From a virus, in the IMG/VR virus record IMGVR_UViG_3300027763_000039, positions 44,317 through 108,316 of that record: a DNA stretch of 64,000 nucleotides; one strand, 5' to 3'. Positions within the stretch are counted from its first letter, which is position 1; each line of letters starts with the position of its first letter. The notes below the pieces were generated by a model, which saw nothing but the letters and a program-made list of their open reading frames with translations, ran no database searches and had not been told where the DNA came from. The translations under genes were made by a program, and so were the position numbers. Positions 1-64,000 of this stretch are shown here, piece by piece.

Positions 1-3000
1 CATCATAAATATACCATGCTCCAGGAGCTCCGGTGTCGCATTCTATCCAAACACATTCTTCTACTGCTTCTCCTCCAATTTCTCCAATCGGACCAGCTGT
101 TTCACCATTACCACTATAACCTCTACAAGAAGGTAGAGGGATTGTTTTACGAGCATCTGAAGTTCCATATTTGATTTTTCTTTTGTGTCCTTTTAATGCT
201 ATTTGATATCTACAATATTCAAAATTATAATCAAATGGTTGATAATCATATTGTAAAGGACCGTCCGCAGCATCACATGCGCATCTTCCATCAGCTGAGT
301 TCTGACAATATCCATACTCCCAATCTATACAATCGCAATGATCTTCAGTGTCCCCCATAGCCGGAGGAAAAGATCTTCCGTTTATAGCACTATAGTATAG
401 GTTATCAGTTAAAGGATTCTTATAGCTATCTGTAAAACAAGTACCACAAGATGGTTCAGAAACTGATCTTAGACTACCAATACCCTGAGGATGCTGAATA
501 ATTCTTCCTCCTATAGCATTTTCTAAGCTTCTTCCTATTAATAGTCCATTAATACTACCTTCTGCGTAGCAACCAGAAAAAACTCCTCTTGAGTATCTTC
601 CATATTTTATTGTTCTTGATGTGCTTGTTAATTGTTTACAATCAGGACCCATCAGGTCTTTTACTGAATATCCAATACCTAGGTTAGTACATAAAAATTC
701 TGGGGTATCAAGTATTATAGTACCTAAACATCCGTTTGATGGCCTATATTGTACTACATATCCAGGAGGAGACCCATAGTCTGGATTGCACGTGGGATCA
801 GGCATACCTGGTCTCCATGAACCAAGATTACATGATTTCTCACTACCCCAGTATGGCAGTTTGAGATCCTCTCTTGTTACACCATCACATTTAAAGGTAT
901 TATACAATACTCCTTTTGGATGTGCTGACATAAAGCTCACACTATGAGAAGCTATTTCTTGACATTGTGTTAAAAGAGTATATTTTGTAGTGCTCGTATC
1001 ACTTAATTTTTGATCAGATACTGCTAAACTATGACTAGTAACATATTCTGTGTGAATAACACTCTCTATAGTTTGACCATCTATATCTACTACTATTTTA
1101 ATTTTACCATCACCACTTCTGACTGAAATAGTCATATTCTTATTTCCAATAGTGACTGATACAGATTTGCCTACTATCAGTTTACCTTGAATAGATAATG
1201 ATCCATTAATTTTTCTATTAGGAGGAATCGCTGTTTTATCTAAATTGTATGGAATATTTTTGTAAATATCTTTTGCTTCTATTTTCGGATCGGTATATTT
1301 AATTAAATCGTTAAATTTAATAGTTTGAGTGGTGTGGTCATCTATTGTTTTTAAATTAATTTTTTGTTTTTGTCCGTACCTCATACGAAATAAAATTTCA
1401 TTAGCAAAGATATCTGTTTTTTTAACTATTTCTGTATGGTCATCTACTATACTATCTCTCATAATAGATTGATATTCTTCATTTAGTACAGAGATCCTAC
1501 TGATAGTTGGTCTTGGAGAAATATCTTTATTACAGTTAGTAGCTGGATATAGTGTATTATTAGGATTTAATTCTAGTCTTTGTATATAATATAGTTGGTG
1601 ATTTCCTATAGGATTATATATTCCAGCATCATAAGATATAATATATGGAATATCATTAAGCTCCTGAGGAAGAGATTTCATCTTAGGCATTTGAATATGG
1701 TATATACCACTAAAAGATACAGCCCCAATAGTATTAATGCCACAAGCTGCGCTACCACATCCTTCTACTCTATCTGTGTCCCCATAAACTGGCATTTTAA
1801 TAAAGGGGGTGCCTGTGTATGGTGTTTTTTGAAAATGACCAAAATCAAATGTTATCGGAGGGAAAGTTACTGCTGTTGTTGGTGTCGCAGGAGTAAAAAC
1901 ACTACGTATACCTTCTCTATTAATAACACTATTAGATTCTACAGAATATAATTGAAAAGGAACATCATCTACTCGTAATGTATTTGTATAAAAAATTTGA
2001 TCTGGTTTAATAGTTAAAGATGATTTTAATTCATTTCGTTTTTGTATATCTATAAAAAATAATTCTTTGTCATCAGGATTTAAATACTTTGGTTCCCATA
2101 TATGTCCAGCATCTAGATTTTTATATATCCCACTAATTTGAACAACCCCAGAATAAATATAGGATGAATTTTGTAGTAAACTTTTTACTAATATCTCTAA
2201 GTCTTTGATTAATAAACCTTTTAGTATCGGTTTAAAATTTTCTCTTACTGAATTCTCATATTCTCCATAATTTGGCACAAAATTAATATCCATAAATGGC
2301 AAATAGTTATTATAGTCTCTAAAAGTTTTTCTAACTATAGAATTATTTCCATCTCCAATATTGTATTTTTGATGAATAACATATGAAGTTTGACCATTAT
2401 ACTTTATTAAAACTTCTTTTAGATTGTCTTGTTGATCTTTAATCTTAAAATTATAATTGTATAGATTATTATTGGCGTTATTAATAATTGTTTTGAAAAA
2501 CAGATTTTTATACAAACTATCTGGATAGAAGTCGTGTAAATATCCGGTATTATAAATATATTCTCCCAATTCATTAATTAATTTACCATCAAAATCAATC
2601 AAGTCTCCCCATTTGGTGCTGTATATAGGATTTCTTAATAGTGGATCATTTTCACTTCTTAAAGCTTCTGGTATATTTTGATAAATAATGAGAGAATCGA
2701 CACCTAATTTAACGTCTTCTGCTTGATCAATAATGTCTGCTAGTTCGTTAATATTTTCAAGATTTATTTGTGGTATTTTTCCTAAGAAAGTGAAATCTAA
2801 AACACCAATACTATATTTTACATTAGCATCTAATACAAATTCTGTATATATTCTAAGATATTTATCATGAATATTATCGTTGTAATTTAATTTATTTCCA
2901 TTTTTATCAACATATATTGAATAAATACTTTTTTCTATAATTTTACCAATGTATGACAGCTTTGAATTTTCTTTGGAAGTTATCAGGACTTTTTGATCAC

Positions 3001-6000
3001 AGTCTTTTTTAGTATTATGAACATAACCAACCATATTTTTACGATTATAATCAATTTGTAAATCAGTAAATTTAGTATTTAAACGACTAGTATTATTTTC
3101 AGTCTTTTCAGCTACTAAAAAATAAGGTCGAGATCCCTCTATAATTATTTTTTTTGGATCTCTACCTCTAGTGAATTTAGTATTAACAATTGGATAATAG
3201 GTATTAGTTCTTTGCGTATTAAATAGATCATATGTAAAATTGTAAAAGAAATTAAAGTCTAGGTGTTCTTTGGTAGATACTGGAAGAATTGGTCCTGATA
3301 AATTTGTGGTACTATCTTTTTTGGTATATTCAAACAAATATGGTTGACCAATGTACTTTTTTTCGTCTTTAAAATATCCAAAAATATTAGGATCATTATA
3401 TTCCCACCATTGATTGTCTATTTTTAAATAAAGTCTAATTTTTTTATGATTATTTAATTCTGATATTTGTCGTAATGTTTCTTTAAGTTTATCGTTCATT
3501 TCTCCAATAAGCATTGTTCCGTCTTTAAATTTTTCTTCTTTTCTAAATACTTCTTTATCGTAATCGATATATGAAGTTAAATTACCACTATCTCTAACAA
3601 CTGATGTTTTATCAGTTTTATCCCCACCATAGATTAATCCAGTATTAGGATGAAAAAATCCTCTCTTTAGAGTTCCCATTTGTACTGGAGCAGGAACGGC
3701 GAAATTCAACATTTGTTTACGTGGAACTCTCTCAAACTTTACCGCTAGGTCGATACTTTGATTTCCTAGTGTTCCAAATACTGTATTAGTTGAACAAAAA
3801 TTACCAACTGGAGGATATAGAACCAGATCATTACCTACTAAAGCTTCTAAATAAGGATTTACTAGAGTGGCCGTAACAGACGAAGATGATCCTCCTCCTT
3901 TACTAATAAAAACCTTTTTTTGTTTATCATAGACGATAGTATCATTTAAAGTCACGCGAGTTGCAAATCTTTGATATCCTATATTCGGAGAAGAGGTCCA
4001 CTCTAAATTTCCATCCTCATCAAAAGTTTGAGAATAACTTCTGGGTTTAAATAAATCTACATTCTCAATAACTTCTGCCCAAACATCAGCATGGATAGTA
4101 TTATAAGAAGGTAAAGAAAAATTCCATTCTGTTTTTACATAATTAGGGAAATTAACAGTTACTGATTGAGAGCATCCGTATGGTTGTTCTGGGTCTATTT
4201 TTTCAGATAGAGGATCTATGAAATCTCCTACGTCTGGATGACCTGGTATTCTGATATCTCCTAAAAGTTTAGATATGTCCTTTTTTGAATATCCACCATA
4301 AGATGCAAAAACTGGACCATGGTCTGTTGATAAACTTGGAGTAAATAATAGTGGTTCATTGCTATAGGTAATGGATCCACCGTCTGTGCTACAAACATGA
4401 GGATAGTCTGTTATGGGACTCATAGAAAAACATTGACACTCATTTTTGTTAGGAAAACCCAAGCATTCACGAGTATCCTGATTAAAAGCTCTCAATTTTT
4501 CTATATTTAAACCATATATTTTAATGCCAACATCTTTAGTAGTAAAAGTTATACGACATTTGCCGTCCGTTAACCAAAGAGTTCCTTGATCAAAAACTGT
4601 ACTATTATTGGCTCCAAAAATTTTACTATCATAGTAAACACCACCCTGATAATGAAATGCGGCTTTATCTATACGAGGATTCATTATAGCAGCATTATAT
4701 TTTCTGGTATGATATAGACTTTCATCATAAATAGTTCTTGCTGGTCTTGTTCCAACAACGAATCCTTCGCTATTATTAGCAAATCTTGCAGATGGCTCAT
4801 CGCAGAAACTAGCGTCTCCTTGAAAGCCGGAACAAAGAATTGGGTTTAATTTAAGGGCTAATTTATAAGACGATCCATCTCCGCAAGTAGAACATGAAAT
4901 AGTTTCATCTTTTATGAACGGTCTAGGATAAGTGTTATTAAATATCGAACAACCAGTAAAATATACTACTTCTTTAAGGAGATGATCATTGAAAAAAATT
5001 CCGGCCATATTCGCTGTTTTTTTTGTTATCGCCCCATCATTACAAGCAGAAGCATATTTTTTTCTATTGTTAATTTTACTTTCTATTTTTAGATTACCCA
5101 ATTCAATAGTTTGATTGTATGAAAACTGTTTAGAGATTGTTTGATCCAAGCAGTCTACATTAGACGAACAACCTCCTGATAATTTTCGGGTATCATTTAT
5201 TTTTACTCCCATATCAAAACTTAAATCAATATAGGATTGAGATTTAATGTCTTTTGAAAATTCTAATATTGAAGAGGTATTAGGCCCACACCATAAATAA
5301 GCACCATATTTATTACCAAGAGTATGTATTAACTCTTCGTTAGAAGAAATAAAATTCATATGACTAACAGAATCAATCTCGCTAGCAGACATATCTTTAT
5401 TTAGTTGATCTCTTTGTCTATATTCATTAATAGGGTTAACTGGATTCTGATCTTTATCTAATTGTTTGGGATCTAAGTCTGTAGTTTTTAATAAATCTAC
5501 AACAACAGCATCATATTGAGGAGCAGTACTCAGCAAAGCAGCCAACTCAAACTTTTGCAGTTTTGTCATTGTATTTGGTCTGGTTCTTGATTCGTTATCT
5601 GCATTATCTATACGATCATAAATATCTCTCATTAAAGGATATAGATTAGCAGAAATATATGTGAAAGATGAACCAGATGGTATTACGCCTATTACTTCAG
5701 AACCTTTAATCACTTTAATTCCTGAAGGACAAGTATTAACTACCGGGGTTTGGTCTTGTGATTCTGGAGGAGTCATTGATAATGGTTCTGGACCATCATT
5801 TTTAGCATAAAAGACATCTCCGGGAGATATATACAAATCTATACCTGGAATTGGCCTCTTATCATTTTTTCTGTCTTTGTCATAATATCTATACCAGCCA
5901 ATAATGCCAGAAGAATAATTCCATCTCCAATAAGAAGCTAATTTTTCTGTTTTAACAAAAATGTTATTATAGGTATTTTTAGAAAATCCATAGGGGACAG

Positions 6001-6910
6001 CACTGAAATCTTCAATAGACGGCAAAAGATCACTAATCTCTTCGGTTACTGTAGATTCTGGAAGAGGATAAGTATCCGGTACTACCTCAGAGTCTTCTCC
6101 CATTAATCCACTAAATATAACATTAGAAGTATATGAAATAACTCCTGATCCTTTATTATTTAACTTGGTCAGAATAAAATGACCACAAGTACTACCTGTT
6201 TGAAGATGTTTTTTATATGCTTTGTTGTGGTCATCTATATTATCATATTGAGAAGTGATAGGATCATACGGAATTTCGCCTATTCTAGGTTTAAGTTCCC
6301 AGTCTATGCATAGTTGTGGAGTAGATGAATTATTTGTAAAACTATTAAGAGGATTATTGCTACCATTTCCAAACTTAATAAATTTATCAAATCCTAGTCC
6401 AGAACCAACAGCTGGAAACTGTTTCATATGTTTAAAATCGTAAAATTGATCCAAATATTTCTGGTTCAAAATAGGCACTTTTGGTAAATAATCATCTCTT
6501 TCCATTCTAATGTCACACGCACCATTGCAACAATTAGAAGATAAAGATGTTGACTTATTTCCATTAGTATCTTTTAATTTCCAGGCAATTTTATGATTTG
6601 TGTTGTTGCTTAATGAAGAACAGTAAGAACAACGAAAAGAATCAATTGATTCAATTTCATCATAAGATGTTATTACGGGGGAACAACGACAAGGATCAAA
6701 AGATGTATTTAAAGTAGTATCTGGTTGAGATAATAAATCCCCATATTTAATTGTAGAGTGTTTATTGTAAACAACAAGAGGTCTCCACAGCCCACTAGTT
6801 TTTGTATCAAATGGAGGAAGAAGAGTTGTTAGTGATGTTTTATCAATAATAGCAGTACTAAAATCTGCATCAGATAGAAAAGACTTATTAAATATGGAAC
6901 AGCAACTCAT
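1..6910 (-). CDS. Giant Cys-rich tail-tip/adhesin-like protein, C-terminus off the left edge
   Basis: One frame stays open from an ATG at 6910 to base 1 (2,303 codons, no stop). Both ends translate coherently: it begins MSCCSIFNKS and reads ECVWIECDTGAPGAWYIYD at the edge. An SD-like TAGGAA lies 7 bases upstream, just after the stop of the 1,856-aa gene. The protein is Asn-, Tyr- and Ser-rich with paired cysteines near the N-terminus (PCRC, CSYC, CCNGAC), in the middle (CSTCGDG) and in a dense cluster in the last 300 visible residues (CGTCF, CDCIDW, CACDA). I see no signal peptide, membrane segment or recognised enzyme motif. As the fourth gene after the tape measure it is probably a distal tail-tip or receptor-binding component (inference from position and size). 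The family is not recognised. Confidence 0.85.
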   Translation of the reverse strand, partial: MSCCSIFNKSFLSDADFSTAIIDKTSLTTLLPPFDTKTSGLWRPLVVYNKHSTIKYGDLLSQPDTTLNTSFDPCRCSPVITSYDEIESIDSFRCSYCSSLSNNTNHKIAWKLKDTNGNKSTSLSSNCCNGACDIRMERDDYLPKVPILNQKYLDQFYDFKHMKQFPAVGSGLGFDKFIKFGNGSNNPLNSFTNNSSTPQLCIDWELKPRIGEIPYDPITSQYDNIDDHNKAYKKHLQTGSTCGHFILTKLNNKGSGVISYTSNVIFSGLMGEDSEVVPDTYPLPESTVTEEISDLLPSIEDFSAVPYGFSKNTYNNIFVKTEKLASYWRWNYSSGIIGWYRYYDKDRKNDKRPIPGIDLYISPGDVFYAKNDGPEPLSMTPPESQDQTPVVNTCPSGIKVIKGSEVIGVIPSGSSFTYISANLYPLMRDIYDRIDNADNESRTRPNTMTKLQKFELAALLSTAPQYDAVVVDLLKTTDLDPKQLDKDQNPVNPINEYRQRDQLNKDMSASEIDSVSHMNFISSNEELIHTLGNKYGAYLWCGPNTSSILEFSKDIKSQSYIDLSFDMGVKINDTRKLSGGCSSNVDCLDQTISKQFSYNQTIELGNLKIESKINNRKKYASACNDGAITKKTANMAGIFFNDHLLKEVVYFTGCSIFNNTYPRPFIKDETISCSTCGDGSSYKLALKLNPILCSGFQGDASFCDEPSARFANNSEGFVVGTRPARTIYDESLYHTRKYNAAIMNPRIDKAAFHYQGGVYYDSKIFGANNSTVFDQGTLWLTDGKCRITFTTKDVGIKIYGLNIEKLRAFNQDTRECLGFPNKNECQCFSMSPITDYPHVCSTDGGSITYSNEPLLFTPSLSTDHGPVFASYGGYSKKDISKLLGDIRIPGHPDVGDFIDPLSEKIDPEQPYGCSQSVTVNFPNYVKTEWNFSLPSYNTIHADVWAEVIENVDLFKPRSYSQTFDEDGNLEWTSSPNIGYQRFATRVTLNDTIVYDKQKKVFISKGGGSSSSVTATLVNPYLEALVGNDLVLYPPVGNFCSTNTVFGTLGNQSIDLAVKFERVPRKQMLNFAVPAPVQMGTLKRGFFHPNTGLIYGGDKTDKTSVVRDSGNLTSYIDYDKEVFRKEEKFKDGTMLIGEMNDKLKETLRQISELNNHKKIRLYLKIDNQWWEYNDPNIFGYFKDEKKYIGQPYLFEYTKKDSTTNLSGPILPVSTKEHLDFNFFYNFTYDLFNTQRTNTYYPIVNTKFTRGRDPKKIIIEGSRPYFLVAEKTENNTSRLNTKFTDLQIDYNRKNMVGYVHNTKKDCDQKVLITSKENSKLSYIGKIIEKSIYSIYVDKNGNKLNYNDNIHDKYLRIYTEFVLDANVKYSIGVLDFTFLGKIPQINLENINELADIIDQAEDVKLGVDSLIIYQNIPEALRSENDPLLRNPIYSTKWGDLIDFDGKLINELGEYIYNTGYLHDFYPDSLYKNLFFKTIINNANNNLYNYNFKIKDQQDNLKEVLIKYNGQTSYVIHQKYNIGDGNNSIVRKTFRDYNNYLPFMDINFVPNYGEYENSVRENFKPILKGLLIKDLEILVKSLLQNSSYIYSGVVQISGIYKNLDAGHIWEPKYLNPDDKELFFIDIQKRNELKSSLTIKPDQIFYTNTLRVDDVPFQLYSVESNSVINREGIRSVFTPATPTTAVTFPPITFDFGHFQKTPYTGTPFIKMPVYGDTDRVEGCGSAACGINTIGAVSFSGIYHIQMPKMKSLPQELNDIPYIISYDAGIYNPIGNHQLYYIQRLELNPNNTLYPATNCNKDISPRPTISRISVLNEEYQSIMRDSIVDDHTEIVKKTDIFANEILFRMRYGQKQKINLKTIDDHTTQTIKFNDLIKYTDPKIEAKDIYKNIPYNLDKTAIPPNRKINGSLSIQGKLIVGKSVSVTIGNKNMTISVRSGDGKIKIVVDIDGQTIESVIHTEYVTSHSLAVSDQKLSDTSTTKYTLLTQCQEIASHSVSFMSAHPKGVLYNTFKCDGVTREDLKLPYWGSEKSCNLGSWRPGMPDPTCNPDYGSPPGYVVQYRPSNGCLGTIILDTPEFLCTNLGIGYSVKDLMGPDCKQLTSTSRTIKYGRYSRGVFSGCYAEGSINGLLIGRSLENAIGGRIIQHPQGIGSLRSVSEPSCGTCFTDSYKNPLTDNLYYSAINGRSFPPAMGDTEDHCDCIDWEYGYCQNSADGRCACDAADGPLQYDYQPFDYNFEYCRYQIALKGHKRKIKYGTSDARKTIPLPSCRGYSGNGETAGPIGEIGGEAVEECVWIECDTGAPGAWYIYD

Positions 6911-6920
6911 TTTTTATTTC

Positions 6921-9900
6921 CTAACAATTAACCGATTGTAAAATCCATGACCCATTCATAAAAATAAACATTCCTAAATCATCAGGCACAACATTAAAAC
7001 CCATCGGATTATTAAAAGTAGTAAGATATGTCTCAGGGGTTATGACTGGTGCCGGAGATGTGGTTGAGCTTATATTGGCAGCCGTATTAGCTGGATCCTG
7101 ATAAATATTATAGATAGATACCTGTGTTTCTCCTTTAATGATTCCAGAGGTTATGTAGTGTTTATTATAAATGGGTTCATAAAATCCATTTTGACCATTA
7201 TATTTACAATACACAGGAGCATTTCGTGGGACGCAAATAATATTCAGATTATCTTGAACAAATACTAATTTTCTTAAACCACTTGGTAATGGATCGTTTG
7301 TATATGAATCTTCTATAACAGCTCCTCTAGAGGGTTGTCTGTTAACTAAATCAGTTTCTAATACTACCCAAATTGGTTTATAATTGGCTCCCACAGTCCA
7401 TACTCCAGCATTAGCATCCCATCTTAAATCAATAGGTCCAACTGGCCAAGTACTAGGTAATTGTCCCCAACCTTTATAAAACTGATGCTCCTTGTATGGC
7501 TCTGTCCATGTACCATCGGGTTTTTGGCTTTGATTTTTGTATATGATTTGTTTGGTTTTTGTATCTTTAACTATTTCTCCATCAATAACTTTTGGTTCTC
7601 CAGAAGCATTAGGAACAGGATATCCTTCTAGATCATAACCCCAAGCATGGACCATTAAAGGTCCGCGTAAACCAAAATATCTCATATTATTAGCTGGGGT
7701 GATTCCTGGAGCCACCCCCCGTTTGCTACAAAACTCCATATAATTTTGATCATAGTCTAAATAGCTACGCTCTATATTTTTTGCATATGCTGGTTTTAAA
7801 CCATTAGCCCCTTCTGGTATTGTTAATCCTTGACCTATCAGATCTATACTATGACCAGTTTTATCAGTAAATTGTCTATTTTGAAAACTACTAAATTCCC
7901 CAACAGACATTAATACAGGATTTAGTGTTGCATAATTAATAATTGGATTACCACTTAATCCATTAGGTAGTCCTGAAGAATTTTTACCGATCAAAGTCAA
8001 ATCATCACCACTAGCTAAAATATATGGAGGATTAGTTTCTTTTGGAGATGCTGAAACCAAAGCTTTTTTCTTTTTATCTTCTATAGTTTCACAAAATGGA
8101 CATTCTACTTCTTTTTCGATTGCAGCATTAGTCATTGTGCTAACATTAACAGTAGTCAAAGTATTATCAGGATCTAAATATTTATATTTATATTTTGCAG
8201 TTCCTTGACAAAATGGACATCCTGGCCTGGGATACTTGGTAATACTAAAAGTGGATCCGTGTGGAGTTGGATAAAATGAAATGGGAGATAGTATTCCGTC
8301 CAAACTCATCATCGATTTATTTTCATATCCTTTTTGAAATTCTGTAGGTAATTCTTGAACGTCCTGTAAAGAAACATTGGTTGATTCCCTTATCATATTT
8401 ATAGGATCATATGAAATGTTTCTCGTTACAAAAGGCATCTTAGACCAACCAGGAGAATAATTTAAATCTTTGTATATATCGGTGATGGTACTATCTGGAC
8501 GAACAATAGTAGCATTTGAACCAGTTAAAATTTCAAATGGACTCCATCTTAAAACCTTAGGAGTATTGTCTTCGTTGTGTATATTAAAAAGATTTCCAAA
8601 ATATCTTTGATTACTTAGTGTTGGACCATATTGTGGACCATTATTTAATGACCCTAATACTCCCATTAAGCTGGTACTTATTTCTTTTCTTCTTTTGAGT
8701 GATTCTTGACCTATTTCTTTTATTCTATCTGCATTTTCTTTGTTATAAAAACCCAATTTTCTAGTATAGGTTCTAAAATTATAATTAGTAGTAATACCTC
8801 CTTCACCAACTTGAACTTGAATACTACTAATAATAGGACCTCCAAATTTTTGATTTTCACCTATTAGAGCATCTCCTAAATTAAAAGCTGTTCCTGAAAG
8901 ACTTGTTAACAGTGCTCCGGGAACTTGAATAGAACCTTGTTCAGTGATTTGTTGATAGTTAACGTCATCTTTAATTCTTGCCATAACAGCAGCGTCTAAA
9001 GCATCCATACCACCATAATTCCAAGGAACTAATCCAGCATCATGTTGAACTTTTACGCTTCCTACAAGATTATTAACAGATGATGGTACATCTAAAACTG
9101 TTTTATCAAAGATTGCTTCTTCTATTAGTCCAGGATGATTGGTCCATGGTCCATATGTAGCCATTGAACTTTCAAGTGGTATAGCAGCAAAATATGGGTA
9201 AGCTGCTTTTTCTAAGACATGCATATTATTTGATGACAAGTTTGAATCTTGACCATTATTGTCCAAGAATACTTCATTTTGTAGACCAGGATATAAAAAT
9301 GATGCCATGACACCTCTTGGGTCCCAAGTTAAAGTATAAGGATATCTACGCAAACCTCCATTAACTGTTGAATTTGTTCCAACGTCCGCTCCATTTCTTA
9401 CAGGAGATGGTATAGTAGAATCTTTCAGCATTTTCAGTAAAAAATCTTGACTTATAATATGTCCTACTTCTTTATCCGCTATATTTCTACCATTACCCAT
9501 TTTAACTGGTGAAGATATTTGTACTACTACTCTAGCGTCAGCGTCTGGCTCAATAAAAACAAAATCTTTTTCACAATTAGCTTTAACATATGTTTTACCA
9601 ATTTGTTTACTAACTTTACTATTTGCTCCTGTACTAGATCCTATAGGAAATCCGTGAGCTGTGCGAAAAGCCATAGAATTTGCAAATCCACCAGTATATA
9701 TGTCAATATATTCTTCTGGAGGCAAAGAATGACTGATAGAGCTATAATAATTATTATTTTCATCTACGGCATCAGTTGCTCTACGACTATTTAGTAAAAA
9801 TGTCCAATTGGTAACTAAATGAGATTTTCCATAATTACTAGCAGGAATGTTACTAGCATTGAAAATATATTGTTCAGCTACCCACTTTTCTCTACTATTA

Positions 9901-12491
9901 ACTTCTGGATGATTACTAAATCCAATTATTGGAGGTATTTTACCTTGATCATCACACATGGCATTAACTGTAACTGATCCTACTATCAAAGCATCATCAA
10001 TATAATTACCTGGTTCTTCCCAGGCCCCGTCAGATGAAATCTGAAAATCTGTATAAACCTTCCCAGTACCTTGTTGAACAAAGATTCCAGTTGATTTTCC
10101 ATCTGAATCTTTAATCTCAGTCGTGGCACCATCATTAGTAAATAATCTATTATCTCTATACCACTGTGGCATAGGAACTTTAATCATATATTGTTTACCA
10201 TAATATTCTGTGGCGATATTAGCAAAAAATTTATGAATAGCTTGCAAATGATTATATAGAGTTTTTTGAAAAGGAGTAGCTTTATCCATTTCTGTTTGGG
10301 CCTGTCTTTGTGCTCCACCTTGAAAATTTGCTCGGTTCACACGATCAGTATTAGAGTTATTCCATAGCGTTTTTACTAAACCTTTAAAATTTTCTGAAGC
10401 ATTAAAATTACCATATGTTTGTCTAAAAACTTTGTAACAAAGTTCAGCAATATCTGTGGTGAAATTTGGATTAAAAGCATATGCCATCCATACATCAAAA
10501 CCCTTACCAGCAGCTCGTATTTCATTTTCTAAAACTAAAAATAATGAACTGTTATTACTATAACCATCAAAGTATGTTTTTGGCAAAGCACCCTTAAGGT
10601 CATCTATATAAAATAAAATTTGCATTTGAGCCATACCAGGATCAAAATAAACTTTACGAACTAATCCATTAGAGCCTACTCCAAAATAAGGACAGATGAC
10701 ATCTGTATACATTGGATGATTTTCCTTAGCTCCTGGTAATTTAATAAGAGTAATTTTACCAGCCAAATTTACTCCATCATAATAATTTCCTCTAGAAATA
10801 TTATTAGAAGAACTCCAAGGATCTAAAGGATTGGGATTATTTGAGAACATCTGTTTATCAGTGAAATTTCCCGGTTGATTCTCAGCCACTGCTGCACCAT
10901 CACCATATAAACTAGAATATCTTCTGGTACTCAAAAAACTAGGAGCTCTTAATTGATTACTACCTGGTTGTCCAATAGAATTTTCATAATTAATAAAAGA
11001 ACCCGTTTTATTATTAGCATAAGGATCATAAATTAGTGTTGTTTGCTTAGAAACTAAAGAACTAGTTTTAAATTGCCATAATCTTTTCTGTTTTCCACCC
11101 AAATACATTGATCTAGTAGTTTGATCAGAGTATTCTTGTCCATAATTGAAAGTGCTAACATTATACTTCTGCCTTACTAACCAAGATACATAGTTTTTAA
11201 TAACATCTTTTTGTGGTTGTAATCTACGAGAGACTGTGTTAACCTTAAAAATGGCACTATATGTACTTCCAGCAGGAGCTGGTTCTAATGAGATAAAAAA
11301 ATCATATCCTGATCCATCACAAATTTCTGTAATAAAAGACATTAAACTAATAGTTGGTCCTGTCATATATAGACTAGAAGGTGGATATGGTAATGCGCTC
11401 AAATCTAATTTATAGTAAGAATGAAAACTTCCATCACCACCCATAACACTAGGACATAAACAACAGTCTTTTAATGATATCTTGTTACCATCAGCATCAT
11501 TTATACCAGATTGATCAAAATCTACAGGAGAACCATTTGCAAAAGATAGTGCTCGGCCAAGAATTGCACCATGAGGAAAAAATGGATTAGTGTCTGTTGT
11601 TCCTTGAGCCAGCATATTAACTAGAGCATCATAGATATTTCTTGCGGGTATTCCATTGTCTGTTCTTCCAGAATTACCAAATCCTATTTGTTCCCAGTAT
11701 CCATAAATATTAAAAACATTAGGTAAATTACCTTGTCTTATAGAACCATTAAATGGTAAAAACGGTTTAGTAGAATCATAATGACATGGTACAGAGATAT
11801 TTTTTCCAGTACTATTGTCTGCTGTGTTTGGTATTGTGGCGGCTACTGTTCCAGCATATTCATCTATAATTAACCAACATCCTTTTAATAAAGACGACCC
11901 ACTCTTCATCTCTATTTCATAAATGGGCGAACCGCCTTGAGAACCGTTAGCTTTCCATGATGTTATTAATCCTCCAAAATATAAATCTTCAAACCAAAAT
12001 ACTGCTGGAATACCAATCAAGTCATATCCTACATTAGAAAACTTATTGGCGCCAGCTAAAAACCCTGGATCTGGTCCTAACCATTTTTTTGGAATACCAT
12101 TAACATTTTTACATATTTTCCCAAAATCCATACTATTATTATTTTGTTGTTCAATTTGTAAGCTAATTGGCTTAACTAAATTTTTAGTATTATCTGTAGA
12201 GAAATTTTCTGATGAGTCCATCACCAAAGCTTGAGACTTAGTATTAACTGGTTGATTATTAACCTGTTTTACCGAAGTATTAAGAGTATTATATTTAACA
12301 GATCGTGGGTGGTATGCTTGGTCCCATACTACAGTAACGGTTAAAGAACTAGAATCCTCACCCCAGGCCAAATTCATATTAAAGTTAGTAACGCTACATC
12401 CTAAAAATAGTGATTGTTCTAGTGGACCAACTTCTCTATATGACCCAACCGGATCAGCTGTACACTCTTTGCTAGGAGTTATATTTCCCAT
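6921..12491 (-). CDS. Large baseplate-hub / tail-tip protein (Tal-like position), 1,856 aa
   Basis: The gene has an ATG start with AAGGATAA about 7 bases upstream and ends TAG 10 bases before the next gene. Order tape measure, beta-roll fibre, Dit-like protein, then this gene places it where siphoviruses encode the hub/Tal protein that closes the tube. The N-terminal third has beta-rich sequence with hub-like segments around residues 50-220. A CCLC motif is near residue 341, and two CPFC motifs near residues 1422 and 1461 form a likely four-cysteine zinc-binding hairpin. It is Asn/Tyr-rich like the other adhesins here and has no visible lysozyme or peptidase motif. The hub role is inferred mainly from position; a large receptor-binding protein is the alternative. 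Confidence 0.8.
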   Translation of the reverse strand: MGNITPSKECTADPVGSYREVGPLEQSLFLGCSVTNFNMNLAWGEDSSSLTVTVVWDQAYHPRSVKYNTLNTSVKQVNNQPVNTKSQALVMDSSENFSTDNTKNLVKPISLQIEQQNNNSMDFGKICKNVNGIPKKWLGPDPGFLAGANKFSNVGYDLIGIPAVFWFEDLYFGGLITSWKANGSQGGSPIYEIEMKSGSSLLKGCWLIIDEYAGTVAATIPNTADNSTGKNISVPCHYDSTKPFLPFNGSIRQGNLPNVFNIYGYWEQIGFGNSGRTDNGIPARNIYDALVNMLAQGTTDTNPFFPHGAILGRALSFANGSPVDFDQSGINDADGNKISLKDCCLCPSVMGGDGSFHSYYKLDLSALPYPPSSLYMTGPTISLMSFITEICDGSGYDFFISLEPAPAGSTYSAIFKVNTVSRRLQPQKDVIKNYVSWLVRQKYNVSTFNYGQEYSDQTTRSMYLGGKQKRLWQFKTSSLVSKQTTLIYDPYANNKTGSFINYENSIGQPGSNQLRAPSFLSTRRYSSLYGDGAAVAENQPGNFTDKQMFSNNPNPLDPWSSSNNISRGNYYDGVNLAGKITLIKLPGAKENHPMYTDVICPYFGVGSNGLVRKVYFDPGMAQMQILFYIDDLKGALPKTYFDGYSNNSSLFLVLENEIRAAGKGFDVWMAYAFNPNFTTDIAELCYKVFRQTYGNFNASENFKGLVKTLWNNSNTDRVNRANFQGGAQRQAQTEMDKATPFQKTLYNHLQAIHKFFANIATEYYGKQYMIKVPMPQWYRDNRLFTNDGATTEIKDSDGKSTGIFVQQGTGKVYTDFQISSDGAWEEPGNYIDDALIVGSVTVNAMCDDQGKIPPIIGFSNHPEVNSREKWVAEQYIFNASNIPASNYGKSHLVTNWTFLLNSRRATDAVDENNNYYSSISHSLPPEEYIDIYTGGFANSMAFRTAHGFPIGSSTGANSKVSKQIGKTYVKANCEKDFVFIEPDADARVVVQISSPVKMGNGRNIADKEVGHIISQDFLLKMLKDSTIPSPVRNGADVGTNSTVNGGLRRYPYTLTWDPRGVMASFLYPGLQNEVFLDNNGQDSNLSSNNMHVLEKAAYPYFAAIPLESSMATYGPWTNHPGLIEEAIFDKTVLDVPSSVNNLVGSVKVQHDAGLVPWNYGGMDALDAAVMARIKDDVNYQQITEQGSIQVPGALLTSLSGTAFNLGDALIGENQKFGGPIISSIQVQVGEGGITTNYNFRTYTRKLGFYNKENADRIKEIGQESLKRRKEISTSLMGVLGSLNNGPQYGPTLSNQRYFGNLFNIHNEDNTPKVLRWSPFEILTGSNATIVRPDSTITDIYKDLNYSPGWSKMPFVTRNISYDPINMIRESTNVSLQDVQELPTEFQKGYENKSMMSLDGILSPISFYPTPHGSTFSITKYPRPGCPFCQGTAKYKYKYLDPDNTLTTVNVSTMTNAAIEKEVECPFCETIEDKKKKALVSASPKETNPPYILASGDDLTLIGKNSSGLPNGLSGNPIINYATLNPVLMSVGEFSSFQNRQFTDKTGHSIDLIGQGLTIPEGANGLKPAYAKNIERSYLDYDQNYMEFCSKRGVAPGITPANNMRYFGLRGPLMVHAWGYDLEGYPVPNASGEPKVIDGEIVKDTKTKQIIYKNQSQKPDGTWTEPYKEHQFYKGWGQLPSTWPVGPIDLRWDANAGVWTVGANYKPIWVVLETDLVNRQPSRGAVIEDSYTNDPLPSGLRKLVFVQDNLNIICVPRNAPVYCKYNGQNGFYEPIYNKHYITSGIIKGETQVSIYNIYQDPANTAANISSTTSPAPVITPETYLTTFNNPMGFNVVPDDLGMFIFMNGSWILQSVNC

Positions 12492-12518
12492 AATTTTATC
12501 CTTATTTTAATCTTCCTA

Positions 12519-14165
12519 TTAATCTGTTATGCACCTTACCCATTCCCATCCTTTAATTTTCGTGAATCTTCCTTCGGTGGGATTCCAAGTTGAACTATCC
12601 TGCTTGATATAAGATTTTACACCGCCGTTGATTGGATTAGATGACATATTCCCCGGATTAAAAGCTTCAACTGCTCCTGTAACAGCATTATAATGTTCTA
12701 CTGGAAATGTTAGATTTTTTAATCCTGTTGGCCTAGGAAATATCGCTTCAAAAGTAACATTTCTAGTAGCAGCAGTAACTGTTCCCAAGTCTTGTAAAAT
12801 AGGACCAAGTTTACGACCAAGAACAAAAATAGAAGCAATAATAGGAACAGCAGAAGTATCTTCTATAGTTAATGTTTCGCTAATTGAACCTGGAATTAAA
12901 TTAATTGGTCTATTGTTAAAAACCCAATTATAAGTCACAGTACCTTCTGATGGATTAAAACCTTCTTGAATACTATATGGAATGGGATTCATTGCATTTT
13001 CATATCCATTTGATCGAGTTCTATCGTTTTTGAATGGGCCGTCTTTAAAAAGAGGAGAAAAAAAGCTACGATCTCCAGTATTGGCAAAACTATTTACTCT
13101 ATTCATTATTTCAGGCTTAATACCACTATATCCACTAATAGCAGCAATAAATTTACTATTGTATATTCTAGTGTCTTTAGTATCTTTGTTATGAAGTTCG
13201 GCCAACGAACCACTTAAAGATCCACTAATATATGGTACTTTATCTTTGTTGTATATGTTTCCACTTTGAAAAGGTTCTAATCCTTTAACTGTGCCTTGAA
13301 TAGTAACTGTTCTTAACATGGTATTATCTAGAGTATTCTCCACAGAGAAAGTTTCTATATACCCCATTTTATCATCAGGCATACCCAGCCAAGTATCTGT
13401 AACTTTATAAGAACCTTCAGTATCACTAGTATTAACACTTCTAACAAAATTATACAGATATAAGCCCTGATCAATAACTCCTGTATATTTGGGGATTCCA
13501 GTAAGATGAACATTAACCCAGTATTTTGCATTTTGAACGGCACTTGTTCCTACTCCACTACCTGTTGGTATAAATTTACCAACTGCCCCTAATACTCTGG
13601 TAATACGATATAGTGGATATATTGAACCGGCACCATATGTTATCTTTCCAAAACCCAAAGAACCAATATCTAATGGAGATTTAGCAAAATTATACTCATC
13701 AATAGTTTCTATAGTATAATCATCTTGCGTACTACTAACATAGTATATGTTATTTCCTGTATCTACAACTTCTGATTGTAATTCTATACTATAGTTTATT
13801 GTAGTTGTCCAATTATCCTCTGTTTTATCAGCAGCATATTTAGTAATTTTAATTCCAGAATATACTATATTATCCTTAGTAGAATTATCATTCTCTCCAC
13901 AACCGATAGTTAAATTTTGTCCATCTGAAGAAAAAATCTTTTTCAATCCACTTTCCAAAGTTAGTAAACCAGAAAAACCAGAATTCCCGCCGCTAATAGC
14001 AGAATAGATTTTCCCCTCTAAATTAATAGTAACAGTAGCTCCAACAGGTCTCCCACCACCATCTCTTTGTTGTTCTTTAGAGATACTTATTACTGGAACA
14101 GGATATCCGCTGGCTCCTTTAAAGCTAAAGGTTCCATATTTTATATATGCTGATGTTGCTGCCAT
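12519..14165 (-). CDS. Putative distal tail (Dit-like) protein, 548 aa
   Basis: The gene starts at an ATG 6-7 bases after AAGGATAA, behind the TAG of the upstream 1,442-aa gene. The N-terminus (YGTFSFKGASGYPVPVISIS) and the next 150 residues are beta-strand-rich, with phrases typical of tail proteins that build a ring at the tube end (VTINLEGKIYS, followed by INYSIELQSEV near residue 125). A second beta domain follows, and the C-terminus ends in an aromatic strand (KGWEWVRC). Its position between the tape measure region and the hub-like gene fits Dit or an equivalent baseplate ring protein. No catalytic motifs are seen. Function is inferred from context and general beta character; the family is not firmly recognised. 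Confidence 0.75.
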   Translation of the reverse strand: MAATSAYIKYGTFSFKGASGYPVPVISISKEQQRDGGGRPVGATVTINLEGKIYSAISGGNSGFSGLLTLESGLKKIFSSDGQNLTIGCGENDNSTKDNIVYSGIKITKYAADKTEDNWTTTINYSIELQSEVVDTGNNIYYVSSTQDDYTIETIDEYNFAKSPLDIGSLGFGKITYGAGSIYPLYRITRVLGAVGKFIPTGSGVGTSAVQNAKYWVNVHLTGIPKYTGVIDQGLYLYNFVRSVNTSDTEGSYKVTDTWLGMPDDKMGYIETFSVENTLDNTMLRTVTIQGTVKGLEPFQSGNIYNKDKVPYISGSLSGSLAELHNKDTKDTRIYNSKFIAAISGYSGIKPEIMNRVNSFANTGDRSFFSPLFKDGPFKNDRTRSNGYENAMNPIPYSIQEGFNPSEGTVTYNWVFNNRPINLIPGSISETLTIEDTSAVPIIASIFVLGRKLGPILQDLGTVTAATRNVTFEAIFPRPTGLKNLTFPVEHYNAVTGAVEAFNPGNMSSNPINGGVKSYIKQDSSTWNPTEGRFTKIKGWEWVRCITD

Positions 14166-14186
14166 AAATTATCCTTAAATTTATTC

Positions 14187-17100
14187 CTAGTTCAAATACA
14201 ATGGATCAGCACCATAATGATTGAGCTGATTGATTCTTGCTGTGGCTGACCATATTGCAGTATATCCTGTGGAACCACTAGCAACAATACTCAGTCTAGA
14301 GGGATTAGATGCAACTATTTGAGTGCTCAATGACATTCCAGCAGGCATACTATCTCCATAAGTTCTTACGCTTTCTGTGCCAAGCTTAGAAAATCTAAGA
14401 CCACTCACTGTTCTAATTAGAGCCCCTTCAATAAATATACCAGCCCCATATCTAGTCCCATAAGTATTTTGAGCTATTGTAGTCCCAGATTGCCACATAA
14501 CAGAAACATCTATTTGATATGCCCAAACTCTATCGTATTCATAATTTTGAGATCCAGAAAAAGCATCCAAATTGATACAGTTGGTTGAGGTTTCTGTTGT
14601 AGAAACTGTGCTTCCAGTTTGTGGTTTTGTCCAATCATTTACTAATGGTCTTACTTGACCACCATCTGTTGTACGAGTTCTTAAATAGTATTGAGCAAAC
14701 TGGGATGATCCGTTGTATTTTTCTTCACTAACCTTCAGAGATCCTCCAGCAAAAACATGATTATGTGTTGTGCGAGTTACTTGTGCTTTATAACCAAATT
14801 CTATACCAGCAATAGTACCAGGATCATTAGCTGTTGTGTTTTGATAAACTCTTAAACCACTAGATCCTACCCATGCATCTCCACGATAAACTAACATGCT
14901 TCCATCAGTCATGTTGGTGCCATCAACAAATTTATTAGTTAAACCAATATCTACTCTGTATGATGAATTACCTTGTGAAGTGTAGGTTATATTTGCTGGA
15001 TATATTCCAGAAAACTGTGTTTTCAAATCTATATCGCTAAAGCTCAAATTCCCATACTGGTCAGTTTTTAAATAATATCCAGAGACGGTTGCTCCCACAC
15101 CAAGTTTCAAACTATTAAACCAAGCTGTACCATTAGCATATAATACCACTCCACTGCTATTAGCATTAGAAATATTATTAGATGAAGCATTGATCATCAC
15201 TGATCCAGTTGGACTAATATGAAAACCATTTCTATTGCTCCAAGAACCAGAATTAATAACCGAAAATTTATTACCTAAGCCACGGTTATTAAATACTGTA
15301 TCATAATTATCGTTAGAGCTTAGTACGATATTATAAAAGCTATCTGGATTATTAACTAGAACATCATTAGTAAAGACTCCAGTAGCTCCCAGAGCTAAAA
15401 TTTGTTGAGAATTGATCCATTTGATGCTGGCATTTCCTGTAGCTAATGAGCCTTCATTTGCAAAAATAACACTATTAGGTCTTGTTGTAGTAGAGTTTAA
15501 TCGTCCACTATTATTAACATATAAGAATGTTCCAGTAAGACTAGGAGATAGATTGATTCCACTACTGATTGTTAAATTATTAAATGTGCCAGAATTACCA
15601 CTAACATTATAAAAATCGATTCTTTGATTACCAAAATTAGTATCTAATAATACTTTAGCAAATTCAACACCACCACTACCTCTTATTCTGAATCTGTATG
15701 TGGATGCTTCATCATTAACAAATACCCCGGTAGAAGCAATATAAAAACCATTATCTCCCCCCAAATTAAAATTCATTTGTTTGGTACTAGGACTGTACAA
15801 TATCTCAGAAATGCCACTAGCAACCTTATCACTTACTCTATACAATAATCCATTATCCGTACCAGAAATTCTAACAGGCAACTGCCATGTTCCAACGCCG
15901 TTAGTATTAGTTGTTAATACATAAGCGTCTGGAGCAGAAAAACCCACTCTAATTCCGGATGTTGTTGTTGTTCCACTTACTGATAACTCTGATGTTGGAC
16001 TATTTGTATTAATACCTACTCTATTATTATTTAAAGAAACATTCAAAACACTAGTATTATCATTACTAGACTTAATAATAAAGTTATCTTGTATAGCACC
16101 AGAATTGAAGACAACCTTATCATTATCTAATAACATCTTATTAGAATTATTAGTGCCCATATAAAGAGTATTATCTGCAACACCACTAATACCGTATCCT
16201 AGCACCACATTACGAACACCAGAAACATTATTATTATAACCAACAACAACACCACTACTATACAAATATCTATTATTAGTGCCAATAACTATATTATTAG
16301 AACCATAGATTGGATTCGTTTCAGTACCACCAGCCCCACCCATTCGTTGATATGGCATTACTAAACCACTAATTACGGATGTATTGGGACTATTATTATC
16401 ATCAAAAGCAGTATTGATAGAATAATATCCATTAGTAGTATCAACAGACATTGGTGAACCAATAGATATGGTAGTGGTTTCATCAATAGTATTTTCTGTT
16501 ACATTAACAATATCTCTAATGAAAGTATTTGAAACAGATGGTGAGCTTTGAACGTAAAATAAAATCTTATCACCGGCTATATATTGTGACAATAATCCAC
16601 GGGTGGGAATTGTTATATTGAGTCCAGCACTATCTAAAGTACATTTGTCTCTGGTGGAACCTAAAGTATTATTACGACCATATACTATATTATTGATACC
16701 GTGTAAATTATTTGATGTTCCAATAATGATTCCACTTGATACTGCCTGATTATATCCTAATACAATATTTCCACTACCAAAAACATCCATTTTATTATTT
16801 GTGGTGTTAAAAACTATAGACTCTTGACCAACAGCTAGTATCTTAGATCCAACAGCACCTAATTGATCACCGACCAAGAAATTAGAATTGCCAATTGCAT
16901 AAGCGTTGGAAGTATTTTTTAAGTTATTATAGGAACCAACAGAACTAATATTAGAACCAGAAGCAACATTTTTATTACCCAAAATAACATTACTATTACC
17001 AGATAATACCAAATTATTAATACCAGCAACAATAGAATTATTAACTGTTCCAGCTGTTCTAGCAGGGTTACCGCTAATGGCTCCATCTGAAGAGATATAA

Positions 17101-18515
17101 GCTCCAGTTTGATTATTCAGTATGCCTACAATTAAATTATTATTACTAATGGGTGGGACAGCATTAATGCTACCCAATACTAAATTGTTAGAGACAGTAC
17201 CACTTAAATTATTAGTATTGCCAACAACTAAAGAACCATTGATATCCTTAAGAGTATTAGACTGACCAATAAGTAATAGTTTGGATGGGGCTCCACTAGC
17301 AAAATTATTATTGATACCTAAAAGAATACTTTGATCCAGACCAGAGCTTGTAGAATTACCTAATCCAATAACAATAGACTTGCTTGTATCTTGTAAATTA
17401 ATATTATTGCCAACAAAAATACCACTAGAAATATTAGTTATATTTTGATCAGAACCAATACAGATAAGTTTGGTGCCGGTAATTACATCTGAACTGCCAT
17501 ATACTTTATTAGAGTTACCACTTAAACTAACTTTAGAACCAACTACGCTATTATCATTACCAAATATAGTATTAATATTACCAATATAAATATTGTTGTC
17601 GCCAGTATTACTTACATAAGAACCCAAAACAACACCAGATGCTCCAGAACCAACTCCAACTTGAACTAATCCAACATTTGTAGAAACATTAAGATTGTTA
17701 TTCCTTCCTAAAAGAATATTATAGTTACCAGTAATACTACTAGAATTACCAACAAAAATATTAGATAACCCAGTTAAACTAACTGAGTCACCCAGAGCAG
17801 TATTATTTGAACCAATTAATCTAGAGTTATTTACTAGAGCAAAAACTTTGGCTCCATTAAAATAGTTTGAACTACCAACAACTATGCCAGTATTAGATAT
17901 TCCTGTGTTACTTGAGCCGACAGTTGTTAATCCAACACCAGTTACAGAATTGCCAACACCTAAGACTGTGTATGTATAACCAGAAACGCTGTTGCCACCA
18001 CCCAGCACAACATTTCTTAAATTAGCACTAAATACTGGTTTATTTGTTCCTTTATCGTCAACAGTGAATAGTATTTCGCCACTAGTAGATCCCGTAATAG
18101 GATCTAAAATTTTGGACATTATTTGTCCGTAAACAATTTCGTTATAATTAGTGTCTCGTCCAGCCAAATTAATAGTAGCTGGATAGCTGCCAGATAATGG
18201 AGCAGTTTGGGGGTTGTGTACTAATAGGAGGGTGACACCTGTGGGGCAATTTGTAATACTCTCAACAATTAAGCCATCTTTAGCACATGGGGCGACCACA
18301 TGCAAAACAGCATCTGGTAATCCTGTACCAATTCCTAGTCTGCCAGTTGAGGCATCAAAATGTACTAGTCCATTACCGGTACCACGAATGCTAAAATCAA
18401 TATCTTGTTTGAGAGCATTAAAAGAGGTGCTAATACCAGAAGTTTCTGATAAGATAATTGATGGATTAACGCCAGAACCAACATAGAGTGTGCCGGATAC
18501 TGTTTGATTGCTCAT
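14187..18515 (-). CDS. Tail fibre with YadA-head-like beta-roll repeats, 1,442 aa
   Basis: The gene starts 12 bases after the tape measure stop, with AAGGGG as SD. Near residues 57-72 is a fibre motif of the GIGT...LHV type (LGIGTGLPDAVLHV). From about residue 165 to 650, and again around 730-790, the protein is a long run of short N-N/S-G turns (for example VVGSSNYFNGAK, NIYIGNINTIFGNDN, IIIGTSNNLHGINNI), the pattern of left-handed beta-roll heads in trimeric adhesins such as YadA. Further fibre-type strands follow. The C-terminal ~250 residues are non-repetitive and may be the receptor-binding tip. No S74 chaperone motif, signal peptide or membrane anchor is present, so this is a virion fibre and not a bacterial autotransporter. 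Confidence 0.85.
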   Translation of the reverse strand: MSNQTVSGTLYVGSGVNPSIILSETSGISTSFNALKQDIDFSIRGTGNGLVHFDASTGRLGIGTGLPDAVLHVVAPCAKDGLIVESITNCPTGVTLLLVHNPQTAPLSGSYPATINLAGRDTNYNEIVYGQIMSKILDPITGSTSGEILFTVDDKGTNKPVFSANLRNVVLGGGNSVSGYTYTVLGVGNSVTGVGLTTVGSSNTGISNTGIVVGSSNYFNGAKVFALVNNSRLIGSNNTALGDSVSLTGLSNIFVGNSSSITGNYNILLGRNNNLNVSTNVGLVQVGVGSGASGVVLGSYVSNTGDNNIYIGNINTIFGNDNSVVGSKVSLSGNSNKVYGSSDVITGTKLICIGSDQNITNISSGIFVGNNINLQDTSKSIVIGLGNSTSSGLDQSILLGINNNFASGAPSKLLLIGQSNTLKDINGSLVVGNTNNLSGTVSNNLVLGSINAVPPISNNNLIVGILNNQTGAYISSDGAISGNPARTAGTVNNSIVAGINNLVLSGNSNVILGNKNVASGSNISSVGSYNNLKNTSNAYAIGNSNFLVGDQLGAVGSKILAVGQESIVFNTTNNKMDVFGSGNIVLGYNQAVSSGIIIGTSNNLHGINNIVYGRNNTLGSTRDKCTLDSAGLNITIPTRGLLSQYIAGDKILFYVQSSPSVSNTFIRDIVNVTENTIDETTTISIGSPMSVDTTNGYYSINTAFDDNNSPNTSVISGLVMPYQRMGGAGGTETNPIYGSNNIVIGTNNRYLYSSGVVVGYNNNVSGVRNVVLGYGISGVADNTLYMGTNNSNKMLLDNDKVVFNSGAIQDNFIIKSSNDNTSVLNVSLNNNRVGINTNSPTSELSVSGTTTTSGIRVGFSAPDAYVLTTNTNGVGTWQLPVRISGTDNGLLYRVSDKVASGISEILYSPSTKQMNFNLGGDNGFYIASTGVFVNDEASTYRFRIRGSGGVEFAKVLLDTNFGNQRIDFYNVSGNSGTFNNLTISSGINLSPSLTGTFLYVNNSGRLNSTTTRPNSVIFANEGSLATGNASIKWINSQQILALGATGVFTNDVLVNNPDSFYNIVLSSNDNYDTVFNNRGLGNKFSVINSGSWSNRNGFHISPTGSVMINASSNNISNANSSGVVLYANGTAWFNSLKLGVGATVSGYYLKTDQYGNLSFSDIDLKTQFSGIYPANITYTSQGNSSYRVDIGLTNKFVDGTNMTDGSMLVYRGDAWVGSSGLRVYQNTTANDPGTIAGIEFGYKAQVTRTTHNHVFAGGSLKVSEEKYNGSSQFAQYYLRTRTTDGGQVRPLVNDWTKPQTGSTVSTTETSTNCINLDAFSGSQNYEYDRVWAYQIDVSVMWQSGTTIAQNTYGTRYGAGIFIEGALIRTVSGLRFSKLGTESVRTYGDSMPAGMSLSTQIVASNPSRLSIVASGSTGYTAIWSATARINQLNHYGADPLYLN

Positions 18516-18527
18516 TATAATTACCCC

Positions 18528-21500
18528 TTATACTTGGAGTACTCCTTCTGTTTTCATTGCTAGTTTGTTCATGGCTCCGTTAACTTGATCTAGGATCATT
18601 CTCTGAATAGGTTCTTGCATATTAGCAAATACTGATGCTCCATTAATAACAACTTCTACTCTGTGTGTACCTTGTAGATTAACTTGTTCTGGTATTTTAA
18701 TCTGTTCAAGTTGACCAATAAATCTATTGAAAGTGCTGGTAAACTGGCTTAATCCGTCTAATTGACCTCTGCTATTATTATTTACACCACCACCGACTGG
18801 AGTTGCCCCCATGCTTTGAATCATGTTTTCTAAAGCCATACCAAATTGGGTTAATACTTGATTACTTCCAGTTAATAAAGTTCCAAATATCGCTAATTGT
18901 TTATCAACATCTCCAGCATGTTGAGGATCAAAAGCTGCTTGAGCAGCCATATTTACTCTTTGGCTCATTTGGGGATTCATCTGTTGATTACCCTGAGTAA
19001 ACATTGCCTGATTTTGTTGTTGGTTCTGTTGGTTTGTCTGATTCCCTTGAGGAGGAGCTTGTTGAATCTGTCTTGGTATTCCTCTATATTTATATTCTTC
19101 AGCTTTATTTATTTGTGCTTCTTTTACTCTCTCGCCCAATGCTTTTCTTTCAGCTTCTATACTATCTCTAGTCTGTTTTCTCTCTGCTTCTATTGCTGCT
19201 AGTCTTAGTTGATCTAATTGTCTTCTTTCATCTCTGTCTTGTGTATATTTTCGTTTTTTAGGAGTTTCTCCACCTGACTCTAAGTATACTACTCCACCAC
19301 TAGAAAATCCTTGGGCTCCACTATTAATACTCTTTAACAGAGGTAGATTTTGCTGAGTGGCCTGACGATTAACAACAAACTCTCCTGGGGTCAACATTGC
19401 TGGTACAGTGTCTGTGCCTCTTGGCTGATAAGGAATCAACATTCCATTATTAGCATAAACCACCCCACCTCTAGCCTTAGCTAATACATCAATATTACTA
19501 GGAGCTAAATTGTCTGAACCAATATATTTAATAGCTGATCCAGGTGGCATAGTTTCAAAAAATCCTTCTCTAAATTTTTGAAGCATCTCTGGATTTCTTT
19601 TTCCTATAAACTTCATAATTTGGGATAGAACTTCACCATCTCTTGTTACTGCATCTGTACTATCATATATTGCTCGTCTGCTTGGTAGTCTAGTCTGCTG
19701 TTGCATTAGCCAACTATCTGCAAGACCTCCCCCTCCACTATTTGGACTAGCAAATGTTTGTGTTTGAATACCTCTTAAGGTTTTACCAGATGGATCTTGT
19801 AATTCTAGTTTCTTTAATAACGGGGAATATTTCATATCAGATAATACTGATTGTACTTGGTCAAAATTATCATGTAACCAACGAGCCACATAAGATTTAT
19901 TTAGCTCATAATCAAGATCAAATCTTGATGGGTCTAATGTTTCATCAAATTTAACAATCATGGGTTTACCACGAGTATCTGCTCCTGTAAGTGTTCCTTG
20001 CATAATAGATCTGGCGTGTTTTTCAGCTGCTTCCCTACTAGTGTAGGTGTACAAGCCTTGACCTTGTCCGTACCCCTTTGCAATACTACTTTTACCACCT
20101 TCTTTTTGAAAACTTTTTAAAATAGAGTCTTCTAAGCCAGTATTACTAGCATGAAAAAGAGGTACAGTTTTAGAAGCTTTGGGCACATCTAATGGCGCAC
20201 TAGATTTAGTAATAGGAGTTTTTGCTCCTCTGATACTTTGTCTTGAACCAGCGTTGGTTGTTGTAGCACCTCCAGCCACAGCTGCTTCAGCAATATCAGT
20301 AAACATATTCCAAGCTGCACCAGCTCTTTCTAAAAAAGAAGCTCCTAATAATCCTGGTCCTGCTGGTGGACCATAAGCACTAATTTCTCCTGTTGGAGTA
20401 TGCCACTGTCTCCCACTATTATCTGTAGTTATTTTTGCTCGTTGTGTTTGTAATTTTGCCTGTTGATTAGCAAAGTCTAATTCTCCTTGGGTTGGAGTCA
20501 TTTCTGGCATATAGTTCTGATTTTGTTGACCTAGTCTTGGATCCATTAATCGTGATCCTGGAACCAACACACCATTTTGAGCATAAACTATGCCACCCTG
20601 AGATTTAAATTGACCAAATGCTTTTGCTTTAGAGGATGGTATTGGTGTGACAGGTGTTGGGCTTACGGGCTTAACTAAATCGCCATAGCCTTGTTGCTCA
20701 ATTTCATATGAGGTTGTTGGTCTTCTAATATAGTCTTCACCAACACCAGACTCAACTCTAGTAGTATCTGTTATAAGACTTGGTTTCTTAGTATAACCAT
20801 TTTCTCCAGCACTAATATCAGGATGTTTTTCTAATTTTTTCCATAATTTTTTAGCATCTGGAGTTTGACTATCGTCAGGTATTACAGAACCACCTATTTT
20901 AGTGATATACTCTATAATAGCATGATATAAACTTTCTCCATATCCTTTTTTGGCTAATGATGTTTCTATTTTAAATGTTTTTTGATTATCTATCGGTTTT
21001 GCAGAAACTCTTCCCCATCCTTGGTTAGCGGATCCAGTTTTTGGATCTTCATAAAAAGCAATTATCTCTCTTGCATCTTCTCCAAATACTTCTGAATTAA
21101 ACTTGTCTGCATTTGTATTATCGTATGGACTTAGAATGCGAATTTTATTACTTGCTGGAGCTCCAGGAACATCTGGAGTTTGTGGTTTATTTTGTTGAGC
21201 AAGGAGAGACTGTTGGAGCTTGATCATAACTTTTTGTTTAGCATCTTCTAATACTCCACGAGCTGTTTCTATTAAGAATCCACCTCTAGATTGTGCTAGT
21301 TTTGGATCAGTATCTGCTTGAGTTAAATTAAAATTAGTATGTCTAGACAAAAATTCAGCAGCAGCAGACTCGCTTTCAGGTTGATAGAAATTACCAGTTC
21401 CTTCGACTTTAGCACCATATGTGCCTCCAACTTTTTGTTCAGCAGTACCAATTAAACCTCTATCTTTGTATCGGGAGGCATTCATTTCATCTACTGGTCC

Positions 21501-24500
21501 AAGATTAACACGTTCAAATTTACCCATTTCTGAACGAAAATTACTTAATAGTACTTCTTTTAATGCTGTTTGTATATTTTCTCTACCAATAGTATCTCTA
21601 ACCCCCATACGACCAACAGGCTGTTGCGCAACACCAGGGGCTTTTGCTCCTATTCCGGTAATGCCAATCTCTTGATCTCCAAACAATAAATTAGTACGAT
21701 TAAATGTTTTTGGTAATTCACCAGATGTTCCAGTTAGTTGATATAATGTTTCAACTAAACTATCAAAAACTGGTTGAGGATATTGAATAAGTCTCTGTAT
21801 CGAATCAATATCAAAATCTTTTGTTTCAATAAATTTAGAAAAAGTTGGTTTAGCTTGAGGTTTTATAAAAGAGCTTGCACCTGTTATTTTATTAGTATCA
21901 ACTGTTCTGTTGGAAGCAAAGTCATATTCTGATGAATTCTTAGCCGAAGTATATGCTGCATCTAATGTTTGTTGATGACTTCGTACTCTGTAGCTAGCAA
22001 TTTCATCTGCTCTTTCTTCTAAGCTTCTATAGACAGGTAAACCCTGCTGGTTTCTTGATTTAGTATCTGGTCTAAGAGTACCCTCTTTTTCTTGTTTTTG
22101 ATATTCTGCAAGTTGTTCTTTGGCCCATTGAGTTTTTAGTTTCTCTAATCTTTTGAATTCAATATCTCTAGCATCTTTTAGAGATTTTTGATATTCTGCC
22201 AATGTTCGACTTTGAGACATAGTTTTACTTGGATCAAATACTTGCGCCGTAGCTTGTGTGTCAGTTGAGGTAAGACCAGTTCCTTTTACTCCTCCAGCTT
22301 TTGGATTAGCAGCGCCGCGAGTGCCCAAATCTTCAAAACCCAAAGGAGCTCTTTCTGGTCGTGGGGCTGGTAATACTACTGGTTGTTTAAGCAGAGGGGT
22401 TTTTGCTCTTGGTACTCTTGTTTGTGGTGATGGTTTAGGTCCTGCTCCGGGTAAACCAAAAAGAAAACTTCCTACAATATCACTAAACATATTCATTCTC
22501 TCATGGAATGGAGCACCCAATGGCCCTGGTCCTGGTGGTGGTCCATAAGCACTTATAACACCTTCTGGAGCATTCCAATCAAATCCTTCAGCATCTCTAT
22601 TTGCTACATGAGCTTGTTGTTGTCTACGTGCCCAATCTAATTCTCCTTGAGTTGGAGTCATTTCCGGCATATCACTCTGATTTTGTTGGCCCAATCTTGG
22701 ATCCATTATTCTTGGAACTAGCGTACCTTCATGAGCATAAATTATCCCACCCTTAGAATATGTGGTAGCATTCGCATCTTCTGGATCAAAATCTTTAATC
22801 ATCTTTTCAAGTCTATCACCCTTGACTCCCGGATAATTTTCTTTCATCCAAGTTCTAAAATTAACTGCTGGTGAACCACCAACAGCATCGGAATAATTAC
22901 CATATTCATTCCAATACTGCCGGGAATTTCTCAACTGAGAGGATTCCTCAGGGTTACCCCAATTTTTTAAAATACTTGCTATTCTGGCTTCCTGTCTTGC
23001 TTTCTCTATTTGTTCTGGTGTTAGTTTAGCTTTATTACTCTGTTTGTCTTTTCTTTTGATACCTGCCACTTGTTTTCTTCTTAACTTCTCATTTTCATAG
23101 TCTGCTTTTCTTTGTGCTCTTATATCTTCTAAACTAGGTTTATTTATTTGTCTACCATCTTGAGCATAAACAACTCCACCATTAGAATAAAGTTCAGCCA
23201 TTCTCATGGCCATCATAGTTTCATATTTATCCTTAAACATAGTATAAAAATCTAAATCTTCTGTTGCAAATCCAGAATCTTCTGATCTATTTAATGAATT
23301 ACGATTAGCTAAGAAATAGTGATATGCCTGTTCAACAGTTTTATATGGCACTGGTTTATTTGCAGACACTAGTGCTTGTTGATGTCTTTTCATTATTTGT
23401 CTAACCGCTCCAAGCCTAGCATCAATTTCAAATGGCCTAGTTAAATATTCTGCTCTAGACATGCTTATAGGATTGTTTGGATACTTTGCATTATAAACTT
23501 GAACAGCCCAATCTAGATCTTCGTTTGTCATAAAAGTTTCAGATCGTTGCGATTCATCAGTACTTCCAAAAGCAGCATGTCTCATCTCGTGCATTAATAG
23601 TCCGTATGAGCCCTTTTTAGGATCAACATGAATTACTTCTTGTCCTTCTTTTCCCATTAAAGATCCACTAAATCTGGTGTCAAAAGGAGGCTGATAGTGA
23701 GTGCGTATTTTAGTATCTAATTTATGTCTTTCAACATAAGGAAAAGCTCTTCGATATTGTAAATGATCTAATTTCCCTAATGGTTGACTTTTAAGTTCTT
23801 CATCGTTGCTTATGGCAGCATTATATCCTTCTGCAACTGCTTTGTCTAATTCTGCTTTTGATCCGTAAGCTGGTGTTCTAGGACTAAATTTTGCTGGTAG
23901 TCCTTTGCCAAGAGCAACGTCTTCAAAAGATAAGTCTTGGGAAGGTATATGCTTGCCTTTTTCAGCATAAATTACACCTCCTTTGTCTTTATTAATAGCT
24001 TGTAATAATGGTAAATTTTGACTAGTTGCCTTAGCATTAACAACAAACTCACCAGGAGTTAGCATTGCTGGTACAGTATCCGTGCCTTTGGGCTGATAAT
24101 TTATTAATTTACCAGCTGATGCATATACTATACCACCCTTACTAAATTGAGCACCTGCGCCACCCGGATTAACCGGAAGATTACCTGCACCGGGAGGAGC
24201 ACCGGGAAGAGGAGGACCATTTTGAGCACCAGCAGGAGGAGCAGGGGGTATCATAGGTGGAGCAGCTGCTAGAAGCAGCAATCTATCTAATTTAGCATCC
24301 ATTCTGTTAGATAATGCAAAATGAGCAGTGGATAGTTCATAATGGGTTGAGTCTCTATCCATCATGTATCCTAGACTATCAGAAGTCTGTGATAAATTTG
24401 TTTTATTCTGTTTCTTCAAATCATCAGTGTTTTTGAGTAATCTTTGCTCGGTAACATCTACCTTATCAAATCTAGTTAAATTATTTCTATTGATAGTATC

Positions 24501-27500
24501 GGTATTATTAACTAGTTTGGGTAGTTGTTGATCTTTGGTATTTTTAGTAGTATCAGAAATCTTTGTTGATAGTCCTAGATTATTTTTAGCATTATTAGCA
24601 ATTTCTTGTTGTAGTCTTGAGTTTAATTCTTTATCACGAATTTGTGATGACTGTTGTGTAGAGTCTAATGTTTTAGTTTCTCCCCCAACTGATCTATAAA
24701 TTACTCCACCCTTGCTCTTATTAATAGCTTGTAATAAAGGAAGATGTTGACTGGTGGCTTTAGCATTAACAACAAATTCGCCCGGAGTTAACATTGCGGG
24801 AACGGTATCAGTTCCTCGTGGTTGATAATCTACTAATGTTCCATCTGCCGCATAAATCATTCCACCATTACTACTTCCTTGAGCTACTCTGAACGCAGGA
24901 TTACCAGCAGCAACTCTAGGATATAGTAATCCAACAGTATTGTTAATATTGAAAGCTGATAATCTAGCAGCATTAGCAGCATCAGTATCTTCTGGATTAA
25001 TATAACCCATTTTCGTTAATTGTTTGCTAATATTATTCTTTAGCATGGCCTGTTGACCAGGATTCATGCCTTGACCTCTTGCTGCCATTCTATCAATGCT
25101 ACTAAAGTTTCTTAATAACTTAGCAAAAGTTTTTCCTTGAGCTTTCTCTAGTCTTTTTCTCTCAGCCATAGTAGCCACATCCGCACCATAATCACCAGAC
25201 TTATTATAGATACGAAATGCTACTTGCTCAATTTGATCTTGACTCATTCTTAATATGGCAATATCTCTATCACTATATTTATAGTTACCACCAACCGTTT
25301 GCTGACTCATTGTTTGAATAAGTGCTTCAGCTTGTTCTGGTGTGAATGGACGGAAAAGATCTTTAGCAGCATCTGCTGATAAGCCGTACTTTGTTAAGAG
25401 TTTTTCGTCTAGTCTGGGACTTCCACTTAGATTAAACTTTCCTCTAAGTTTAGATAAGGCTTGTTCTCTCCAGCCCATAAAAGCTTCTGGACTACGGAAT
25501 TTATCTGGAGCACCCATACCAACAGCTTTACCTACCGCTAATTCCAAGTTAAATCGTCTAGAATTAGCTCTATTAGATGCTAAAATTTGTGCTCTATTAG
25601 CTTCTCTTTCTTGTTTTTTCTCATAGTTTTTCCATAGTCTATCTTGTTCAGCTAGTGGGATATCAACAAAAGCTTTATTATTTAATGATACAATTTGTCT
25701 ATTTTTATCTTCAAGTTGTTGTAATAGCTTTTCTTTATCTCTCTTCTGTTCCTTGCTCATATCCTTAGGGTCTTTATACTTATATCTATCTATTTCTGCT
25801 TCTATTTCTTGTTTTTCTTTATTTAATTTATCTGTCTGTTTATAAACATCAACTGTGTCTCCATCAAAAGCGACCTTTGCAGCCCCTGGTGGTAATGCTG
25901 GACGATCAACCCATCGATCAGCCTGACTTTCATTTGCTGCTCGTCTTCTGTTAATATTTTCCTGATTATTTCTATTAATAGTTTGAAAACCTGATACAGC
26001 AGCATTTGCAACTGATGATACATAAGGAACTGCTGTCTGTACTGCTCTATTAGCTGTAGCTCTAACTTGTGTTGCTCTAGTTTGTCTTCTTTCTTCTTGT
26101 CTTTGTCTTTCAACCTTTTTAGCTTTTTCTGCTCTTTTTTGCTCTGCGGCTAGTTCTGATTTTCTTTCTTGCTCATCTAAATATTGTACATGAGCTTCTG
26201 TGGCGGCATCTAGGCGAGCACTACTAGCTCCTGTTCCTCTATTTTTATCTTGTTTAGTGTCCCAAAATATGCCAGGAACAGTATCCATTGTATTAAAAGA
26301 ATCATCAATAAGTCTTATTTGTTCATCATAAAAATTTTGGTTTGAACTAGTGCCCTGAGAATTTCCTCGGGCTGCTTGATCTTTTTTCTTTAATCTTAAT
26401 AGTTCTGCTTTTCTTTCTACAGCGCTTCTTTGAAATGCATTTAAGTCAAAACCACCAAGATGATCATTGGGTCTTCTGGGTCTTCTGCTAGCTTGTAAGT
26501 TTCTATTTGTTCTTATTTCACTGGTAGTTGCATCATTAGCATCTGCTAAATAACCAGCTGTTTCTTGAATATTCATAGCTAATGCAGCTGTAATTGGAGC
26601 GAATTGTGCTGGGACACCCATAGTAGCGTGTTCAACTGAAGTTAATCCTAATTGACTGAAATTACCCAATTGTCTATCTAACATAGTTCCTTGTTCAACA
26701 CCCGTAGCCCATCCTATCATAGAATGAGCTCCAACATCACCCATGGTCTCTCCCGTGCCTGTTAACATTCCTAGTCCAGTATTAACTAATCTATTTCTAT
26801 TTGTGAGTCTAGGATCAGCCATTGCTCCACTAACAGCGCCAAAAATTGATCCAAAAAATCGACCAGCAATAGGAGCGGCAGCTCTGGCAATACCTGGAGC
26901 TTGACTAGCTCCATAACTCAAAGCTGCTCCGGGATTTCTAATAACAGATCTAGCTCCTTGATAAGCACTGCCTAACATATTTCCAGTTCTATTTAGTAAT
27001 GAAGCTGGTGGTTTTGGTTTTACCGGTTGTATTCCTAACCATCTTTCTAAACCATTTGGATTTACATTTCTGGGTCTTCTTATCTCTGGGATATCGTTAT
27101 CACCTAAGTCTAGTCCTGCTAATTTGACTTCAGTTATTTGTTGTATGTAGGGTTTAAAAATTGGATCATTAATACCTAATCTAGAAGCTCGCACAGCTGC
27201 ATTCCATTCTCTCCTTACCCTAGCTCCAGTCATAGCTGGATCACCCTGTCTAGCTAATAAAAATTTAAATAAAGGATCACGAGGACTAAGATTACTAGGT
27301 ACTCTATATCTATTTCCTCTTGCTATGATATTTAATGCATCACCAGCATCATCACTGCCAGATATCATATTAGCAACTAGCGGATCTATTACATTTGCTA
27401 TCTGCACAGGGTTGGTTGATCCACCAGCTAAATAAACCACCCCACCCTTAGCATATTTACCAGAATTAATACTCTTTAAAAGAGGCAAATTATTTTGTGT

Positions 27501-30500
27501 AGCTGATCTATTAACTACAAATTCACCAGGAGTTAACATGGCAGGAACAGTGTCAGTTCCTCTTGGCTCATAATTAACTAAAGTTCCACTAGCAGCATAA
27601 ACTGGACCACCTTGTGCTCTAGTCATAACATTGCCCGGTCTGGCTAATCCTAATCCTTCATTACGACCTTGAGCATTATTAAAAGCATTGGTCAAATTAG
27701 TTAAAGCTGTTATTAAAGCTGTATTAGCAGTATTGAGTATTTGAGCTTGTTTTTCTAATAGTGGGTTAATAGCCTTTTGAGTAGCTTCGCCCAAAGCTGC
27801 CTGTTGTTGTTTATATAGATTCTCTAGTGCTTTAATTTGTGGATCTTCTTTTGGGGCAGCTCTCAGGTTGGCAACAATTTCTCTTAAGAAAGGATTATTT
27901 TGAACATTAAGACCTTGGTTTCTGGCTGTGTTCTCAATCAAATCAGCTCTTAGATTTCCGGCTCTTTGAGGATCAGTATTATCTAATCCAGAAACAGTAA
28001 TAAGCTCATTAAATAAACCAAAAGTATTCTTGGCATCACTAGCAAAAGCTTCTTGAGCAGCACCGACCGCATCCATGTGGGTGCCGCCATCCTCAATAAC
28101 TTTTTGGTAAGCTTGTTGAGCAGAGATGGACTGGTTGATGGTGGTGATTTGACCGTTTAATGTTCTATTAAGAAGATCATAGGTGGAATTGAGATTTTTT
28201 AATTCTGTGGGGGTGCTTGTTACTAATTTTTCTCCAAAAGAAGCTCCGGCCTGAGTTTTACTTTCTTTCTCTGATCTTAGCTGACTAATTTTACTAAGAG
28301 TGTCTTGCATATCTTGTTTGATAAGATCTGGTAGGGTTTCTAAACCTTTTTCAGTAGCGGCGATTTGTCTATTTAGATTAGCAAGAGCTTCTTTTTGCTT
28401 GTTGATAAGAGATATAACAGCAGGATCTGCTGCATTACCTGAATTTTCTAGTTTACTAATATTACCTTGAACAGCAGCCTGCTGACCCATCAACATTGTT
28501 CTTTGGTTGGTCAAATTAGCTGCTGTTAAAGAGCCGGGTTTAATACCAGCGTTTATTGCTGCTTCAGTATATCTGCCTGATGCTCTTTCTTTAAGAGAAA
28601 TTCTTCGTCCTTCTCCTAGAGCTTCTTTGAGTGATACAGTACTGTCTGAGAGATATCCTTGTAAACTAGCAAATTTACCAATAGCTTGAGTTTGAAGTTC
28701 AGCTGCTTTTTGTACAGCTTCTCCATATTGATTTAATCCTTTTTCTATAAATTCATACTGACCCAACATTGTATTGAAGGATTTTTTCTGAGAGTCAATT
28801 AATTGTTTTAGTCCACCAGTGCTCTCTATTAAGGACTGAGGATCTAATACTCCGTCATTCTGTTTGATATTATCTTTAACAGCGCCTTTTAATTGTTCAC
28901 GAATAGCATCAGAGATTCTATTATCTCCAAAAGTATCTATAAGTTGTTGAGTTAATTCTCTGGTAATATCATCTCCTAAAGTTTCACTACTACCATTACC
29001 GCTCTGTTGTGCTTTAACAGCAATTTTTGTAATAGTATCTTCAGCAGAAGACCCGAACTTGGATAATCCTTCAACAAATTTCTTATCTGTACCAAACATT
29101 CCACTAACTTGACTAATTGCTGTTTGACGTTCTTTTTGTGAATAAGCATTAGGATTCTTTAATACGTCTTTAGACTTAAATTCTGTTTTTAGCGAAGCTT
29201 GACCACTTGCTATCTCATCAATTCTTTGACTGGCTTTGTCTAATCCCATAGTGGCTGCTGCAATAGCCTGATCCATGTTTTCAAAGGTTTTAGATATACT
29301 AACTGATGCAAGATTTAAAGTTCTTGCAGATTGTTGTAGAGCTTGCACCCTGGATCTTTCTGCTACAGTAGCTTGTAGTGTTGCTGTTTCTTCTTTAAAG
29401 TAAACATCTATTAACTCTTTTTGTCTCTTTTCAACATCTGCTATAATTTGTGGATCTTGTCCTGGAGTTTTCTTAATATTCTCTAATTTTTTATTTTCCA
29501 GATTAAACTTTTCATTAGTTTGAGCAATATTTAATTTTGCTAAGTCTTTATCTCCACCAAAAGAGGATAAGGCTTCCTGAATATTTGATCCACCCTCAAC
29601 CTTAGCTGTAATTGTCTTAAGAGCTATCTCTCCAGCAACTTTTTGGTTAGCAGTTTCTTCTTCAGCAATTTGCTTATCTGTTGGTTTCGCAGCTTTATAC
29701 ATACCGAAAGAAGCAGCTTCTAAACCACGAGTTAAATAACTGGGCTGTCGTAATTCTGCTTGTTTTGCTGATATTTTTTCTTCTTCAGCAGCAATGCTTT
29801 TAAAATTTTGAATAATTGATGATGTAATAGCGGCATCTTTTGGATTTTTATTAAGTTTTTCTAATTGAGCTTCCGCATTTGTAGCACTACCTTCTATTTT
29901 CTTTTTACTAACATCTATATCAGCTTCTGCCACTGCTTTGCCAAAGCTATCTACAGCTAATACCGCACCAGCTACTGCTCCAGCAAGTGCTCCCCAAGGA
30001 CCAAATTGTGCCCCAACAGATACGGCCCCACCAAATGCTGTGCCAGCAGCAGCAACTCCTCTACCATTGCTTCCACCAACCATTGAGCCTACCGCTTCTG
30101 CTGCCATAGGAGCAGCAAATGCTAGAGCTAAACCACCATTCATATATCTAGCTCTTCTATCTCTTTTAGCTTCATATTGTGCTCTTTGAGAGTCAGACAT
30201 GTTACCAATTTCTTCATCTGATGGTCCCATTATTCGACTTCTAATTGAACCCAATCCTCTAGATGCTCCTTGAAACGCTTTGGAAAGTGTAGGAAAGCTT
30301 TGTGCTAATCTGCTCTGAGATTGAGTATTTGTTTGAACAGCTTTATACAAACCTCCCCACGCATCTGCCACCTTTCTTTCTGCGGCGGCCTTGGCCATAG
30401 AAACACTAACGCTACTATCTGTTGCTCTAATTTGTCTAGTAAGAGATGCTACTTGTTTACGTTGAGCATCTGCTACGGCCTTGGCGGCATTTTGATCTCC

Positions 30501-33500
30501 TAAATCAGCTGCTTGTCTAGTACCAAGACTCACTCCTCCGACTACTTGATCTTCTGCTGACCTATAAGCTGTATCGAAATCGACAGAAGGATTGGCTGTT
30601 GCTATCTGATTTACAATTTTAGCTAATAGATCATCTACTGCTTTTTCAGCCTGTGCTGATACCGCATCAAAACTCGCTACTGCTTCATATGTTGTGCCAC
30701 CCCCAGCAAATCGTTGTATTCCACGAACAGCACCACCAGAACGATAGCCTAAAGCTTTAGTTGCAGCTTCACGAAGAATAAAGCTACCTACTGGTAAGTT
30801 TATCGGCCCTATACTATCACTAGTTCCTGTACCCGAACCTTTAAAAACACTAATTCCCCCAGAAGAAAATGAACTCATTCCATTACGATCTGCTTGATTC
30901 ATTCGGTTGAGTTTACCATATCCTATTGCCTTGGCTGTTTCTGGTGGAACATAAGCCTCACCATTAGAAACCATAGCTTGAACATGTCCACCCGATGCAT
31001 AACCTCTAGCTTTAAGATAATTACCAATTTGGTCTTTTAGTTCTGCTGGGCCATTAAGGGTAAGTTTAGCATCTGTTGGAATATTTTGAGGAAGATTAAA
31101 ATATTTAGCAGCATCCTGAAGACCATCTGGGAAGTCGATACCATAATTGGTGGCGGCTTTATTTGCTATTGGACCACCAAGCTGATGAATAATACTTTCA
31201 GCCATATATCCCTGAGCATTGGCCTCGCCCATCTTTTTACGATCAGAAGATTTAACTTTTTTATTCTTATATAGATAGGTGTTAATACCTGCTGCTTTTG
31301 CTGCATTAATATTTCTCTCATCATCATCAATAAATGAACCAGACTTGTCCATCTCTTTAAGTTTAAGTTCGGCAATTTGTTCAGCAGTACGATCTGGACC
31401 ACCAACACCTTTAATTCTATCTATTGGTATTGGGAGTCCATTTTTAGCTAACCATGTAGCAATCAAACCCATAGTTGCTTGTGGCCTAGCTGAAATCACA
31501 TGTAAATTATCAAGTAGTTCTGGAGTTTTCTTAACTTGACTAACAAGAGCTTTACCTAATTTGCTAAGTGTAGCTTTTGCTAGAGCCCTCTCTACTTTTG
31601 TCTTATCAGAAAATTCACTAAATCTTGGTTTTCTAGGATCAGATAGAATTTTATCAGCACCAAAAGCTAATGTCCTATCAAAATCAGAATATATGGGACC
31701 AACTTGTTTTAAAATATCTCTAATCATTACATTCTTGGTTAAGTTTTGACTTTCACCACTCATCGCTTGAGCCATCCTCTTGATGTCTCTTCCAGCAGCG
31801 TTTTTATCTAGGACACCACTAGTAATTCTAACTTTAACTGGATTATTTAGTCCTGGAATATCCATTCTGGGAGTTGTAGCAAAAGCTTTGCCCTTGAATC
31901 CAGCAGCACCAAACAATAGACCCTCTGTAGTTGCTTTTTGTATATCCAGATCATTTGCTGCTTTAATTCCAGAAGTTTTCTTTGTATAAGCTGCTAAGAT
32001 TTGATCTTTGATGCTTTTTTCCTGTGGACTTAATGCATTTTTTTTCTTTAATATTTTGAGTATATCACCAGCATTTGCTCCACTAGCTTGCATTGCTCCT
32101 TGTAGAGTAAGAACTTTTAATATTTCGCTAGAAGTAGCTGTTGTTCCTGCTGTTGGAGTTACCAAACCAGCATTAGCAAACTTACGAATAAAACCTCCGG
32201 AAGCTCTATTATTTTTCCCTTGATTTTTTGCGTATAAATCTCTAATTTCATTCATTACCAAATCTTTATTAGGCATCTCATAAACATTAATATTACCGAT
32301 GTCCTTAGACTCTGGAGAAGAAAGAGTAAATGGCCTAGTTAAATTTCTAACCACTCTTGCTCTTAATAACTTATCTAAATAATCTGTTTTAGACACCATA
32401 CCAGAAGGACGAAATTTTACTTCTCCTACTGATTTTCCATCTGCACTAATAAGATCTACGGGATAACTATTTCTACGAGGAATATTTTCAATTTCTCCAG
32501 TTGGTATATATTGTTTTCCTACTCGTTCTTTTATAGTTCTAGAAAGTAATCTCTCATATGCTTCAGACCATTTGGGGCTCTCATCTGCTGTTCCAAGCTG
32601 ACTAATTCTTCGTGCTCCTTCTTTACCAGCTAAAAAGTCTTTTGGTGATTTATCACTTCCTCTTCTTCCTAAAAGATTAGAGTAGCTTTGCATTTGTGTT
32701 GGAGTAGCTTTATTTTTTCCTAATGAAAATCTCTGATTTGTTGGAGAAATAGGTAGACCTTTTCTCATGTCATTATAAATTTCTCTTGCAATACTCTTAA
32801 CGTTCAATCCTAACATCCACGGCTCTATCTGTTTAATAAATCCTGAAGCACTATCTTCATTAACGTTCATATACCTAGCTATTTTAGGATTTTGAGAAAT
32901 TAATGAAACAGCTTGAGGTAGTTTTTGGATAGATACTGGTCCTACTTTTCCTCCTCCAGCATGTCTATTAATACGATGAAGATTTCCTACTCCAATACTA
33001 CGAACAGCACTTTTTCTAAGAACAAACTCTCCCGGCGTTAACATGGCCGGAACAGTATCTCCATCTCCAGAACCTGGAACATGACCACCAGCAGCAAAAG
33101 CTCTGATTTGTCCACCCTGATTATTTCTGGTGGGTCTAATACCACCAATAAATCCTCTACCGAACTGACCAAGAGCAGACAAACCTCTCATTGCAAATAT
33201 AGCACCAAGAGCTGGTAATGCTCCCTTGGCAGCATCTGTTAATCGAATTAAATTACTAGTTAAATCTAAAGATAATTTAACGAAAGACTGAAATCCAGAA
33301 CTTTGTCCAATGGATCTTACTAAGCCTACAAACTCATTTCTTACTTTTGCCATTTGAACAGCTAAAGATTGTTGTGCGGTGGCAGCATCAATTGCTAAAG
33401 AGTCTTGTCCACTTTGTGCAACCTTTAATGCTGCTTGAGCAGTTGCGAACTGTTGAATTAATGGAATCACCTTACCAATCTGACGAAAACCACCAAGTTC

Positions 33501-34679
33501 TTCTACAATTCTGGAGAACTTTAAATCTCGGGGATCTAATTGAGATAGTCCTTCACTTAATCTTCTAACAGCTTCGTATGGTCCAACGAATTTACCTTGA
33601 AGGTCTGTTAGTGTTACACCATATTCTTTAAGGGCATCGATTGTGTCTCCTCTTTGAATTCTGGTAAAAATTGTTCTTAAACCAGTAGCAATAGTTTCAG
33701 CACTTTCACGAGTTGTAGCTCGAACGCTAGTAAACACAGCCATAAATTCATTTAGAGCTTGAGTACCTTCACTAACACCCTTACTAGCTGTAGCAAACAC
33801 ACCACCGGTACGCTGAATAGCAGTAATAATATCACCGGCTTCAACAGCAAACTTAGCAGCTACCGCATTAACTGAACCCAATGCACTATCTAATTCACCA
33901 GCACTAATACCAAACTGTCTCATTAATGCGATACTACCTTCTACGGTACTATTCAAGTTATCGAATGATGGAGCTAATGCACTAAGAGCTAAAGCTTTTA
34001 ATGCCTTCTCTGTATCTCTAGCACTTAAACCAGCCTGAGCTAATGTGCTAGATACTTTAATTAATTCGTTAGATGACACACCAAACTTGGTTGATAATTC
34101 AGTAATTTCGCCAACCAATCCACCAAGATTCTTTACGGAAGTATCAGTAACCTGAGATACTCTGACTAATTCTTGATTAAAAGCAATAAAGTCGGTTGTT
34201 GCAGATGTCAGGGCGTTGGATACTTTATAGATGACAGCTGTTACTGTGCTAATAGCAGCAAATCTACGAGCAGCCAATGCTGATTGGCGACCAAATTCCA
34301 TAAAAGCTGAAGTTGTATTATGAACCGCAGCAGAAGCCGCAGCGTTTTGTTGAACAACATTTCTTGTAGCAGCATTAATCTGTTGTAAGTTTGCCGGTAG
34401 ATTAGCAGCACTATTATTAACTTGTTGTATAGCTGTTCCAAGATTTCTCAAAGATAAAGCTGTAGCATTTGCTGAGGCATTGGTGGCCTGTAAGGTATTA
34501 GTAAAATTTCTAAAAGTTTGATTAAGAGTAGTAATATTACGAGTTACATTAGGATCAACACGAACATTAACATCAGCATTAATAGTTCCTAGTTGTCGCC
34601 TAATATCAGCAACAACAGTCCTAATGTTAGATGGTCCTCGTAAATTTAACTCTGCTGTAAGATTAAAACCTCTAGCCAT
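18528..34679 (-). CDS. Giant modular tape measure protein, 5,383 aa
   Basis: The start is the ATG after GAGG, 6-7 bases away; the stop TAA is just before the next gene's SD. Residues 1-150 are Asn/Ala/Gln-rich helix, and ~150-480 match the phage minor tail/tape measure domain (PhageMin_Tail type: ATTDFIAFNQELVRVSQVTD, ATRESAETIATGLRTIFTRI). Two Ala/Gly hydrophobic stretches (~1513-1585, 2581-2622) could form membrane helices. Residues ~1600-2300 are helical/coiled coil. Five copies of DTVPAMLTPGEFV (~541, 2376, 3291, 3534, 5090) join modules that resemble PD-(D/E)xK (~640-810), HAD (~985-1165), HExxH zincin (~3595-3830), GNAT (~4515-4620) and ART (~4835-5070) domains. The gene follows tail tube and chaperone-like genes. 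Fully extended at ~0.15 nm per residue it would span about 0.8 micrometre. The tape measure identity is firm; the embedded enzymes are provisional. Confidence 0.95.
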   Translation of the reverse strand: MARGFNLTAELNLRGPSNIRTVVADIRRQLGTINADVNVRVDPNVTRNITTLNQTFRNFTNTLQATNASANATALSLRNLGTAIQQVNNSAANLPANLQQINAATRNVVQQNAAASAAVHNTTSAFMEFGRQSALAARRFAAISTVTAVIYKVSNALTSATTDFIAFNQELVRVSQVTDTSVKNLGGLVGEITELSTKFGVSSNELIKVSSTLAQAGLSARDTEKALKALALSALAPSFDNLNSTVEGSIALMRQFGISAGELDSALGSVNAVAAKFAVEAGDIITAIQRTGGVFATASKGVSEGTQALNEFMAVFTSVRATTRESAETIATGLRTIFTRIQRGDTIDALKEYGVTLTDLQGKFVGPYEAVRRLSEGLSQLDPRDLKFSRIVEELGGFRQIGKVIPLIQQFATAQAALKVAQSGQDSLAIDAATAQQSLAVQMAKVRNEFVGLVRSIGQSSGFQSFVKLSLDLTSNLIRLTDAAKGALPALGAIFAMRGLSALGQFGRGFIGGIRPTRNNQGGQIRAFAAGGHVPGSGDGDTVPAMLTPGEFVLRKSAVRSIGVGNLHRINRHAGGGKVGPVSIQKLPQAVSLISQNPKIARYMNVNEDSASGFIKQIEPWMLGLNVKSIAREIYNDMRKGLPISPTNQRFSLGKNKATPTQMQSYSNLLGRRGSDKSPKDFLAGKEGARRISQLGTADESPKWSEAYERLLSRTIKERVGKQYIPTGEIENIPRRNSYPVDLISADGKSVGEVKFRPSGMVSKTDYLDKLLRARVVRNLTRPFTLSSPESKDIGNINVYEMPNKDLVMNEIRDLYAKNQGKNNRASGGFIRKFANAGLVTPTAGTTATSSEILKVLTLQGAMQASGANAGDILKILKKKNALSPQEKSIKDQILAAYTKKTSGIKAANDLDIQKATTEGLLFGAAGFKGKAFATTPRMDIPGLNNPVKVRITSGVLDKNAAGRDIKRMAQAMSGESQNLTKNVMIRDILKQVGPIYSDFDRTLAFGADKILSDPRKPRFSEFSDKTKVERALAKATLSKLGKALVSQVKKTPELLDNLHVISARPQATMGLIATWLAKNGLPIPIDRIKGVGGPDRTAEQIAELKLKEMDKSGSFIDDDERNINAAKAAGINTYLYKNKKVKSSDRKKMGEANAQGYMAESIIHQLGGPIANKAATNYGIDFPDGLQDAAKYFNLPQNIPTDAKLTLNGPAELKDQIGNYLKARGYASGGHVQAMVSNGEAYVPPETAKAIGYGKLNRMNQADRNGMSSFSSGGISVFKGSGTGTSDSIGPINLPVGSFILREAATKALGYRSGGAVRGIQRFAGGGTTYEAVASFDAVSAQAEKAVDDLLAKIVNQIATANPSVDFDTAYRSAEDQVVGGVSLGTRQAADLGDQNAAKAVADAQRKQVASLTRQIRATDSSVSVSMAKAAAERKVADAWGGLYKAVQTNTQSQSRLAQSFPTLSKAFQGASRGLGSIRSRIMGPSDEEIGNMSDSQRAQYEAKRDRRARYMNGGLALAFAAPMAAEAVGSMVGGSNGRGVAAAGTAFGGAVSVGAQFGPWGALAGAVAGAVLAVDSFGKAVAEADIDVSKKKIEGSATNAEAQLEKLNKNPKDAAITSSIIQNFKSIAAEEEKISAKQAELRQPSYLTRGLEAASFGMYKAAKPTDKQIAEEETANQKVAGEIALKTITAKVEGGSNIQEALSSFGGDKDLAKLNIAQTNEKFNLENKKLENIKKTPGQDPQIIADVEKRQKELIDVYFKEETATLQATVAERSRVQALQQSARTLNLASVSISKTFENMDQAIAAATMGLDKASQRIDEIASGQASLKTEFKSKDVLKNPNAYSQKERQTAISQVSGMFGTDKKFVEGLSKFGSSAEDTITKIAVKAQQSGNGSSETLGDDITRELTQQLIDTFGDNRISDAIREQLKGAVKDNIKQNDGVLDPQSLIESTGGLKQLIDSQKKSFNTMLGQYEFIEKGLNQYGEAVQKAAELQTQAIGKFASLQGYLSDSTVSLKEALGEGRRISLKERASGRYTEAAINAGIKPGSLTAANLTNQRTMLMGQQAAVQGNISKLENSGNAADPAVISLINKQKEALANLNRQIAATEKGLETLPDLIKQDMQDTLSKISQLRSEKESKTQAGASFGEKLVTSTPTELKNLNSTYDLLNRTLNGQITTINQSISAQQAYQKVIEDGGTHMDAVGAAQEAFASDAKNTFGLFNELITVSGLDNTDPQRAGNLRADLIENTARNQGLNVQNNPFLREIVANLRAAPKEDPQIKALENLYKQQQAALGEATQKAINPLLEKQAQILNTANTALITALTNLTNAFNNAQGRNEGLGLARPGNVMTRAQGGPVYAASGTLVNYEPRGTDTVPAMLTPGEFVVNRSATQNNLPLLKSINSGKYAKGGVVYLAGGSTNPVQIANVIDPLVANMISGSDDAGDALNIIARGNRYRVPSNLSPRDPLFKFLLARQGDPAMTGARVRREWNAAVRASRLGINDPIFKPYIQQITEVKLAGLDLGDNDIPEIRRPRNVNPNGLERWLGIQPVKPKPPASLLNRTGNMLGSAYQGARSVIRNPGAALSYGASQAPGIARAAAPIAGRFFGSIFGAVSGAMADPRLTNRNRLVNTGLGMLTGTGETMGDVGAHSMIGWATGVEQGTMLDRQLGNFSQLGLTSVEHATMGVPAQFAPITAALAMNIQETAGYLADANDATTSEIRTNRNLQASRRPRRPNDHLGGFDLNAFQRSAVERKAELLRLKKKDQAARGNSQGTSSNQNFYDEQIRLIDDSFNTMDTVPGIFWDTKQDKNRGTGASSARLDAATEAHVQYLDEQERKSELAAEQKRAEKAKKVERQRQEERRQTRATQVRATANRAVQTAVPYVSSVANAAVSGFQTINRNNQENINRRRAANESQADRWVDRPALPPGAAKVAFDGDTVDVYKQTDKLNKEKQEIEAEIDRYKYKDPKDMSKEQKRDKEKLLQQLEDKNRQIVSLNNKAFVDIPLAEQDRLWKNYEKKQEREANRAQILASNRANSRRFNLELAVGKAVGMGAPDKFRSPEAFMGWREQALSKLRGKFNLSGSPRLDEKLLTKYGLSADAAKDLFRPFTPEQAEALIQTMSQQTVGGNYKYSDRDIAILRMSQDQIEQVAFRIYNKSGDYGADVATMAERKRLEKAQGKTFAKLLRNFSSIDRMAARGQGMNPGQQAMLKNNISKQLTKMGYINPEDTDAANAARLSAFNINNTVGLLYPRVAAGNPAFRVAQGSSNGGMIYAADGTLVDYQPRGTDTVPAMLTPGEFVVNAKATSQHLPLLQAINKSKGGVIYRSVGGETKTLDSTQQSSQIRDKELNSRLQQEIANNAKNNLGLSTKISDTTKNTKDQQLPKLVNNTDTINRNNLTRFDKVDVTEQRLLKNTDDLKKQNKTNLSQTSDSLGYMMDRDSTHYELSTAHFALSNRMDAKLDRLLLLAAAPPMIPPAPPAGAQNGPPLPGAPPGAGNLPVNPGGAGAQFSKGGIVYASAGKLINYQPKGTDTVPAMLTPGEFVVNAKATSQNLPLLQAINKDKGGVIYAEKGKHIPSQDLSFEDVALGKGLPAKFSPRTPAYGSKAELDKAVAEGYNAAISNDEELKSQPLGKLDHLQYRRAFPYVERHKLDTKIRTHYQPPFDTRFSGSLMGKEGQEVIHVDPKKGSYGLLMHEMRHAAFGSTDESQRSETFMTNEDLDWAVQVYNAKYPNNPISMSRAEYLTRPFEIDARLGAVRQIMKRHQQALVSANKPVPYKTVEQAYHYFLANRNSLNRSEDSGFATEDLDFYTMFKDKYETMMAMRMAELYSNGGVVYAQDGRQINKPSLEDIRAQRKADYENEKLRRKQVAGIKRKDKQSNKAKLTPEQIEKARQEARIASILKNWGNPEESSQLRNSRQYWNEYGNYSDAVGGSPAVNFRTWMKENYPGVKGDRLEKMIKDFDPEDANATTYSKGGIIYAHEGTLVPRIMDPRLGQQNQSDMPEMTPTQGELDWARRQQQAHVANRDAEGFDWNAPEGVISAYGPPPGPGPLGAPFHERMNMFSDIVGSFLFGLPGAGPKPSPQTRVPRAKTPLLKQPVVLPAPRPERAPLGFEDLGTRGAANPKAGGVKGTGLTSTDTQATAQVFDPSKTMSQSRTLAEYQKSLKDARDIEFKRLEKLKTQWAKEQLAEYQKQEKEGTLRPDTKSRNQQGLPVYRSLEERADEIASYRVRSHQQTLDAAYTSAKNSSEYDFASNRTVDTNKITGASSFIKPQAKPTFSKFIETKDFDIDSIQRLIQYPQPVFDSLVETLYQLTGTSGELPKTFNRTNLLFGDQEIGITGIGAKAPGVAQQPVGRMGVRDTIGRENIQTALKEVLLSNFRSEMGKFERVNLGPVDEMNASRYKDRGLIGTAEQKVGGTYGAKVEGTGNFYQPESESAAAEFLSRHTNFNLTQADTDPKLAQSRGGFLIETARGVLEDAKQKVMIKLQQSLLAQQNKPQTPDVPGAPASNKIRILSPYDNTNADKFNSEVFGEDAREIIAFYEDPKTGSANQGWGRVSAKPIDNQKTFKIETSLAKKGYGESLYHAIIEYITKIGGSVIPDDSQTPDAKKLWKKLEKHPDISAGENGYTKKPSLITDTTRVESGVGEDYIRRPTTSYEIEQQGYGDLVKPVSPTPVTPIPSSKAKAFGQFKSQGGIVYAQNGVLVPGSRLMDPRLGQQNQNYMPEMTPTQGELDFANQQAKLQTQRAKITTDNSGRQWHTPTGEISAYGPPAGPGLLGASFLERAGAAWNMFTDIAEAAVAGGATTTNAGSRQSIRGAKTPITKSSAPLDVPKASKTVPLFHASNTGLEDSILKSFQKEGGKSSIAKGYGQGQGLYTYTSREAAEKHARSIMQGTLTGADTRGKPMIVKFDETLDPSRFDLDYELNKSYVARWLHDNFDQVQSVLSDMKYSPLLKKLELQDPSGKTLRGIQTQTFASPNSGGGGLADSWLMQQQTRLPSRRAIYDSTDAVTRDGEVLSQIMKFIGKRNPEMLQKFREGFFETMPPGSAIKYIGSDNLAPSNIDVLAKARGGVVYANNGMLIPYQPRGTDTVPAMLTPGEFVVNRQATQQNLPLLKSINSGAQGFSSGGVVYLESGGETPKKRKYTQDRDERRQLDQLRLAAIEAERKQTRDSIEAERKALGERVKEAQINKAEEYKYRGIPRQIQQAPPQGNQTNQQNQQQNQAMFTQGNQQMNPQMSQRVNMAAQAAFDPQHAGDVDKQLAIFGTLLTGSNQVLTQFGMALENMIQSMGATPVGGGVNNNSRGQLDGLSQFTSTFNRFIGQLEQIKIPEQVNLQGTHRVEVVINGASVFANMQEPIQRMILDQVNGAMNKLAMKTEGVLQV
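19374..19412 (-). repeat. Tape measure DTVPAMLTPGEFV repeat, copy 5 (most C-terminal)
   Basis: Thirteen residues identical to the other four copies, inside a GG-x-V-Y...YQPRG linker. It differs from the other copies only at synonymous bases. Confidence 0.9.
19465..20175 (-). other. ADP-ribosyltransferase-like domain inside the tape measure
   Basis: Residues ~4835-5070. LFHASNTGLEDSIL resembles the first ART motif (aromatic-His-Gly/Ala-Ser/Thr), and GYGQGQGLYTYTSREAAEKHA resembles the second (G-x-G-hydrophobic-Tyr, then Ser/Thr and an A-x-x-[YH]-A helix). A clear third catalytic Glu is not assigned; acidic residues follow in KFDETLDPSRFDLD. The domain is bounded by a GG-rich linker on its C-terminal side. 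The motif reading is by eye. Confidence 0.45.
20476..20548 (-). repeat. Intragenic 73-bp duplication in the tape measure gene, copy B
   Basis: Encodes MDPRLGQQNQ then MPEMTPTQGELD. It matches copy A (22636-22708) with about eight base differences by eye, and both copies are followed by related ISAYGPP segments. Confidence 0.85.
20810..21145 (-). other. GNAT acetyltransferase-like domain inside the tape measure
   Basis: Residues ~4515-4620. A beta-rich N-terminal half (EIIAFYEDP...GWGRVSAKP) is followed by AKKGYGESLYHAIIEYI, which fits GNAT motif A (Q/R/K-x-x-G-x-G, then a helix). The closing IPDDSQTPDAKKLWKKL resembles the C-terminal part of many small GNATs. The family is inferred from pattern only. 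Confidence 0.45.
22636..22708 (-). repeat. Intragenic 73-bp duplication in the tape measure gene, copy A
   Basis: Partner of 20476-20548. The two copies are far more alike at DNA level than the DTVPAMLTPGEFV copies, so this duplication is younger. Confidence 0.85.
23190..23900 (-). other. HExxH zinc-metallopeptidase-like domain inside the tape measure
   Basis: Residues ~3595-3830. LLMHEMRHAAF carries the HExxH zincin motif at about residue 3694, preceded by a beta strand (EVIHVDPKKG) as expected for an edge strand. A candidate third zinc ligand is the Glu in RPFEIDARLGA about 60 residues later. The domain lies between GG-V/I-Y linkers. The substrate is unknown. Confidence 0.55.
24042..24080 (-). 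repeat. Tape measure DTVPAMLTPGEFV repeat, copy 4
   Basis: Identical 13-residue core preceded by YQPKGT and followed by VNAKATSQNLPLLQAINK. It lies just before the zincin-like module. Confidence 0.9.
24771..24809 (-). repeat. Tape measure DTVPAMLTPGEFV repeat, copy 3
   Basis: Identical core preceded by YQPRGT and followed by VNAKATSQHLPLLQAINK. It shares its flanks with copy 4 at protein level. Confidence 0.9.
27516..27554 (-). repeat. Tape measure DTVPAMLTPGEFV repeat, copy 2
   Basis: Identical core, preceded by YEPRGT and followed by VNRSATQNNLPLLKSINS. It lies between the coiled-coil region and the second hydrophobic region. Confidence 0.9.
31180..31725 (-). other. HAD-like phosphatase domain inside the tape measure
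   Basis: Residues ~985-1165. YSDFDRTLAFG provides the DxDxT nucleophile motif, HVISARPQAT the second motif (hydrophobic strand ending Ser), and a Lys lies before SGSFIDDDERNINAA, the acidic Mg-binding motif, all in the correct order and spacing for a HAD hydrolase. This is the best supported of the embedded enzyme-like modules. Confidence 0.7.
32250..32760 (-). other. PD-(D/E)xK nuclease-like domain inside the tape measure
   Basis: Residues ~640-810. YPVDLISADGKSVGEVKF matches the D-(x)n-E-x-K core (Asp in VDLI, Glu and Lys in GEVKF) of restriction-endonuclease-fold nucleases, followed by a helix (KTDYLDKLLRARVV) and a strand (NINVYEMP). The motif is short, so this is tentative. Confidence 0.4.
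33021..33059 (-). repeat. Tape measure DTVPAMLTPGEFV repeat, copy 1 (most N-terminal)
   Basis: Identical core after GGHVPGSGDG and before LRKSAVRSIG. It lies at the end of the conventional minor-tail domain, and its flanks differ from copies 2-5. Confidence 0.9.
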
Positions 34680-34691
34680 AATTTATACCTC

Positions 34692-34730
34692 AAAAAAATA
34701 ACACCACACTGTCGAGTAACAGTATGGTGC
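34692..34730 (-). terminator. Terminator-like hairpin before the tape measure gene
   Basis: On the minus strand an 11-bp stem (CACCATACTGT / ACAGTGTGGTG, one G-U pair) with a 6-base loop is followed by TTATTTTTTTG. It lies in the 80-base gap after the 293-aa gene, with the T-run ending 12 bases before the tape measure ATG. The odd pair is G-U only on the minus strand and a C-A mismatch on the plus strand, so the signal fits minus-strand transcription. It could act as a partial terminator that lowers tape measure expression. Confidence 0.75.
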
Positions 34731-34759
34731 TATAAGTGAAACAAAATTTAGAAAAAATA

Positions 34760-35641
34760 TCAGACAGTTTTATCTGATGGAGTTGGTTCTGGGGCTGGTG
34801 TAGTTGTAGGAGTTGTTTCATCTTTTTTAGTTTCTTCTTTATTGCTTTCTAATACAACGGGCTTTCCTTCTTCGTCCAAAAATGGCTGTGCTTCAACTAC
34901 ATAGTCACCTTCTAGATCTACCCTATTGCCGAACTTATCAACAAAGTTACCCTGCTCATCAATGAAACGATTATTCTCATCGATCAACCTACCTTCAGCA
35001 TCAACCAAACGACCCTGCTTATCAACAAGCCTTAACTTTTCATCAACAAATTTATACTTCTGTAAAAACTTGTTTTCTGGTAAAGTCTTCTCAAAATTAT
35101 TATCCAACCCATAAATTATATTAGCCAATTTCTGAGCACCGAGCAAAGCTACTGGGTCATCTGCTTTGTTCAAATACTCTTCCAAACTCTTAAAATAAGG
35201 CTCATTAGTATCTTTATACACCACACAAGCGGATACTAAATAATTAAACCTAGCATTATCAGCTTGACCTTCAGCACTATGATTATCTAAAGATGTACGA
35301 ACACTAATTAGGTCTCTTATTTCGGCCCTAATTTCTTTCATCTTTAAAGCAAGGTCTTTAGCATCCTTTAGACCGAACCCACCCTTAGCTAATCTCTTTT
35401 CTCCATCTAATAGTTCTTGTTGCAGATCGGAGAACTTTCTCTGCTTTTCCTTGTTCCATAAGCCCTGTTCTTCTAAGAGATCATCCATCTTTGCTCTAAC
35501 CACAGATTTACTCTTTATAGCGTCTGTAAAGGCTTGGTTATAAGTTTTCTGGGCTTCTCTTTGATCATTTAAAGAGGGTGAACGGACCACGAAATGCTTC
35601 TCTACATTATCAACAACCACACTAAAGTTATCAGTTTTCAT
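34760..35641 (-). CDS. Putative tail assembly chaperone-like protein with GRLVD repeats, 293 aa
   Basis: The start ATG follows AGGAAGGA and lies 1 base after the upstream stop. Residues ~1-190 are charged and helical, with a segment resembling tape measure chaperone-type proteins (FNYLVSACVVYKDTNEPYFK). Residues ~196-247 hold about seven short repeats of the form G-x-x-[VI]-D-x-x-G (RLVDKQGRLVDAEGRLIDEN and onward). The tail is acidic then Thr/Pro-rich (TTPTTTPAPEPTP), probably disordered. It is the last gene before the tape measure, the usual place for the gpG/gpGT-type chaperone. The function is inferred from position and is not proven by a recognised family. Confidence 0.75.
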   Translation of the reverse strand: MKTDNFSVVVDNVEKHFVVRSPSLNDQREAQKTYNQAFTDAIKSKSVVRAKMDDLLEEQGLWNKEKQRKFSDLQQELLDGEKRLAKGGFGLKDAKDLALKMKEIRAEIRDLISVRTSLDNHSAEGQADNARFNYLVSACVVYKDTNEPYFKSLEEYLNKADDPVALLGAQKLANIIYGLDNNFEKTLPENKFLQKYKFVDEKLRLVDKQGRLVDAEGRLIDENNRFIDEQGNFVDKFGNRVDLEGDYVVEAQPFLDEEGKPVVLESNKEETKKDETTPTTTPAPEPTPSDKTV

Positions 35642-35642
35642 A

Positions 35643-35948
35643 TTAATTGTCCTTCCTGTCTTGATTTTTAATTACCGGGAATGAATAGTGATATTGTGTC
35701 TTAAACAAACCACCGTGTCTATAAAAGTCTTCTTTAAGATTTCTAATTTGCGTATTACCATGATTCAAAATTTGATTGCGAGTATAATCCCACATATCAG
35801 CAAATTCTTCTTCTTTTTGTGATAGTTCTCCTTCTTTATCATGGCCCCACAAAAAACCAAAATTGTCTTCCATGCGAGCTAATGCTCCTATCATGGTTGT
35901 TTGGATCCTCTTTTCCATATAAAATCTTAGCCTATCTGGATCATACAT
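35643..35948 (-). CDS. Small protein in the tail assembly block, 101 aa
   Basis: ATG start; the SD (AAGGGATAA) overlaps the stop of the upstream gene, and the stop lies 1 base before the next start, so the three genes are translationally coupled. The protein is highly charged and probably mostly helical, with a DNFGFLWGHDKEGEL segment in its first half. Its place between tail tube and tape measure suggests a role in tube or tape measure assembly. I do not recognise the family. Confidence 0.75.
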   Translation of the reverse strand: MYDPDRLRFYMEKRIQTTMIGALARMEDNFGFLWGHDKEGELSQKEEEFADMWDYTRNQILNHGNTQIRNLKEDFYRHGGLFKTQYHYSFPVIKNQDRKDN

Positions 35949-35952
35949 AAAA

Positions 35953-36993
35953 TTATCCCTTACTATTTAATTGTTGCATTATCTTTTGTTGAACATCTGG
36001 CAACTGAGCATCTGGTATCCTACTTCCAATATCATTCTGGTTTATAAAGTCTATTTTTTGTCTAAGAGTAGCTAATCCTTGATTATTGTTAAGTCCGAGT
36101 ATGTCATCTGCCTGTTGTTTATTCCCTGCCATTAAAAATACTTCTGAGGCATTTTTCAAATTGCCACTCAATGTATTTTCTACACCCTTTTGCTTTTTTT
36201 GTCTTTCATTTTCTTGTTTATTAAAAAGCATCCAACCATCTAGAGCATCATCATCATTAATAATATCTTGTTGTGGACATTCTGGATGTTCATATATCTT
36301 ATCATACATATAAGAAATATTTATCAAACTCTTTTGTTCTTCAGACCATTCTTTAACAGAATCATCTAGTATATTGCTTTTATTATTATTCCAATAATTT
36401 CTCCAATACTCACTTCTAGCGAGAGCTTTGAAGGTGCTAATGTCTATTAGGTTTTGAGAAATTTTGGATGCTACACTGTTAAAAGAATTATAATCGATAT
36501 TTTCATTATGAAAAATTAAATTATCTGTATTATACTCATAAAGAGTATTAGTTATTAAAAATTCGTTCCTAATATTATCACAATAATGTTCTAATGTAAT
36601 ATAGTCTAAGCAATGTTGTTTTTGTAAGAATTGCTCAAGATCCTTTTTTAAATTTTGTATTTTCTGTTTAATCTTATTTCTTTTGGTGCTATCAAAGTAT
36701 TGTTGATATAGTGTTATTTTACTGGACTCTAAACTTTTTTCTATTTTCTCTATTATTTTTTTATAATCCCATGGTAGAATCTGTAATTCAAATAATAAAT
36801 GTTCAATATCTTCTAAGAACCAAAATTCATTATAGAGATTACTCTCATAAGCATCAGTATAGAGAATGTCTCCACTGATTTTTAAAGACAAAGAAGGTTT
36901 CCTAAGTTCATAAGTCATATCGTTGCAAACAAAAACTTGTTTTCCAGATAAAATCCTATGTACTAGTATTTCGTGATACTTAGACTCATTCAC
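35953..36993 (-). CDS. Tail assembly-block protein of unknown function, 346 aa
   Basis: The frame begins with GTG at 36993, 2 bases after the stop of the 48-aa gene, with only a weak SD; no in-frame ATG occurs before residue 26. It is Lys/Asn/Glu/Gln-rich and mainly helical: a long charged helix (~90-130), a region with WxxYW aromatic residues (~200), and a C-terminal Gln/Asn-rich segment (NPDAQLPDVQQ-like, ~315-340). It sits between tube and tape measure, where chaperones or hub-assembly factors are coded. The family is not recognised. Confidence 0.7.
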   Translation of the reverse strand: MNESKYHEILVHRILSGKQVFVCNDMTYELRKPSLSLKISGDILYTDAYESNLYNEFWFLEDIEHLLFELQILPWDYKKIIEKIEKSLESSKITLYQQYFDSTKRNKIKQKIQNLKKDLEQFLQKQHCLDYITLEHYCDNIRNEFLITNTLYEYNTDNLIFHNENIDYNSFNSVASKISQNLIDISTFKALARSEYWRNYWNNNKSNILDDSVKEWSEEQKSLINISYMYDKIYEHPECPQQDIINDDDALDGWMLFNKQENERQKKQKGVENTLSGNLKNASEVFLMAGNKQQADDILGLNNNQGLATLRQKIDFINQNDIGSRIPDAQLPDVQQKIMQQLNSKG

Positions 36994-36995
36994 AT

Positions 36996-37142
36996 TTACT
37001 GTTCTTGAGAAATAATAGAAGCTTGTAGTTTAGAGATATCTTTTTCTCTATCTTCCAATTTTTTTTGTAGATTTTCTATTATCTTTTGACTTTGTAATAA
37101 GTCTAAATATAACTTTCCTATTGTTGCAAATACTTCATCCAT
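36996..37142 (-). CDS. 48-aa coiled-coil protein between tail tube and assembly genes
   Basis: A short frame begins at the ATG 5 bases after GAGGA and reads MDEVFATIGKLYLDLLQSQK, then a heptad-like run (IIENLQKKLEDREKDISKLQ), ending TAA. It fills the gap between the tail tube stop and the next gene, has a good SD, and is in the same direction as its neighbours. It could be a minor chaperone or tail accessory protein. I found no slippery site joining it to the next gene. Confidence 0.65.
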   Translation of the reverse strand: MDEVFATIGKLYLDLLQSQKIIENLQKKLEDREKDISKLQASIISQEQ

Positions 37143-37187
37143 AATAGTCCTCGAACCATGTTCTTTTGATATAAATTAACTTAACAA

Positions 37188-38327
37188 TTAGTAATCAGTG
37201 CCTGGAACTGGTAGAGCAAGAGGAGTGGCTTCGATAACATCACTGAATCCAAAAGGAGGATAAATACTACCACTAGCAGTACCACCACTTATAGGTGCAC
37301 TGTAGGTAAAATCACTATATGTTGTATAACTATAAGTGATTGTAGCATTACCACCATCAGTACCACCGCCATTAAAGTTGACTGACTTGAGCTTGTTCTT
37401 ATTGCCAAGGTCAATACTCATTCCGTCGCAGAGAACAATCTTAATACTCTTATTGCTAAGAGCTTTAGGATTAGAGCAAGCAATATTAGTTGAACCACTA
37501 ACGCCAACCATGTCACCAGTATTAGCTGTAACTTCAATGTCTGTTGAAATTTCAACTGGGAACTTGATATAACGATAGTAAGGTGTTCTACTACCTAATT
37601 CACGAATTTGTTCACGACCAAGATTCATACTAACTTTAACACTGTTAATCTTAATGCCCGCTGGAATACCACCAGATTCTGAACCTTTGTCTAAGCTAAC
37701 TTGACCATTACCAGTACCAGTAATACCAGTTGGAAGAATAGTACTACTAGCATTCCATAATCCACGACGCATGATACCAAGACCTGAATTATTCGGAGAT
37801 GGAATATCCCAAGTTGGTGCTGATCCACCGCTAGTGGTGGGATAATTGGAAGAAACAGCCACATTTAACCATGTTTTATCATTACTTACCAATGTAACTT
37901 CTTCTGTAAAATTACCATCCGTTGGGAAATTATATGTAACAGCTGATAGGTAAGAAGGTACGCATTCTACTGCGGCGGTTGGAACACCTGTGGACTTGGT
38001 AACTGTATCAGGATAAAGTAGCATTTTAAGACCACAACGATTATTTGCCAAGTCAGCCAAACTGCCAGTACCCATACTCATTTCATAAATAGTTGGCATA
38101 CCATCTAATACTTTATTCAAAGTAATTTCAACTTCTGGAATTTCTTCATAATTGTCATATAAAGAAAGCTGACCAAGTTGATAAACTGGTTCTAGATTAA
38201 AGTTAGTTTGGATACCAACACTTTGCAAGCCTTGGATTGTATCATAATCAGGATTTTTAACTACCTTGGTGCCTGATGGACCAGCTAGCTGCACAGATTG
38301 ACAAGCATAATAAATACGATTGGCCAT
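37188..38327 (-). CDS. Major tail tube protein (putative), 379 aa
   Basis: ATG start, with GGAGA about 8 bases upstream. The protein is acidic-to-neutral and beta-rich, starting MANRIYYACQSVQLAG. Segments such as GIQTNFNLEPVYQLGQL and EVEITLNKVLDG in the first 90 residues, then REQIRELGSRTPYYRYIKFP and VEISTDIEVTAN at ~240-270, are what one expects of a tube subunit: a beta-sandwich with an oligomerising loop. A Gly/Ser/Thr-rich C-terminal beta extension (~310-379) may decorate the tube surface. It precedes the small assembly genes and tape measure in the canonical order. No sheath gene is adjacent. Confidence 0.75.
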   Translation of the reverse strand: MANRIYYACQSVQLAGPSGTKVVKNPDYDTIQGLQSVGIQTNFNLEPVYQLGQLSLYDNYEEIPEVEITLNKVLDGMPTIYEMSMGTGSLADLANNRCGLKMLLYPDTVTKSTGVPTAAVECVPSYLSAVTYNFPTDGNFTEEVTLVSNDKTWLNVAVSSNYPTTSGGSAPTWDIPSPNNSGLGIMRRGLWNASSTILPTGITGTGNGQVSLDKGSESGGIPAGIKINSVKVSMNLGREQIRELGSRTPYYRYIKFPVEISTDIEVTANTGDMVGVSGSTNIACSNPKALSNKSIKIVLCDGMSIDLGNKNKLKSVNFNGGGTDGGNATITYSYTTYSDFTYSAPISGGTASGSIYPPFGFSDVIEATPLALPVPGTDY

Positions 38328-38349
38328 GAGAGTGTCTCCGTTAATTTGG

Positions 38350-39312
38350 CTAAATGATAACTTCGGTCGTTAACCTTAATGTACACCAATATAAATTTTT
38401 ATTTCTGCTTTCCATATCTAAAATTGAGATGTCTTTTAAATAACATCTTTTCCATCTATATAATGGATTTAGCACTAAATCACAATAATTTTTACCAGTA
38501 TTGTTGATAGAGCCCTGATAATTTAAGGGGTTTATCCCACTATTTATCACTTTTTGGATATCATATAACCATAAAGTTTTTTGTTTTTGTAGTCGTATAA
38601 TATCGGCTATTCTGTTTTTATCAGAAGAATTTTCTGCAAACACATGTAATAATATGTCTTGATTAACAGCAAAATCATGAGCACCCATTTGCCAGGGTTG
38701 AGAATAACTACTAGCAATAGGCTCGATAACTATGCAAGGCATTTGAATTCTATGATTAGATGATATTGAGTAATCACCCTTATCTTTTTGATTAATGGCT
38801 GGTGATGGACTATATGTCATACCTTGTAATTCTACCCAATAAGGATCAGTACTACTTTTGTATACTTGACACCATCTATAAGAATATTCTAGTTTAACAA
38901 CTGATGCAGCAGCTAAGGGCTTATCGAATACTACTTGTCCAAGAGGATAATTTATATGATAACCAACAGACCCACTTCCTGTTGGAGATGGATAAAAATT
39001 AGTTCCAATACTAACTCCAGAAATGCGGGTGGGTTGGGTTCCATTAAAAGAAACTCCTGTCTCCCATACCCAATCTTTTTTGGGGGTCTGCCATATCTGA
39101 CCTTTATTAAAGCCGGGCTGTTCAGAAATTTTAAGTTCGTGAAATGATCCACCATACAATCCACTAGTGGGAATCTTTACATTAATAAAACCACCAATAT
39201 TAAGAAATCCCCAATCTAGGAATGTCTTTAAGTTTTCTTCTAATTCATTCAGTAAAGTATTACCTCCTAATGAAGTAATAGTATTGAATTTTGTATAGTC
39301 TTCACAACTCAT
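38350..39312 (-). CDS. Putative tail terminator / neck structural protein, 320 aa
   Basis: It overlaps the upstream gene by ATGA (39309-39312), so translation is coupled. The sequence has Gly- and Tyr-containing beta strands (VGYHINYPLGQVVFDKPL), a middle acidic/aromatic segment and a C-terminal strand pair (YWCTLRLTTEVII). It lies directly before the tail tube gene, the place of the tail terminator in most siphovirus-type gene orders. There is no catalytic motif. The assignment is by synteny only. Confidence 0.65.
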   Translation of the reverse strand: MSCEDYTKFNTITSLGGNTLLNELEENLKTFLDWGFLNIGGFINVKIPTSGLYGGSFHELKISEQPGFNKGQIWQTPKKDWVWETGVSFNGTQPTRISGVSIGTNFYPSPTGSGSVGYHINYPLGQVVFDKPLAAASVVKLEYSYRWCQVYKSSTDPYWVELQGMTYSPSPAINQKDKGDYSISSNHRIQMPCIVIEPIASSYSQPWQMGAHDFAVNQDILLHVFAENSSDKNRIADIIRLQKQKTLWLYDIQKVINSGINPLNYQGSINNTGKNYCDLVLNPLYRWKRCYLKDISILDMESRNKNLYWCTLRLTTEVII

Positions 39313-39956
39313 ATGTTTTTCTCAATTTCTGTTTGTATCATGGTTGGAATTTTGTTATCATCTAATTTATCTAAGGCTCTGGTTACCCAGTTATTAGTCG
39401 ATGTTCCGGCAAATTCAGGAGGAACTCTCCAGTTTTCTTTTGCTGGTTTCATAATAGCTAAACCAGTTCTAGAATATGGGTTAGGACCAACCTGAACTGT
39501 ATAGTTTTTAACAATAATTTTGCTACCGTATAGTAATAACCACTCTAACCACGGTAATACAGCTTTGCTTAAACCATCAAATACTAGAGCACTATCACTA
39601 GTTAAAACATCTTCATAATTAGACTTAATCATACTAATACTAAATCCACCCTTTAAGCCAGAACCATTCAGCGTAATTGGATTAACATCAATTATAACAT
39701 TATTGGTCCATATATTGACTATTTCGTTGACTTTTTGAGCAGCTTCCGGTATACCGAATTCGTAGCGTAGTCTGCCTGATACTAAAGATTGATATTCTGG
39801 TTCAGATACTATAGCCTTATAAATTTCGGCTGGTATAGTTTTGGCTAGAACACCACGAGCTTTATAAAAAGCGGTCTGTAAATGGTCTTTGATGCTATCT
39901 AGAACCATCTGTTTAATTGCAGCATCAGATTCTAATAGTTTTAATGAGAATTGCAT
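39309..39956 (-). CDS. Putative tail completion (HK97 gp10-like position) protein, 215 aa
   Basis: The frame is open from 40007, but the likely start is the ATG at 39956 (MQFSLKLLES), one base after the upstream stop, with GAGGG about 9 bases before. It has a helical N-terminal half (IKDHLQTAFYKARGVLAKTI), a central hydrophobic segment (LPWLEWLLLYGSKIIV), and near the C-terminus GPNPYSRTGLAIM...VPPEFAGT, reminiscent of head-tail completion proteins. It is coupled to its downstream neighbour by an ATGA overlap. The function is inferred from order and weak resemblance. Confidence 0.65.
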   Translation of the reverse strand: MQFSLKLLESDAAIKQMVLDSIKDHLQTAFYKARGVLAKTIPAEIYKAIVSEPEYQSLVSGRLRYEFGIPEAAQKVNEIVNIWTNNVIIDVNPITLNGSGLKGGFSISMIKSNYEDVLTSDSALVFDGLSKAVLPWLEWLLLYGSKIIVKNYTVQVGPNPYSRTGLAIMKPAKENWRVPPEFAGTSTNNWVTRALDKLDDNKIPTMIQTEIEKNI

Positions 39957-39957
39957 T

Positions 39958-40491
39958 TTAGGCCCTCGACCACATTGTAACAATATATCTATTATCTCCA
40001 AAACCACATGGCTGTGGATCTCCAGCAGTCACATATGTATAGCCCCCATAATTAGCTATATTTTTATCTATAGTGATATATTGAGCATTTTTAATTTTAG
40101 GAAGAAGGGAAATTGAGCATATGGTTTGAACCATGCCGTCCACTATGTTAACAGCATCTGCTTTAGTTGACCAATTAAACCAATATTTACTATCAAATAG
40201 CACTGCTAAATATATAGTTTCTTCATTAGCTTGATCAATTAGTCCATATCCATTACAAACTGGACAAATAGTATCCGTAGTAAAAGAAATGGGACCGGTG
40301 CCATTATATCTATTGGCTGATCTTATAGAAATTGGATCAAATATACAGTTATGACATGGCTTATTATTGGAAGAACCGTAGGATATAACACAGGGAACAG
40401 CAAGTCCCGTATTAGACAATAGTGAGTCTATGGCTTGATTGTATAAGTTTTTATAACCAGCAGATATTAAACCTTCAAAAGGATTAGCCAT
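39958..40491 (-). CDS. Neck-block protein with a CxxC...CxxC zinc-binding motif, 177 aa
   Basis: A longer frame starts at 40542, but the ATG at 40491 (MANPFEGLISAG) follows AAGGATAA at normal distance and avoids overlap, so it is preferred. CHNC (~residue 44) and CPVCNGYG (~74) form a four-cysteine site resembling DnaJ-type CxxCxGxG zinc hairpins, separated by a Gly/Thr-rich loop (RYNGTGPISFTTDT). The rest is beta-rich. It lies upstream of the putative completion and terminator genes, so a stopper or neck role is plausible. I do not recognise a named family with confidence. Confidence 0.75.
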   Translation of the reverse strand: MANPFEGLISAGYKNLYNQAIDSLLSNTGLAVPCVISYGSSNNKPCHNCIFDPISIRSANRYNGTGPISFTTDTICPVCNGYGLIDQANEETIYLAVLFDSKYWFNWSTKADAVNIVDGMVQTICSISLLPKIKNAQYITIDKNIANYGGYTYVTAGDPQPCGFGDNRYIVTMWSRA

Positions 40492-40535
40492 ATTAATTAT
40501 CCTTAGAGTAAAAATACTAATATAAAATACACATT

Positions 40536-41480
40536 TTACCAACTACTATGAGGAGAACGTCTCCAAGTATTACTGCCCACACAAATATATAAATAGGATG
40601 AATCCCATACTATATCACCAGGATTTCCAGAAGAGGAGGATGAGGCTATCATTCTGTAGGGTATATTAGTAACTGATCTAGAAAAATCTACAATATCAGA
40701 TAAATAATGTTTATGTCCGCTAATAGAATAATTACCAACAGGTTGCGGAATATAGTTTAATGCTCCACTAATATCTGTAAAAGATAAAGTAACAGTACCT
40801 GACCTAGCATTAAATGATGTTACTCCACTATTTCCTAATGAATCAATAGTGATAGTATTAGAAGAATTATTATAGTATACATTAGTATATCCACTACCAA
40901 CAATATTCAGTCTTTCATTGTTAGAATAATAAATAACTGGCGCAGTTCCGTCTCCTATGGTTAAATTATGAATATGATTACTATAAGAATATGAACCAGT
41001 AGGTTGTTTAGCATCCAACAAACCTTGAAGGCCATCTACTTGATCAACTATATGATGATGACCATATAAGCTATAATCTCCAGAAACCTGTGGTACATAA
41101 CCGAGCCTGCTAATGATATTTGGAGCAGTTAAGAAACCGGAACCAGATTTGGTATCTATCACTACGCTACGAGCAGCATTGTTATATGATATAGTTGTAT
41201 CACCTGAACCTACAACATTGAGATATTGTCCACTGGATAAATTAATAGCTACTCGTGGGTCTGCTCCATCTGCTATGGATAGATAAATTTCTGGAAAATT
41301 GATAGTTACAGGAGGAATGTCTACATATGATAGACCAGACCAAGCAGTAACTCCGTCTCCAACTTTTAAGTATCTGGATTCGGTCTCATATCCTGGTTCT
41401 CCTAAAGCTAAGATGGGATTAACAGAAATCCATTCTCCACTAGGGGCTCTTCGTAGTCTAATTCTTCGATAATCACTCAT
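40536..41480 (-). CDS. Tail fibre with Mtd-N-type anchor and HxH motifs, 314 aa
   Basis: It overlaps the stop of the LamG gene by ATGA. Residues ~1-50 match the major-tropism-determinant N-terminal type domain widespread at the base of phage fibres (GEWISVNPILALGEPGYETE, YLKVGDGVTAWSGL). A beta-rich shaft follows with HxH stations near residues 141 (GHHH), 165 (HIH) and 256 (HKH), then a C-terminal tip (LYICVGSNTWRRSPHSSW) typical of small fibre trimers. It is likely a receptor-binding or accessory fibre. No reverse transcriptase or variable-repeat pair is visible. Confidence 0.85.
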   Translation of the reverse strand: MSDYRRIRLRRAPSGEWISVNPILALGEPGYETESRYLKVGDGVTAWSGLSYVDIPPVTINFPEIYLSIADGADPRVAINLSSGQYLNVVGSGDTTISYNNAARSVVIDTKSGSGFLTAPNIISRLGYVPQVSGDYSLYGHHHIVDQVDGLQGLLDAKQPTGSYSYSNHIHNLTIGDGTAPVIYYSNNERLNIVGSGYTNVYYNNSSNTITIDSLGNSGVTSFNARSGTVTLSFTDISGALNYIPQPVGNYSISGHKHYLSDIVDFSRSVTNIPYRMIASSSSSGNPGDIVWDSSYLYICVGSNTWRRSPHSSW

Positions 41481-43942
41481 AATTTTTTAACTCCGAAAAT
41501 TAAACCAGTAACTTGTGGTACGAGCCAGTTTTCTTGTGTAATTGGATTTTGATTAACATAATATTGATATGTTTTATAGCTTGTTTTATTAACGGTTTGT
41601 ATGGGTCCAACCTCTACATAATCATCTATTTTAGTTTTGAATGGTGTGATCGATGGAGTAAAATTAGTAGGATAACGATTCACTCCAGAAGTTATTCTAT
41701 ATTCATCAATATATCCTCCTTTACCAATACTTAAATTTACATTAGTGATTTGAGCATTAGTATTAGTATCTAAAATTGTAAAAATAGACCTAATAGTAGA
41801 ACCATCAAAGGATGCTGTGTAGGGTGTGCTGAACGAACCTTGTGTTTCAGCTGGGTAAACAAAAGAAGTAACACTGCCACTATTGGATAGATAATAAGAA
41901 CTACCTGCTTGACCATTAAGATAGCAAATAATATTATTAGTACTATTTCTTGTGATAGCAACGTGGTGCCAAACTCCTGTGCTCGCTATAGTAGGAAAAA
42001 ATAATTGCCTTTGTACACTTGCTGATTGGAATAATCCGTCTCCATCATCGCTGGTTTTAAAATTAGATACATATTGTATGCCGCTAGTATTAGCAGCAAA
42101 TGAATAGGTCTGAAAACTCCAATATTGAATATTAGGATTTGGAGTTTTATCAAACAATGATATAGATGTAGTATTATTGGGAAAGTAAACCCAAGATTCT
42201 ATAGTAAAAATAGATCCTGATGGGTCAGGATAATTCAAGTGTAGATAAGAATTTTGATTGGGGAAACTAATACTACGACTACCGACTTTACTGGGAGAAG
42301 TGGTTGTTGTCACCGACCCAGTATAGCTAATATTATTACTAAATGTGGATGAGTCTGCAATAGGAGTAGACTCTCCATGCAAGAGCAATGTTACGTTAGG
42401 CTCATAAGTATCAGTCTGTCCAGAATACATAACATTGATAAATTTAGTATCTAAATATTTTTTCCTAGCGCTATTATATACTTTCATTCCTCCGATAGCA
42501 TCATTAAAACTACCTCTCCAAACAGAATCAGTATCAAAAGCATCCCAATAAATATTTGATTTATAGTTAGGTCCACTCATTTTTATAGCATCTATATTAC
42601 CGCTAATAATAGCTGTCACATTATTACCATCAGCATCTGGAACTAAAAAAGCTCTTCTATGACTACTGTAGTCATAATATGTAGAATTAGATGGAGAACC
42701 ATCATCGTTAAATGTTTTTGTAATAGAACGAACAGTAGGGTCTTTATACCATTTTAATAATCCATCAGATGCTCCATAATTATCTACCAAACTACCACTA
42801 ACTCCAGGATAGATAGACATAACTTTAGCAGAGCTTCCTATCCAATAGGATGGGGGTGGGTCGGCATTATCCACTAAAACCAAGTCGTCTAGTAACCAAA
42901 CTCTTCCTCTCATATAATACCAGGAATCTTTCCATAAATCCTCTCCTTGTATAGAAGAAGTTATTCCATTCATAACGGAATTTGAATAAGTACGATTATA
43001 AAATCGTAAATTATTAAAATTAAAACCGCTTATTGGTAAACTCAGATCCCATGACTCTTTTAGAATATTAGGATTTGAATTGACTACCGGGATATTAATA
43101 TCTTCTACATTTAGATATAATAGAGGAGGATTAACAGATTGATCTATAGAGAATTCTAAATGACACCACCTACTAATCATAGCGCTAAATCCATCTCCTT
43201 TATTAGTGTCCGCAATTGTTAATATTTTATTAGTAGTAGAATCAAATACAGAAGATATTTGATAACGATTGATCATTCCATAAATATTTAAATCAAAATA
43301 ACCTACTGTTTGATCATTTTGTTGTATTTCTAAAGCTAGTGTCTCTTTCTTATTATTCAGTGTGCTGAGATTATTCCCAGTAATTTTTACAACATTAACT
43401 GTTAAACAAGGAAGACTTCCACTATTAAAACTAAATAATGTATGTCTATGCGGATAAGTAGAATAATCGCTATGCTTAGATTCTAAACCAAGACATCTCA
43501 TAGATAAGTATGAGATATTACCTGACGGAGAAGGGAATCCACTGGCCTGTAAATATGTTGGGGTTTCTAAATTATTAGTATCTTCTATTTGTATATTAGT
43601 AAATGCTAAAAATCCTGGGGGACTTCCAAAGCCAGGATATGAATTTTTAGTATAGTCTATGTTACCATATGTACCATATAGAGCGGCCCTATTATCTGTG
43701 TATCTTCCACTGGGAACTAATCCATTAATAGAGGTTGGAGTAGAGTATCTATAGAGAAAACCTAATTTCTGTGGGTCAAGAGACCCTAAATAGGTAGCAG
43801 AAAGATTATCTTCTATGACATACGGAGAATATCCACCGAAAGCGTATTTAGGAAAACTTTTAAATTGAGTAGACCAATACTTTGAATCTAGCTCATTTAA
43901 GAGTACTCCTTTATCAAAGCCTTCGAAAAATAAAGTAGACAT
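41477..43942 (-). CDS. LamG/concanavalin-like adhesin, 821 aa
   Basis: The ATG start is 5 bases after AGGAG. The C-terminal part (~515-770) is a Laminin-G-type jelly roll: VTLLLHGEST, FTIESWVYFPN, VWHHVAITRNS and IDEYRITSGVNRYPTNFTP appear in the order usual for LamG_3 domains, which bind glycans. The N-terminal ~450 residues look like a second jelly-roll region starting EGFDKG and including WLLDDLVLVDN, as in other phage tail adhesins. It is coupled to the Mtd-N fibre downstream (ATGA). It is most likely a virion surface protein that binds host glycans. Confidence 0.85.
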   Translation of the reverse strand: MSTLFFEGFDKGVLLNELDSKYWSTQFKSFPKYAFGGYSPYVIEDNLSATYLGSLDPQKLGFLYRYSTPTSINGLVPSGRYTDNRAALYGTYGNIDYTKNSYPGFGSPPGFLAFTNIQIEDTNNLETPTYLQASGFPSPSGNISYLSMRCLGLESKHSDYSTYPHRHTLFSFNSGSLPCLTVNVVKITGNNLSTLNNKKETLALEIQQNDQTVGYFDLNIYGMINRYQISSVFDSTTNKILTIADTNKGDGFSAMISRWCHLEFSIDQSVNPPLLYLNVEDINIPVVNSNPNILKESWDLSLPISGFNFNNLRFYNRTYSNSVMNGITSSIQGEDLWKDSWYYMRGRVWLLDDLVLVDNADPPPSYWIGSSAKVMSIYPGVSGSLVDNYGASDGLLKWYKDPTVRSITKTFNDDGSPSNSTYYDYSSHRRAFLVPDADGNNVTAIISGNIDAIKMSGPNYKSNIYWDAFDTDSVWRGSFNDAIGGMKVYNSARKKYLDTKFINVMYSGQTDTYEPNVTLLLHGESTPIADSSTFSNNISYTGSVTTTTSPSKVGSRSISFPNQNSYLHLNYPDPSGSIFTIESWVYFPNNTTSISLFDKTPNPNIQYWSFQTYSFAANTSGIQYVSNFKTSDDGDGLFQSASVQRQLFFPTIASTGVWHHVAITRNSTNNIICYLNGQAGSSYYLSNSGSVTSFVYPAETQGSFSTPYTASFDGSTIRSIFTILDTNTNAQITNVNLSIGKGGYIDEYRITSGVNRYPTNFTPSITPFKTKIDDYVEVGPIQTVNKTSYKTYQYYVNQNPITQENWLVPQVTGLIFGVKKL

Positions 43943-43981
43943 AGCATCTCCTAGACCAGAATTATATTATTAAATGTTGTC

Positions 43982-44009
43982 ATTATAGTGGCTAATATAG
44001 TCCTGTAAG
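43982..44009 (-). promoter_or_regulatory. Candidate promoter upstream of the LamG gene
   Basis: Minus-strand TATAAT (43982-43987) with CTTACA 16 bases upstream (44004-44009), in the 80-base gap between the 63-aa and LamG genes. The -10 is perfect but the -35 matches only 4 of 6, and such sites arise by chance in AT-rich DNA. Confidence 0.3.
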
Positions 44010-44022
44010 TTAATACACCGGT

Positions 44023-44214
44023 TTAAACGATTGAAATCTGTAAGTCGCATGGTAAATCATATAATAAAACTTCGACAGAAACATAAGAAATTAAAACTGT
44101 CTCATTAGGAGCATTGTAGGTTAATAGATCATTAGACATATAAGAACAGTATATCCTATAAATTTCTCTGTCTTGATATGATAAAGGATATCCAAAAAAT
44201 GGAGGTAGTATCAT
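44023..44214 (-). CDS. Small unknown protein in the fibre island, 63 aa
   Basis: AGGAG sits 6 bases before the ATG, 12 bases after the stop of the collagen-like gene, so the frame is well supported. The product is Tyr/Leu-rich (PLSYQDREIYRIYCSYMSND) without a membrane segment or known motif. It could be a fibre accessory or chaperone; nothing in the sequence decides. Confidence 0.6.
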   Translation of the reverse strand: MILPPFFGYPLSYQDREIYRIYCSYMSNDLLTYNAPNETVLISYVSVEVLLYDLPCDLQISIV

Positions 44215-44226
44215 GAATTTCTCCTA

Positions 44227-45381
44227 TTATTCTGGACCGCCATTTGCGTCGGTGGTGTCTCCAGATAGTATAATAGTATTATCTCCAGCCTTTACTAATG
44301 TTGCAACAGAGAATTGTCCTACTAGTTTAGAATGACCCAACCTATTTGACAATCCATTACCAGATAATCTTACTTGACCAGAACCCAGCTGAGAAATCAA
44401 ACAATTAAATCCTAATGATAAACTATCACTAAATTGCACATTTATGGCACGAATATTGTTTGTGAAAGTTAAAACTTTACCGTTATCAGACTGTACTATA
44501 GTATAACCAGAAGTTGAAATATTCTGCAAAGATGCCGAGAACCTATTTAATTCTCCATCTCCTAAAGATTGAGTTCCTGTGAAACTATTGCCACCATTTA
44601 GTTTAGCAAAAAGACCTGATGATAGAGTTGATATGTCTCCCAAACCAAGAGTATTTCGTTGAGCAGCTGCTGAGGCATCATTAATTAAAACTTTACCAGC
44701 ATCGGTAATAGATATGGTTCCGTATTTATCTACTCCTGTGCCACAGATCAATTTATTTTGAATGATGGGAAGATTACTGAGTTCAGCTAGCCTGTTATTG
44801 TATGCTTGTACGTTTGTTCCAATTGTTAGTCCACTAACAGATATAGTTAGAACATTGAGATCTTGATCAGCATAGCTTAATTGGATATAGTTTCCGGGCT
44901 GTAGTAGATTAGCTACTCTATCATCCACTGATTCATTAAAATTATCAATGTCGCTGGGATTGTGATGATGTCCAAGCGGAGAATATTGTGAGCTAAGACT
45001 GTCTGATGAAATATTAATGGTTTTAGTATTGGGGACAAATGAAACAACAGTTCCTCCAGACCCAACAATATTTAAAGTCTCATTTTCTCGAATAGTAATA
45101 TTACCGACATTTAATTTGGTTAGTCCGGTACCCGGAGGCCCCTCCAAACCTGATGGTCCGATTGGACCGATTGGCCCCGATGGACCAACTTCACCCTGCA
45201 AACCGCTAGGCCCCGTTAATCCAGTTAAACCTCTTTCAACATAAACAACACTAACAGTATTATCAAAACCATCTATAATATTCAAATTTGTGGTAATAAC
45301 ACCAGGACTATCAGCTTGGTCAGTAGACTGATTAATTATCAAAACTTTTTGAGATGGTGGTGTGATGTTAACAGTAGCCAT
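44227..45381 (-). CDS. Collagen-like tail fibre, 384 aa
   Basis: The AAGGATA SD overlaps the stop of the 4,021-aa gene. Residues ~1-48 form an N-terminal domain related to that of the 4,021-aa protein. Residues ~50-85 are Gly-X-Y triplets (GPSGPIGPIGPSGLEGPPG), a collagen-like trimeric stalk. A strand-rich shaft follows with a GHHH...DIDNF station (~136), then a beta-rich C-terminal domain with a fibre-type ASAAAQRNTLGLG segment. It is predicted to be a homotrimeric fibre attached to the baseplate by the shared N-terminal domain. Confidence 0.85.
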   Translation of the reverse strand: MATVNITPPSQKVLIINQSTDQADSPGVITTNLNIIDGFDNTVSVVYVERGLTGLTGPSGLQGEVGPSGPIGPIGPSGLEGPPGTGLTKLNVGNITIRENETLNIVGSGGTVVSFVPNTKTINISSDSLSSQYSPLGHHHNPSDIDNFNESVDDRVANLLQPGNYIQLSYADQDLNVLTISVSGLTIGTNVQAYNNRLAELSNLPIIQNKLICGTGVDKYGTISITDAGKVLINDASAAAQRNTLGLGDISTLSSGLFAKLNGGNSFTGTQSLGDGELNRFSASLQNISTSGYTIVQSDNGKVLTFTNNIRAINVQFSDSLSLGFNCLISQLGSGQVRLSGNGLSNRLGHSKLVGQFSVATLVKAGDNTIILSGDTTDANGGPE

Positions 45382-45396
45382 AATTAAATACTATCC

Positions 45397-48300
45397 TTAT
45401 GGTGAAGTTAAAGTTACTGTTTTTGTGTCAAAGCCAGTGTCATCATATACTTTAAGACTAAAACTATTAGAATTTGTCCAGTTATACCCTATAGAATTAA
45501 TTCCAGATAAAGTAATAGACAATCTATCTGTAACACTATTATAATTATCGTTCATATTTTGAACATTTAATTTTCTAGTAAAGTTACAGATATTGTCATT
45601 AATTAAAATTTCTGGAGTGTAATTATAGACAGGTCGTAAGCCTCCCTCAATTTCGAAACTAAGGCTCCAAGAACCATTATTCCTACTAATACTAGTATTC
45701 GGTAATATGATTTGGATAGGCTTATTAATAAATAATGGATATTCTACTACGTATTTTTTAGGAGTTAGACTAGTGCCAGAAAACGCTGGTAGTCCAGTAT
45801 TCTCAAAAGATACCATCTTATAAATATAGTCTTTGTATAAGCCAACCGGAGTGCCACTCAAACCAAATCTCCATTCTCCTTCTTTGGCATAAGTGATATC
45901 GTTTATCTTAATTTGATCATAATAATTTTGTCTGAGGTCATAGAAACCAGAAACAGACAATCCGCTCATAAACGGATAATTACTAGGACCACTAAAAGAA
46001 CCAATGATGGTTGTGCTATCTCCAGAAATAATAGACAGTTTATAATTGTATGGTAAAATATTATTATTTTCTGTAGAAATTCTTCCACTATCTAGGATAT
46101 CAATATAGTCTCCAGAACTATAAGAGAGATTATTATGGTTAATAGTTACTGTGCCATTATCTATTGATTGTATAAAACATTTATCAGACACTATAACTAA
46201 TCCAGTAGCAGATAATCCTTGTCTCTCAAAGGGAAGACTAATTGTATTATCATATGTGTTACTCAAAGCTATTCCTGTGGAAAAAGATAGATCTCCACTA
46301 AAAGTAAGTAAAACATAATCACGAGAATTAAAACCCGCTGGAAGTGATATGTTAATTTTTTGTCCATTAACGCCACCTAGAAAACCAGAATGTTGATATG
46401 TTCCAATTAATACTTTATCATTAAGTTTTTTCTGTAGTATTCCAGTAAATAATGGAGCATAATTATATGATCTCCAAACAGTATTATCTGACAGCTGGTA
46501 AAATGGAACCTTTTGACTTCCTCCACTATAAGGAATATATCCTCCGATAGCCCTGACTGAGTATCCTGATATTGGAACTCCACTCAAGCAACTAATACTA
46601 TTTTTGATGCCAGTCATGATAATAGGGGGAAAGCTAGTTTGTACCGGATTGTCATCTCTGTTTCCTCCCTTATGAATCCAAAAATATTCATTTTCTGTAT
46701 ATGATACAGCATTATATTTATAAGTAGGAAATACATCAGGAGTATTATTTAAGAAGACAGAAAATACGGTTCCAGAATTAAGAACATTATTGAATTGAAT
46801 TGGACTACCATTGCTTGTACCAGCAGATACGCTAGATATAGCTCCAGCATCTATAGTGATACCAGAAACAGCATTTTTGATTACATAATTAATAGATATT
46901 ACTCTATAGTTATCTGCTTGATCCCTTTCATATGCAGAATTACCATATGAACAACGACCTAATATGGAATATGGTTGATTGTTATATGCGAATGGAGCAA
47001 TATCATATGACGGTGGAGGGGCGGGAAGCTCTACTGATGGTCTTGGAATTTGCATACCGCTTAATCTGATATATCCTGTTTCCCAACAATTAGATGTTTT
47101 GACTGTGAAAACAGAAGGATCAGAAATATAATTATCAATAGGCTTTATTATTAGACCAGTAAAAAATACATCATTCTTATTAAAGCTTCCTGATACTGGT
47201 ATATCAGCGACAAATGAAGGTTTAATTCTACCAAATAAACCATAAGATGTGACAGTACCTCCCCCAAGACTTATTGGTTTAAAGCTACCACAGCCCATGA
47301 TTCCATTAGCAGTGTTGGAGTCTACAGTACCATTAAATGGTTGTAAATTAGACGTTCCATATGAAACCTGGCTAGACTTAACCAACCTTCCTACTCCTGT
47401 TGTTAGAACATTGCCGAGAATAGTTATATAGCCAGAACCACCGATACTTTGTACTTTATATCCTTTATTAAGAGAGTTCGAAGGATTATTATCAAATTCA
47501 AAATAAGTATCAGAATTATTAATATTAATTCTGGTATTAGTAATATATACTCTAGAATTGCTTCCACCACTATAGCTGAAGGTAGAAGTCTGGCAATTAG
47601 AATGAGGAAGGATACTGGTGCAGGTTAGGGATACTGGGTCGGACGGTGGCCAATATGTATTTATTGTTCCTCCGTCTATAGATTTAGTTCCTGATGGCTG
47701 TTGTACTCCTCCAACGCTTGATGCTCTTGGGGTATATGTTGGTTTTTCATTCTCAAAATAAAGAATAATATTTAAAGGAGATACTGGATTAGCTGTAGAA
47801 ATATCTGTGAATGTTAATTGTTTACTATCTGATTTATTTCTAGCGTCATAAACAGTTAATTTAAATTTTTCATCATACAAACCACCACTAGCAAAGGTTT
47901 GTGGAACACCGTAGATTCTCAATGTCCCACTAGATAAATTGTCCCATGGAGCGGAAGGGGATCCTCCTGGGAAACTAATGCTATAGCTTAAGCCAGATGG
48001 TAATGATCCGCTAACCACCCACCCAGTAATGCCTGTGGGTATGGGGCAGGCTGATCTGTTTTTAACACCAAATTTATAGTATCTATCAATTGCTACATCT
48101 CCACACTTTGGATATAGTTGAATAGGATTTTGAGCCTGTTGTAATGGAGCTTCTATAATTTCTGGTGCTGGATGAGCTGCTCCAACAGAATCAAGAGTGC
48201 TATACAAAATAGAAGCATATGCTACATCAGAATCTAAGTAAATATTTTGTGTAGTATCAGTATCTATTGCTGTAATACTGAAAGATTTGAGACCACTTAT

Positions 48301-51300
48301 ATTACATAAAGGAATACCAACAAAACTAAAATTCCATTTTTTATCAAGATTATCCCATATTTTACTAGCAAAACAAGAATTCTGTAGCTCTGTGGCAAAT
48401 TTTGGATCATAACCGGTGCAAGGAGAAGGTAATCCAGAAAATCTTATAGTCGGAGGATAATTAGGATTTGCTAAACCACCGCTAGTACTAAAAGTTACAG
48501 ACCATGCAGAACCTTCTGTAGCTCGATAATAGGGATCTGCTACATTTATTATTTGTAATGGTTCAGTGGTCGAGGATAAAGAAGAGATAGTATTACTGTC
48601 TAGCTCTATCAGATTTAATTTTGCAATACCGTATAGTTTATCTATAGAAATACCTTTACATCTCAAAGAGATTGATGATGTTGTAGAATCTCCAAGAGAT
48701 ATATTGAGATTACTAACAGATAAATCAACATCCCATTTATCAGTGATAGGAGCACCAGAGTATGCGTATTCCCATAGTTTTAAGTTAGGATCATATCTAT
48801 TGTACGTTCTAGAGAGATTAATAGTGTTTTCTTTTAAATCCCCTGGTATACTTACCGCAGGAAGGGTTGTCTCACTAGTAGGTTCTTTAATGTCTATCAA
48901 AGATAGATAAGGATTATTAGGAGTACTATAAGTAATATTTTGAATATTATCTAGATAAGGAGCTCTAGTAAATAAAAGTCTTACAGTTTCATAATTAACA
49001 GAATAATCGTCTTCTGCATAAATCTTAACAAGATATTCCCCTGTGGTTTTGCGATATTTACCAAAAGAATCTTTTTTAGCAAATGCTACAAAATTCCACT
49101 TTTTCTCTACATCATCATAGGATGAAATAAATAAATATTCCAGGGGTTGATCGCTATAAGATCCTATTGTGGGTAGATTAGATAACTTAACTCTTGGAGG
49201 TTTGTCTGGACGAAAGGCTCCAATACCATTATCTACTTTAAATTGAATACCCCATGGTTCTTCAATATCGAAAGTTAGTGGTTCAATAAGTTGGGTTTTA
49301 TTAATTTGTAAGTTTCGATATAGAGTCAAGTTAATAGTTTTGGTATAGTTATATCTAGTCCAAGTTATTTCACCACCACTTCCATATGTTGGTTGTGAAA
49401 TAGCTATACTTAAGTTTTGAGAACCATAATATCCAGCAGTTCCATTGACTACGGCTTTAACTCTGTATCTTTTAGAACTAGTACTATATTCGATAACTGG
49501 AGTAATCGTATAGTTACTATTTGCCCCAAATGTTACAACTAGATTGGTGTCTCCAGTATTCGTATCAGAAGGAACATAAAAAACAAAAGTCTGTGTATTA
49601 CCAGAACTTATATTTAAGTAGATATCATCATCTAAATTTTGTGGTTCTATAGTGTAGGCTGGTCTTGATGCACTAAGGGGTAGAACACTTATGGTTCCAC
49701 TTTGAGTAGATAGAATTTCAGCACTTACCAAATCTCTAATAGTAATTGTAGGATGGAAAATACCAGTAATAGAACCAGCAGAACCGGCCAATATTTTAAC
49801 ATTTTCACTATTATCTAGTGTCTCATTATATATGTTGTAAGACCCACCAGGATATCCGCTAGCTGTAATAGTAATAGGATTACTGGGAAGGTTTTTGATA
49901 TCATATGGAATAACCCAGTCAGAACTATTTTGATAGGTATATACAGTGACGGGCACTCTTACATTTGGTATTACCTTAGAAGTTAAAAATATTCGTGTTG
50001 ATACTGATCCAGTTTCATCTGTAGCAGTCAGCGTGATCTCTTTGTGATTCACTATCTGGTTAAGATTTTCTATAATAACTACTATTGACCATTTTTTAGT
50101 GGTGGTATTATATGTCATATTAGCAGAGTCGATGGTGTACGTTCCTACTCCGTAAATATTGATTCTAGGGGCGGTCAAAGTAAGATCATTACTCCACTTT
50201 CCGGCTCCATCAGAAATAGTACAACGTAAATAAACTGTGGATATATTTGTGGGCAATATTAATGTATCATCGGTATCAATAGTTGTATAAGTAGAACCAT
50301 CGTTTAATGAGTATTCTATCTGAGAAATTTTAACAACATCCGGAGATAAGGATATTAGTTGGGCTTGATTTACACCATTAAAGGTTACATTATATCCACC
50401 AAAATTATTGATATTTTTATTGAAATGAACAAGATGTTTCCATCTCTTAGATCCATTATTAAATGCGTTAATATAAGAATCTACCAATCCATTAGTTGTA
50501 GATACTTGTGCGGTAGATGTTATGAAGACATTATCTTTGTTAGGGAATCTATTTGACTTGATATTTGAATCACTATCAATAAGATAAACTAGTCCGCTTC
50601 TATTAAAGTAATTGTCATTATATGGCATATTAAGAGTAATAGTAGTTGGATTAATTTTATCTACTATATAGTATGAACCATTAATTTCTGGACAGTCATC
50701 AGAAAAATCGAAGTATAGTTTTTTATTAATACCTAATGGCTTAATATATCCAGAAACTCCATTATTTTCAATAAAATTTGGTCGAGATCCTAACCCGCTT
50801 CTATCTAGCATATCCATGATATGATTAAAATTAGCATTACTGAACGGTGTTATCCTTATACATAAGGTTCCAGACATGCAATTTGTACTATTAACTCCGA
50901 TAGAGTATATTCCAGTGACTGGATTAGGAACTACAATTCCAGAAGGATCCATAGGCCAAGAGGCTGTGGTTCCACCGTATGTATGATAATAGATATTATT
51001 ACTAAAAGGGATATTACAATATCCCGATACTGATCCTATAAAAGCAAGAGTTCCTGTTGTTGGAATATCATCTGTTAAGCTAAGACCTAAAGGGTTTGTG
51101 AAACCATACTTTTTAGGAGAAGATAAATTATCCAAGATAACGCTGTCTTTCCCATTTATAGCCATACCAGAGAAAGCTGTATTTCTGGTATTGGATGATG
51201 TTATACGAACTCTATTACTAACTCCGGAACCAAAACCATAATCACCATTATAATTGAGTATAGTAAGCTGGTCTCCAACATTAAGATAACTTCTAGGCAC

Positions 51301-54300
51301 AGACAGATTGTCTATATAGATTGTATCTCCGTTGTAGAAATAATTGTTAGTTCTTTTTAGTCCATAAGAACTATTTATGCAAGCTATGTCTTTTGTAAAG
51401 ATCTTGGGTCTAATATTAGTTGTAATAGAGTATGTTTTTGTTGCATTCTCTCCATTATTAGGAATAGCAGTATCCAAAATAAGAGAATTATCTGGAGTTA
51501 TCCCTGTGGTGAAAATATTATATAGATCAAAATAGCAATAAATAGGATATTTTTCTGTAGTATATATTATTTGATTACTAGAATTAAGAGAAGGAATTAC
51601 GTGAGTGATAAGTCCAGAAGTGGCTTGAATTTCTAAAACATCTCTAGGATATGTAGAAACATTTATAGTTACTGGAATTTTCATAACCAAAGAATATGGT
51701 CTAGTATGTTCGGTGGATATTTCATAGGGGAATGGACTGCCAGAAGCTTCAGCATCAGTAGAAATAATTAAGTTAGTAGGTAATAATGAACTAGTATTAA
51801 AGAGTGTGTTTATACTAGAAGATGTTCCATTTATCAGTTTAATAGTAGCTTGACTAGGACTAATCGATAAAGTTTCGGTGGCCGATCTCGTTGGACCACC
51901 AATATATGCTGGAGAATAAGTATATATTTGGGGATAACCCGCAATACCACTAACTGTATAAAAATAACAATATCCAGAAAGACTAATAGATCCTGCACTA
52001 CACCCTCTAACTATATAGTTTTTGGTATAATTGACTCCAGTACCCGGAGTAGAAGCAGCAGAGAAATTGTATGATAAAGAAGCAGCTTCTATAGTAGATT
52101 GATCTAAATCTATGGACTCTAAAGTATGACTATTGACTATATGACTAGCTAATGTAGTTCCGTTAACTAAATTATTACTAGAATATAAATTTATGCCTGA
52201 AAATAATTGAGTGTTCCATAAAGATGATCCACAGTATCTTAATATATTGGATCCTGGGGTAGCTGTTATATCCAAAGTAAAACCATCATCTATTCTTTCT
52301 ATTGAAATAGGAAGTTTATAATCTACAACATAATAAGCTGTATTAGAAATTGTATTATTTCTTCTCAAAAACGATGCTATATCATTTTTATCTATATTGA
52401 ATATACAATTAGAATTATGAAATACTGTACCATTAAAACTAAATCCATTAGTTCTATATTCTGCCCTAATAGGTTGTTCAAAATATATAGGAGCATTAAT
52501 TTCATTTAATAAATAGTTTTGGGAGTCTTGGACTATAATTTTATTACCAGTAATACCTACAATATCAAACAAATTATTTTTAGGAAGTCTATTGGTATTA
52601 TTTAATATTGCATTACTAAATTGAATGGGTATCTGATTAATAGTATTGGAATTTAAAATTTTAAATCCATGATTTCTATCTATATTAACTAATACTAACC
52701 CCGTTGACTCTGGAACTGTGTCCGGATATAGATGAGTATTATATACCTGAAAACTGGTATTGCTTAAACCACTAATTTTAGGATAATTATCATCTAGGGG
52801 CATTGATCCACTACTACTAGTAGTAAAGTTAAGAAATGTACTATCTTCATTGTTTTCTAGATATGGAATTTCTGGTAGCGTGAAATTAATTTGGCTATTT
52901 CCTACATTAGTATACAAATAAACAATACCGGTTAAATAATATCCAGGAGTTGTTATATATTCATTGGTTTGGGTAGAAAAACCATATGTGTGATATTGGG
53001 ATACTGTGGTTGGACAACGACCAGAAGTTACTGTAGAAGAAAAAATTTGAAGACCAGATGGATAGTAGTTATCATTGTGTGGTTTAGCTCCACTGTAAGT
53101 AACCATAGCACTTACAATACCACTACCAACAAAGGTATTATTAAGAACAAAACTTCTACCTAAAGTATTGACAGATATCCCTACGGGGATAGTTTGTGTA
53201 CCAGTAAAGGGTAAATTTAAAGTAATAGAATTTGAAGTCAAACTCACAACACGAGACTCAGGATTCCATCCAGAGAGAGAAGAGTATAATTTCATACCAG
53301 AGAACATGGATCCAACAGGAGATGGTGAACAACCACTAATAGTATATCCACTATACTGAGTAAAACCACTTATGCTAATTGGGGCTACAACACCAGAGAT
53401 TGTAGCATAAGGCAAACCGGTATGCGAAGTTGAAATATTTAAGCCAGTAACTAATGCATACGGGTCTCCATAAAGAGTTGTCGTGGAATATGTTCTAGAG
53501 TAAGAACCACATTCGCTAATAACATTGCTTCCACTAACTAAAACTCCATTAAAACTATTAGATGCGGTAGAAAATTCCAAATAAGGAGAATAGCCTCCTA
53601 TAGTAGATAGTATACCAATAGTTGTCCCTATTGGTAAATTTTCTGATACGTTAGTGCTAGACAATAAAATATTAGTTAGAGCAAAAGAATAGTTGGAGGA
53701 ATTGAGATGACTATCGTCCTGAATTGCAGCGCCAGAAACATCTCCAATGGTTATTGTTAATGGTTTTTCTGTTGTTCTTCCAGATCTATCTGTGCTTCTT
53801 ATTCTAATCTTATAAGAAGACTTAGTTTCATAATCAAAAGATTGTGCGGTTATTAGTTTGTCTTCTTGTATATCAAAAGAAGCATTATCATTACTTCCTT
53901 CTCCACAAACCAAAGAATAAGTAAATGGGGAAGATGGTAAATCTATTGGGCTTAGATCTTTATTAAAAACTCTTATTCTGCTTGTTCCATTAGAAGCCTG
54001 ATACTGGGTATATATTCCCTCATATATAGTAAAAGAGCTAGCGGTTCTGTCGTATCTTCCTTTATAGTTTCTTTTTGGTACTAGTGTTAAAGTTCCAGAA
54101 TTGCTTGTAGCCGGAGTAGCTATAACAGGGGTTCCGCTAAAACTTGAGGTCAATCCGGAAGTCAAGATTCCTATTGTTGGAACGCCACAATAGGTAGTAT
54201 CTATAGCTCCTCCAAGATTTTGAACATATTGATATCCATATGTACCTAAGTTAAATTCAAAAGTTTTTATTGTATCAAATATGTATTTGCTGTACTTATC

Positions 54301-57300
54301 TATTTTACAAAATCCGACATTATATATTGAAGATCCTTGATAAATCCCAGTAAAAACAGGAGCAAAAGTAATAGTGTCATTAGTAACAGCAGTAATTATA
54401 CCAGTTTGCATTAAACTTGAAGGATATTTCTCTTGATCTGGGCCAAAAGAAATAAGCATACCAGAAGCAAATGACCCAATAGGACTAGTAAATGGATTTG
54501 TTAAAGTATTTCCACCAGTATAAATATTTCCAGAAATTTTAATAGCATTTAATTCATCTGTTTTTTGTATGCTAACAGGATCTAAAACAAATAGGCTATT
54601 GTTAACCATATAGCCATTCCACGAATGCTCTGATACTGTAAAGCTATGTTGATCTATAATATCGATAGTTTTATATTGTTTAGATAATGGTCTGTGAGAA
54701 TAACCAGATGCCATATTCAAATTAACTAAACAACCAGAGACTAATCCATGATTGTAAGATTTTACAACTATTTCTTTATCGCCAGAATTCTGATAGAACC
54801 AACCGTCTGAGTAGGGTTTATTTAATGTGAGTATAACTTTTCCATCATTAGTTTTTTCATATGCTCCTCCCAAAGTTAAATATTCAGGAGTATATTTGTA
54901 TAATACTTCTGTATTTTGTGGAGCAAGGGTGTTTGTTGGTAGCGGTGTTCGGGATACGTCGAGATTCTGTATAGTATTTGTCCCGTCACTATCTAGTTTG
55001 TAATGATAGTAGTGTCTTCTGTATTGAGAGTCATTATATATTTCTTGTTTATTGGGAGATCTAAGAACTCTAGTAGTGTTTCTTATTTCATTAATATCAT
55101 TGGGATCTCTGTATGTCATGTTTTTAACAATACCACTATTAAAAACAAACAAAGCCGCTCCCGTCCCTGCTGCTTTGTTTAGCAATACTTCTATATTATA
55201 TGCCAGAGTTTTATTTTTAGGAATAGAGACGCTGGGTGTCATTGCTGTCCAATTACCATTGGTTTCAGAGCCTGCTAATCCAAGGGCTATGGTTGAGTAT
55301 TGTCCTTGAGCTATAATATTATTAGAACTTATTTCAGCAAAAGCTCCGAAGCTCAATTGATTACTTGCCCATGTATAACCATAATTTCCAGCAGCTATAG
55401 ATTTATCTTTAAGGGTTTTTGATCCATAATTTAAAGCAATACTATTGTCTCCAGAGATGATATTATTGGATCCAACAGCCAAACTAGAATCTTGATAGAC
55501 CTTATTGTTTGATCCGGCAGCAATGGAGTTATTAGACAAGAATGATCCGCTATTTGAATTACCAACATACAGATTAGCATCATTATCTATTATAATTGCT
55601 GTGGTATCCGCTTTTTGTCTAATAATTGAATTACTAATAGTACGACTAGGATTTGATGTTCGATTATCAAATCTTGGTATATAGTCTGCTGTCCCATCTA
55701 AATTATCAAACTGAACTTTATTATAGCTGAAAAGCCCAGTCATATTGGAGGCATCTGTGTAATAGATGCCGTGATTACCGTCTAATAAATCTGAATTAAA
55801 ATTATATACAAGACCAGTATTACTTCCAACATAAAGAGGAGGCGCTGTTTGTCCGAATGATGGTAATATGGCAATATATTCATTAACTGTTATTCTTTTT
55901 GCAAAAGTCTTAACTCCACTGATTATCTGATCGTTTATTCTACTCACATAAGAACTATCCCCGACGCTACGCAAAAGAACAACACTGGTATCTCCTGTGA
56001 TGTTACCCATTAGAAAAACAGAATTTGCAGTACCACCATCTATGTCATCTCTAAATGCATCAGATGAACTACCTCCATTAATATTACCGGTATCGCTAGT
56101 AATATTAGTAATTAATCTTAGTTCTTGATTAGAAGGGTAGTATGCTAGAATACCTGTTCTAAGTGTAGCTCCACCATAAAGAAAACTAAAACCTCTTGGT
56201 TCACTAGGTAAAATAATTGAAGAATTTGTACCAATTACTGGTAAATTATCTTTAATTAGAACCTCATCTGAATTTAAATTAACGTTACCATTCACAATTA
56301 GAGAACCATTAATAATATCTCCAGTAGTACTTACCGGACGATAACCCAAAGCGTTCACTATATCAAAATAACTATTATCCAATCCGTTGACAACAATACC
56401 TTTGTTATTTACGGTAACTTTAGTAAAAGTGCCTGGAGTAGTTTGTATTGGTAATGAATTTGGATTGAGTGTTCCTGTCTGATTCCCCAAATCAAAAAAA
56501 GCAGAAGAATGTAATCCATCTAATAGGTCAGCATCCAATCCAGAACCAGAGCCATCATTGCCGGGATGCCAAGGTGTGTATCCCAAGATGCTTAGTAAAT
56601 CAGAAGAGCTCAGACTGCTACCTGAAACGACTCTTCCTTTAGCGTCTGTTGTAATCTTACTATAGGTTCCTGGTGTTCCAGTAGTAGACAAAGAAATCGA
56701 AGTATTTTCTACTAAAATATCGTTGGATCTTCCAATATTTAGAACAATGGATCCAGAAGGTATATTTACTGAACCTCCTCCGATTAATCCTGATCCAGCA
56801 ATAATGTCTATTTTTGTTCCGCTTAGTACTATGCTTCCTGTGTTCAAGGGAAAAGTAGATATCTTTGATCCATCGTAATATAGTAATTTATTACTAGTGA
56901 AGACTTGATTATTTGTTCCACCCTTAGCAATAGGAACAATACCACTTATACTACCTAAACTGAGTTCCACTTTACGAACTATAGTGTCATCGACAACAAT
57001 CTGATTAGTTCCATTGATGGCTAATCCATCTCCAATATTTGCTCCTAAAGTAATCGTATTTCCTGTTGTAGTTTTATATAGTCCCGACCCATTAATAACA
57101 CCAGTGATAGCAGCACTGCTATTTATAGTATTAAGCAAAGCGTCTACTGAGTACATGGAGCTAGATATTTTTGATCCATCAAAATAAATAATATTTCCAC
57201 TACTAAAAGTAGTATTATTTGTGCCACCGCTATTAATTGGTAGTATATCAAAAACTACGCCATCTTTTCCTGGCGGACCTTGGGGGCCGGGAGAACCGGT

Positions 57301-57462
57301 ATCTCCTTGAGCTCCTTTCTCAATAGAAATTAAATTTACTCTACTAAGTCTAGTGTCAGAGATTATTACATTAGTAGTAATAACACTCTCTGGATCAGTT
57401 GCCTGTGTAATAACCAAATATTTTAATGGTTGTATCTCTTCTTCTATTCTAACTATACTCAT
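45397..57462 (-). CDS. Giant mosaic tail adhesin, 4,021 aa
   Basis: It begins with ATGA overlapping the stop of the 146-aa gene. In order it has: an anchor domain shared with the 384-aa fibre (~1-48); collagen-like triplets (~49-68, GSPGPQGPPGKDG); fibre-shaft repeats (GGTNNTTFSSG ~75, GGTNNQVFTSN ~178, GLDADLLDGLHSSAF ~315); YadA-head-like turns (~640-715); and a long run of Ig/cadherin-like beta domains. A cadherin-type segment reads FDYETKSSYKIRIRSTD (~1204), then VSENLPIGTTIG (~1270). The remainder is Ser/Asn/Gly/Tyr-rich strands to a final Ig-like domain (LKVYDDTGFDTKTVTLT). There is no signal peptide or anchor. It is probably a very long receptor-searching fibre. Confidence 0.85.
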   Translation of the reverse strand: MSIVRIEEEIQPLKYLVITQATDPESVITTNVIISDTRLSRVNLISIEKGAQGDTGSPGPQGPPGKDGVVFDILPINSGGTNNTTFSSGNIIYFDGSKISSSMYSVDALLNTINSSAAITGVINGSGLYKTTTGNTITLGANIGDGLAINGTNQIVVDDTIVRKVELSLGSISGIVPIAKGGTNNQVFTSNKLLYYDGSKISTFPLNTGSIVLSGTKIDIIAGSGLIGGGSVNIPSGSIVLNIGRSNDILVENTSISLSTTGTPGTYSKITTDAKGRVVSGSSLSSSDLLSILGYTPWHPGNDGSGSGLDADLLDGLHSSAFFDLGNQTGTLNPNSLPIQTTPGTFTKVTVNNKGIVVNGLDNSYFDIVNALGYRPVSTTGDIINGSLIVNGNVNLNSDEVLIKDNLPVIGTNSSIILPSEPRGFSFLYGGATLRTGILAYYPSNQELRLITNITSDTGNINGGSSSDAFRDDIDGGTANSVFLMGNITGDTSVVLLRSVGDSSYVSRINDQIISGVKTFAKRITVNEYIAILPSFGQTAPPLYVGSNTGLVYNFNSDLLDGNHGIYYTDASNMTGLFSYNKVQFDNLDGTADYIPRFDNRTSNPSRTISNSIIRQKADTTAIIIDNDANLYVGNSNSGSFLSNNSIAAGSNNKVYQDSSLAVGSNNIISGDNSIALNYGSKTLKDKSIAAGNYGYTWASNQLSFGAFAEISSNNIIAQGQYSTIALGLAGSETNGNWTAMTPSVSIPKNKTLAYNIEVLLNKAAGTGAALFVFNSGIVKNMTYRDPNDINEIRNTTRVLRSPNKQEIYNDSQYRRHYYHYKLDSDGTNTIQNLDVSRTPLPTNTLAPQNTEVLYKYTPEYLTLGGAYEKTNDGKVILTLNKPYSDGWFYQNSGDKEIVVKSYNHGLVSGCLVNLNMASGYSHRPLSKQYKTIDIIDQHSFTVSEHSWNGYMVNNSLFVLDPVSIQKTDELNAIKISGNIYTGGNTLTNPFTSPIGSFASGMLISFGPDQEKYPSSLMQTGIITAVTNDTITFAPVFTGIYQGSSIYNVGFCKIDKYSKYIFDTIKTFEFNLGTYGYQYVQNLGGAIDTTYCGVPTIGILTSGLTSSFSGTPVIATPATSNSGTLTLVPKRNYKGRYDRTASSFTIYEGIYTQYQASNGTSRIRVFNKDLSPIDLPSSPFTYSLVCGEGSNDNASFDIQEDKLITAQSFDYETKSSYKIRIRSTDRSGRTTEKPLTITIGDVSGAAIQDDSHLNSSNYSFALTNILLSSTNVSENLPIGTTIGILSTIGGYSPYLEFSTASNSFNGVLVSGSNVISECGSYSRTYSTTTLYGDPYALVTGLNISTSHTGLPYATISGVVAPISISGFTQYSGYTISGCSPSPVGSMFSGMKLYSSLSGWNPESRVVSLTSNSITLNLPFTGTQTIPVGISVNTLGRSFVLNNTFVGSGIVSAMVTYSGAKPHNDNYYPSGLQIFSSTVTSGRCPTTVSQYHTYGFSTQTNEYITTPGYYLTGIVYLYTNVGNSQINFTLPEIPYLENNEDSTFLNFTTSSSGSMPLDDNYPKISGLSNTSFQVYNTHLYPDTVPESTGLVLVNIDRNHGFKILNSNTINQIPIQFSNAILNNTNRLPKNNLFDIVGITGNKIIVQDSQNYLLNEINAPIYFEQPIRAEYRTNGFSFNGTVFHNSNCIFNIDKNDIASFLRRNNTISNTAYYVVDYKLPISIERIDDGFTLDITATPGSNILRYCGSSLWNTQLFSGINLYSSNNLVNGTTLASHIVNSHTLESIDLDQSTIEAASLSYNFSAASTPGTGVNYTKNYIVRGCSAGSISLSGYCYFYTVSGIAGYPQIYTYSPAYIGGPTRSATETLSISPSQATIKLINGTSSSINTLFNTSSLLPTNLIISTDAEASGSPFPYEISTEHTRPYSLVMKIPVTINVSTYPRDVLEIQATSGLITHVIPSLNSSNQIIYTTEKYPIYCYFDLYNIFTTGITPDNSLILDTAIPNNGENATKTYSITTNIRPKIFTKDIACINSSYGLKRTNNYFYNGDTIYIDNLSVPRSYLNVGDQLTILNYNGDYGFGSGVSNRVRITSSNTRNTAFSGMAINGKDSVILDNLSSPKKYGFTNPLGLSLTDDIPTTGTLAFIGSVSGYCNIPFSNNIYYHTYGGTTASWPMDPSGIVVPNPVTGIYSIGVNSTNCMSGTLCIRITPFSNANFNHIMDMLDRSGLGSRPNFIENNGVSGYIKPLGINKKLYFDFSDDCPEINGSYYIVDKINPTTITLNMPYNDNYFNRSGLVYLIDSDSNIKSNRFPNKDNVFITSTAQVSTTNGLVDSYINAFNNGSKRWKHLVHFNKNINNFGGYNVTFNGVNQAQLISLSPDVVKISQIEYSLNDGSTYTTIDTDDTLILPTNISTVYLRCTISDGAGKWSNDLTLTAPRINIYGVGTYTIDSANMTYNTTTKKWSIVVIIENLNQIVNHKEITLTATDETGSVSTRIFLTSKVIPNVRVPVTVYTYQNSSDWVIPYDIKNLPSNPITITASGYPGGSYNIYNETLDNSENVKILAGSAGSITGIFHPTITIRDLVSAEILSTQSGTISVLPLSASRPAYTIEPQNLDDDIYLNISSGNTQTFVFYVPSDTNTGDTNLVVTFGANSNYTITPVIEYSTSSKRYRVKAVVNGTAGYYGSQNLSIAISQPTYGSGGEITWTRYNYTKTINLTLYRNLQINKTQLIEPLTFDIEEPWGIQFKVDNGIGAFRPDKPPRVKLSNLPTIGSYSDQPLEYLFISSYDDVEKKWNFVAFAKKDSFGKYRKTTGEYLVKIYAEDDYSVNYETVRLLFTRAPYLDNIQNITYSTPNNPYLSLIDIKEPTSETTLPAVSIPGDLKENTINLSRTYNRYDPNLKLWEYAYSGAPITDKWDVDLSVSNLNISLGDSTTSSISLRCKGISIDKLYGIAKLNLIELDSNTISSLSSTTEPLQIINVADPYYRATEGSAWSVTFSTSGGLANPNYPPTIRFSGLPSPCTGYDPKFATELQNSCFASKIWDNLDKKWNFSFVGIPLCNISGLKSFSITAIDTDTTQNIYLDSDVAYASILYSTLDSVGAAHPAPEIIEAPLQQAQNPIQLYPKCGDVAIDRYYKFGVKNRSACPIPTGITGWVVSGSLPSGLSYSISFPGGSPSAPWDNLSSGTLRIYGVPQTFASGGLYDEKFKLTVYDARNKSDSKQLTFTDISTANPVSPLNIILYFENEKPTYTPRASSVGGVQQPSGTKSIDGGTINTYWPPSDPVSLTCTSILPHSNCQTSTFSYSGGSNSRVYITNTRININNSDTYFEFDNNPSNSLNKGYKVQSIGGSGYITILGNVLTTGVGRLVKSSQVSYGTSNLQPFNGTVDSNTANGIMGCGSFKPISLGGGTVTSYGLFGRIKPSFVADIPVSGSFNKNDVFFTGLIIKPIDNYISDPSVFTVKTSNCWETGYIRLSGMQIPRPSVELPAPPPSYDIAPFAYNNQPYSILGRCSYGNSAYERDQADNYRVISINYVIKNAVSGITIDAGAISSVSAGTSNGSPIQFNNVLNSGTVFSVFLNNTPDVFPTYKYNAVSYTENEYFWIHKGGNRDDNPVQTSFPPIIMTGIKNSISCLSGVPISGYSVRAIGGYIPYSGGSQKVPFYQLSDNTVWRSYNYAPLFTGILQKKLNDKVLIGTYQHSGFLGGVNGQKINISLPAGFNSRDYVLLTFSGDLSFSTGIALSNTYDNTISLPFERQGLSATGLVIVSDKCFIQSIDNGTVTINHNNLSYSSGDYIDILDSGRISTENNNILPYNYKLSIISGDSTTIIGSFSGPSNYPFMSGLSVSGFYDLRQNYYDQIKINDITYAKEGEWRFGLSGTPVGLYKDYIYKMVSFENTGLPAFSGTSLTPKKYVVEYPLFINKPIQIILPNTSISRNNGSWSLSFEIEGGLRPVYNYTPEILINDNICNFTRKLNVQNMNDNYNSVTDRLSITLSGINSIGYNWTNSNSFSLKVYDDTGFDTKTVTLTSP

Positions 57463-57899
57463 TGGTTACAGGTTCCGCAATCATTCTGTGTGTTAGTGTT
57501 ACAATTAAATACATCGTTATCTGGAACATTTCTAGCCATTAACGAGACACTACCCTGTAAAATACGAAATATCTTTTTCCCTCCGCCGGTATATAAATCA
57601 TTAGGTTCCTGTAATTCAAAATCATATTTAGCTGAACCGAAGGAGTAATTAGCAGTTGCTGAAGCTGGTATTTTAAGTATAACTTTACCTAATAGAGGCT
57701 CCATTGTGAACTCATAATCTGTAGTGCTTGTATTAGTTATAAAAGTTCTTATTGTGGGATCTGCTTGATCCTCTATCCAGCGAATCCGGGCGCACCAATT
57801 AGTGATATTAATAGGAATATCAGCATCATCTCTATATTCAAAAGCTATAACAAATGCTGTGCCTTTTTCTATAGTGAAATTGTAGTCTGCTGCTGGCAT
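57459..57899 (-). CDS. BppU/baseplate-like beta domain protein, 146 aa
   Basis: The ATG is about 9 bases after GGGAG; the stop overlaps the start of the giant adhesin (ATGA). The protein opens YNFTIEKGTAFVIAFEYRDD, followed by beta strands and a C-terminal YDFELQEPNDLYTGGGKKI then FRILQGSVSLM, the pattern of small immunoglobulin-like baseplate domains that hold fibres (BppU N-terminal type). It ends in a Cys/Asn-rich tail (CNTNTQNDCGTCNQ). The tight coupling suggests it may attach the adhesin to the virion (inference). Confidence 0.7.
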   Translation of the reverse strand: MPAADYNFTIEKGTAFVIAFEYRDDADIPINITNWCARIRWIEDQADPTIRTFITNTSTTDYEFTMEPLLGKVILKIPASATANYSFGSAKYDFELQEPNDLYTGGGKKIFRILQGSVSLMARNVPDNDVFNCNTNTQNDCGTCNQ

Positions 57900-57914
57900 A
57901 ATAATCTACTCCCA

Positions 57915-58430
57915 TCATGAATAAAAATATCTTGAACGATAAGTGTTGCCCTGCAAGTATCTTGGGTTAAACTTGTTGCCAACGAATGGGCTAAGTACCG
58001 CAGTAACAGCACTAGCGTCTCGTACATTCCAATTAAGAACTAGATCTTGATATAATGCACACGGACCGGTTTCTAGTAAAAGCTTTAGTCCTTCTAGACT
58101 ACCTTGTACAGTCAAACTCGCTGGCCCAAGAGAAGCCCTAATCCCTTCGGTTGCTGATTTGGTTCTGACTGTACTTTGATCAATAATACAGGCGCTCTTC
58201 AGAGCAACTAAACCAATGAATACATCATCATGATAGTCTAGTGGATCTGGTGTTAGTGTGCCATTGGATACGTCCACAGTATATTGGTTATCTAGAGTAA
58301 CCTCAAATTGAACATATTTTGATGCAACAGTTATGACCTGAATCAATCTTTCGTCGCTGTAAACTGGCTGATCTGTAAGGTCATTAATTAATGTGCGTAC
58401 AATAAGTGGTATTTCAATAGACCAGCTCAT
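57915..58430 (-). CDS. Putative head-tail connector/adaptor, 171 aa
   Basis: AAAGGATC lies just before the ATG. The N-terminal helix (IVRTLINDLTDQPVYSDERLIQV) and helical middle (VFIGLVALKSACIIDQS) resemble head-tail adaptors of the gp6/gp15 type, in which a D...YSDERL helix starts the fold. A Gly/Ala-rich turn (GIRASLGPASLTVQG) and a Tyr/Arg-rich C-terminus (RYLQGNTYRSRYFYS) follow. It lies far (17 kb) from the other putative neck genes. The assignment is by motif impression and context. Confidence 0.65.
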   Translation of the reverse strand: MSWSIEIPLIVRTLINDLTDQPVYSDERLIQVITVASKYVQFEVTLDNQYTVDVSNGTLTPDPLDYHDDVFIGLVALKSACIIDQSTVRTKSATEGIRASLGPASLTVQGSLEGLKLLLETGPCALYQDLVLNWNVRDASAVTAVLSPFVGNKFNPRYLQGNTYRSRYFYS

Positions 58431-58513
58431 AATTTGATCCTTTTATATGTATTAGGGCTATTCTTTAATACACCTTATAGTAAAGACTGTGGTTTTTAAA
58501 ATTAATTGGCTAA

Positions 58514-58720
58514 TCAACTAGCAAGCGATATTTCTGGTACTATATTAATATTTTGACATTGCATAAGATATTCATCATAATTAGTTCCTTGCCAATAGAT
58601 TGTCCACCCATTACCAACAGTGGTTACTTGGTCAACTCCTGTAATGCCATCTCCATAGTTTGTTCCATTAGTGATAATCCAATAAGTGGGATTAGCTGGT
58701 TTGACAATCTCTTCGCCCAT
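58514..58720 (-). CDS. Small unknown protein, 68 aa
   Basis: The frame is open to 58753, but the ATG at 58720 has AAAGGA about 7 bases upstream, whereas the longer form needs a GTG with no SD. The product is MGEEIVKPANPTYWIITNGT..., with two related turns (NGTNYGDG, QGTNYDEY). It has no membrane segment or known motif. It is divergent from the glycosyltransferase gene, with 84 bases between them. Confidence 0.6.
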   Translation of the reverse strand: MGEEIVKPANPTYWIITNGTNYGDGITGVDQVTTVGNGWTIYWQGTNYDEYLMQCQNINIVPEISLAS

Positions 58721-58776
58721 AAATTTTCCTTTATTATAAGAGTCATACACCACATAGCGATTAATAGATCAGGTGT

Positions 58777-58804
58777 ATTATATGGCATAGGCAGAGGATA
58801 CCAA
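58777..58804 (-). promoter_or_regulatory. Candidate promoter for the minus-strand tail operon
   Basis: Minus-strand TTGGTA (58799-58804), 16-base spacer, perfect TATAAT (58777-58782), in the divergent gap. It would start near 58770 and transcribe the 68-aa gene, adaptor and fibre genes. The -35 overlaps the glycosyltransferase start. The -10 is perfect and the -35 is 4 of 6; no equally good plus-strand promoter is seen. Confidence 0.4.
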
Positions 58805-59518
58805 ATGATGATTTCGTATTGTTCTCAGATTAAGAATAGGTTTTATCAATTTCAACAAACTTTCTATCATAATATAAATCATATCAAGAATAATCCGGAT
58901 ACTGAATGGATTATTGTGGATTGTGATTCAAAAGATGGTATATACGAGCATATGCTGAAATTTGGAATACCTGATAGAGTTCATTATCATAGAACATTAA
59001 ATTATCATAAATATTCGATTCCAGTAGCTAAGAATTTAGCAGTGAGGTTGAGTTCTGGGGATTATGTGTTTAATTTAGATATTGACAACTATATTGGAAA
59101 TGCCACTAGTCAAATCAAAAGTCTTGGAACAAAAACTGGCGTATGTTGTGATATTTTCAAACGAGGAGTTTATGGGAGAATAGGGTGTTCTAGAAGAGTT
59201 TTTAATATGGTGGGCGGTTATGATGAATCTTTTTTACCAGCTGGTAAACACGATATTGATTTTATGGCTAGATGTAAATTGATTAATTATTACTTTAAAC
59301 ATATTCCTTGTATGATCAATCCAATTTTAAACTCTAAGGCAGAAACCATTCTTAATACTGGTACCGATATGGATTGGGAAACTATGAATAATCTGAATGG
59401 TAAAAAAATGGAATACAACCTGGAAAACAAAAATCACTGTCCAAATACAAAATTCACAAGCTGTACTTTTGAATATAATTTTACTAAGAAAATTACACTA
59501 TCTGAGGAGATAATATAA
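58805..59518 (+). CDS. GT2-like glycosyltransferase, 237 aa
   Basis: Plus strand. The frame is open from 58553, but that extension lies over the opposite-strand 68-aa gene; the ATG at 58805 follows AGAGG at normal distance and begins MMISYCSQIKNRFYQFQQ. WIIVDCDSKDG (~35), AVRLSSGDYVFNLDIDN (~80-96, a DxD-type metal and nucleotide-sugar site) and GGYDESFLPAGKHDIDFMAR (~137-156, GalT_C-like acceptor side) are GT-A fold family 2 signatures. The last codon overlaps the lyase start (TAATG), so the two are coupled. Candidate substrates are a host surface glycan or a virion protein; neither can be told from sequence. Confidence 0.85.
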   Translation: MMISYCSQIKNRFYQFQQTFYHNINHIKNNPDTEWIIVDCDSKDGIYEHMLKFGIPDRVHYHRTLNYHKYSIPVAKNLAVRLSSGDYVFNLDIDNYIGNATSQIKSLGTKTGVCCDIFKRGVYGRIGCSRRVFNMVGGYDESFLPAGKHDIDFMARCKLINYYFKHIPCMINPILNSKAETILNTGTDMDWETMNNLNGKKMEYNLENKNHCPNTKFTSCTFEYNFTKKITLSEEII

Positions 59519-60630
59519 TGCTATTAACATTAAATAAGAATAGAATGGACCAATTAACGCCTGATCAAATAGCATTTTATCAAGGACAATGTGGAGATAT
59601 TCTTAATGCTCCACTACCAAGTGTCACACAAAACTCTGCTGAACTAAAACAAAAAACAGGAGCTAATAATTTTACAAGTTTAGCTCCATACTATCATCCA
59701 GACCCAAACTCTCCAACAGGATTTCCTTATATACGAATTGATGGAACTAGAAATCTGGAGTCTAGAAAAAGTTCTGATAGTCCATATTTAAATTCTATGC
59801 TATCTTTAGTGGCTTCAGCATCTACTTTATATTACTATACTAAGTCAGAAGACTATGCTATTAAAGCTATGGAAGTTCTTTACACTTTCTTTCTTAATGA
59901 AAATACTAAAATGAATCCTAGTATGACATATAGTGGAATAGTTATCGGAGATAGTATGGATGATCTGCGTATTAGAGGAGCAGTTATTGATAGCAATATG
60001 CTGTCTATATTACCAGACTTTATTGAACTAATCAAACCTAGTTCACATTGGACAACTGAACTAGAAAGTGGAATGGTTTCATGGTTTGATTCACTAAGTG
60101 ATTGGTTCAAAACTAATCCTAGAGGATTATTGCAAGCTAGCTATAGCCACAATATTAAAACATCTTATATGAAACAATTATGTTCTTATCTTTGTGCTTG
60201 TGGAAAAGAAGTTGAAGCACGAACTTATCTGGAGAATAATTTAACCTCTTTACTAAGTGCTCAAATAGATATGGATGGTAAACAGATCTTAGAGATGAAT
60301 AGAGTAAAAAATAGACACTATAGTAATTTTAATCTAACTCTGTTGGTAAATCTAGCAACTATAGCTAACTCATTCGGTATTAATGTTTGGAACTATGAGG
60401 ATAGTGAAGGTAAGGGAAGTATCAAAAAAGCTATGAAGTATTTGGCTTATTACTATACTCATCCAGCCGAATGGACAACTTCTGATGAAAATAATAATTC
60501 TGCTATGACAAGATCGTGGCTACAAGCTGGTATTGAATTATATGACGATCAAATCTTACAAGATGTTTTTAGAGAAGTTAAGATTTATAATTTTACTAGT
60601 GTTCCAGATTATATTACTTTACCCAATTAG
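59518..60630 (+). CDS. Alginate-lyase-family (PF05426-type) protein, 370 aa
   Basis: The start is ATG within TAATG, with GAGGAG about 9 bases before. Segments in family order are HPDPNSPTGFPYIRIDG (~60-76), TKSEDYAIKAMEVLYTFFLN (~105-124), KMNPSMTYSG (~131-140), a diverged active-site helix YSHNIKTSY (~209-217), and NRHYSNFNL (~264-273). In canonical members the central motif is NNHG followed closely by Tyr; here the His is present but the first Asn pair is Tyr-Ser and the Tyr is displaced. It is likely a polysaccharide lyase or a derived glycan-binding protein. Its stop overlaps the convergent adhesin stop. No signal peptide. Confidence 0.8.
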   Translation: MLLTLNKNRMDQLTPDQIAFYQGQCGDILNAPLPSVTQNSAELKQKTGANNFTSLAPYYHPDPNSPTGFPYIRIDGTRNLESRKSSDSPYLNSMLSLVASASTLYYYTKSEDYAIKAMEVLYTFFLNENTKMNPSMTYSGIVIGDSMDDLRIRGAVIDSNMLSILPDFIELIKPSSHWTTELESGMVSWFDSLSDWFKTNPRGLLQASYSHNIKTSYMKQLCSYLCACGKEVEARTYLENNLTSLLSAQIDMDGKQILEMNRVKNRHYSNFNLTLLVNLATIANSFGINVWNYEDSEGKGSIKKAMKYLAYYYTHPAEWTTSDENNNSAMTRSWLQAGIELYDDQILQDVFREVKIYNFTSVPDYITLPN

Positions 60631-62744
60631 GTGAAGTATAGCACGATACCGCCTGGAGATCCGTTTGTTGCAGAGTTTGCGGTTGAAGCTCCCTTAAATC
60701 CAGCAGTAAGACTACTTCCAGAAAGTGTAATAGCAGCAAGTCTTCCTTGGAAGTCTAAAACGCCAGCAGCGTTGAATGTTCTGTTAAAATCTCCGCCGGA
60801 CCCGCTGCCCGCTAGATTTGGAGAACTAACACCTTGTGTTCCTCCAGTAGCCGTAATTGTAACTCCTCCATATGTTAATGTTGTTGATGTTCCATTTGTT
60901 GGATTTGATGTGCTTAAATCTGCCGACAGTCCCGCTGCCCCTACAACATAAGATACAGTGGCACCGCCAGTAACAGTATAAGTTTTTACAGATTCTCCAG
61001 CATTATATCCATCTGAATTGCCTTGACAACCACTACTATCGTATGCTCCGCCGCCACCGCCACCAATAACCCAAGCTTTCATACTTGTGGCTCCTGTTGG
61101 TACTGATCGACTAGTTCCAGAAGTTATCACATAAGCTACTGGAGTAAATGAGGCTGCTACTGGAGTTATGCTAGAGCTGTTAGATGAGTAAGAGCCAGTT
61201 CCTGCCGAATTAACAGCAGCAACTCTGAATATATAAGATGTACTATTAGTTAGTCCGGTTACTGTTATAGATGCTGTGGCAGAAGCTGAGTGACTAAACG
61301 TGGTCCAACTTGAACCAGAATTACTACTATATTGTATTGTGTAGTCGCTAATAGCAGCACCATTGTTATAGACTGGGGCAGTCCATGTTAATGCTACCTG
61401 TGCATTACCAGCAGTTCCAGCTACCGAAGTTGGCGCATCTGGAGCCGCAGTTGTTGTTCCACCATCTGTTATAGTCCAACCATAAGTTACTAATGCCGCC
61501 CTCGCCGTAGCAGCAGCACTGCTACTTCCATAATAAGTATTAGATCCAAAACTTGGCCTTAAATCAGTTCTATAATTAGCTTTGTTAGTATTTAAAGCTA
61601 TATAGAAAGCATTAAGATTTGTTGTTCCAAAACTGGAATTATTTGCTAAGAAATTATCAAAATTAGCTGTGGCATTAAGTCCTCTAATATTCCAAGAGCT
61701 AATATCTTGACTAAATGCAGTTGTTCCATTAAACATACTGCTCATATTTTGAACGCCGCTGACATTCCAAGATCCAATATTTTGATTAAAAGGACTTTGA
61801 AGAAACATGGCACTCATATTTGTTACAGAAGTTACGTTCCAATTACTAATATTGCCATTAAAGGTTTGTGCCTGATAAAACATATTTTGCATAGTAGTTG
61901 CTTTACTAACATTCCAAGAGTTTAAGTTTTGATTAAATTTTGTTGCAACATAAAACATTTGCGACATATTTGTTGCGCTACTAACATCCCATTGTCCTAT
62001 GTCTTGATTAAATCCATTAGTATATTGTTGATTAAACATATTACTAAAGTTTGTTACTTTACTAACGTCCCAAGATCCTAATGGTTGATTAAAAGCAGAT
62101 TGACCAAACATACTATTCATAGCAGTAACTTTTTTAGTATTCCAGCTATTTACTGGCTTGTTAAATGAAGTAGCTAAACTAAAAGTTAAACTCATGTTAG
62201 TTATATTACTAGTATCCCAAGAACAAACTGAACTATCATTAAAGCTAGAGCAGCTTGTGAACATACTAGCAAGAGAGTTGAAAGTTCTTGGAATTTGATT
62301 AGGAACATTGATTAAATTAGTACAACCACTAAAAGTACAGGCTGTTAATCCAGATAAATTACCAAAAGATAAACAGCTTACTAATTTACCTCTTCCTGTC
62401 ATGGATGCAAAAGTGATGGTATTCAATGTTCCACCAATTTGTACCGTGTATCGTCCTTTACTAGGATAAGTATGAGTTTTTGTTCCTGTAGTTTTAAAAA
62501 CTTCTCTTGTTCCATCTCCCCAATCGACAAATACATCAACAGTCGAACCTAAAGCAAAACTAAAAATATTATCAGATTCTAGTCTAGTATCAATAACAAA
62601 GACCAAATTATCATAATTAATGCCAACGCCCCTATTTTGAGATAAAGCATATGGGGCTGGAATAATATTTGATAATATTCCATTGCTTATTGTTGAGGTT
62701 GGGGTAGTTTGAATGCAACTTATATCAAAAAGACCATTGTTCAC
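60627..62744 (-). CDS. PKD / BspA-like / FN3 / glycine-rich adhesin, 705 aa
   Basis: The GTG start (62744) overlaps the upstream TGA. Domain order: PKD-like (~48-112, VDVFVDWGDGTREVF and THTYPSKGRYTV); about nine DUF285 / BspA-like repeats of ~25 residues (~150-360, pattern FNQxIxxWxVSxVTNMxxMF); fibronectin III (~433-528, PDAPTSVAGTAGNAQVALTW); and a Gly-rich C-terminal domain from ~553 (AWVIGGGGGGAY) like phage receptor-binding tips. There is no signal peptide. It is convergent with the lyase, sharing the stop region. It is a virion adhesin; the C-terminal domain is the likely receptor-contact end. Confidence 0.85.
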   Translation of the reverse strand: MNNGLFDISCIQTTPTSTISNGILSNIIPAPYALSQNRGVGINYDNLVFVIDTRLESDNIFSFALGSTVDVFVDWGDGTREVFKTTGTKTHTYPSKGRYTVQIGGTLNTITFASMTGRGKLVSCLSFGNLSGLTACTFSGCTNLINVPNQIPRTFNSLASMFTSCSSFNDSSVCSWDTSNITNMSLTFSLATSFNKPVNSWNTKKVTAMNSMFGQSAFNQPLGSWDVSKVTNFSNMFNQQYTNGFNQDIGQWDVSSATNMSQMFYVATKFNQNLNSWNVSKATTMQNMFYQAQTFNGNISNWNVTSVTNMSAMFLQSPFNQNIGSWNVSGVQNMSSMFNGTTAFSQDISSWNIRGLNATANFDNFLANNSSFGTTNLNAFYIALNTNKANYRTDLRPSFGSNTYYGSSSAAATARAALVTYGWTITDGGTTTAAPDAPTSVAGTAGNAQVALTWTAPVYNNGAAISDYTIQYSSNSGSSWTTFSHSASATASITVTGLTNSTSYIFRVAAVNSAGTGSYSSNSSSITPVAASFTPVAYVITSGTSRSVPTGATSMKAWVIGGGGGGAYDSSGCQGNSDGYNAGESVKTYTVTGGATVSYVVGAAGLSADLSTSNPTNGTSTTLTYGGVTITATGGTQGVSSPNLAGSGSGGDFNRTFNAAGVLDFQGRLAAITLSGSSLTAGFKGASTANSATNGSPGGIVLYFT

Positions 62745-63124
62745 AAATCAGCCCCCAGTGCTGTAACATGGGTAACCTGAGAGACGCTGGTTGTTACTCT
62801 TACTGACCAAGAAGCACTAGGCAAAATTAAGTTAGTGTATAATGTACTAACTCTAGATTGCTGAACTGTTGAGCTGCCTGTAGCAGCAGCAACGGTAACT
62901 TCATCAAATAGCCAATATGTTGATCCATCATAAAGAAATATTCTAACAATAGCAGCAGCAGAAGTTGCTGCATTTTTAACTATTATTTCTGAAATTCTTG
63001 TACCCGTTGAAGCTCCAGTTATTAAAGTTCCTACGTTTGTAGGAGCTGTATAACTAGAGTCAGCTGTAGCAATAGATACCGCCGCCACTCTTGGTGTAAC
63101 TGCAAAAACTGGACTAGCTGCCAT
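62741..63124 (-). CDS. Small beta-sandwich virion protein, 127 aa
   Basis: A longer frame begins at 63235, but the ATG at 63124 (MAASPVFAVTPRVAAVSIAT) follows AGGAG at 8 bases and clears the upstream gene. The pattern of A/T/V-rich strands, GTRISEIIVKNAA, then FLYDGSTYWLFDEVTV, is that of a small protein very common beside phage fibre and capsid genes. It is probably a virion structural or decoration protein. Its exact role is unknown. Its stop overlaps the next start. Confidence 0.75.
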   Translation of the reverse strand: MAASPVFAVTPRVAAVSIATADSSYTAPTNVGTLITGASTGTRISEIIVKNAATSAAAIVRIFLYDGSTYWLFDEVTVAAATGSSTVQQSRVSTLYTNLILPSASWSVRVTTSVSQVTHVTALGADL

Positions 63125-63134
63125 GATTGAACTC

Positions 63135-64000
63135 CTATCTAAAAGTTGACCATAAATAAAGATTTGAACTATTAGTAATATTGGTAGATACGCTACTACC
63201 AGTGGAATTAATAGTATAAGTTCCAGAATTACCACTAACTGTGATATTAGTTCCTGCTACTATGTTAGCCACGTAATCTGTTCCGGCAACTGCTATGGTT
63301 GGAGCACCAGTACTTGTGGTATTTTTAAGTAAACCTGTGCTTAATCCGGCTAATGAAACTCCATTAATTTTTGTTACTGTTGCTGTTAAAGCTCCAGTGC
63401 TACCAGCAGCAGTAACATCTCCACCAATACTAATGGTTTGATCACCAGTATTAGTCCCACTACTACTTCCACTAAATGTTCCGCTCTGTGTGGCTAAAGT
63501 ACCTAAGCCTAAAGAAATTCTTTGTGCTGACGCATCTGCTGCTGTGAGTAATGCTCGTCCAGCAGTTGTGCTGTCGCTAATATTACTTGCTGTATGAGTA
63601 TGGCCTGATAAAGAATATCCACTAATTAAACCACTAACAGAAGAATTAAAGTCTGTAATATTAGTAGCAGTGTGGTTATGGGAGAGAGCAGCTTTATTGT
63701 CGAGTGCTGTTTGAGTAGCACTACTTATTGGTTTACTAGTATCGTTAGTATTATCAACATTACCTAAACCTACCATACTTTTAGTTATACCATTCACAGT
63801 TCCAGTAAAAGTAGGACTACTAAGCGGAGCATATATTCCATTAACTAGTCCACTAACTGAAGTATTAAAATCTGTAATTTGTGAAGAAGTGTGGTTGTGT
63901 GAACTTGCGGCATAGCTACCAGATGGTTGTAAACCAGTAACAGAAATTGTAAAATTGCCAGTTGATGATACAATATCTATATAAGAACTGGGGGTGATGT
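63135..64000 (-). CDS. Tail fibre with SPTFTG/HxH repeats, N-terminus off the right edge
   Basis: The frame is open from base 64000; no start lies in the window, so at least 287 residues are present. A GTG at 63797 is internal: the sequence reads through it as PTFTGTVNGITKSMVGLGNV, a classical tail-fibre shaft repeat. Three HxH stations are seen (SHNHTSSQITDF, SHNHTATNITDF, GHTHTASNISD). The C-terminal part holds GTNITVSGNSGTYTI and ends ...LYLWSTFR. It is a long trimeric side or tail fibre whose attachment end is outside the window. Confidence 0.85.
   Translation of the reverse strand, partial: ITPSSYIDIVSSTGNFTISVTGLQPSGSYAASSHNHTSSQITDFNTSVSGLVNGIYAPLSSPTFTGTVNGITKSMVGLGNVDNTNDTSKPISSATQTALDNKAALSHNHTATNITDFNSSVSGLISGYSLSGHTHTASNISDSTTAGRALLTAADASAQRISLGLGTLATQSGTFSGSSSGTNTGDQTISIGGDVTAAGSTGALTATVTKINGVSLAGLSTGLLKNTTSTGAPTIAVAGTDYVANIVAGTNITVSGNSGTYTINSTGSSVSTNITNSSNLYLWSTFR

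What the first reader, a model, noticed from the sequence alone, without database searches (positions are those of the whole stretch)
19374..33059. Tape measure built like a polyvalent cargo protein: five enzyme-like modules on repeated linkers
Between copies of one linker type the protein appears to carry PD-(D/E)xK, HAD, zincin, GNAT and ART-like modules. Tape measures leave the tail with the genome, so these could be delivered into the host. Phage polyvalent proteins with zincin and ART domains are known as separate genes; placing such a set inside the ruler would be a distinct arrangement.
Basis: partly seen in the sequence, partly recalled or inferred. Interest (0 to 1): 0.9.

Follow-up and report, generated by a model that had tools for sequence, protein, structure and literature searches.

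The report
Tape measure with swappable enzyme cassettes
A very large phage tail-length protein carries enzyme modules that related phages swap in and out between repeated linkers, beside a ruler-like core of nearly constant length; the tail may therefore carry enzymes that act in the host when the DNA goes in.

Summary
Minus-strand ORF 18528-34679 (5,383 aa) is a genuine tape measure protein (PF10145, E 8e-27). Repeated linkers (6 full, 3 half) separate non-tape modules. HAD is confirmed by fold, and its catalytic residues are intact in 37/37 non-redundant relatives. GNAT is supported by fold. PD-(D/E)xK has D/ExK conserved in 8 aligned relatives. The zincin (HExxH plus downstream E/D/R) and the ART-like module (H-Y-E) rest on conserved motifs only.

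I compared 55 homologous tape measures from IMG/VR (2,578-7,786 aa, some cut; the complete ones reach 7,574). The N-terminus and a core (median 1,113 aa) barely vary in length. Two flanking cargo slots explain about 98% of the length variance (37 well-delimited proteins). DNA alignments between close relatives break at linkers, and the ART and GNAT modules occur in reversed order in another phage. Sister proteins carry Pfam-grade ARTs; 22/55 carry HExxH (29 sites, none in N-terminus or core; 0.13 expected in shuffles).

Best reading: a cassette-loading tape measure that measures with its core and carries exchangeable effector enzymes into the host. Delivery and activity are inferred. The known precedent is P23-45 gp96, an RNA polymerase fused to a tape measure; many swappable enzymes in internal slots look new.

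The parts
18528..34679 (-). Giant tape measure protein, 5,383 aa (aa n starts at window 34679-3(n-1))
   Evidence: identical protein on a second contig
33120..34679 (-). Conserved N-terminal tape-measure region, aa 1-520 (PhageMin_Tail aa 192-384)
   Evidence: PF10145 E 7.8e-27; 50-100% identical in relatives
32943..33116 (-). Linker 1 (type A, GDGDTVPAMLTPGEFVLRK), aa 522-579
   Evidence: linker HMM; DNA identity with G001 ends at aa 578
32208..32654 (-). PD-(D/E)xK nuclease-like module, aa 676-824 (E709, D742, E753, K755)
   Evidence: E, D and K invariant and E/D-x-K kept in 8 aligned TMPs, 19/55 TMPs hit; model shows helix-strand-strand-helix but at low confidence
31260..31781 (-). HAD phosphatase-fold module, aa 967-1140 (D999, D1001, T1003, R1065, K1106, D1118, D1119)
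   Evidence: all these residues 37/37; block pLDDT mostly 88-98 over the domain core and HAD-superfamily Foldseek hits
31002..31232 (-). Second conserved domain after HAD, PD-(D/E)xK-like, tentative, aa 1150-1226 (E1161, D1182, D1203, K1205)
   Evidence: D1182, T1202, K1205 37/37; helix-strand-helix-strand in the model
30852..30998 (-). Linker 2 (degenerate type A), aa 1228-1276
   Evidence: DNA identity with G001 resumes at aa 1230
27612..30851 (-). Core of near-constant length, aa 1277-2356, presumed ruler
   Evidence: median 1,113 aa and about 1% of length variance over 37 TMPs
27420..27611 (-). Linker 3 (type B, GTDTVPAMLTPGEFVVN), aa 2357-2420
   Evidence: repeats D1, D2
24867..27419 (-). 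Slot B first segment, aa 2421-3271, no assigned fold, parts shared with G001, G002 and G005
24681..24866 (-). Linker 4 (type B), aa 3272-3333
23955..24137 (-). Linker 5 (type B), aa 3515-3575
23187..23927 (-). Zincin-like metallopeptidase module, aa 3585-3831 (H3697, E3698, H3701, candidate third ligand E3751)
   Evidence: relative in G051 with HExRH and ExDxRxGAxR conserved
22758..23141 (-). Small module between half-linkers, aa 3847-3974, unassigned
   Evidence: repeat D3; no relative found
21180..22418 (-). Unassigned module joined to GNAT, aa 4088-4500
   Evidence: 86.9% DNA identity, together with GNAT, to L061
20760..21152 (-). GNAT acetyltransferase-fold module, aa 4510-4640 (GYGESLY 4579-4585)
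   Evidence: GCN5-type Foldseek hits, best E 0.014 and prob up to 1.00; 10/55 TMPs
19482..20168 (-). ART-like module of H-Y-E type, aa 4838-5066 (H4843, Y4877, E5016)
   Evidence: H, Y, E conserved in four diverged TMP relatives; DUF3990 E 0.015 in one relative; fold not confirmed
19269..19469 (-). Linker 6 (type B), aa 5071-5137
18531..19268 (-). C-terminal region, aa 5138-5383, conserved in close relatives

Best explanation
The protein is a tape measure chassis loaded with exchangeable enzyme cassettes. The conserved N-terminus and the core measure and build the tail. Two slots, one before and one after the core, hold folded enzyme modules joined by repeated linkers whose similar DNA lets modules be swapped by recombination. 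On infection the tape measure leaves the tail ahead of or with the DNA, and its modules reach the cytoplasm or the inner face of the membrane, where substrates such as NAD+ and acetyl-CoA exist. There they could modify host proteins (ART, GNAT), process nucleic-acid ends or remove phosphates (HAD, PD-(D/E)xK), and cleave proteins, possibly the tape itself (zincin). Shown: the tape measure identity, modules, linkers, catalytic-residue conservation, slot and core length pattern, and shuffling. Inferred: core as ruler, recombination at linkers as the cause of shuffling, delivery, activities and targets.
For: Tape measure hit. Linker array. HAD catalytic set 37/37 with HAD fold. GNAT fold hits. 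PD-(D/E)xK residues in 8 of 8 aligned relatives. Sister slots with PF03496 ARTs above the curated cut-off in four proteins, one also matching the PHROG 'RNA polymerase ADP-ribosylase'. HExxH 29 sites against 0.13 expected, all outside N-terminus and core. All 78 HAD/ART profile loci lie in linker-bearing giant ORFs. Core explains about 1% and the slots about 98% of length variance. DNA identity breaks at linkers, and ART and UNK-GNAT are reversed in L061 at 93% and 87% DNA identity. dN/dS 0.15-0.27 for HAD and 0.13-0.38 for the ART-like module. Precedents from papers: a functional RNA polymerase fused to the P23-45 tape measure (PMC10770324); siphovirus tape measures labelled by or crosslinked to inner-membrane proteins, including a defence nuclease, during injection (PMC13190303).
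Against: No virion, EM or biochemical data. Folded domains of 150-250 residues are a tight fit for a tail-tube lumen of roughly 4 nm (general knowledge), so they would have to be extended or kept at the tip. The ART-like fold was not recovered, the zincin rests on motifs and one weak relative, and the first PD-(D/E)xK module is a low-confidence model. UNK-GNAT shows weak constraint (dN/dS 0.53-0.68).
Confidence: 0.62

Rival explanations
1. The modules work at the cell envelope during penetration, as muralytic and peptidase domains do in some other tape measures, and never act in the cytoplasm.
For: Envelope-acting and peptidase domains in tape measures are known; SPbeta-group tape measures that match the N-terminus weakly are annotated as transglycosylases, and P23-45 gp96 has a metallopeptidase domain.
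Against: No peptidoglycan-degrading family was found: Peptidase_M23 has no match in the record and the slots gave none in Pfam. GNAT and ART need acetyl-CoA and NAD+, which are cytosolic.
Confidence: 0.15
2. The modules act in the producing cell during assembly (tape measure or head maturation, chaperone-like roles) before being packed in the tail.
For: A zincin could process the tape measure; one ART member also matches a PHROG labelled head maturation protease.
Against: Close relatives lack whole modules: G002 (93% identical N-terminus) lacks the zincin-to-ART stretch and G001 has other slot contents, so no single module is needed for assembly.
Confidence: 0.12
3. The modules are spacers: inserted domains keep tail length variable and their enzymatic ancestry is irrelevant.
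For: Some modules have no recognisable fold, and UNK-GNAT dN/dS is 0.53-0.68.
Against: HAD catalytic residues are 37/37 conserved; E, D and K of PD-(D/E)xK are invariant in 8; ExE and STS are invariant in the canonical ART group.
Confidence: 0.07
4. The ORF is an assembly chimera or mis-assembled repeat array.
For: Repeated linkers can cause mis-assembly.
Against: An identical 5,383-aa protein lies on another contig, and 55 homologous giant ORFs were read, most with the same layout.
Confidence: 0.02

Closest known systems
Thermus phage P23-45 gp96 (tape measure fused to virion RNA polymerase, PMC10770324)
   Same: A 5,002-aa tape measure carrying a functional enzyme plus a metallopeptidase domain; some relatives lack the polymerase; the enzyme is thought to act on entry.
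   Different: One polymerase in the N-terminal portion. Here at least five enzyme-like modules sit in two internal slots between repeated linkers and are swapped and reordered between relatives. No homology to the polymerase was tested.
Polyvalent proteins of phages and conjugative elements (Iyer et al. 2017, PMC5512222)
   Same: Large multidomain proteins with zincin, ART and GNAT domains proposed to enter the cell with the DNA.
   Different: The text has no mention of tape measures; no Pfam polyvalent-associated family was found in these slots.
Muralytic or transglycosylase tape measures such as SPbeta YomI
   Same: Enzyme domain inside a tape measure; weak N-terminal match.
   Different: They act on peptidoglycan; no such domain was found here.
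T4 Alt-type injected ADP-ribosyltransferase
   Same: A sister-slot ART matches the PHROG 'RNA polymerase ADP-ribosylase' at E 5e-4.
   Different: Alt is a separate head-packaged protein, whereas this is a module inside a tail protein.

Membership tests
Phage tape measure protein (PF10145 type) | Conserved N-terminal tape measure domain | tested here: met
   PF10145 E 7.8e-27, cut-off exceeded; PHROG tape measure families
Phage tape measure protein (PF10145 type) | Long gene downstream of major tail protein and small chaperone-like ORFs | tested here: met
   379-aa major-tail-like ORF 37188-38327 and small ORFs 34760-35948 precede it; assignment by position and sequence reading only
Phage tape measure protein (PF10145 type) | Protein length sets tail length | not testable with these tools
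   no virion images; core length is near constant
Polyvalent protein (Iyer 2017) | Several enzyme domains including zincin, ART or GNAT in one polypeptide | tested here: met
   zincin and ART in the window by motif
Polyvalent protein (Iyer 2017) | Pfam polyvalent-associated families or detectable homology to them | tested here: not met
   no such family in window slots or in 47 slot segments
Polyvalent protein (Iyer 2017) | Delivered into the host with the DNA | not testable with these tools
   inferred from tape measure biology only
HAD superfamily | DxDxT, [ST]AR-type motif II, K, DD motif IV on a Rossmann-like fold | tested here: met
   37/37 for D, D, T, R, K, DD; fold
PD-(D/E)xK nucleases | Helix-1 E, D, (D/E)xK on an alpha-beta-beta-alpha core | tested here: inconclusive
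   residues invariant in 8; topology right but low pLDDT
GNAT acetyltransferases | GCN5 fold with the GxG acetyl-CoA loop | tested here: met
   GCN5-family hits dominate, block pLDDT mostly 68-87 over the domain, best E 0.014; GYG loop conserved
Zincin metallopeptidases | HExxH plus downstream metal ligand on a zincin fold | tested here: inconclusive
   HEMRH and E3751 conserved with one relative; fold not predicted
ADP-ribosyltransferases (window module) | H-Y-E or R-S-E active site on an ART fold | tested here: inconclusive
   H, Y, E conserved in relatives; no ART hit by fold
ADP-ribosyltransferases (sister TMPs) | PF03496 match above curated cut-off | tested here: met
   four of five sister modules above 23.4 bits

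The most novel reading that the evidence does not exclude
In this phage clade the tape measure is a general cassette-loading delivery chassis: a length-measuring core is separated from two cargo slots that recombine effector enzymes at linkers, so each tail delivers a lineage-specific set of early-acting enzymes and cargo can change without changing tail length.
Probability: 0.5. Interest if true: 0.92.

Novelty: new variant of a known kind. Interest (0 to 1): 0.82.

Why it matters
If true, the tail itself is a modular delivery device for enzymes acting before any phage gene is expressed, and ruler and cargo are separable within one protein. That would explain tape measures of more than 7,500 aa in this clade, make tail-length rules testable in near-identical phages with very different tape measures, and supply clear cases of recent tape measure mosaicism; a 2023 survey saw mosaic signal in tape measures but could not confirm any recent case (PMC10684548). 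It also points to a pool of phage enzymes that escape annotation because they lie inside tape measures.

Tried and rejected
Pfam and PHROGs on window slices: no significant enzyme hit in any slot, so single-sequence annotation misses these modules. PDB sequence search with HAD, ART and PD profiles: only weak hits, though the HAD one is a HAD hydrolase. Window zincin and HAD against 50,697 isolated-phage records: no match. Two scans of genome contigs (N-terminus, HAD): no relative, so the host is unknown. Whole-C-terminus tblastn found only linker matches, in Nodularia, Pseudanabaena and EBPR phage tape measures, a hint and no more about hosts. Structure job 2 mixed GNAT and ART rows with some misaligned tails, which may have cost the ART fold. 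Considered and rejected: a peptidoglycan-hydrolase role and assembly chimera (identical second contig, 55 homologues). The prevalence of HAD in 48/55 is inflated because many relatives were found through it and partial hits are counted; among the 20 non-redundant ones found without the HAD or ART profiles, 8 carry the full HAD module and 16 carry at least one of HAD, PD-(D/E)xK, canonical ART or HExxH (counted).
Full report
What is there. The interval lies inside one minus-strand ORF, 18528-34679, of 5,383 aa. Its N-terminus is a phage tape measure (PF10145, E 7.8e-27; several PHROG tape-measure families), and a major-tail-like ORF and two small ORFs precede it. The window is part of a 108-kb IMG/VR virus contig. 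The same protein, letter for letter, is on another contig (G004).

Linkers. An HMM from the window's own copies finds six linkers. Two types are visible. Type A (GDGDTVPAMLTPGEFVLRK) follows the N-terminal domain, with a degenerate copy before the core. Type B (GTDTVPAMLTPGEFVVN..AT..NLPLL..IN) occurs after the core and between later modules. Three half-linkers (GG..YA..G) split slot B further (repeat D3). Linker DNA is 61-84% identical between copies.

Relatives. A scan with the N-terminus alone found 31 loci, 27 of them matching most of the query; profile scans with the HAD and canonical ART modules found 60 and 18 loci. I read 55 homologous tape measures, 2,578 to 7,786 aa; some are cut by contig or region ends, and the longest of the uncut ones is 7,574 aa. 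All 78 HAD/ART loci lie in giant ORFs with linkers. No relative was found among 50,697 isolated-phage records for the zincin or HAD, nor in bacterial genome contigs.

Ruler and cargo. In 37 tape measures with both borders set, the core between the linkers has median 1,113 aa (711-1,474, CV 0.14) and is uncorrelated with total length (0.08). Slot A (362-2,479 aa) and slot B (593-3,433 aa) account for 42% and 56% of the variance in total length, the core for 1%. That the core is the ruler is my inference.

Shuffling. Against G001, the window gene is 91% identical in DNA over aa 1-578, then unalignable until aa 1230, 88% identical over aa 1230-2426, and unlike (apart from linkers) from aa 3418 to 5308. 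G002, with a 93% identical N-terminus, lacks the stretch from zincin to ART. Against L061, a different tape measure, identity is confined mainly to linkers, a C-terminal patch, the UNK-GNAT module (86.9%) and the ART-like module with its linker (93.2%), and the two modules are in reversed order. These are recent exchanges. A 2023 survey saw mosaic signal in tape measures but could not confirm genuine recent cases (PMC10684548).

The modules. HAD (aa 967-1140): D999, D1001, T1003, R1065, K1106, D1118 and D1119 are identical in 37 of 37 non-redundant relatives; the model has block pLDDT of 88-98 over most of the domain core, and the top Foldseek hits are HAD enzymes, including T4 polynucleotide kinase 3'-phosphatase (TM 0.64 by target) and AphA. 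It is followed by a second conserved domain with invariant D1182, T1202 and K1205, tentatively PD-(D/E)xK-like. PD-(D/E)xK (aa 676-824): E709, D742 and K755 invariant and E/D-x-K kept in 8 of 8 aligned relatives, with a helix-strand-strand-helix model of low confidence. GNAT (aa 4510-4640): Foldseek hits are dominated by GCN5-type acetyltransferases, best E 0.014, probabilities up to 1.00. Zincin (aa 3585-3831): HEMRH with a distant relative in G051 that shares HExRH and ExDxRxGAxR (E 2e-5 for the pair). ART-like (aa 4838-5066): H, Y and E conserved in four diverged relatives, one of which matches DUF3990 weakly; the fold was not recovered.

Sister cargo. Four sister slots carry ADP-ribosyltransferases above Pfam's cut-off (PF03496), with STS and ExE invariant; one also matches a PHROG labelled RNA polymerase ADP-ribosylase. 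HExxH occurs at 29 sites in 22 of 55 proteins against 0.13 expected in shuffles, with none in the N-terminus or core. Pairwise dN/dS is 0.15-0.27 for HAD and 0.13-0.38 for the ART-like module, but 0.53-0.68 for UNK-GNAT.

How it probably works. The tape measure leaves the tail with the genome. A virion RNA polymerase fused to the P23-45 tape measure is active, and its authors propose that it acts at entry (PMC10770324). During lambda entry the tape measure is labelled by an inner-membrane partner, and a membrane-bound defence nuclease contacts siphovirus tape measures (PMC13190303). ART and GNAT need NAD+ and acetyl-CoA, which are in the cytosol, so cytoplasmic action is the simplest reading. 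How folded domains travel through a roughly 4-nm tube is open; extended or partly unfolded passage and refolding is possible.

Comparison and verdict. It works like a polyvalent protein, but no polyvalent-associated family was found and that literature does not treat tape measures. It is a tape measure by membership. I rate it a new variant of a known kind: enzyme-bearing tape measures exist, but a multi-slot, multi-enzyme, linker-shuffled one across dozens of relatives was not found in the papers searched (open-access papers only).

Noticed in passing
window 31002-31232 (-): A second domain after HAD keeps D1182, T1202 and K1205 in 37/37 relatives, and looks like a second PD-(D/E)xK domain.
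   Followed up: partly
window 20335-20554 and 22507-22714 (-): Two further repeats (D4, D5; MDPRLGQQNQ..MPEMTPTQGEL and ISAYGPP.GPG) precede the UNK-GNAT and ART modules, a second kind of joint.
   Followed up: partly
relatives G003, G007, G020, G021, G024: A variant HAD-like module (DFDRTL or DVDRTV with an SIISK motif) lacks the DD of motif IV.
   Followed up: no
slot segments of relatives: Four slot segments match PF16581 (cytidyltransferase-related, best E 3.5e-4), one matches NsnB and one a type II methyltransferase in PADLOC, so more cargo types may exist.
   Followed up: no
G051, G066, G055, G059, G065, G067, G048: Several HExxH modules with unlike surroundings (HEAAHHYQ, HETGHLAD, HESFHDIQ and others) suggest several independent zincin-like types in this clade.
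   Followed up: partly
window 34760-35641 (-): The ORF just upstream of the tape measure ends in short repeats (LVDKQGRLVDAEGRLIDENNRFID).
   Followed up: no
window 45397-57462 (-): A 4,021-aa ORF with a collagen-like GPQGPPG stretch near its start and no PHROG match.
   Followed up: no
L061, L062: The ORF after the tape measure in relatives is rich in NNN/GS-type repeats, like window 14187-18515 with its weak antifreeze beta-roll hit.
   Followed up: no
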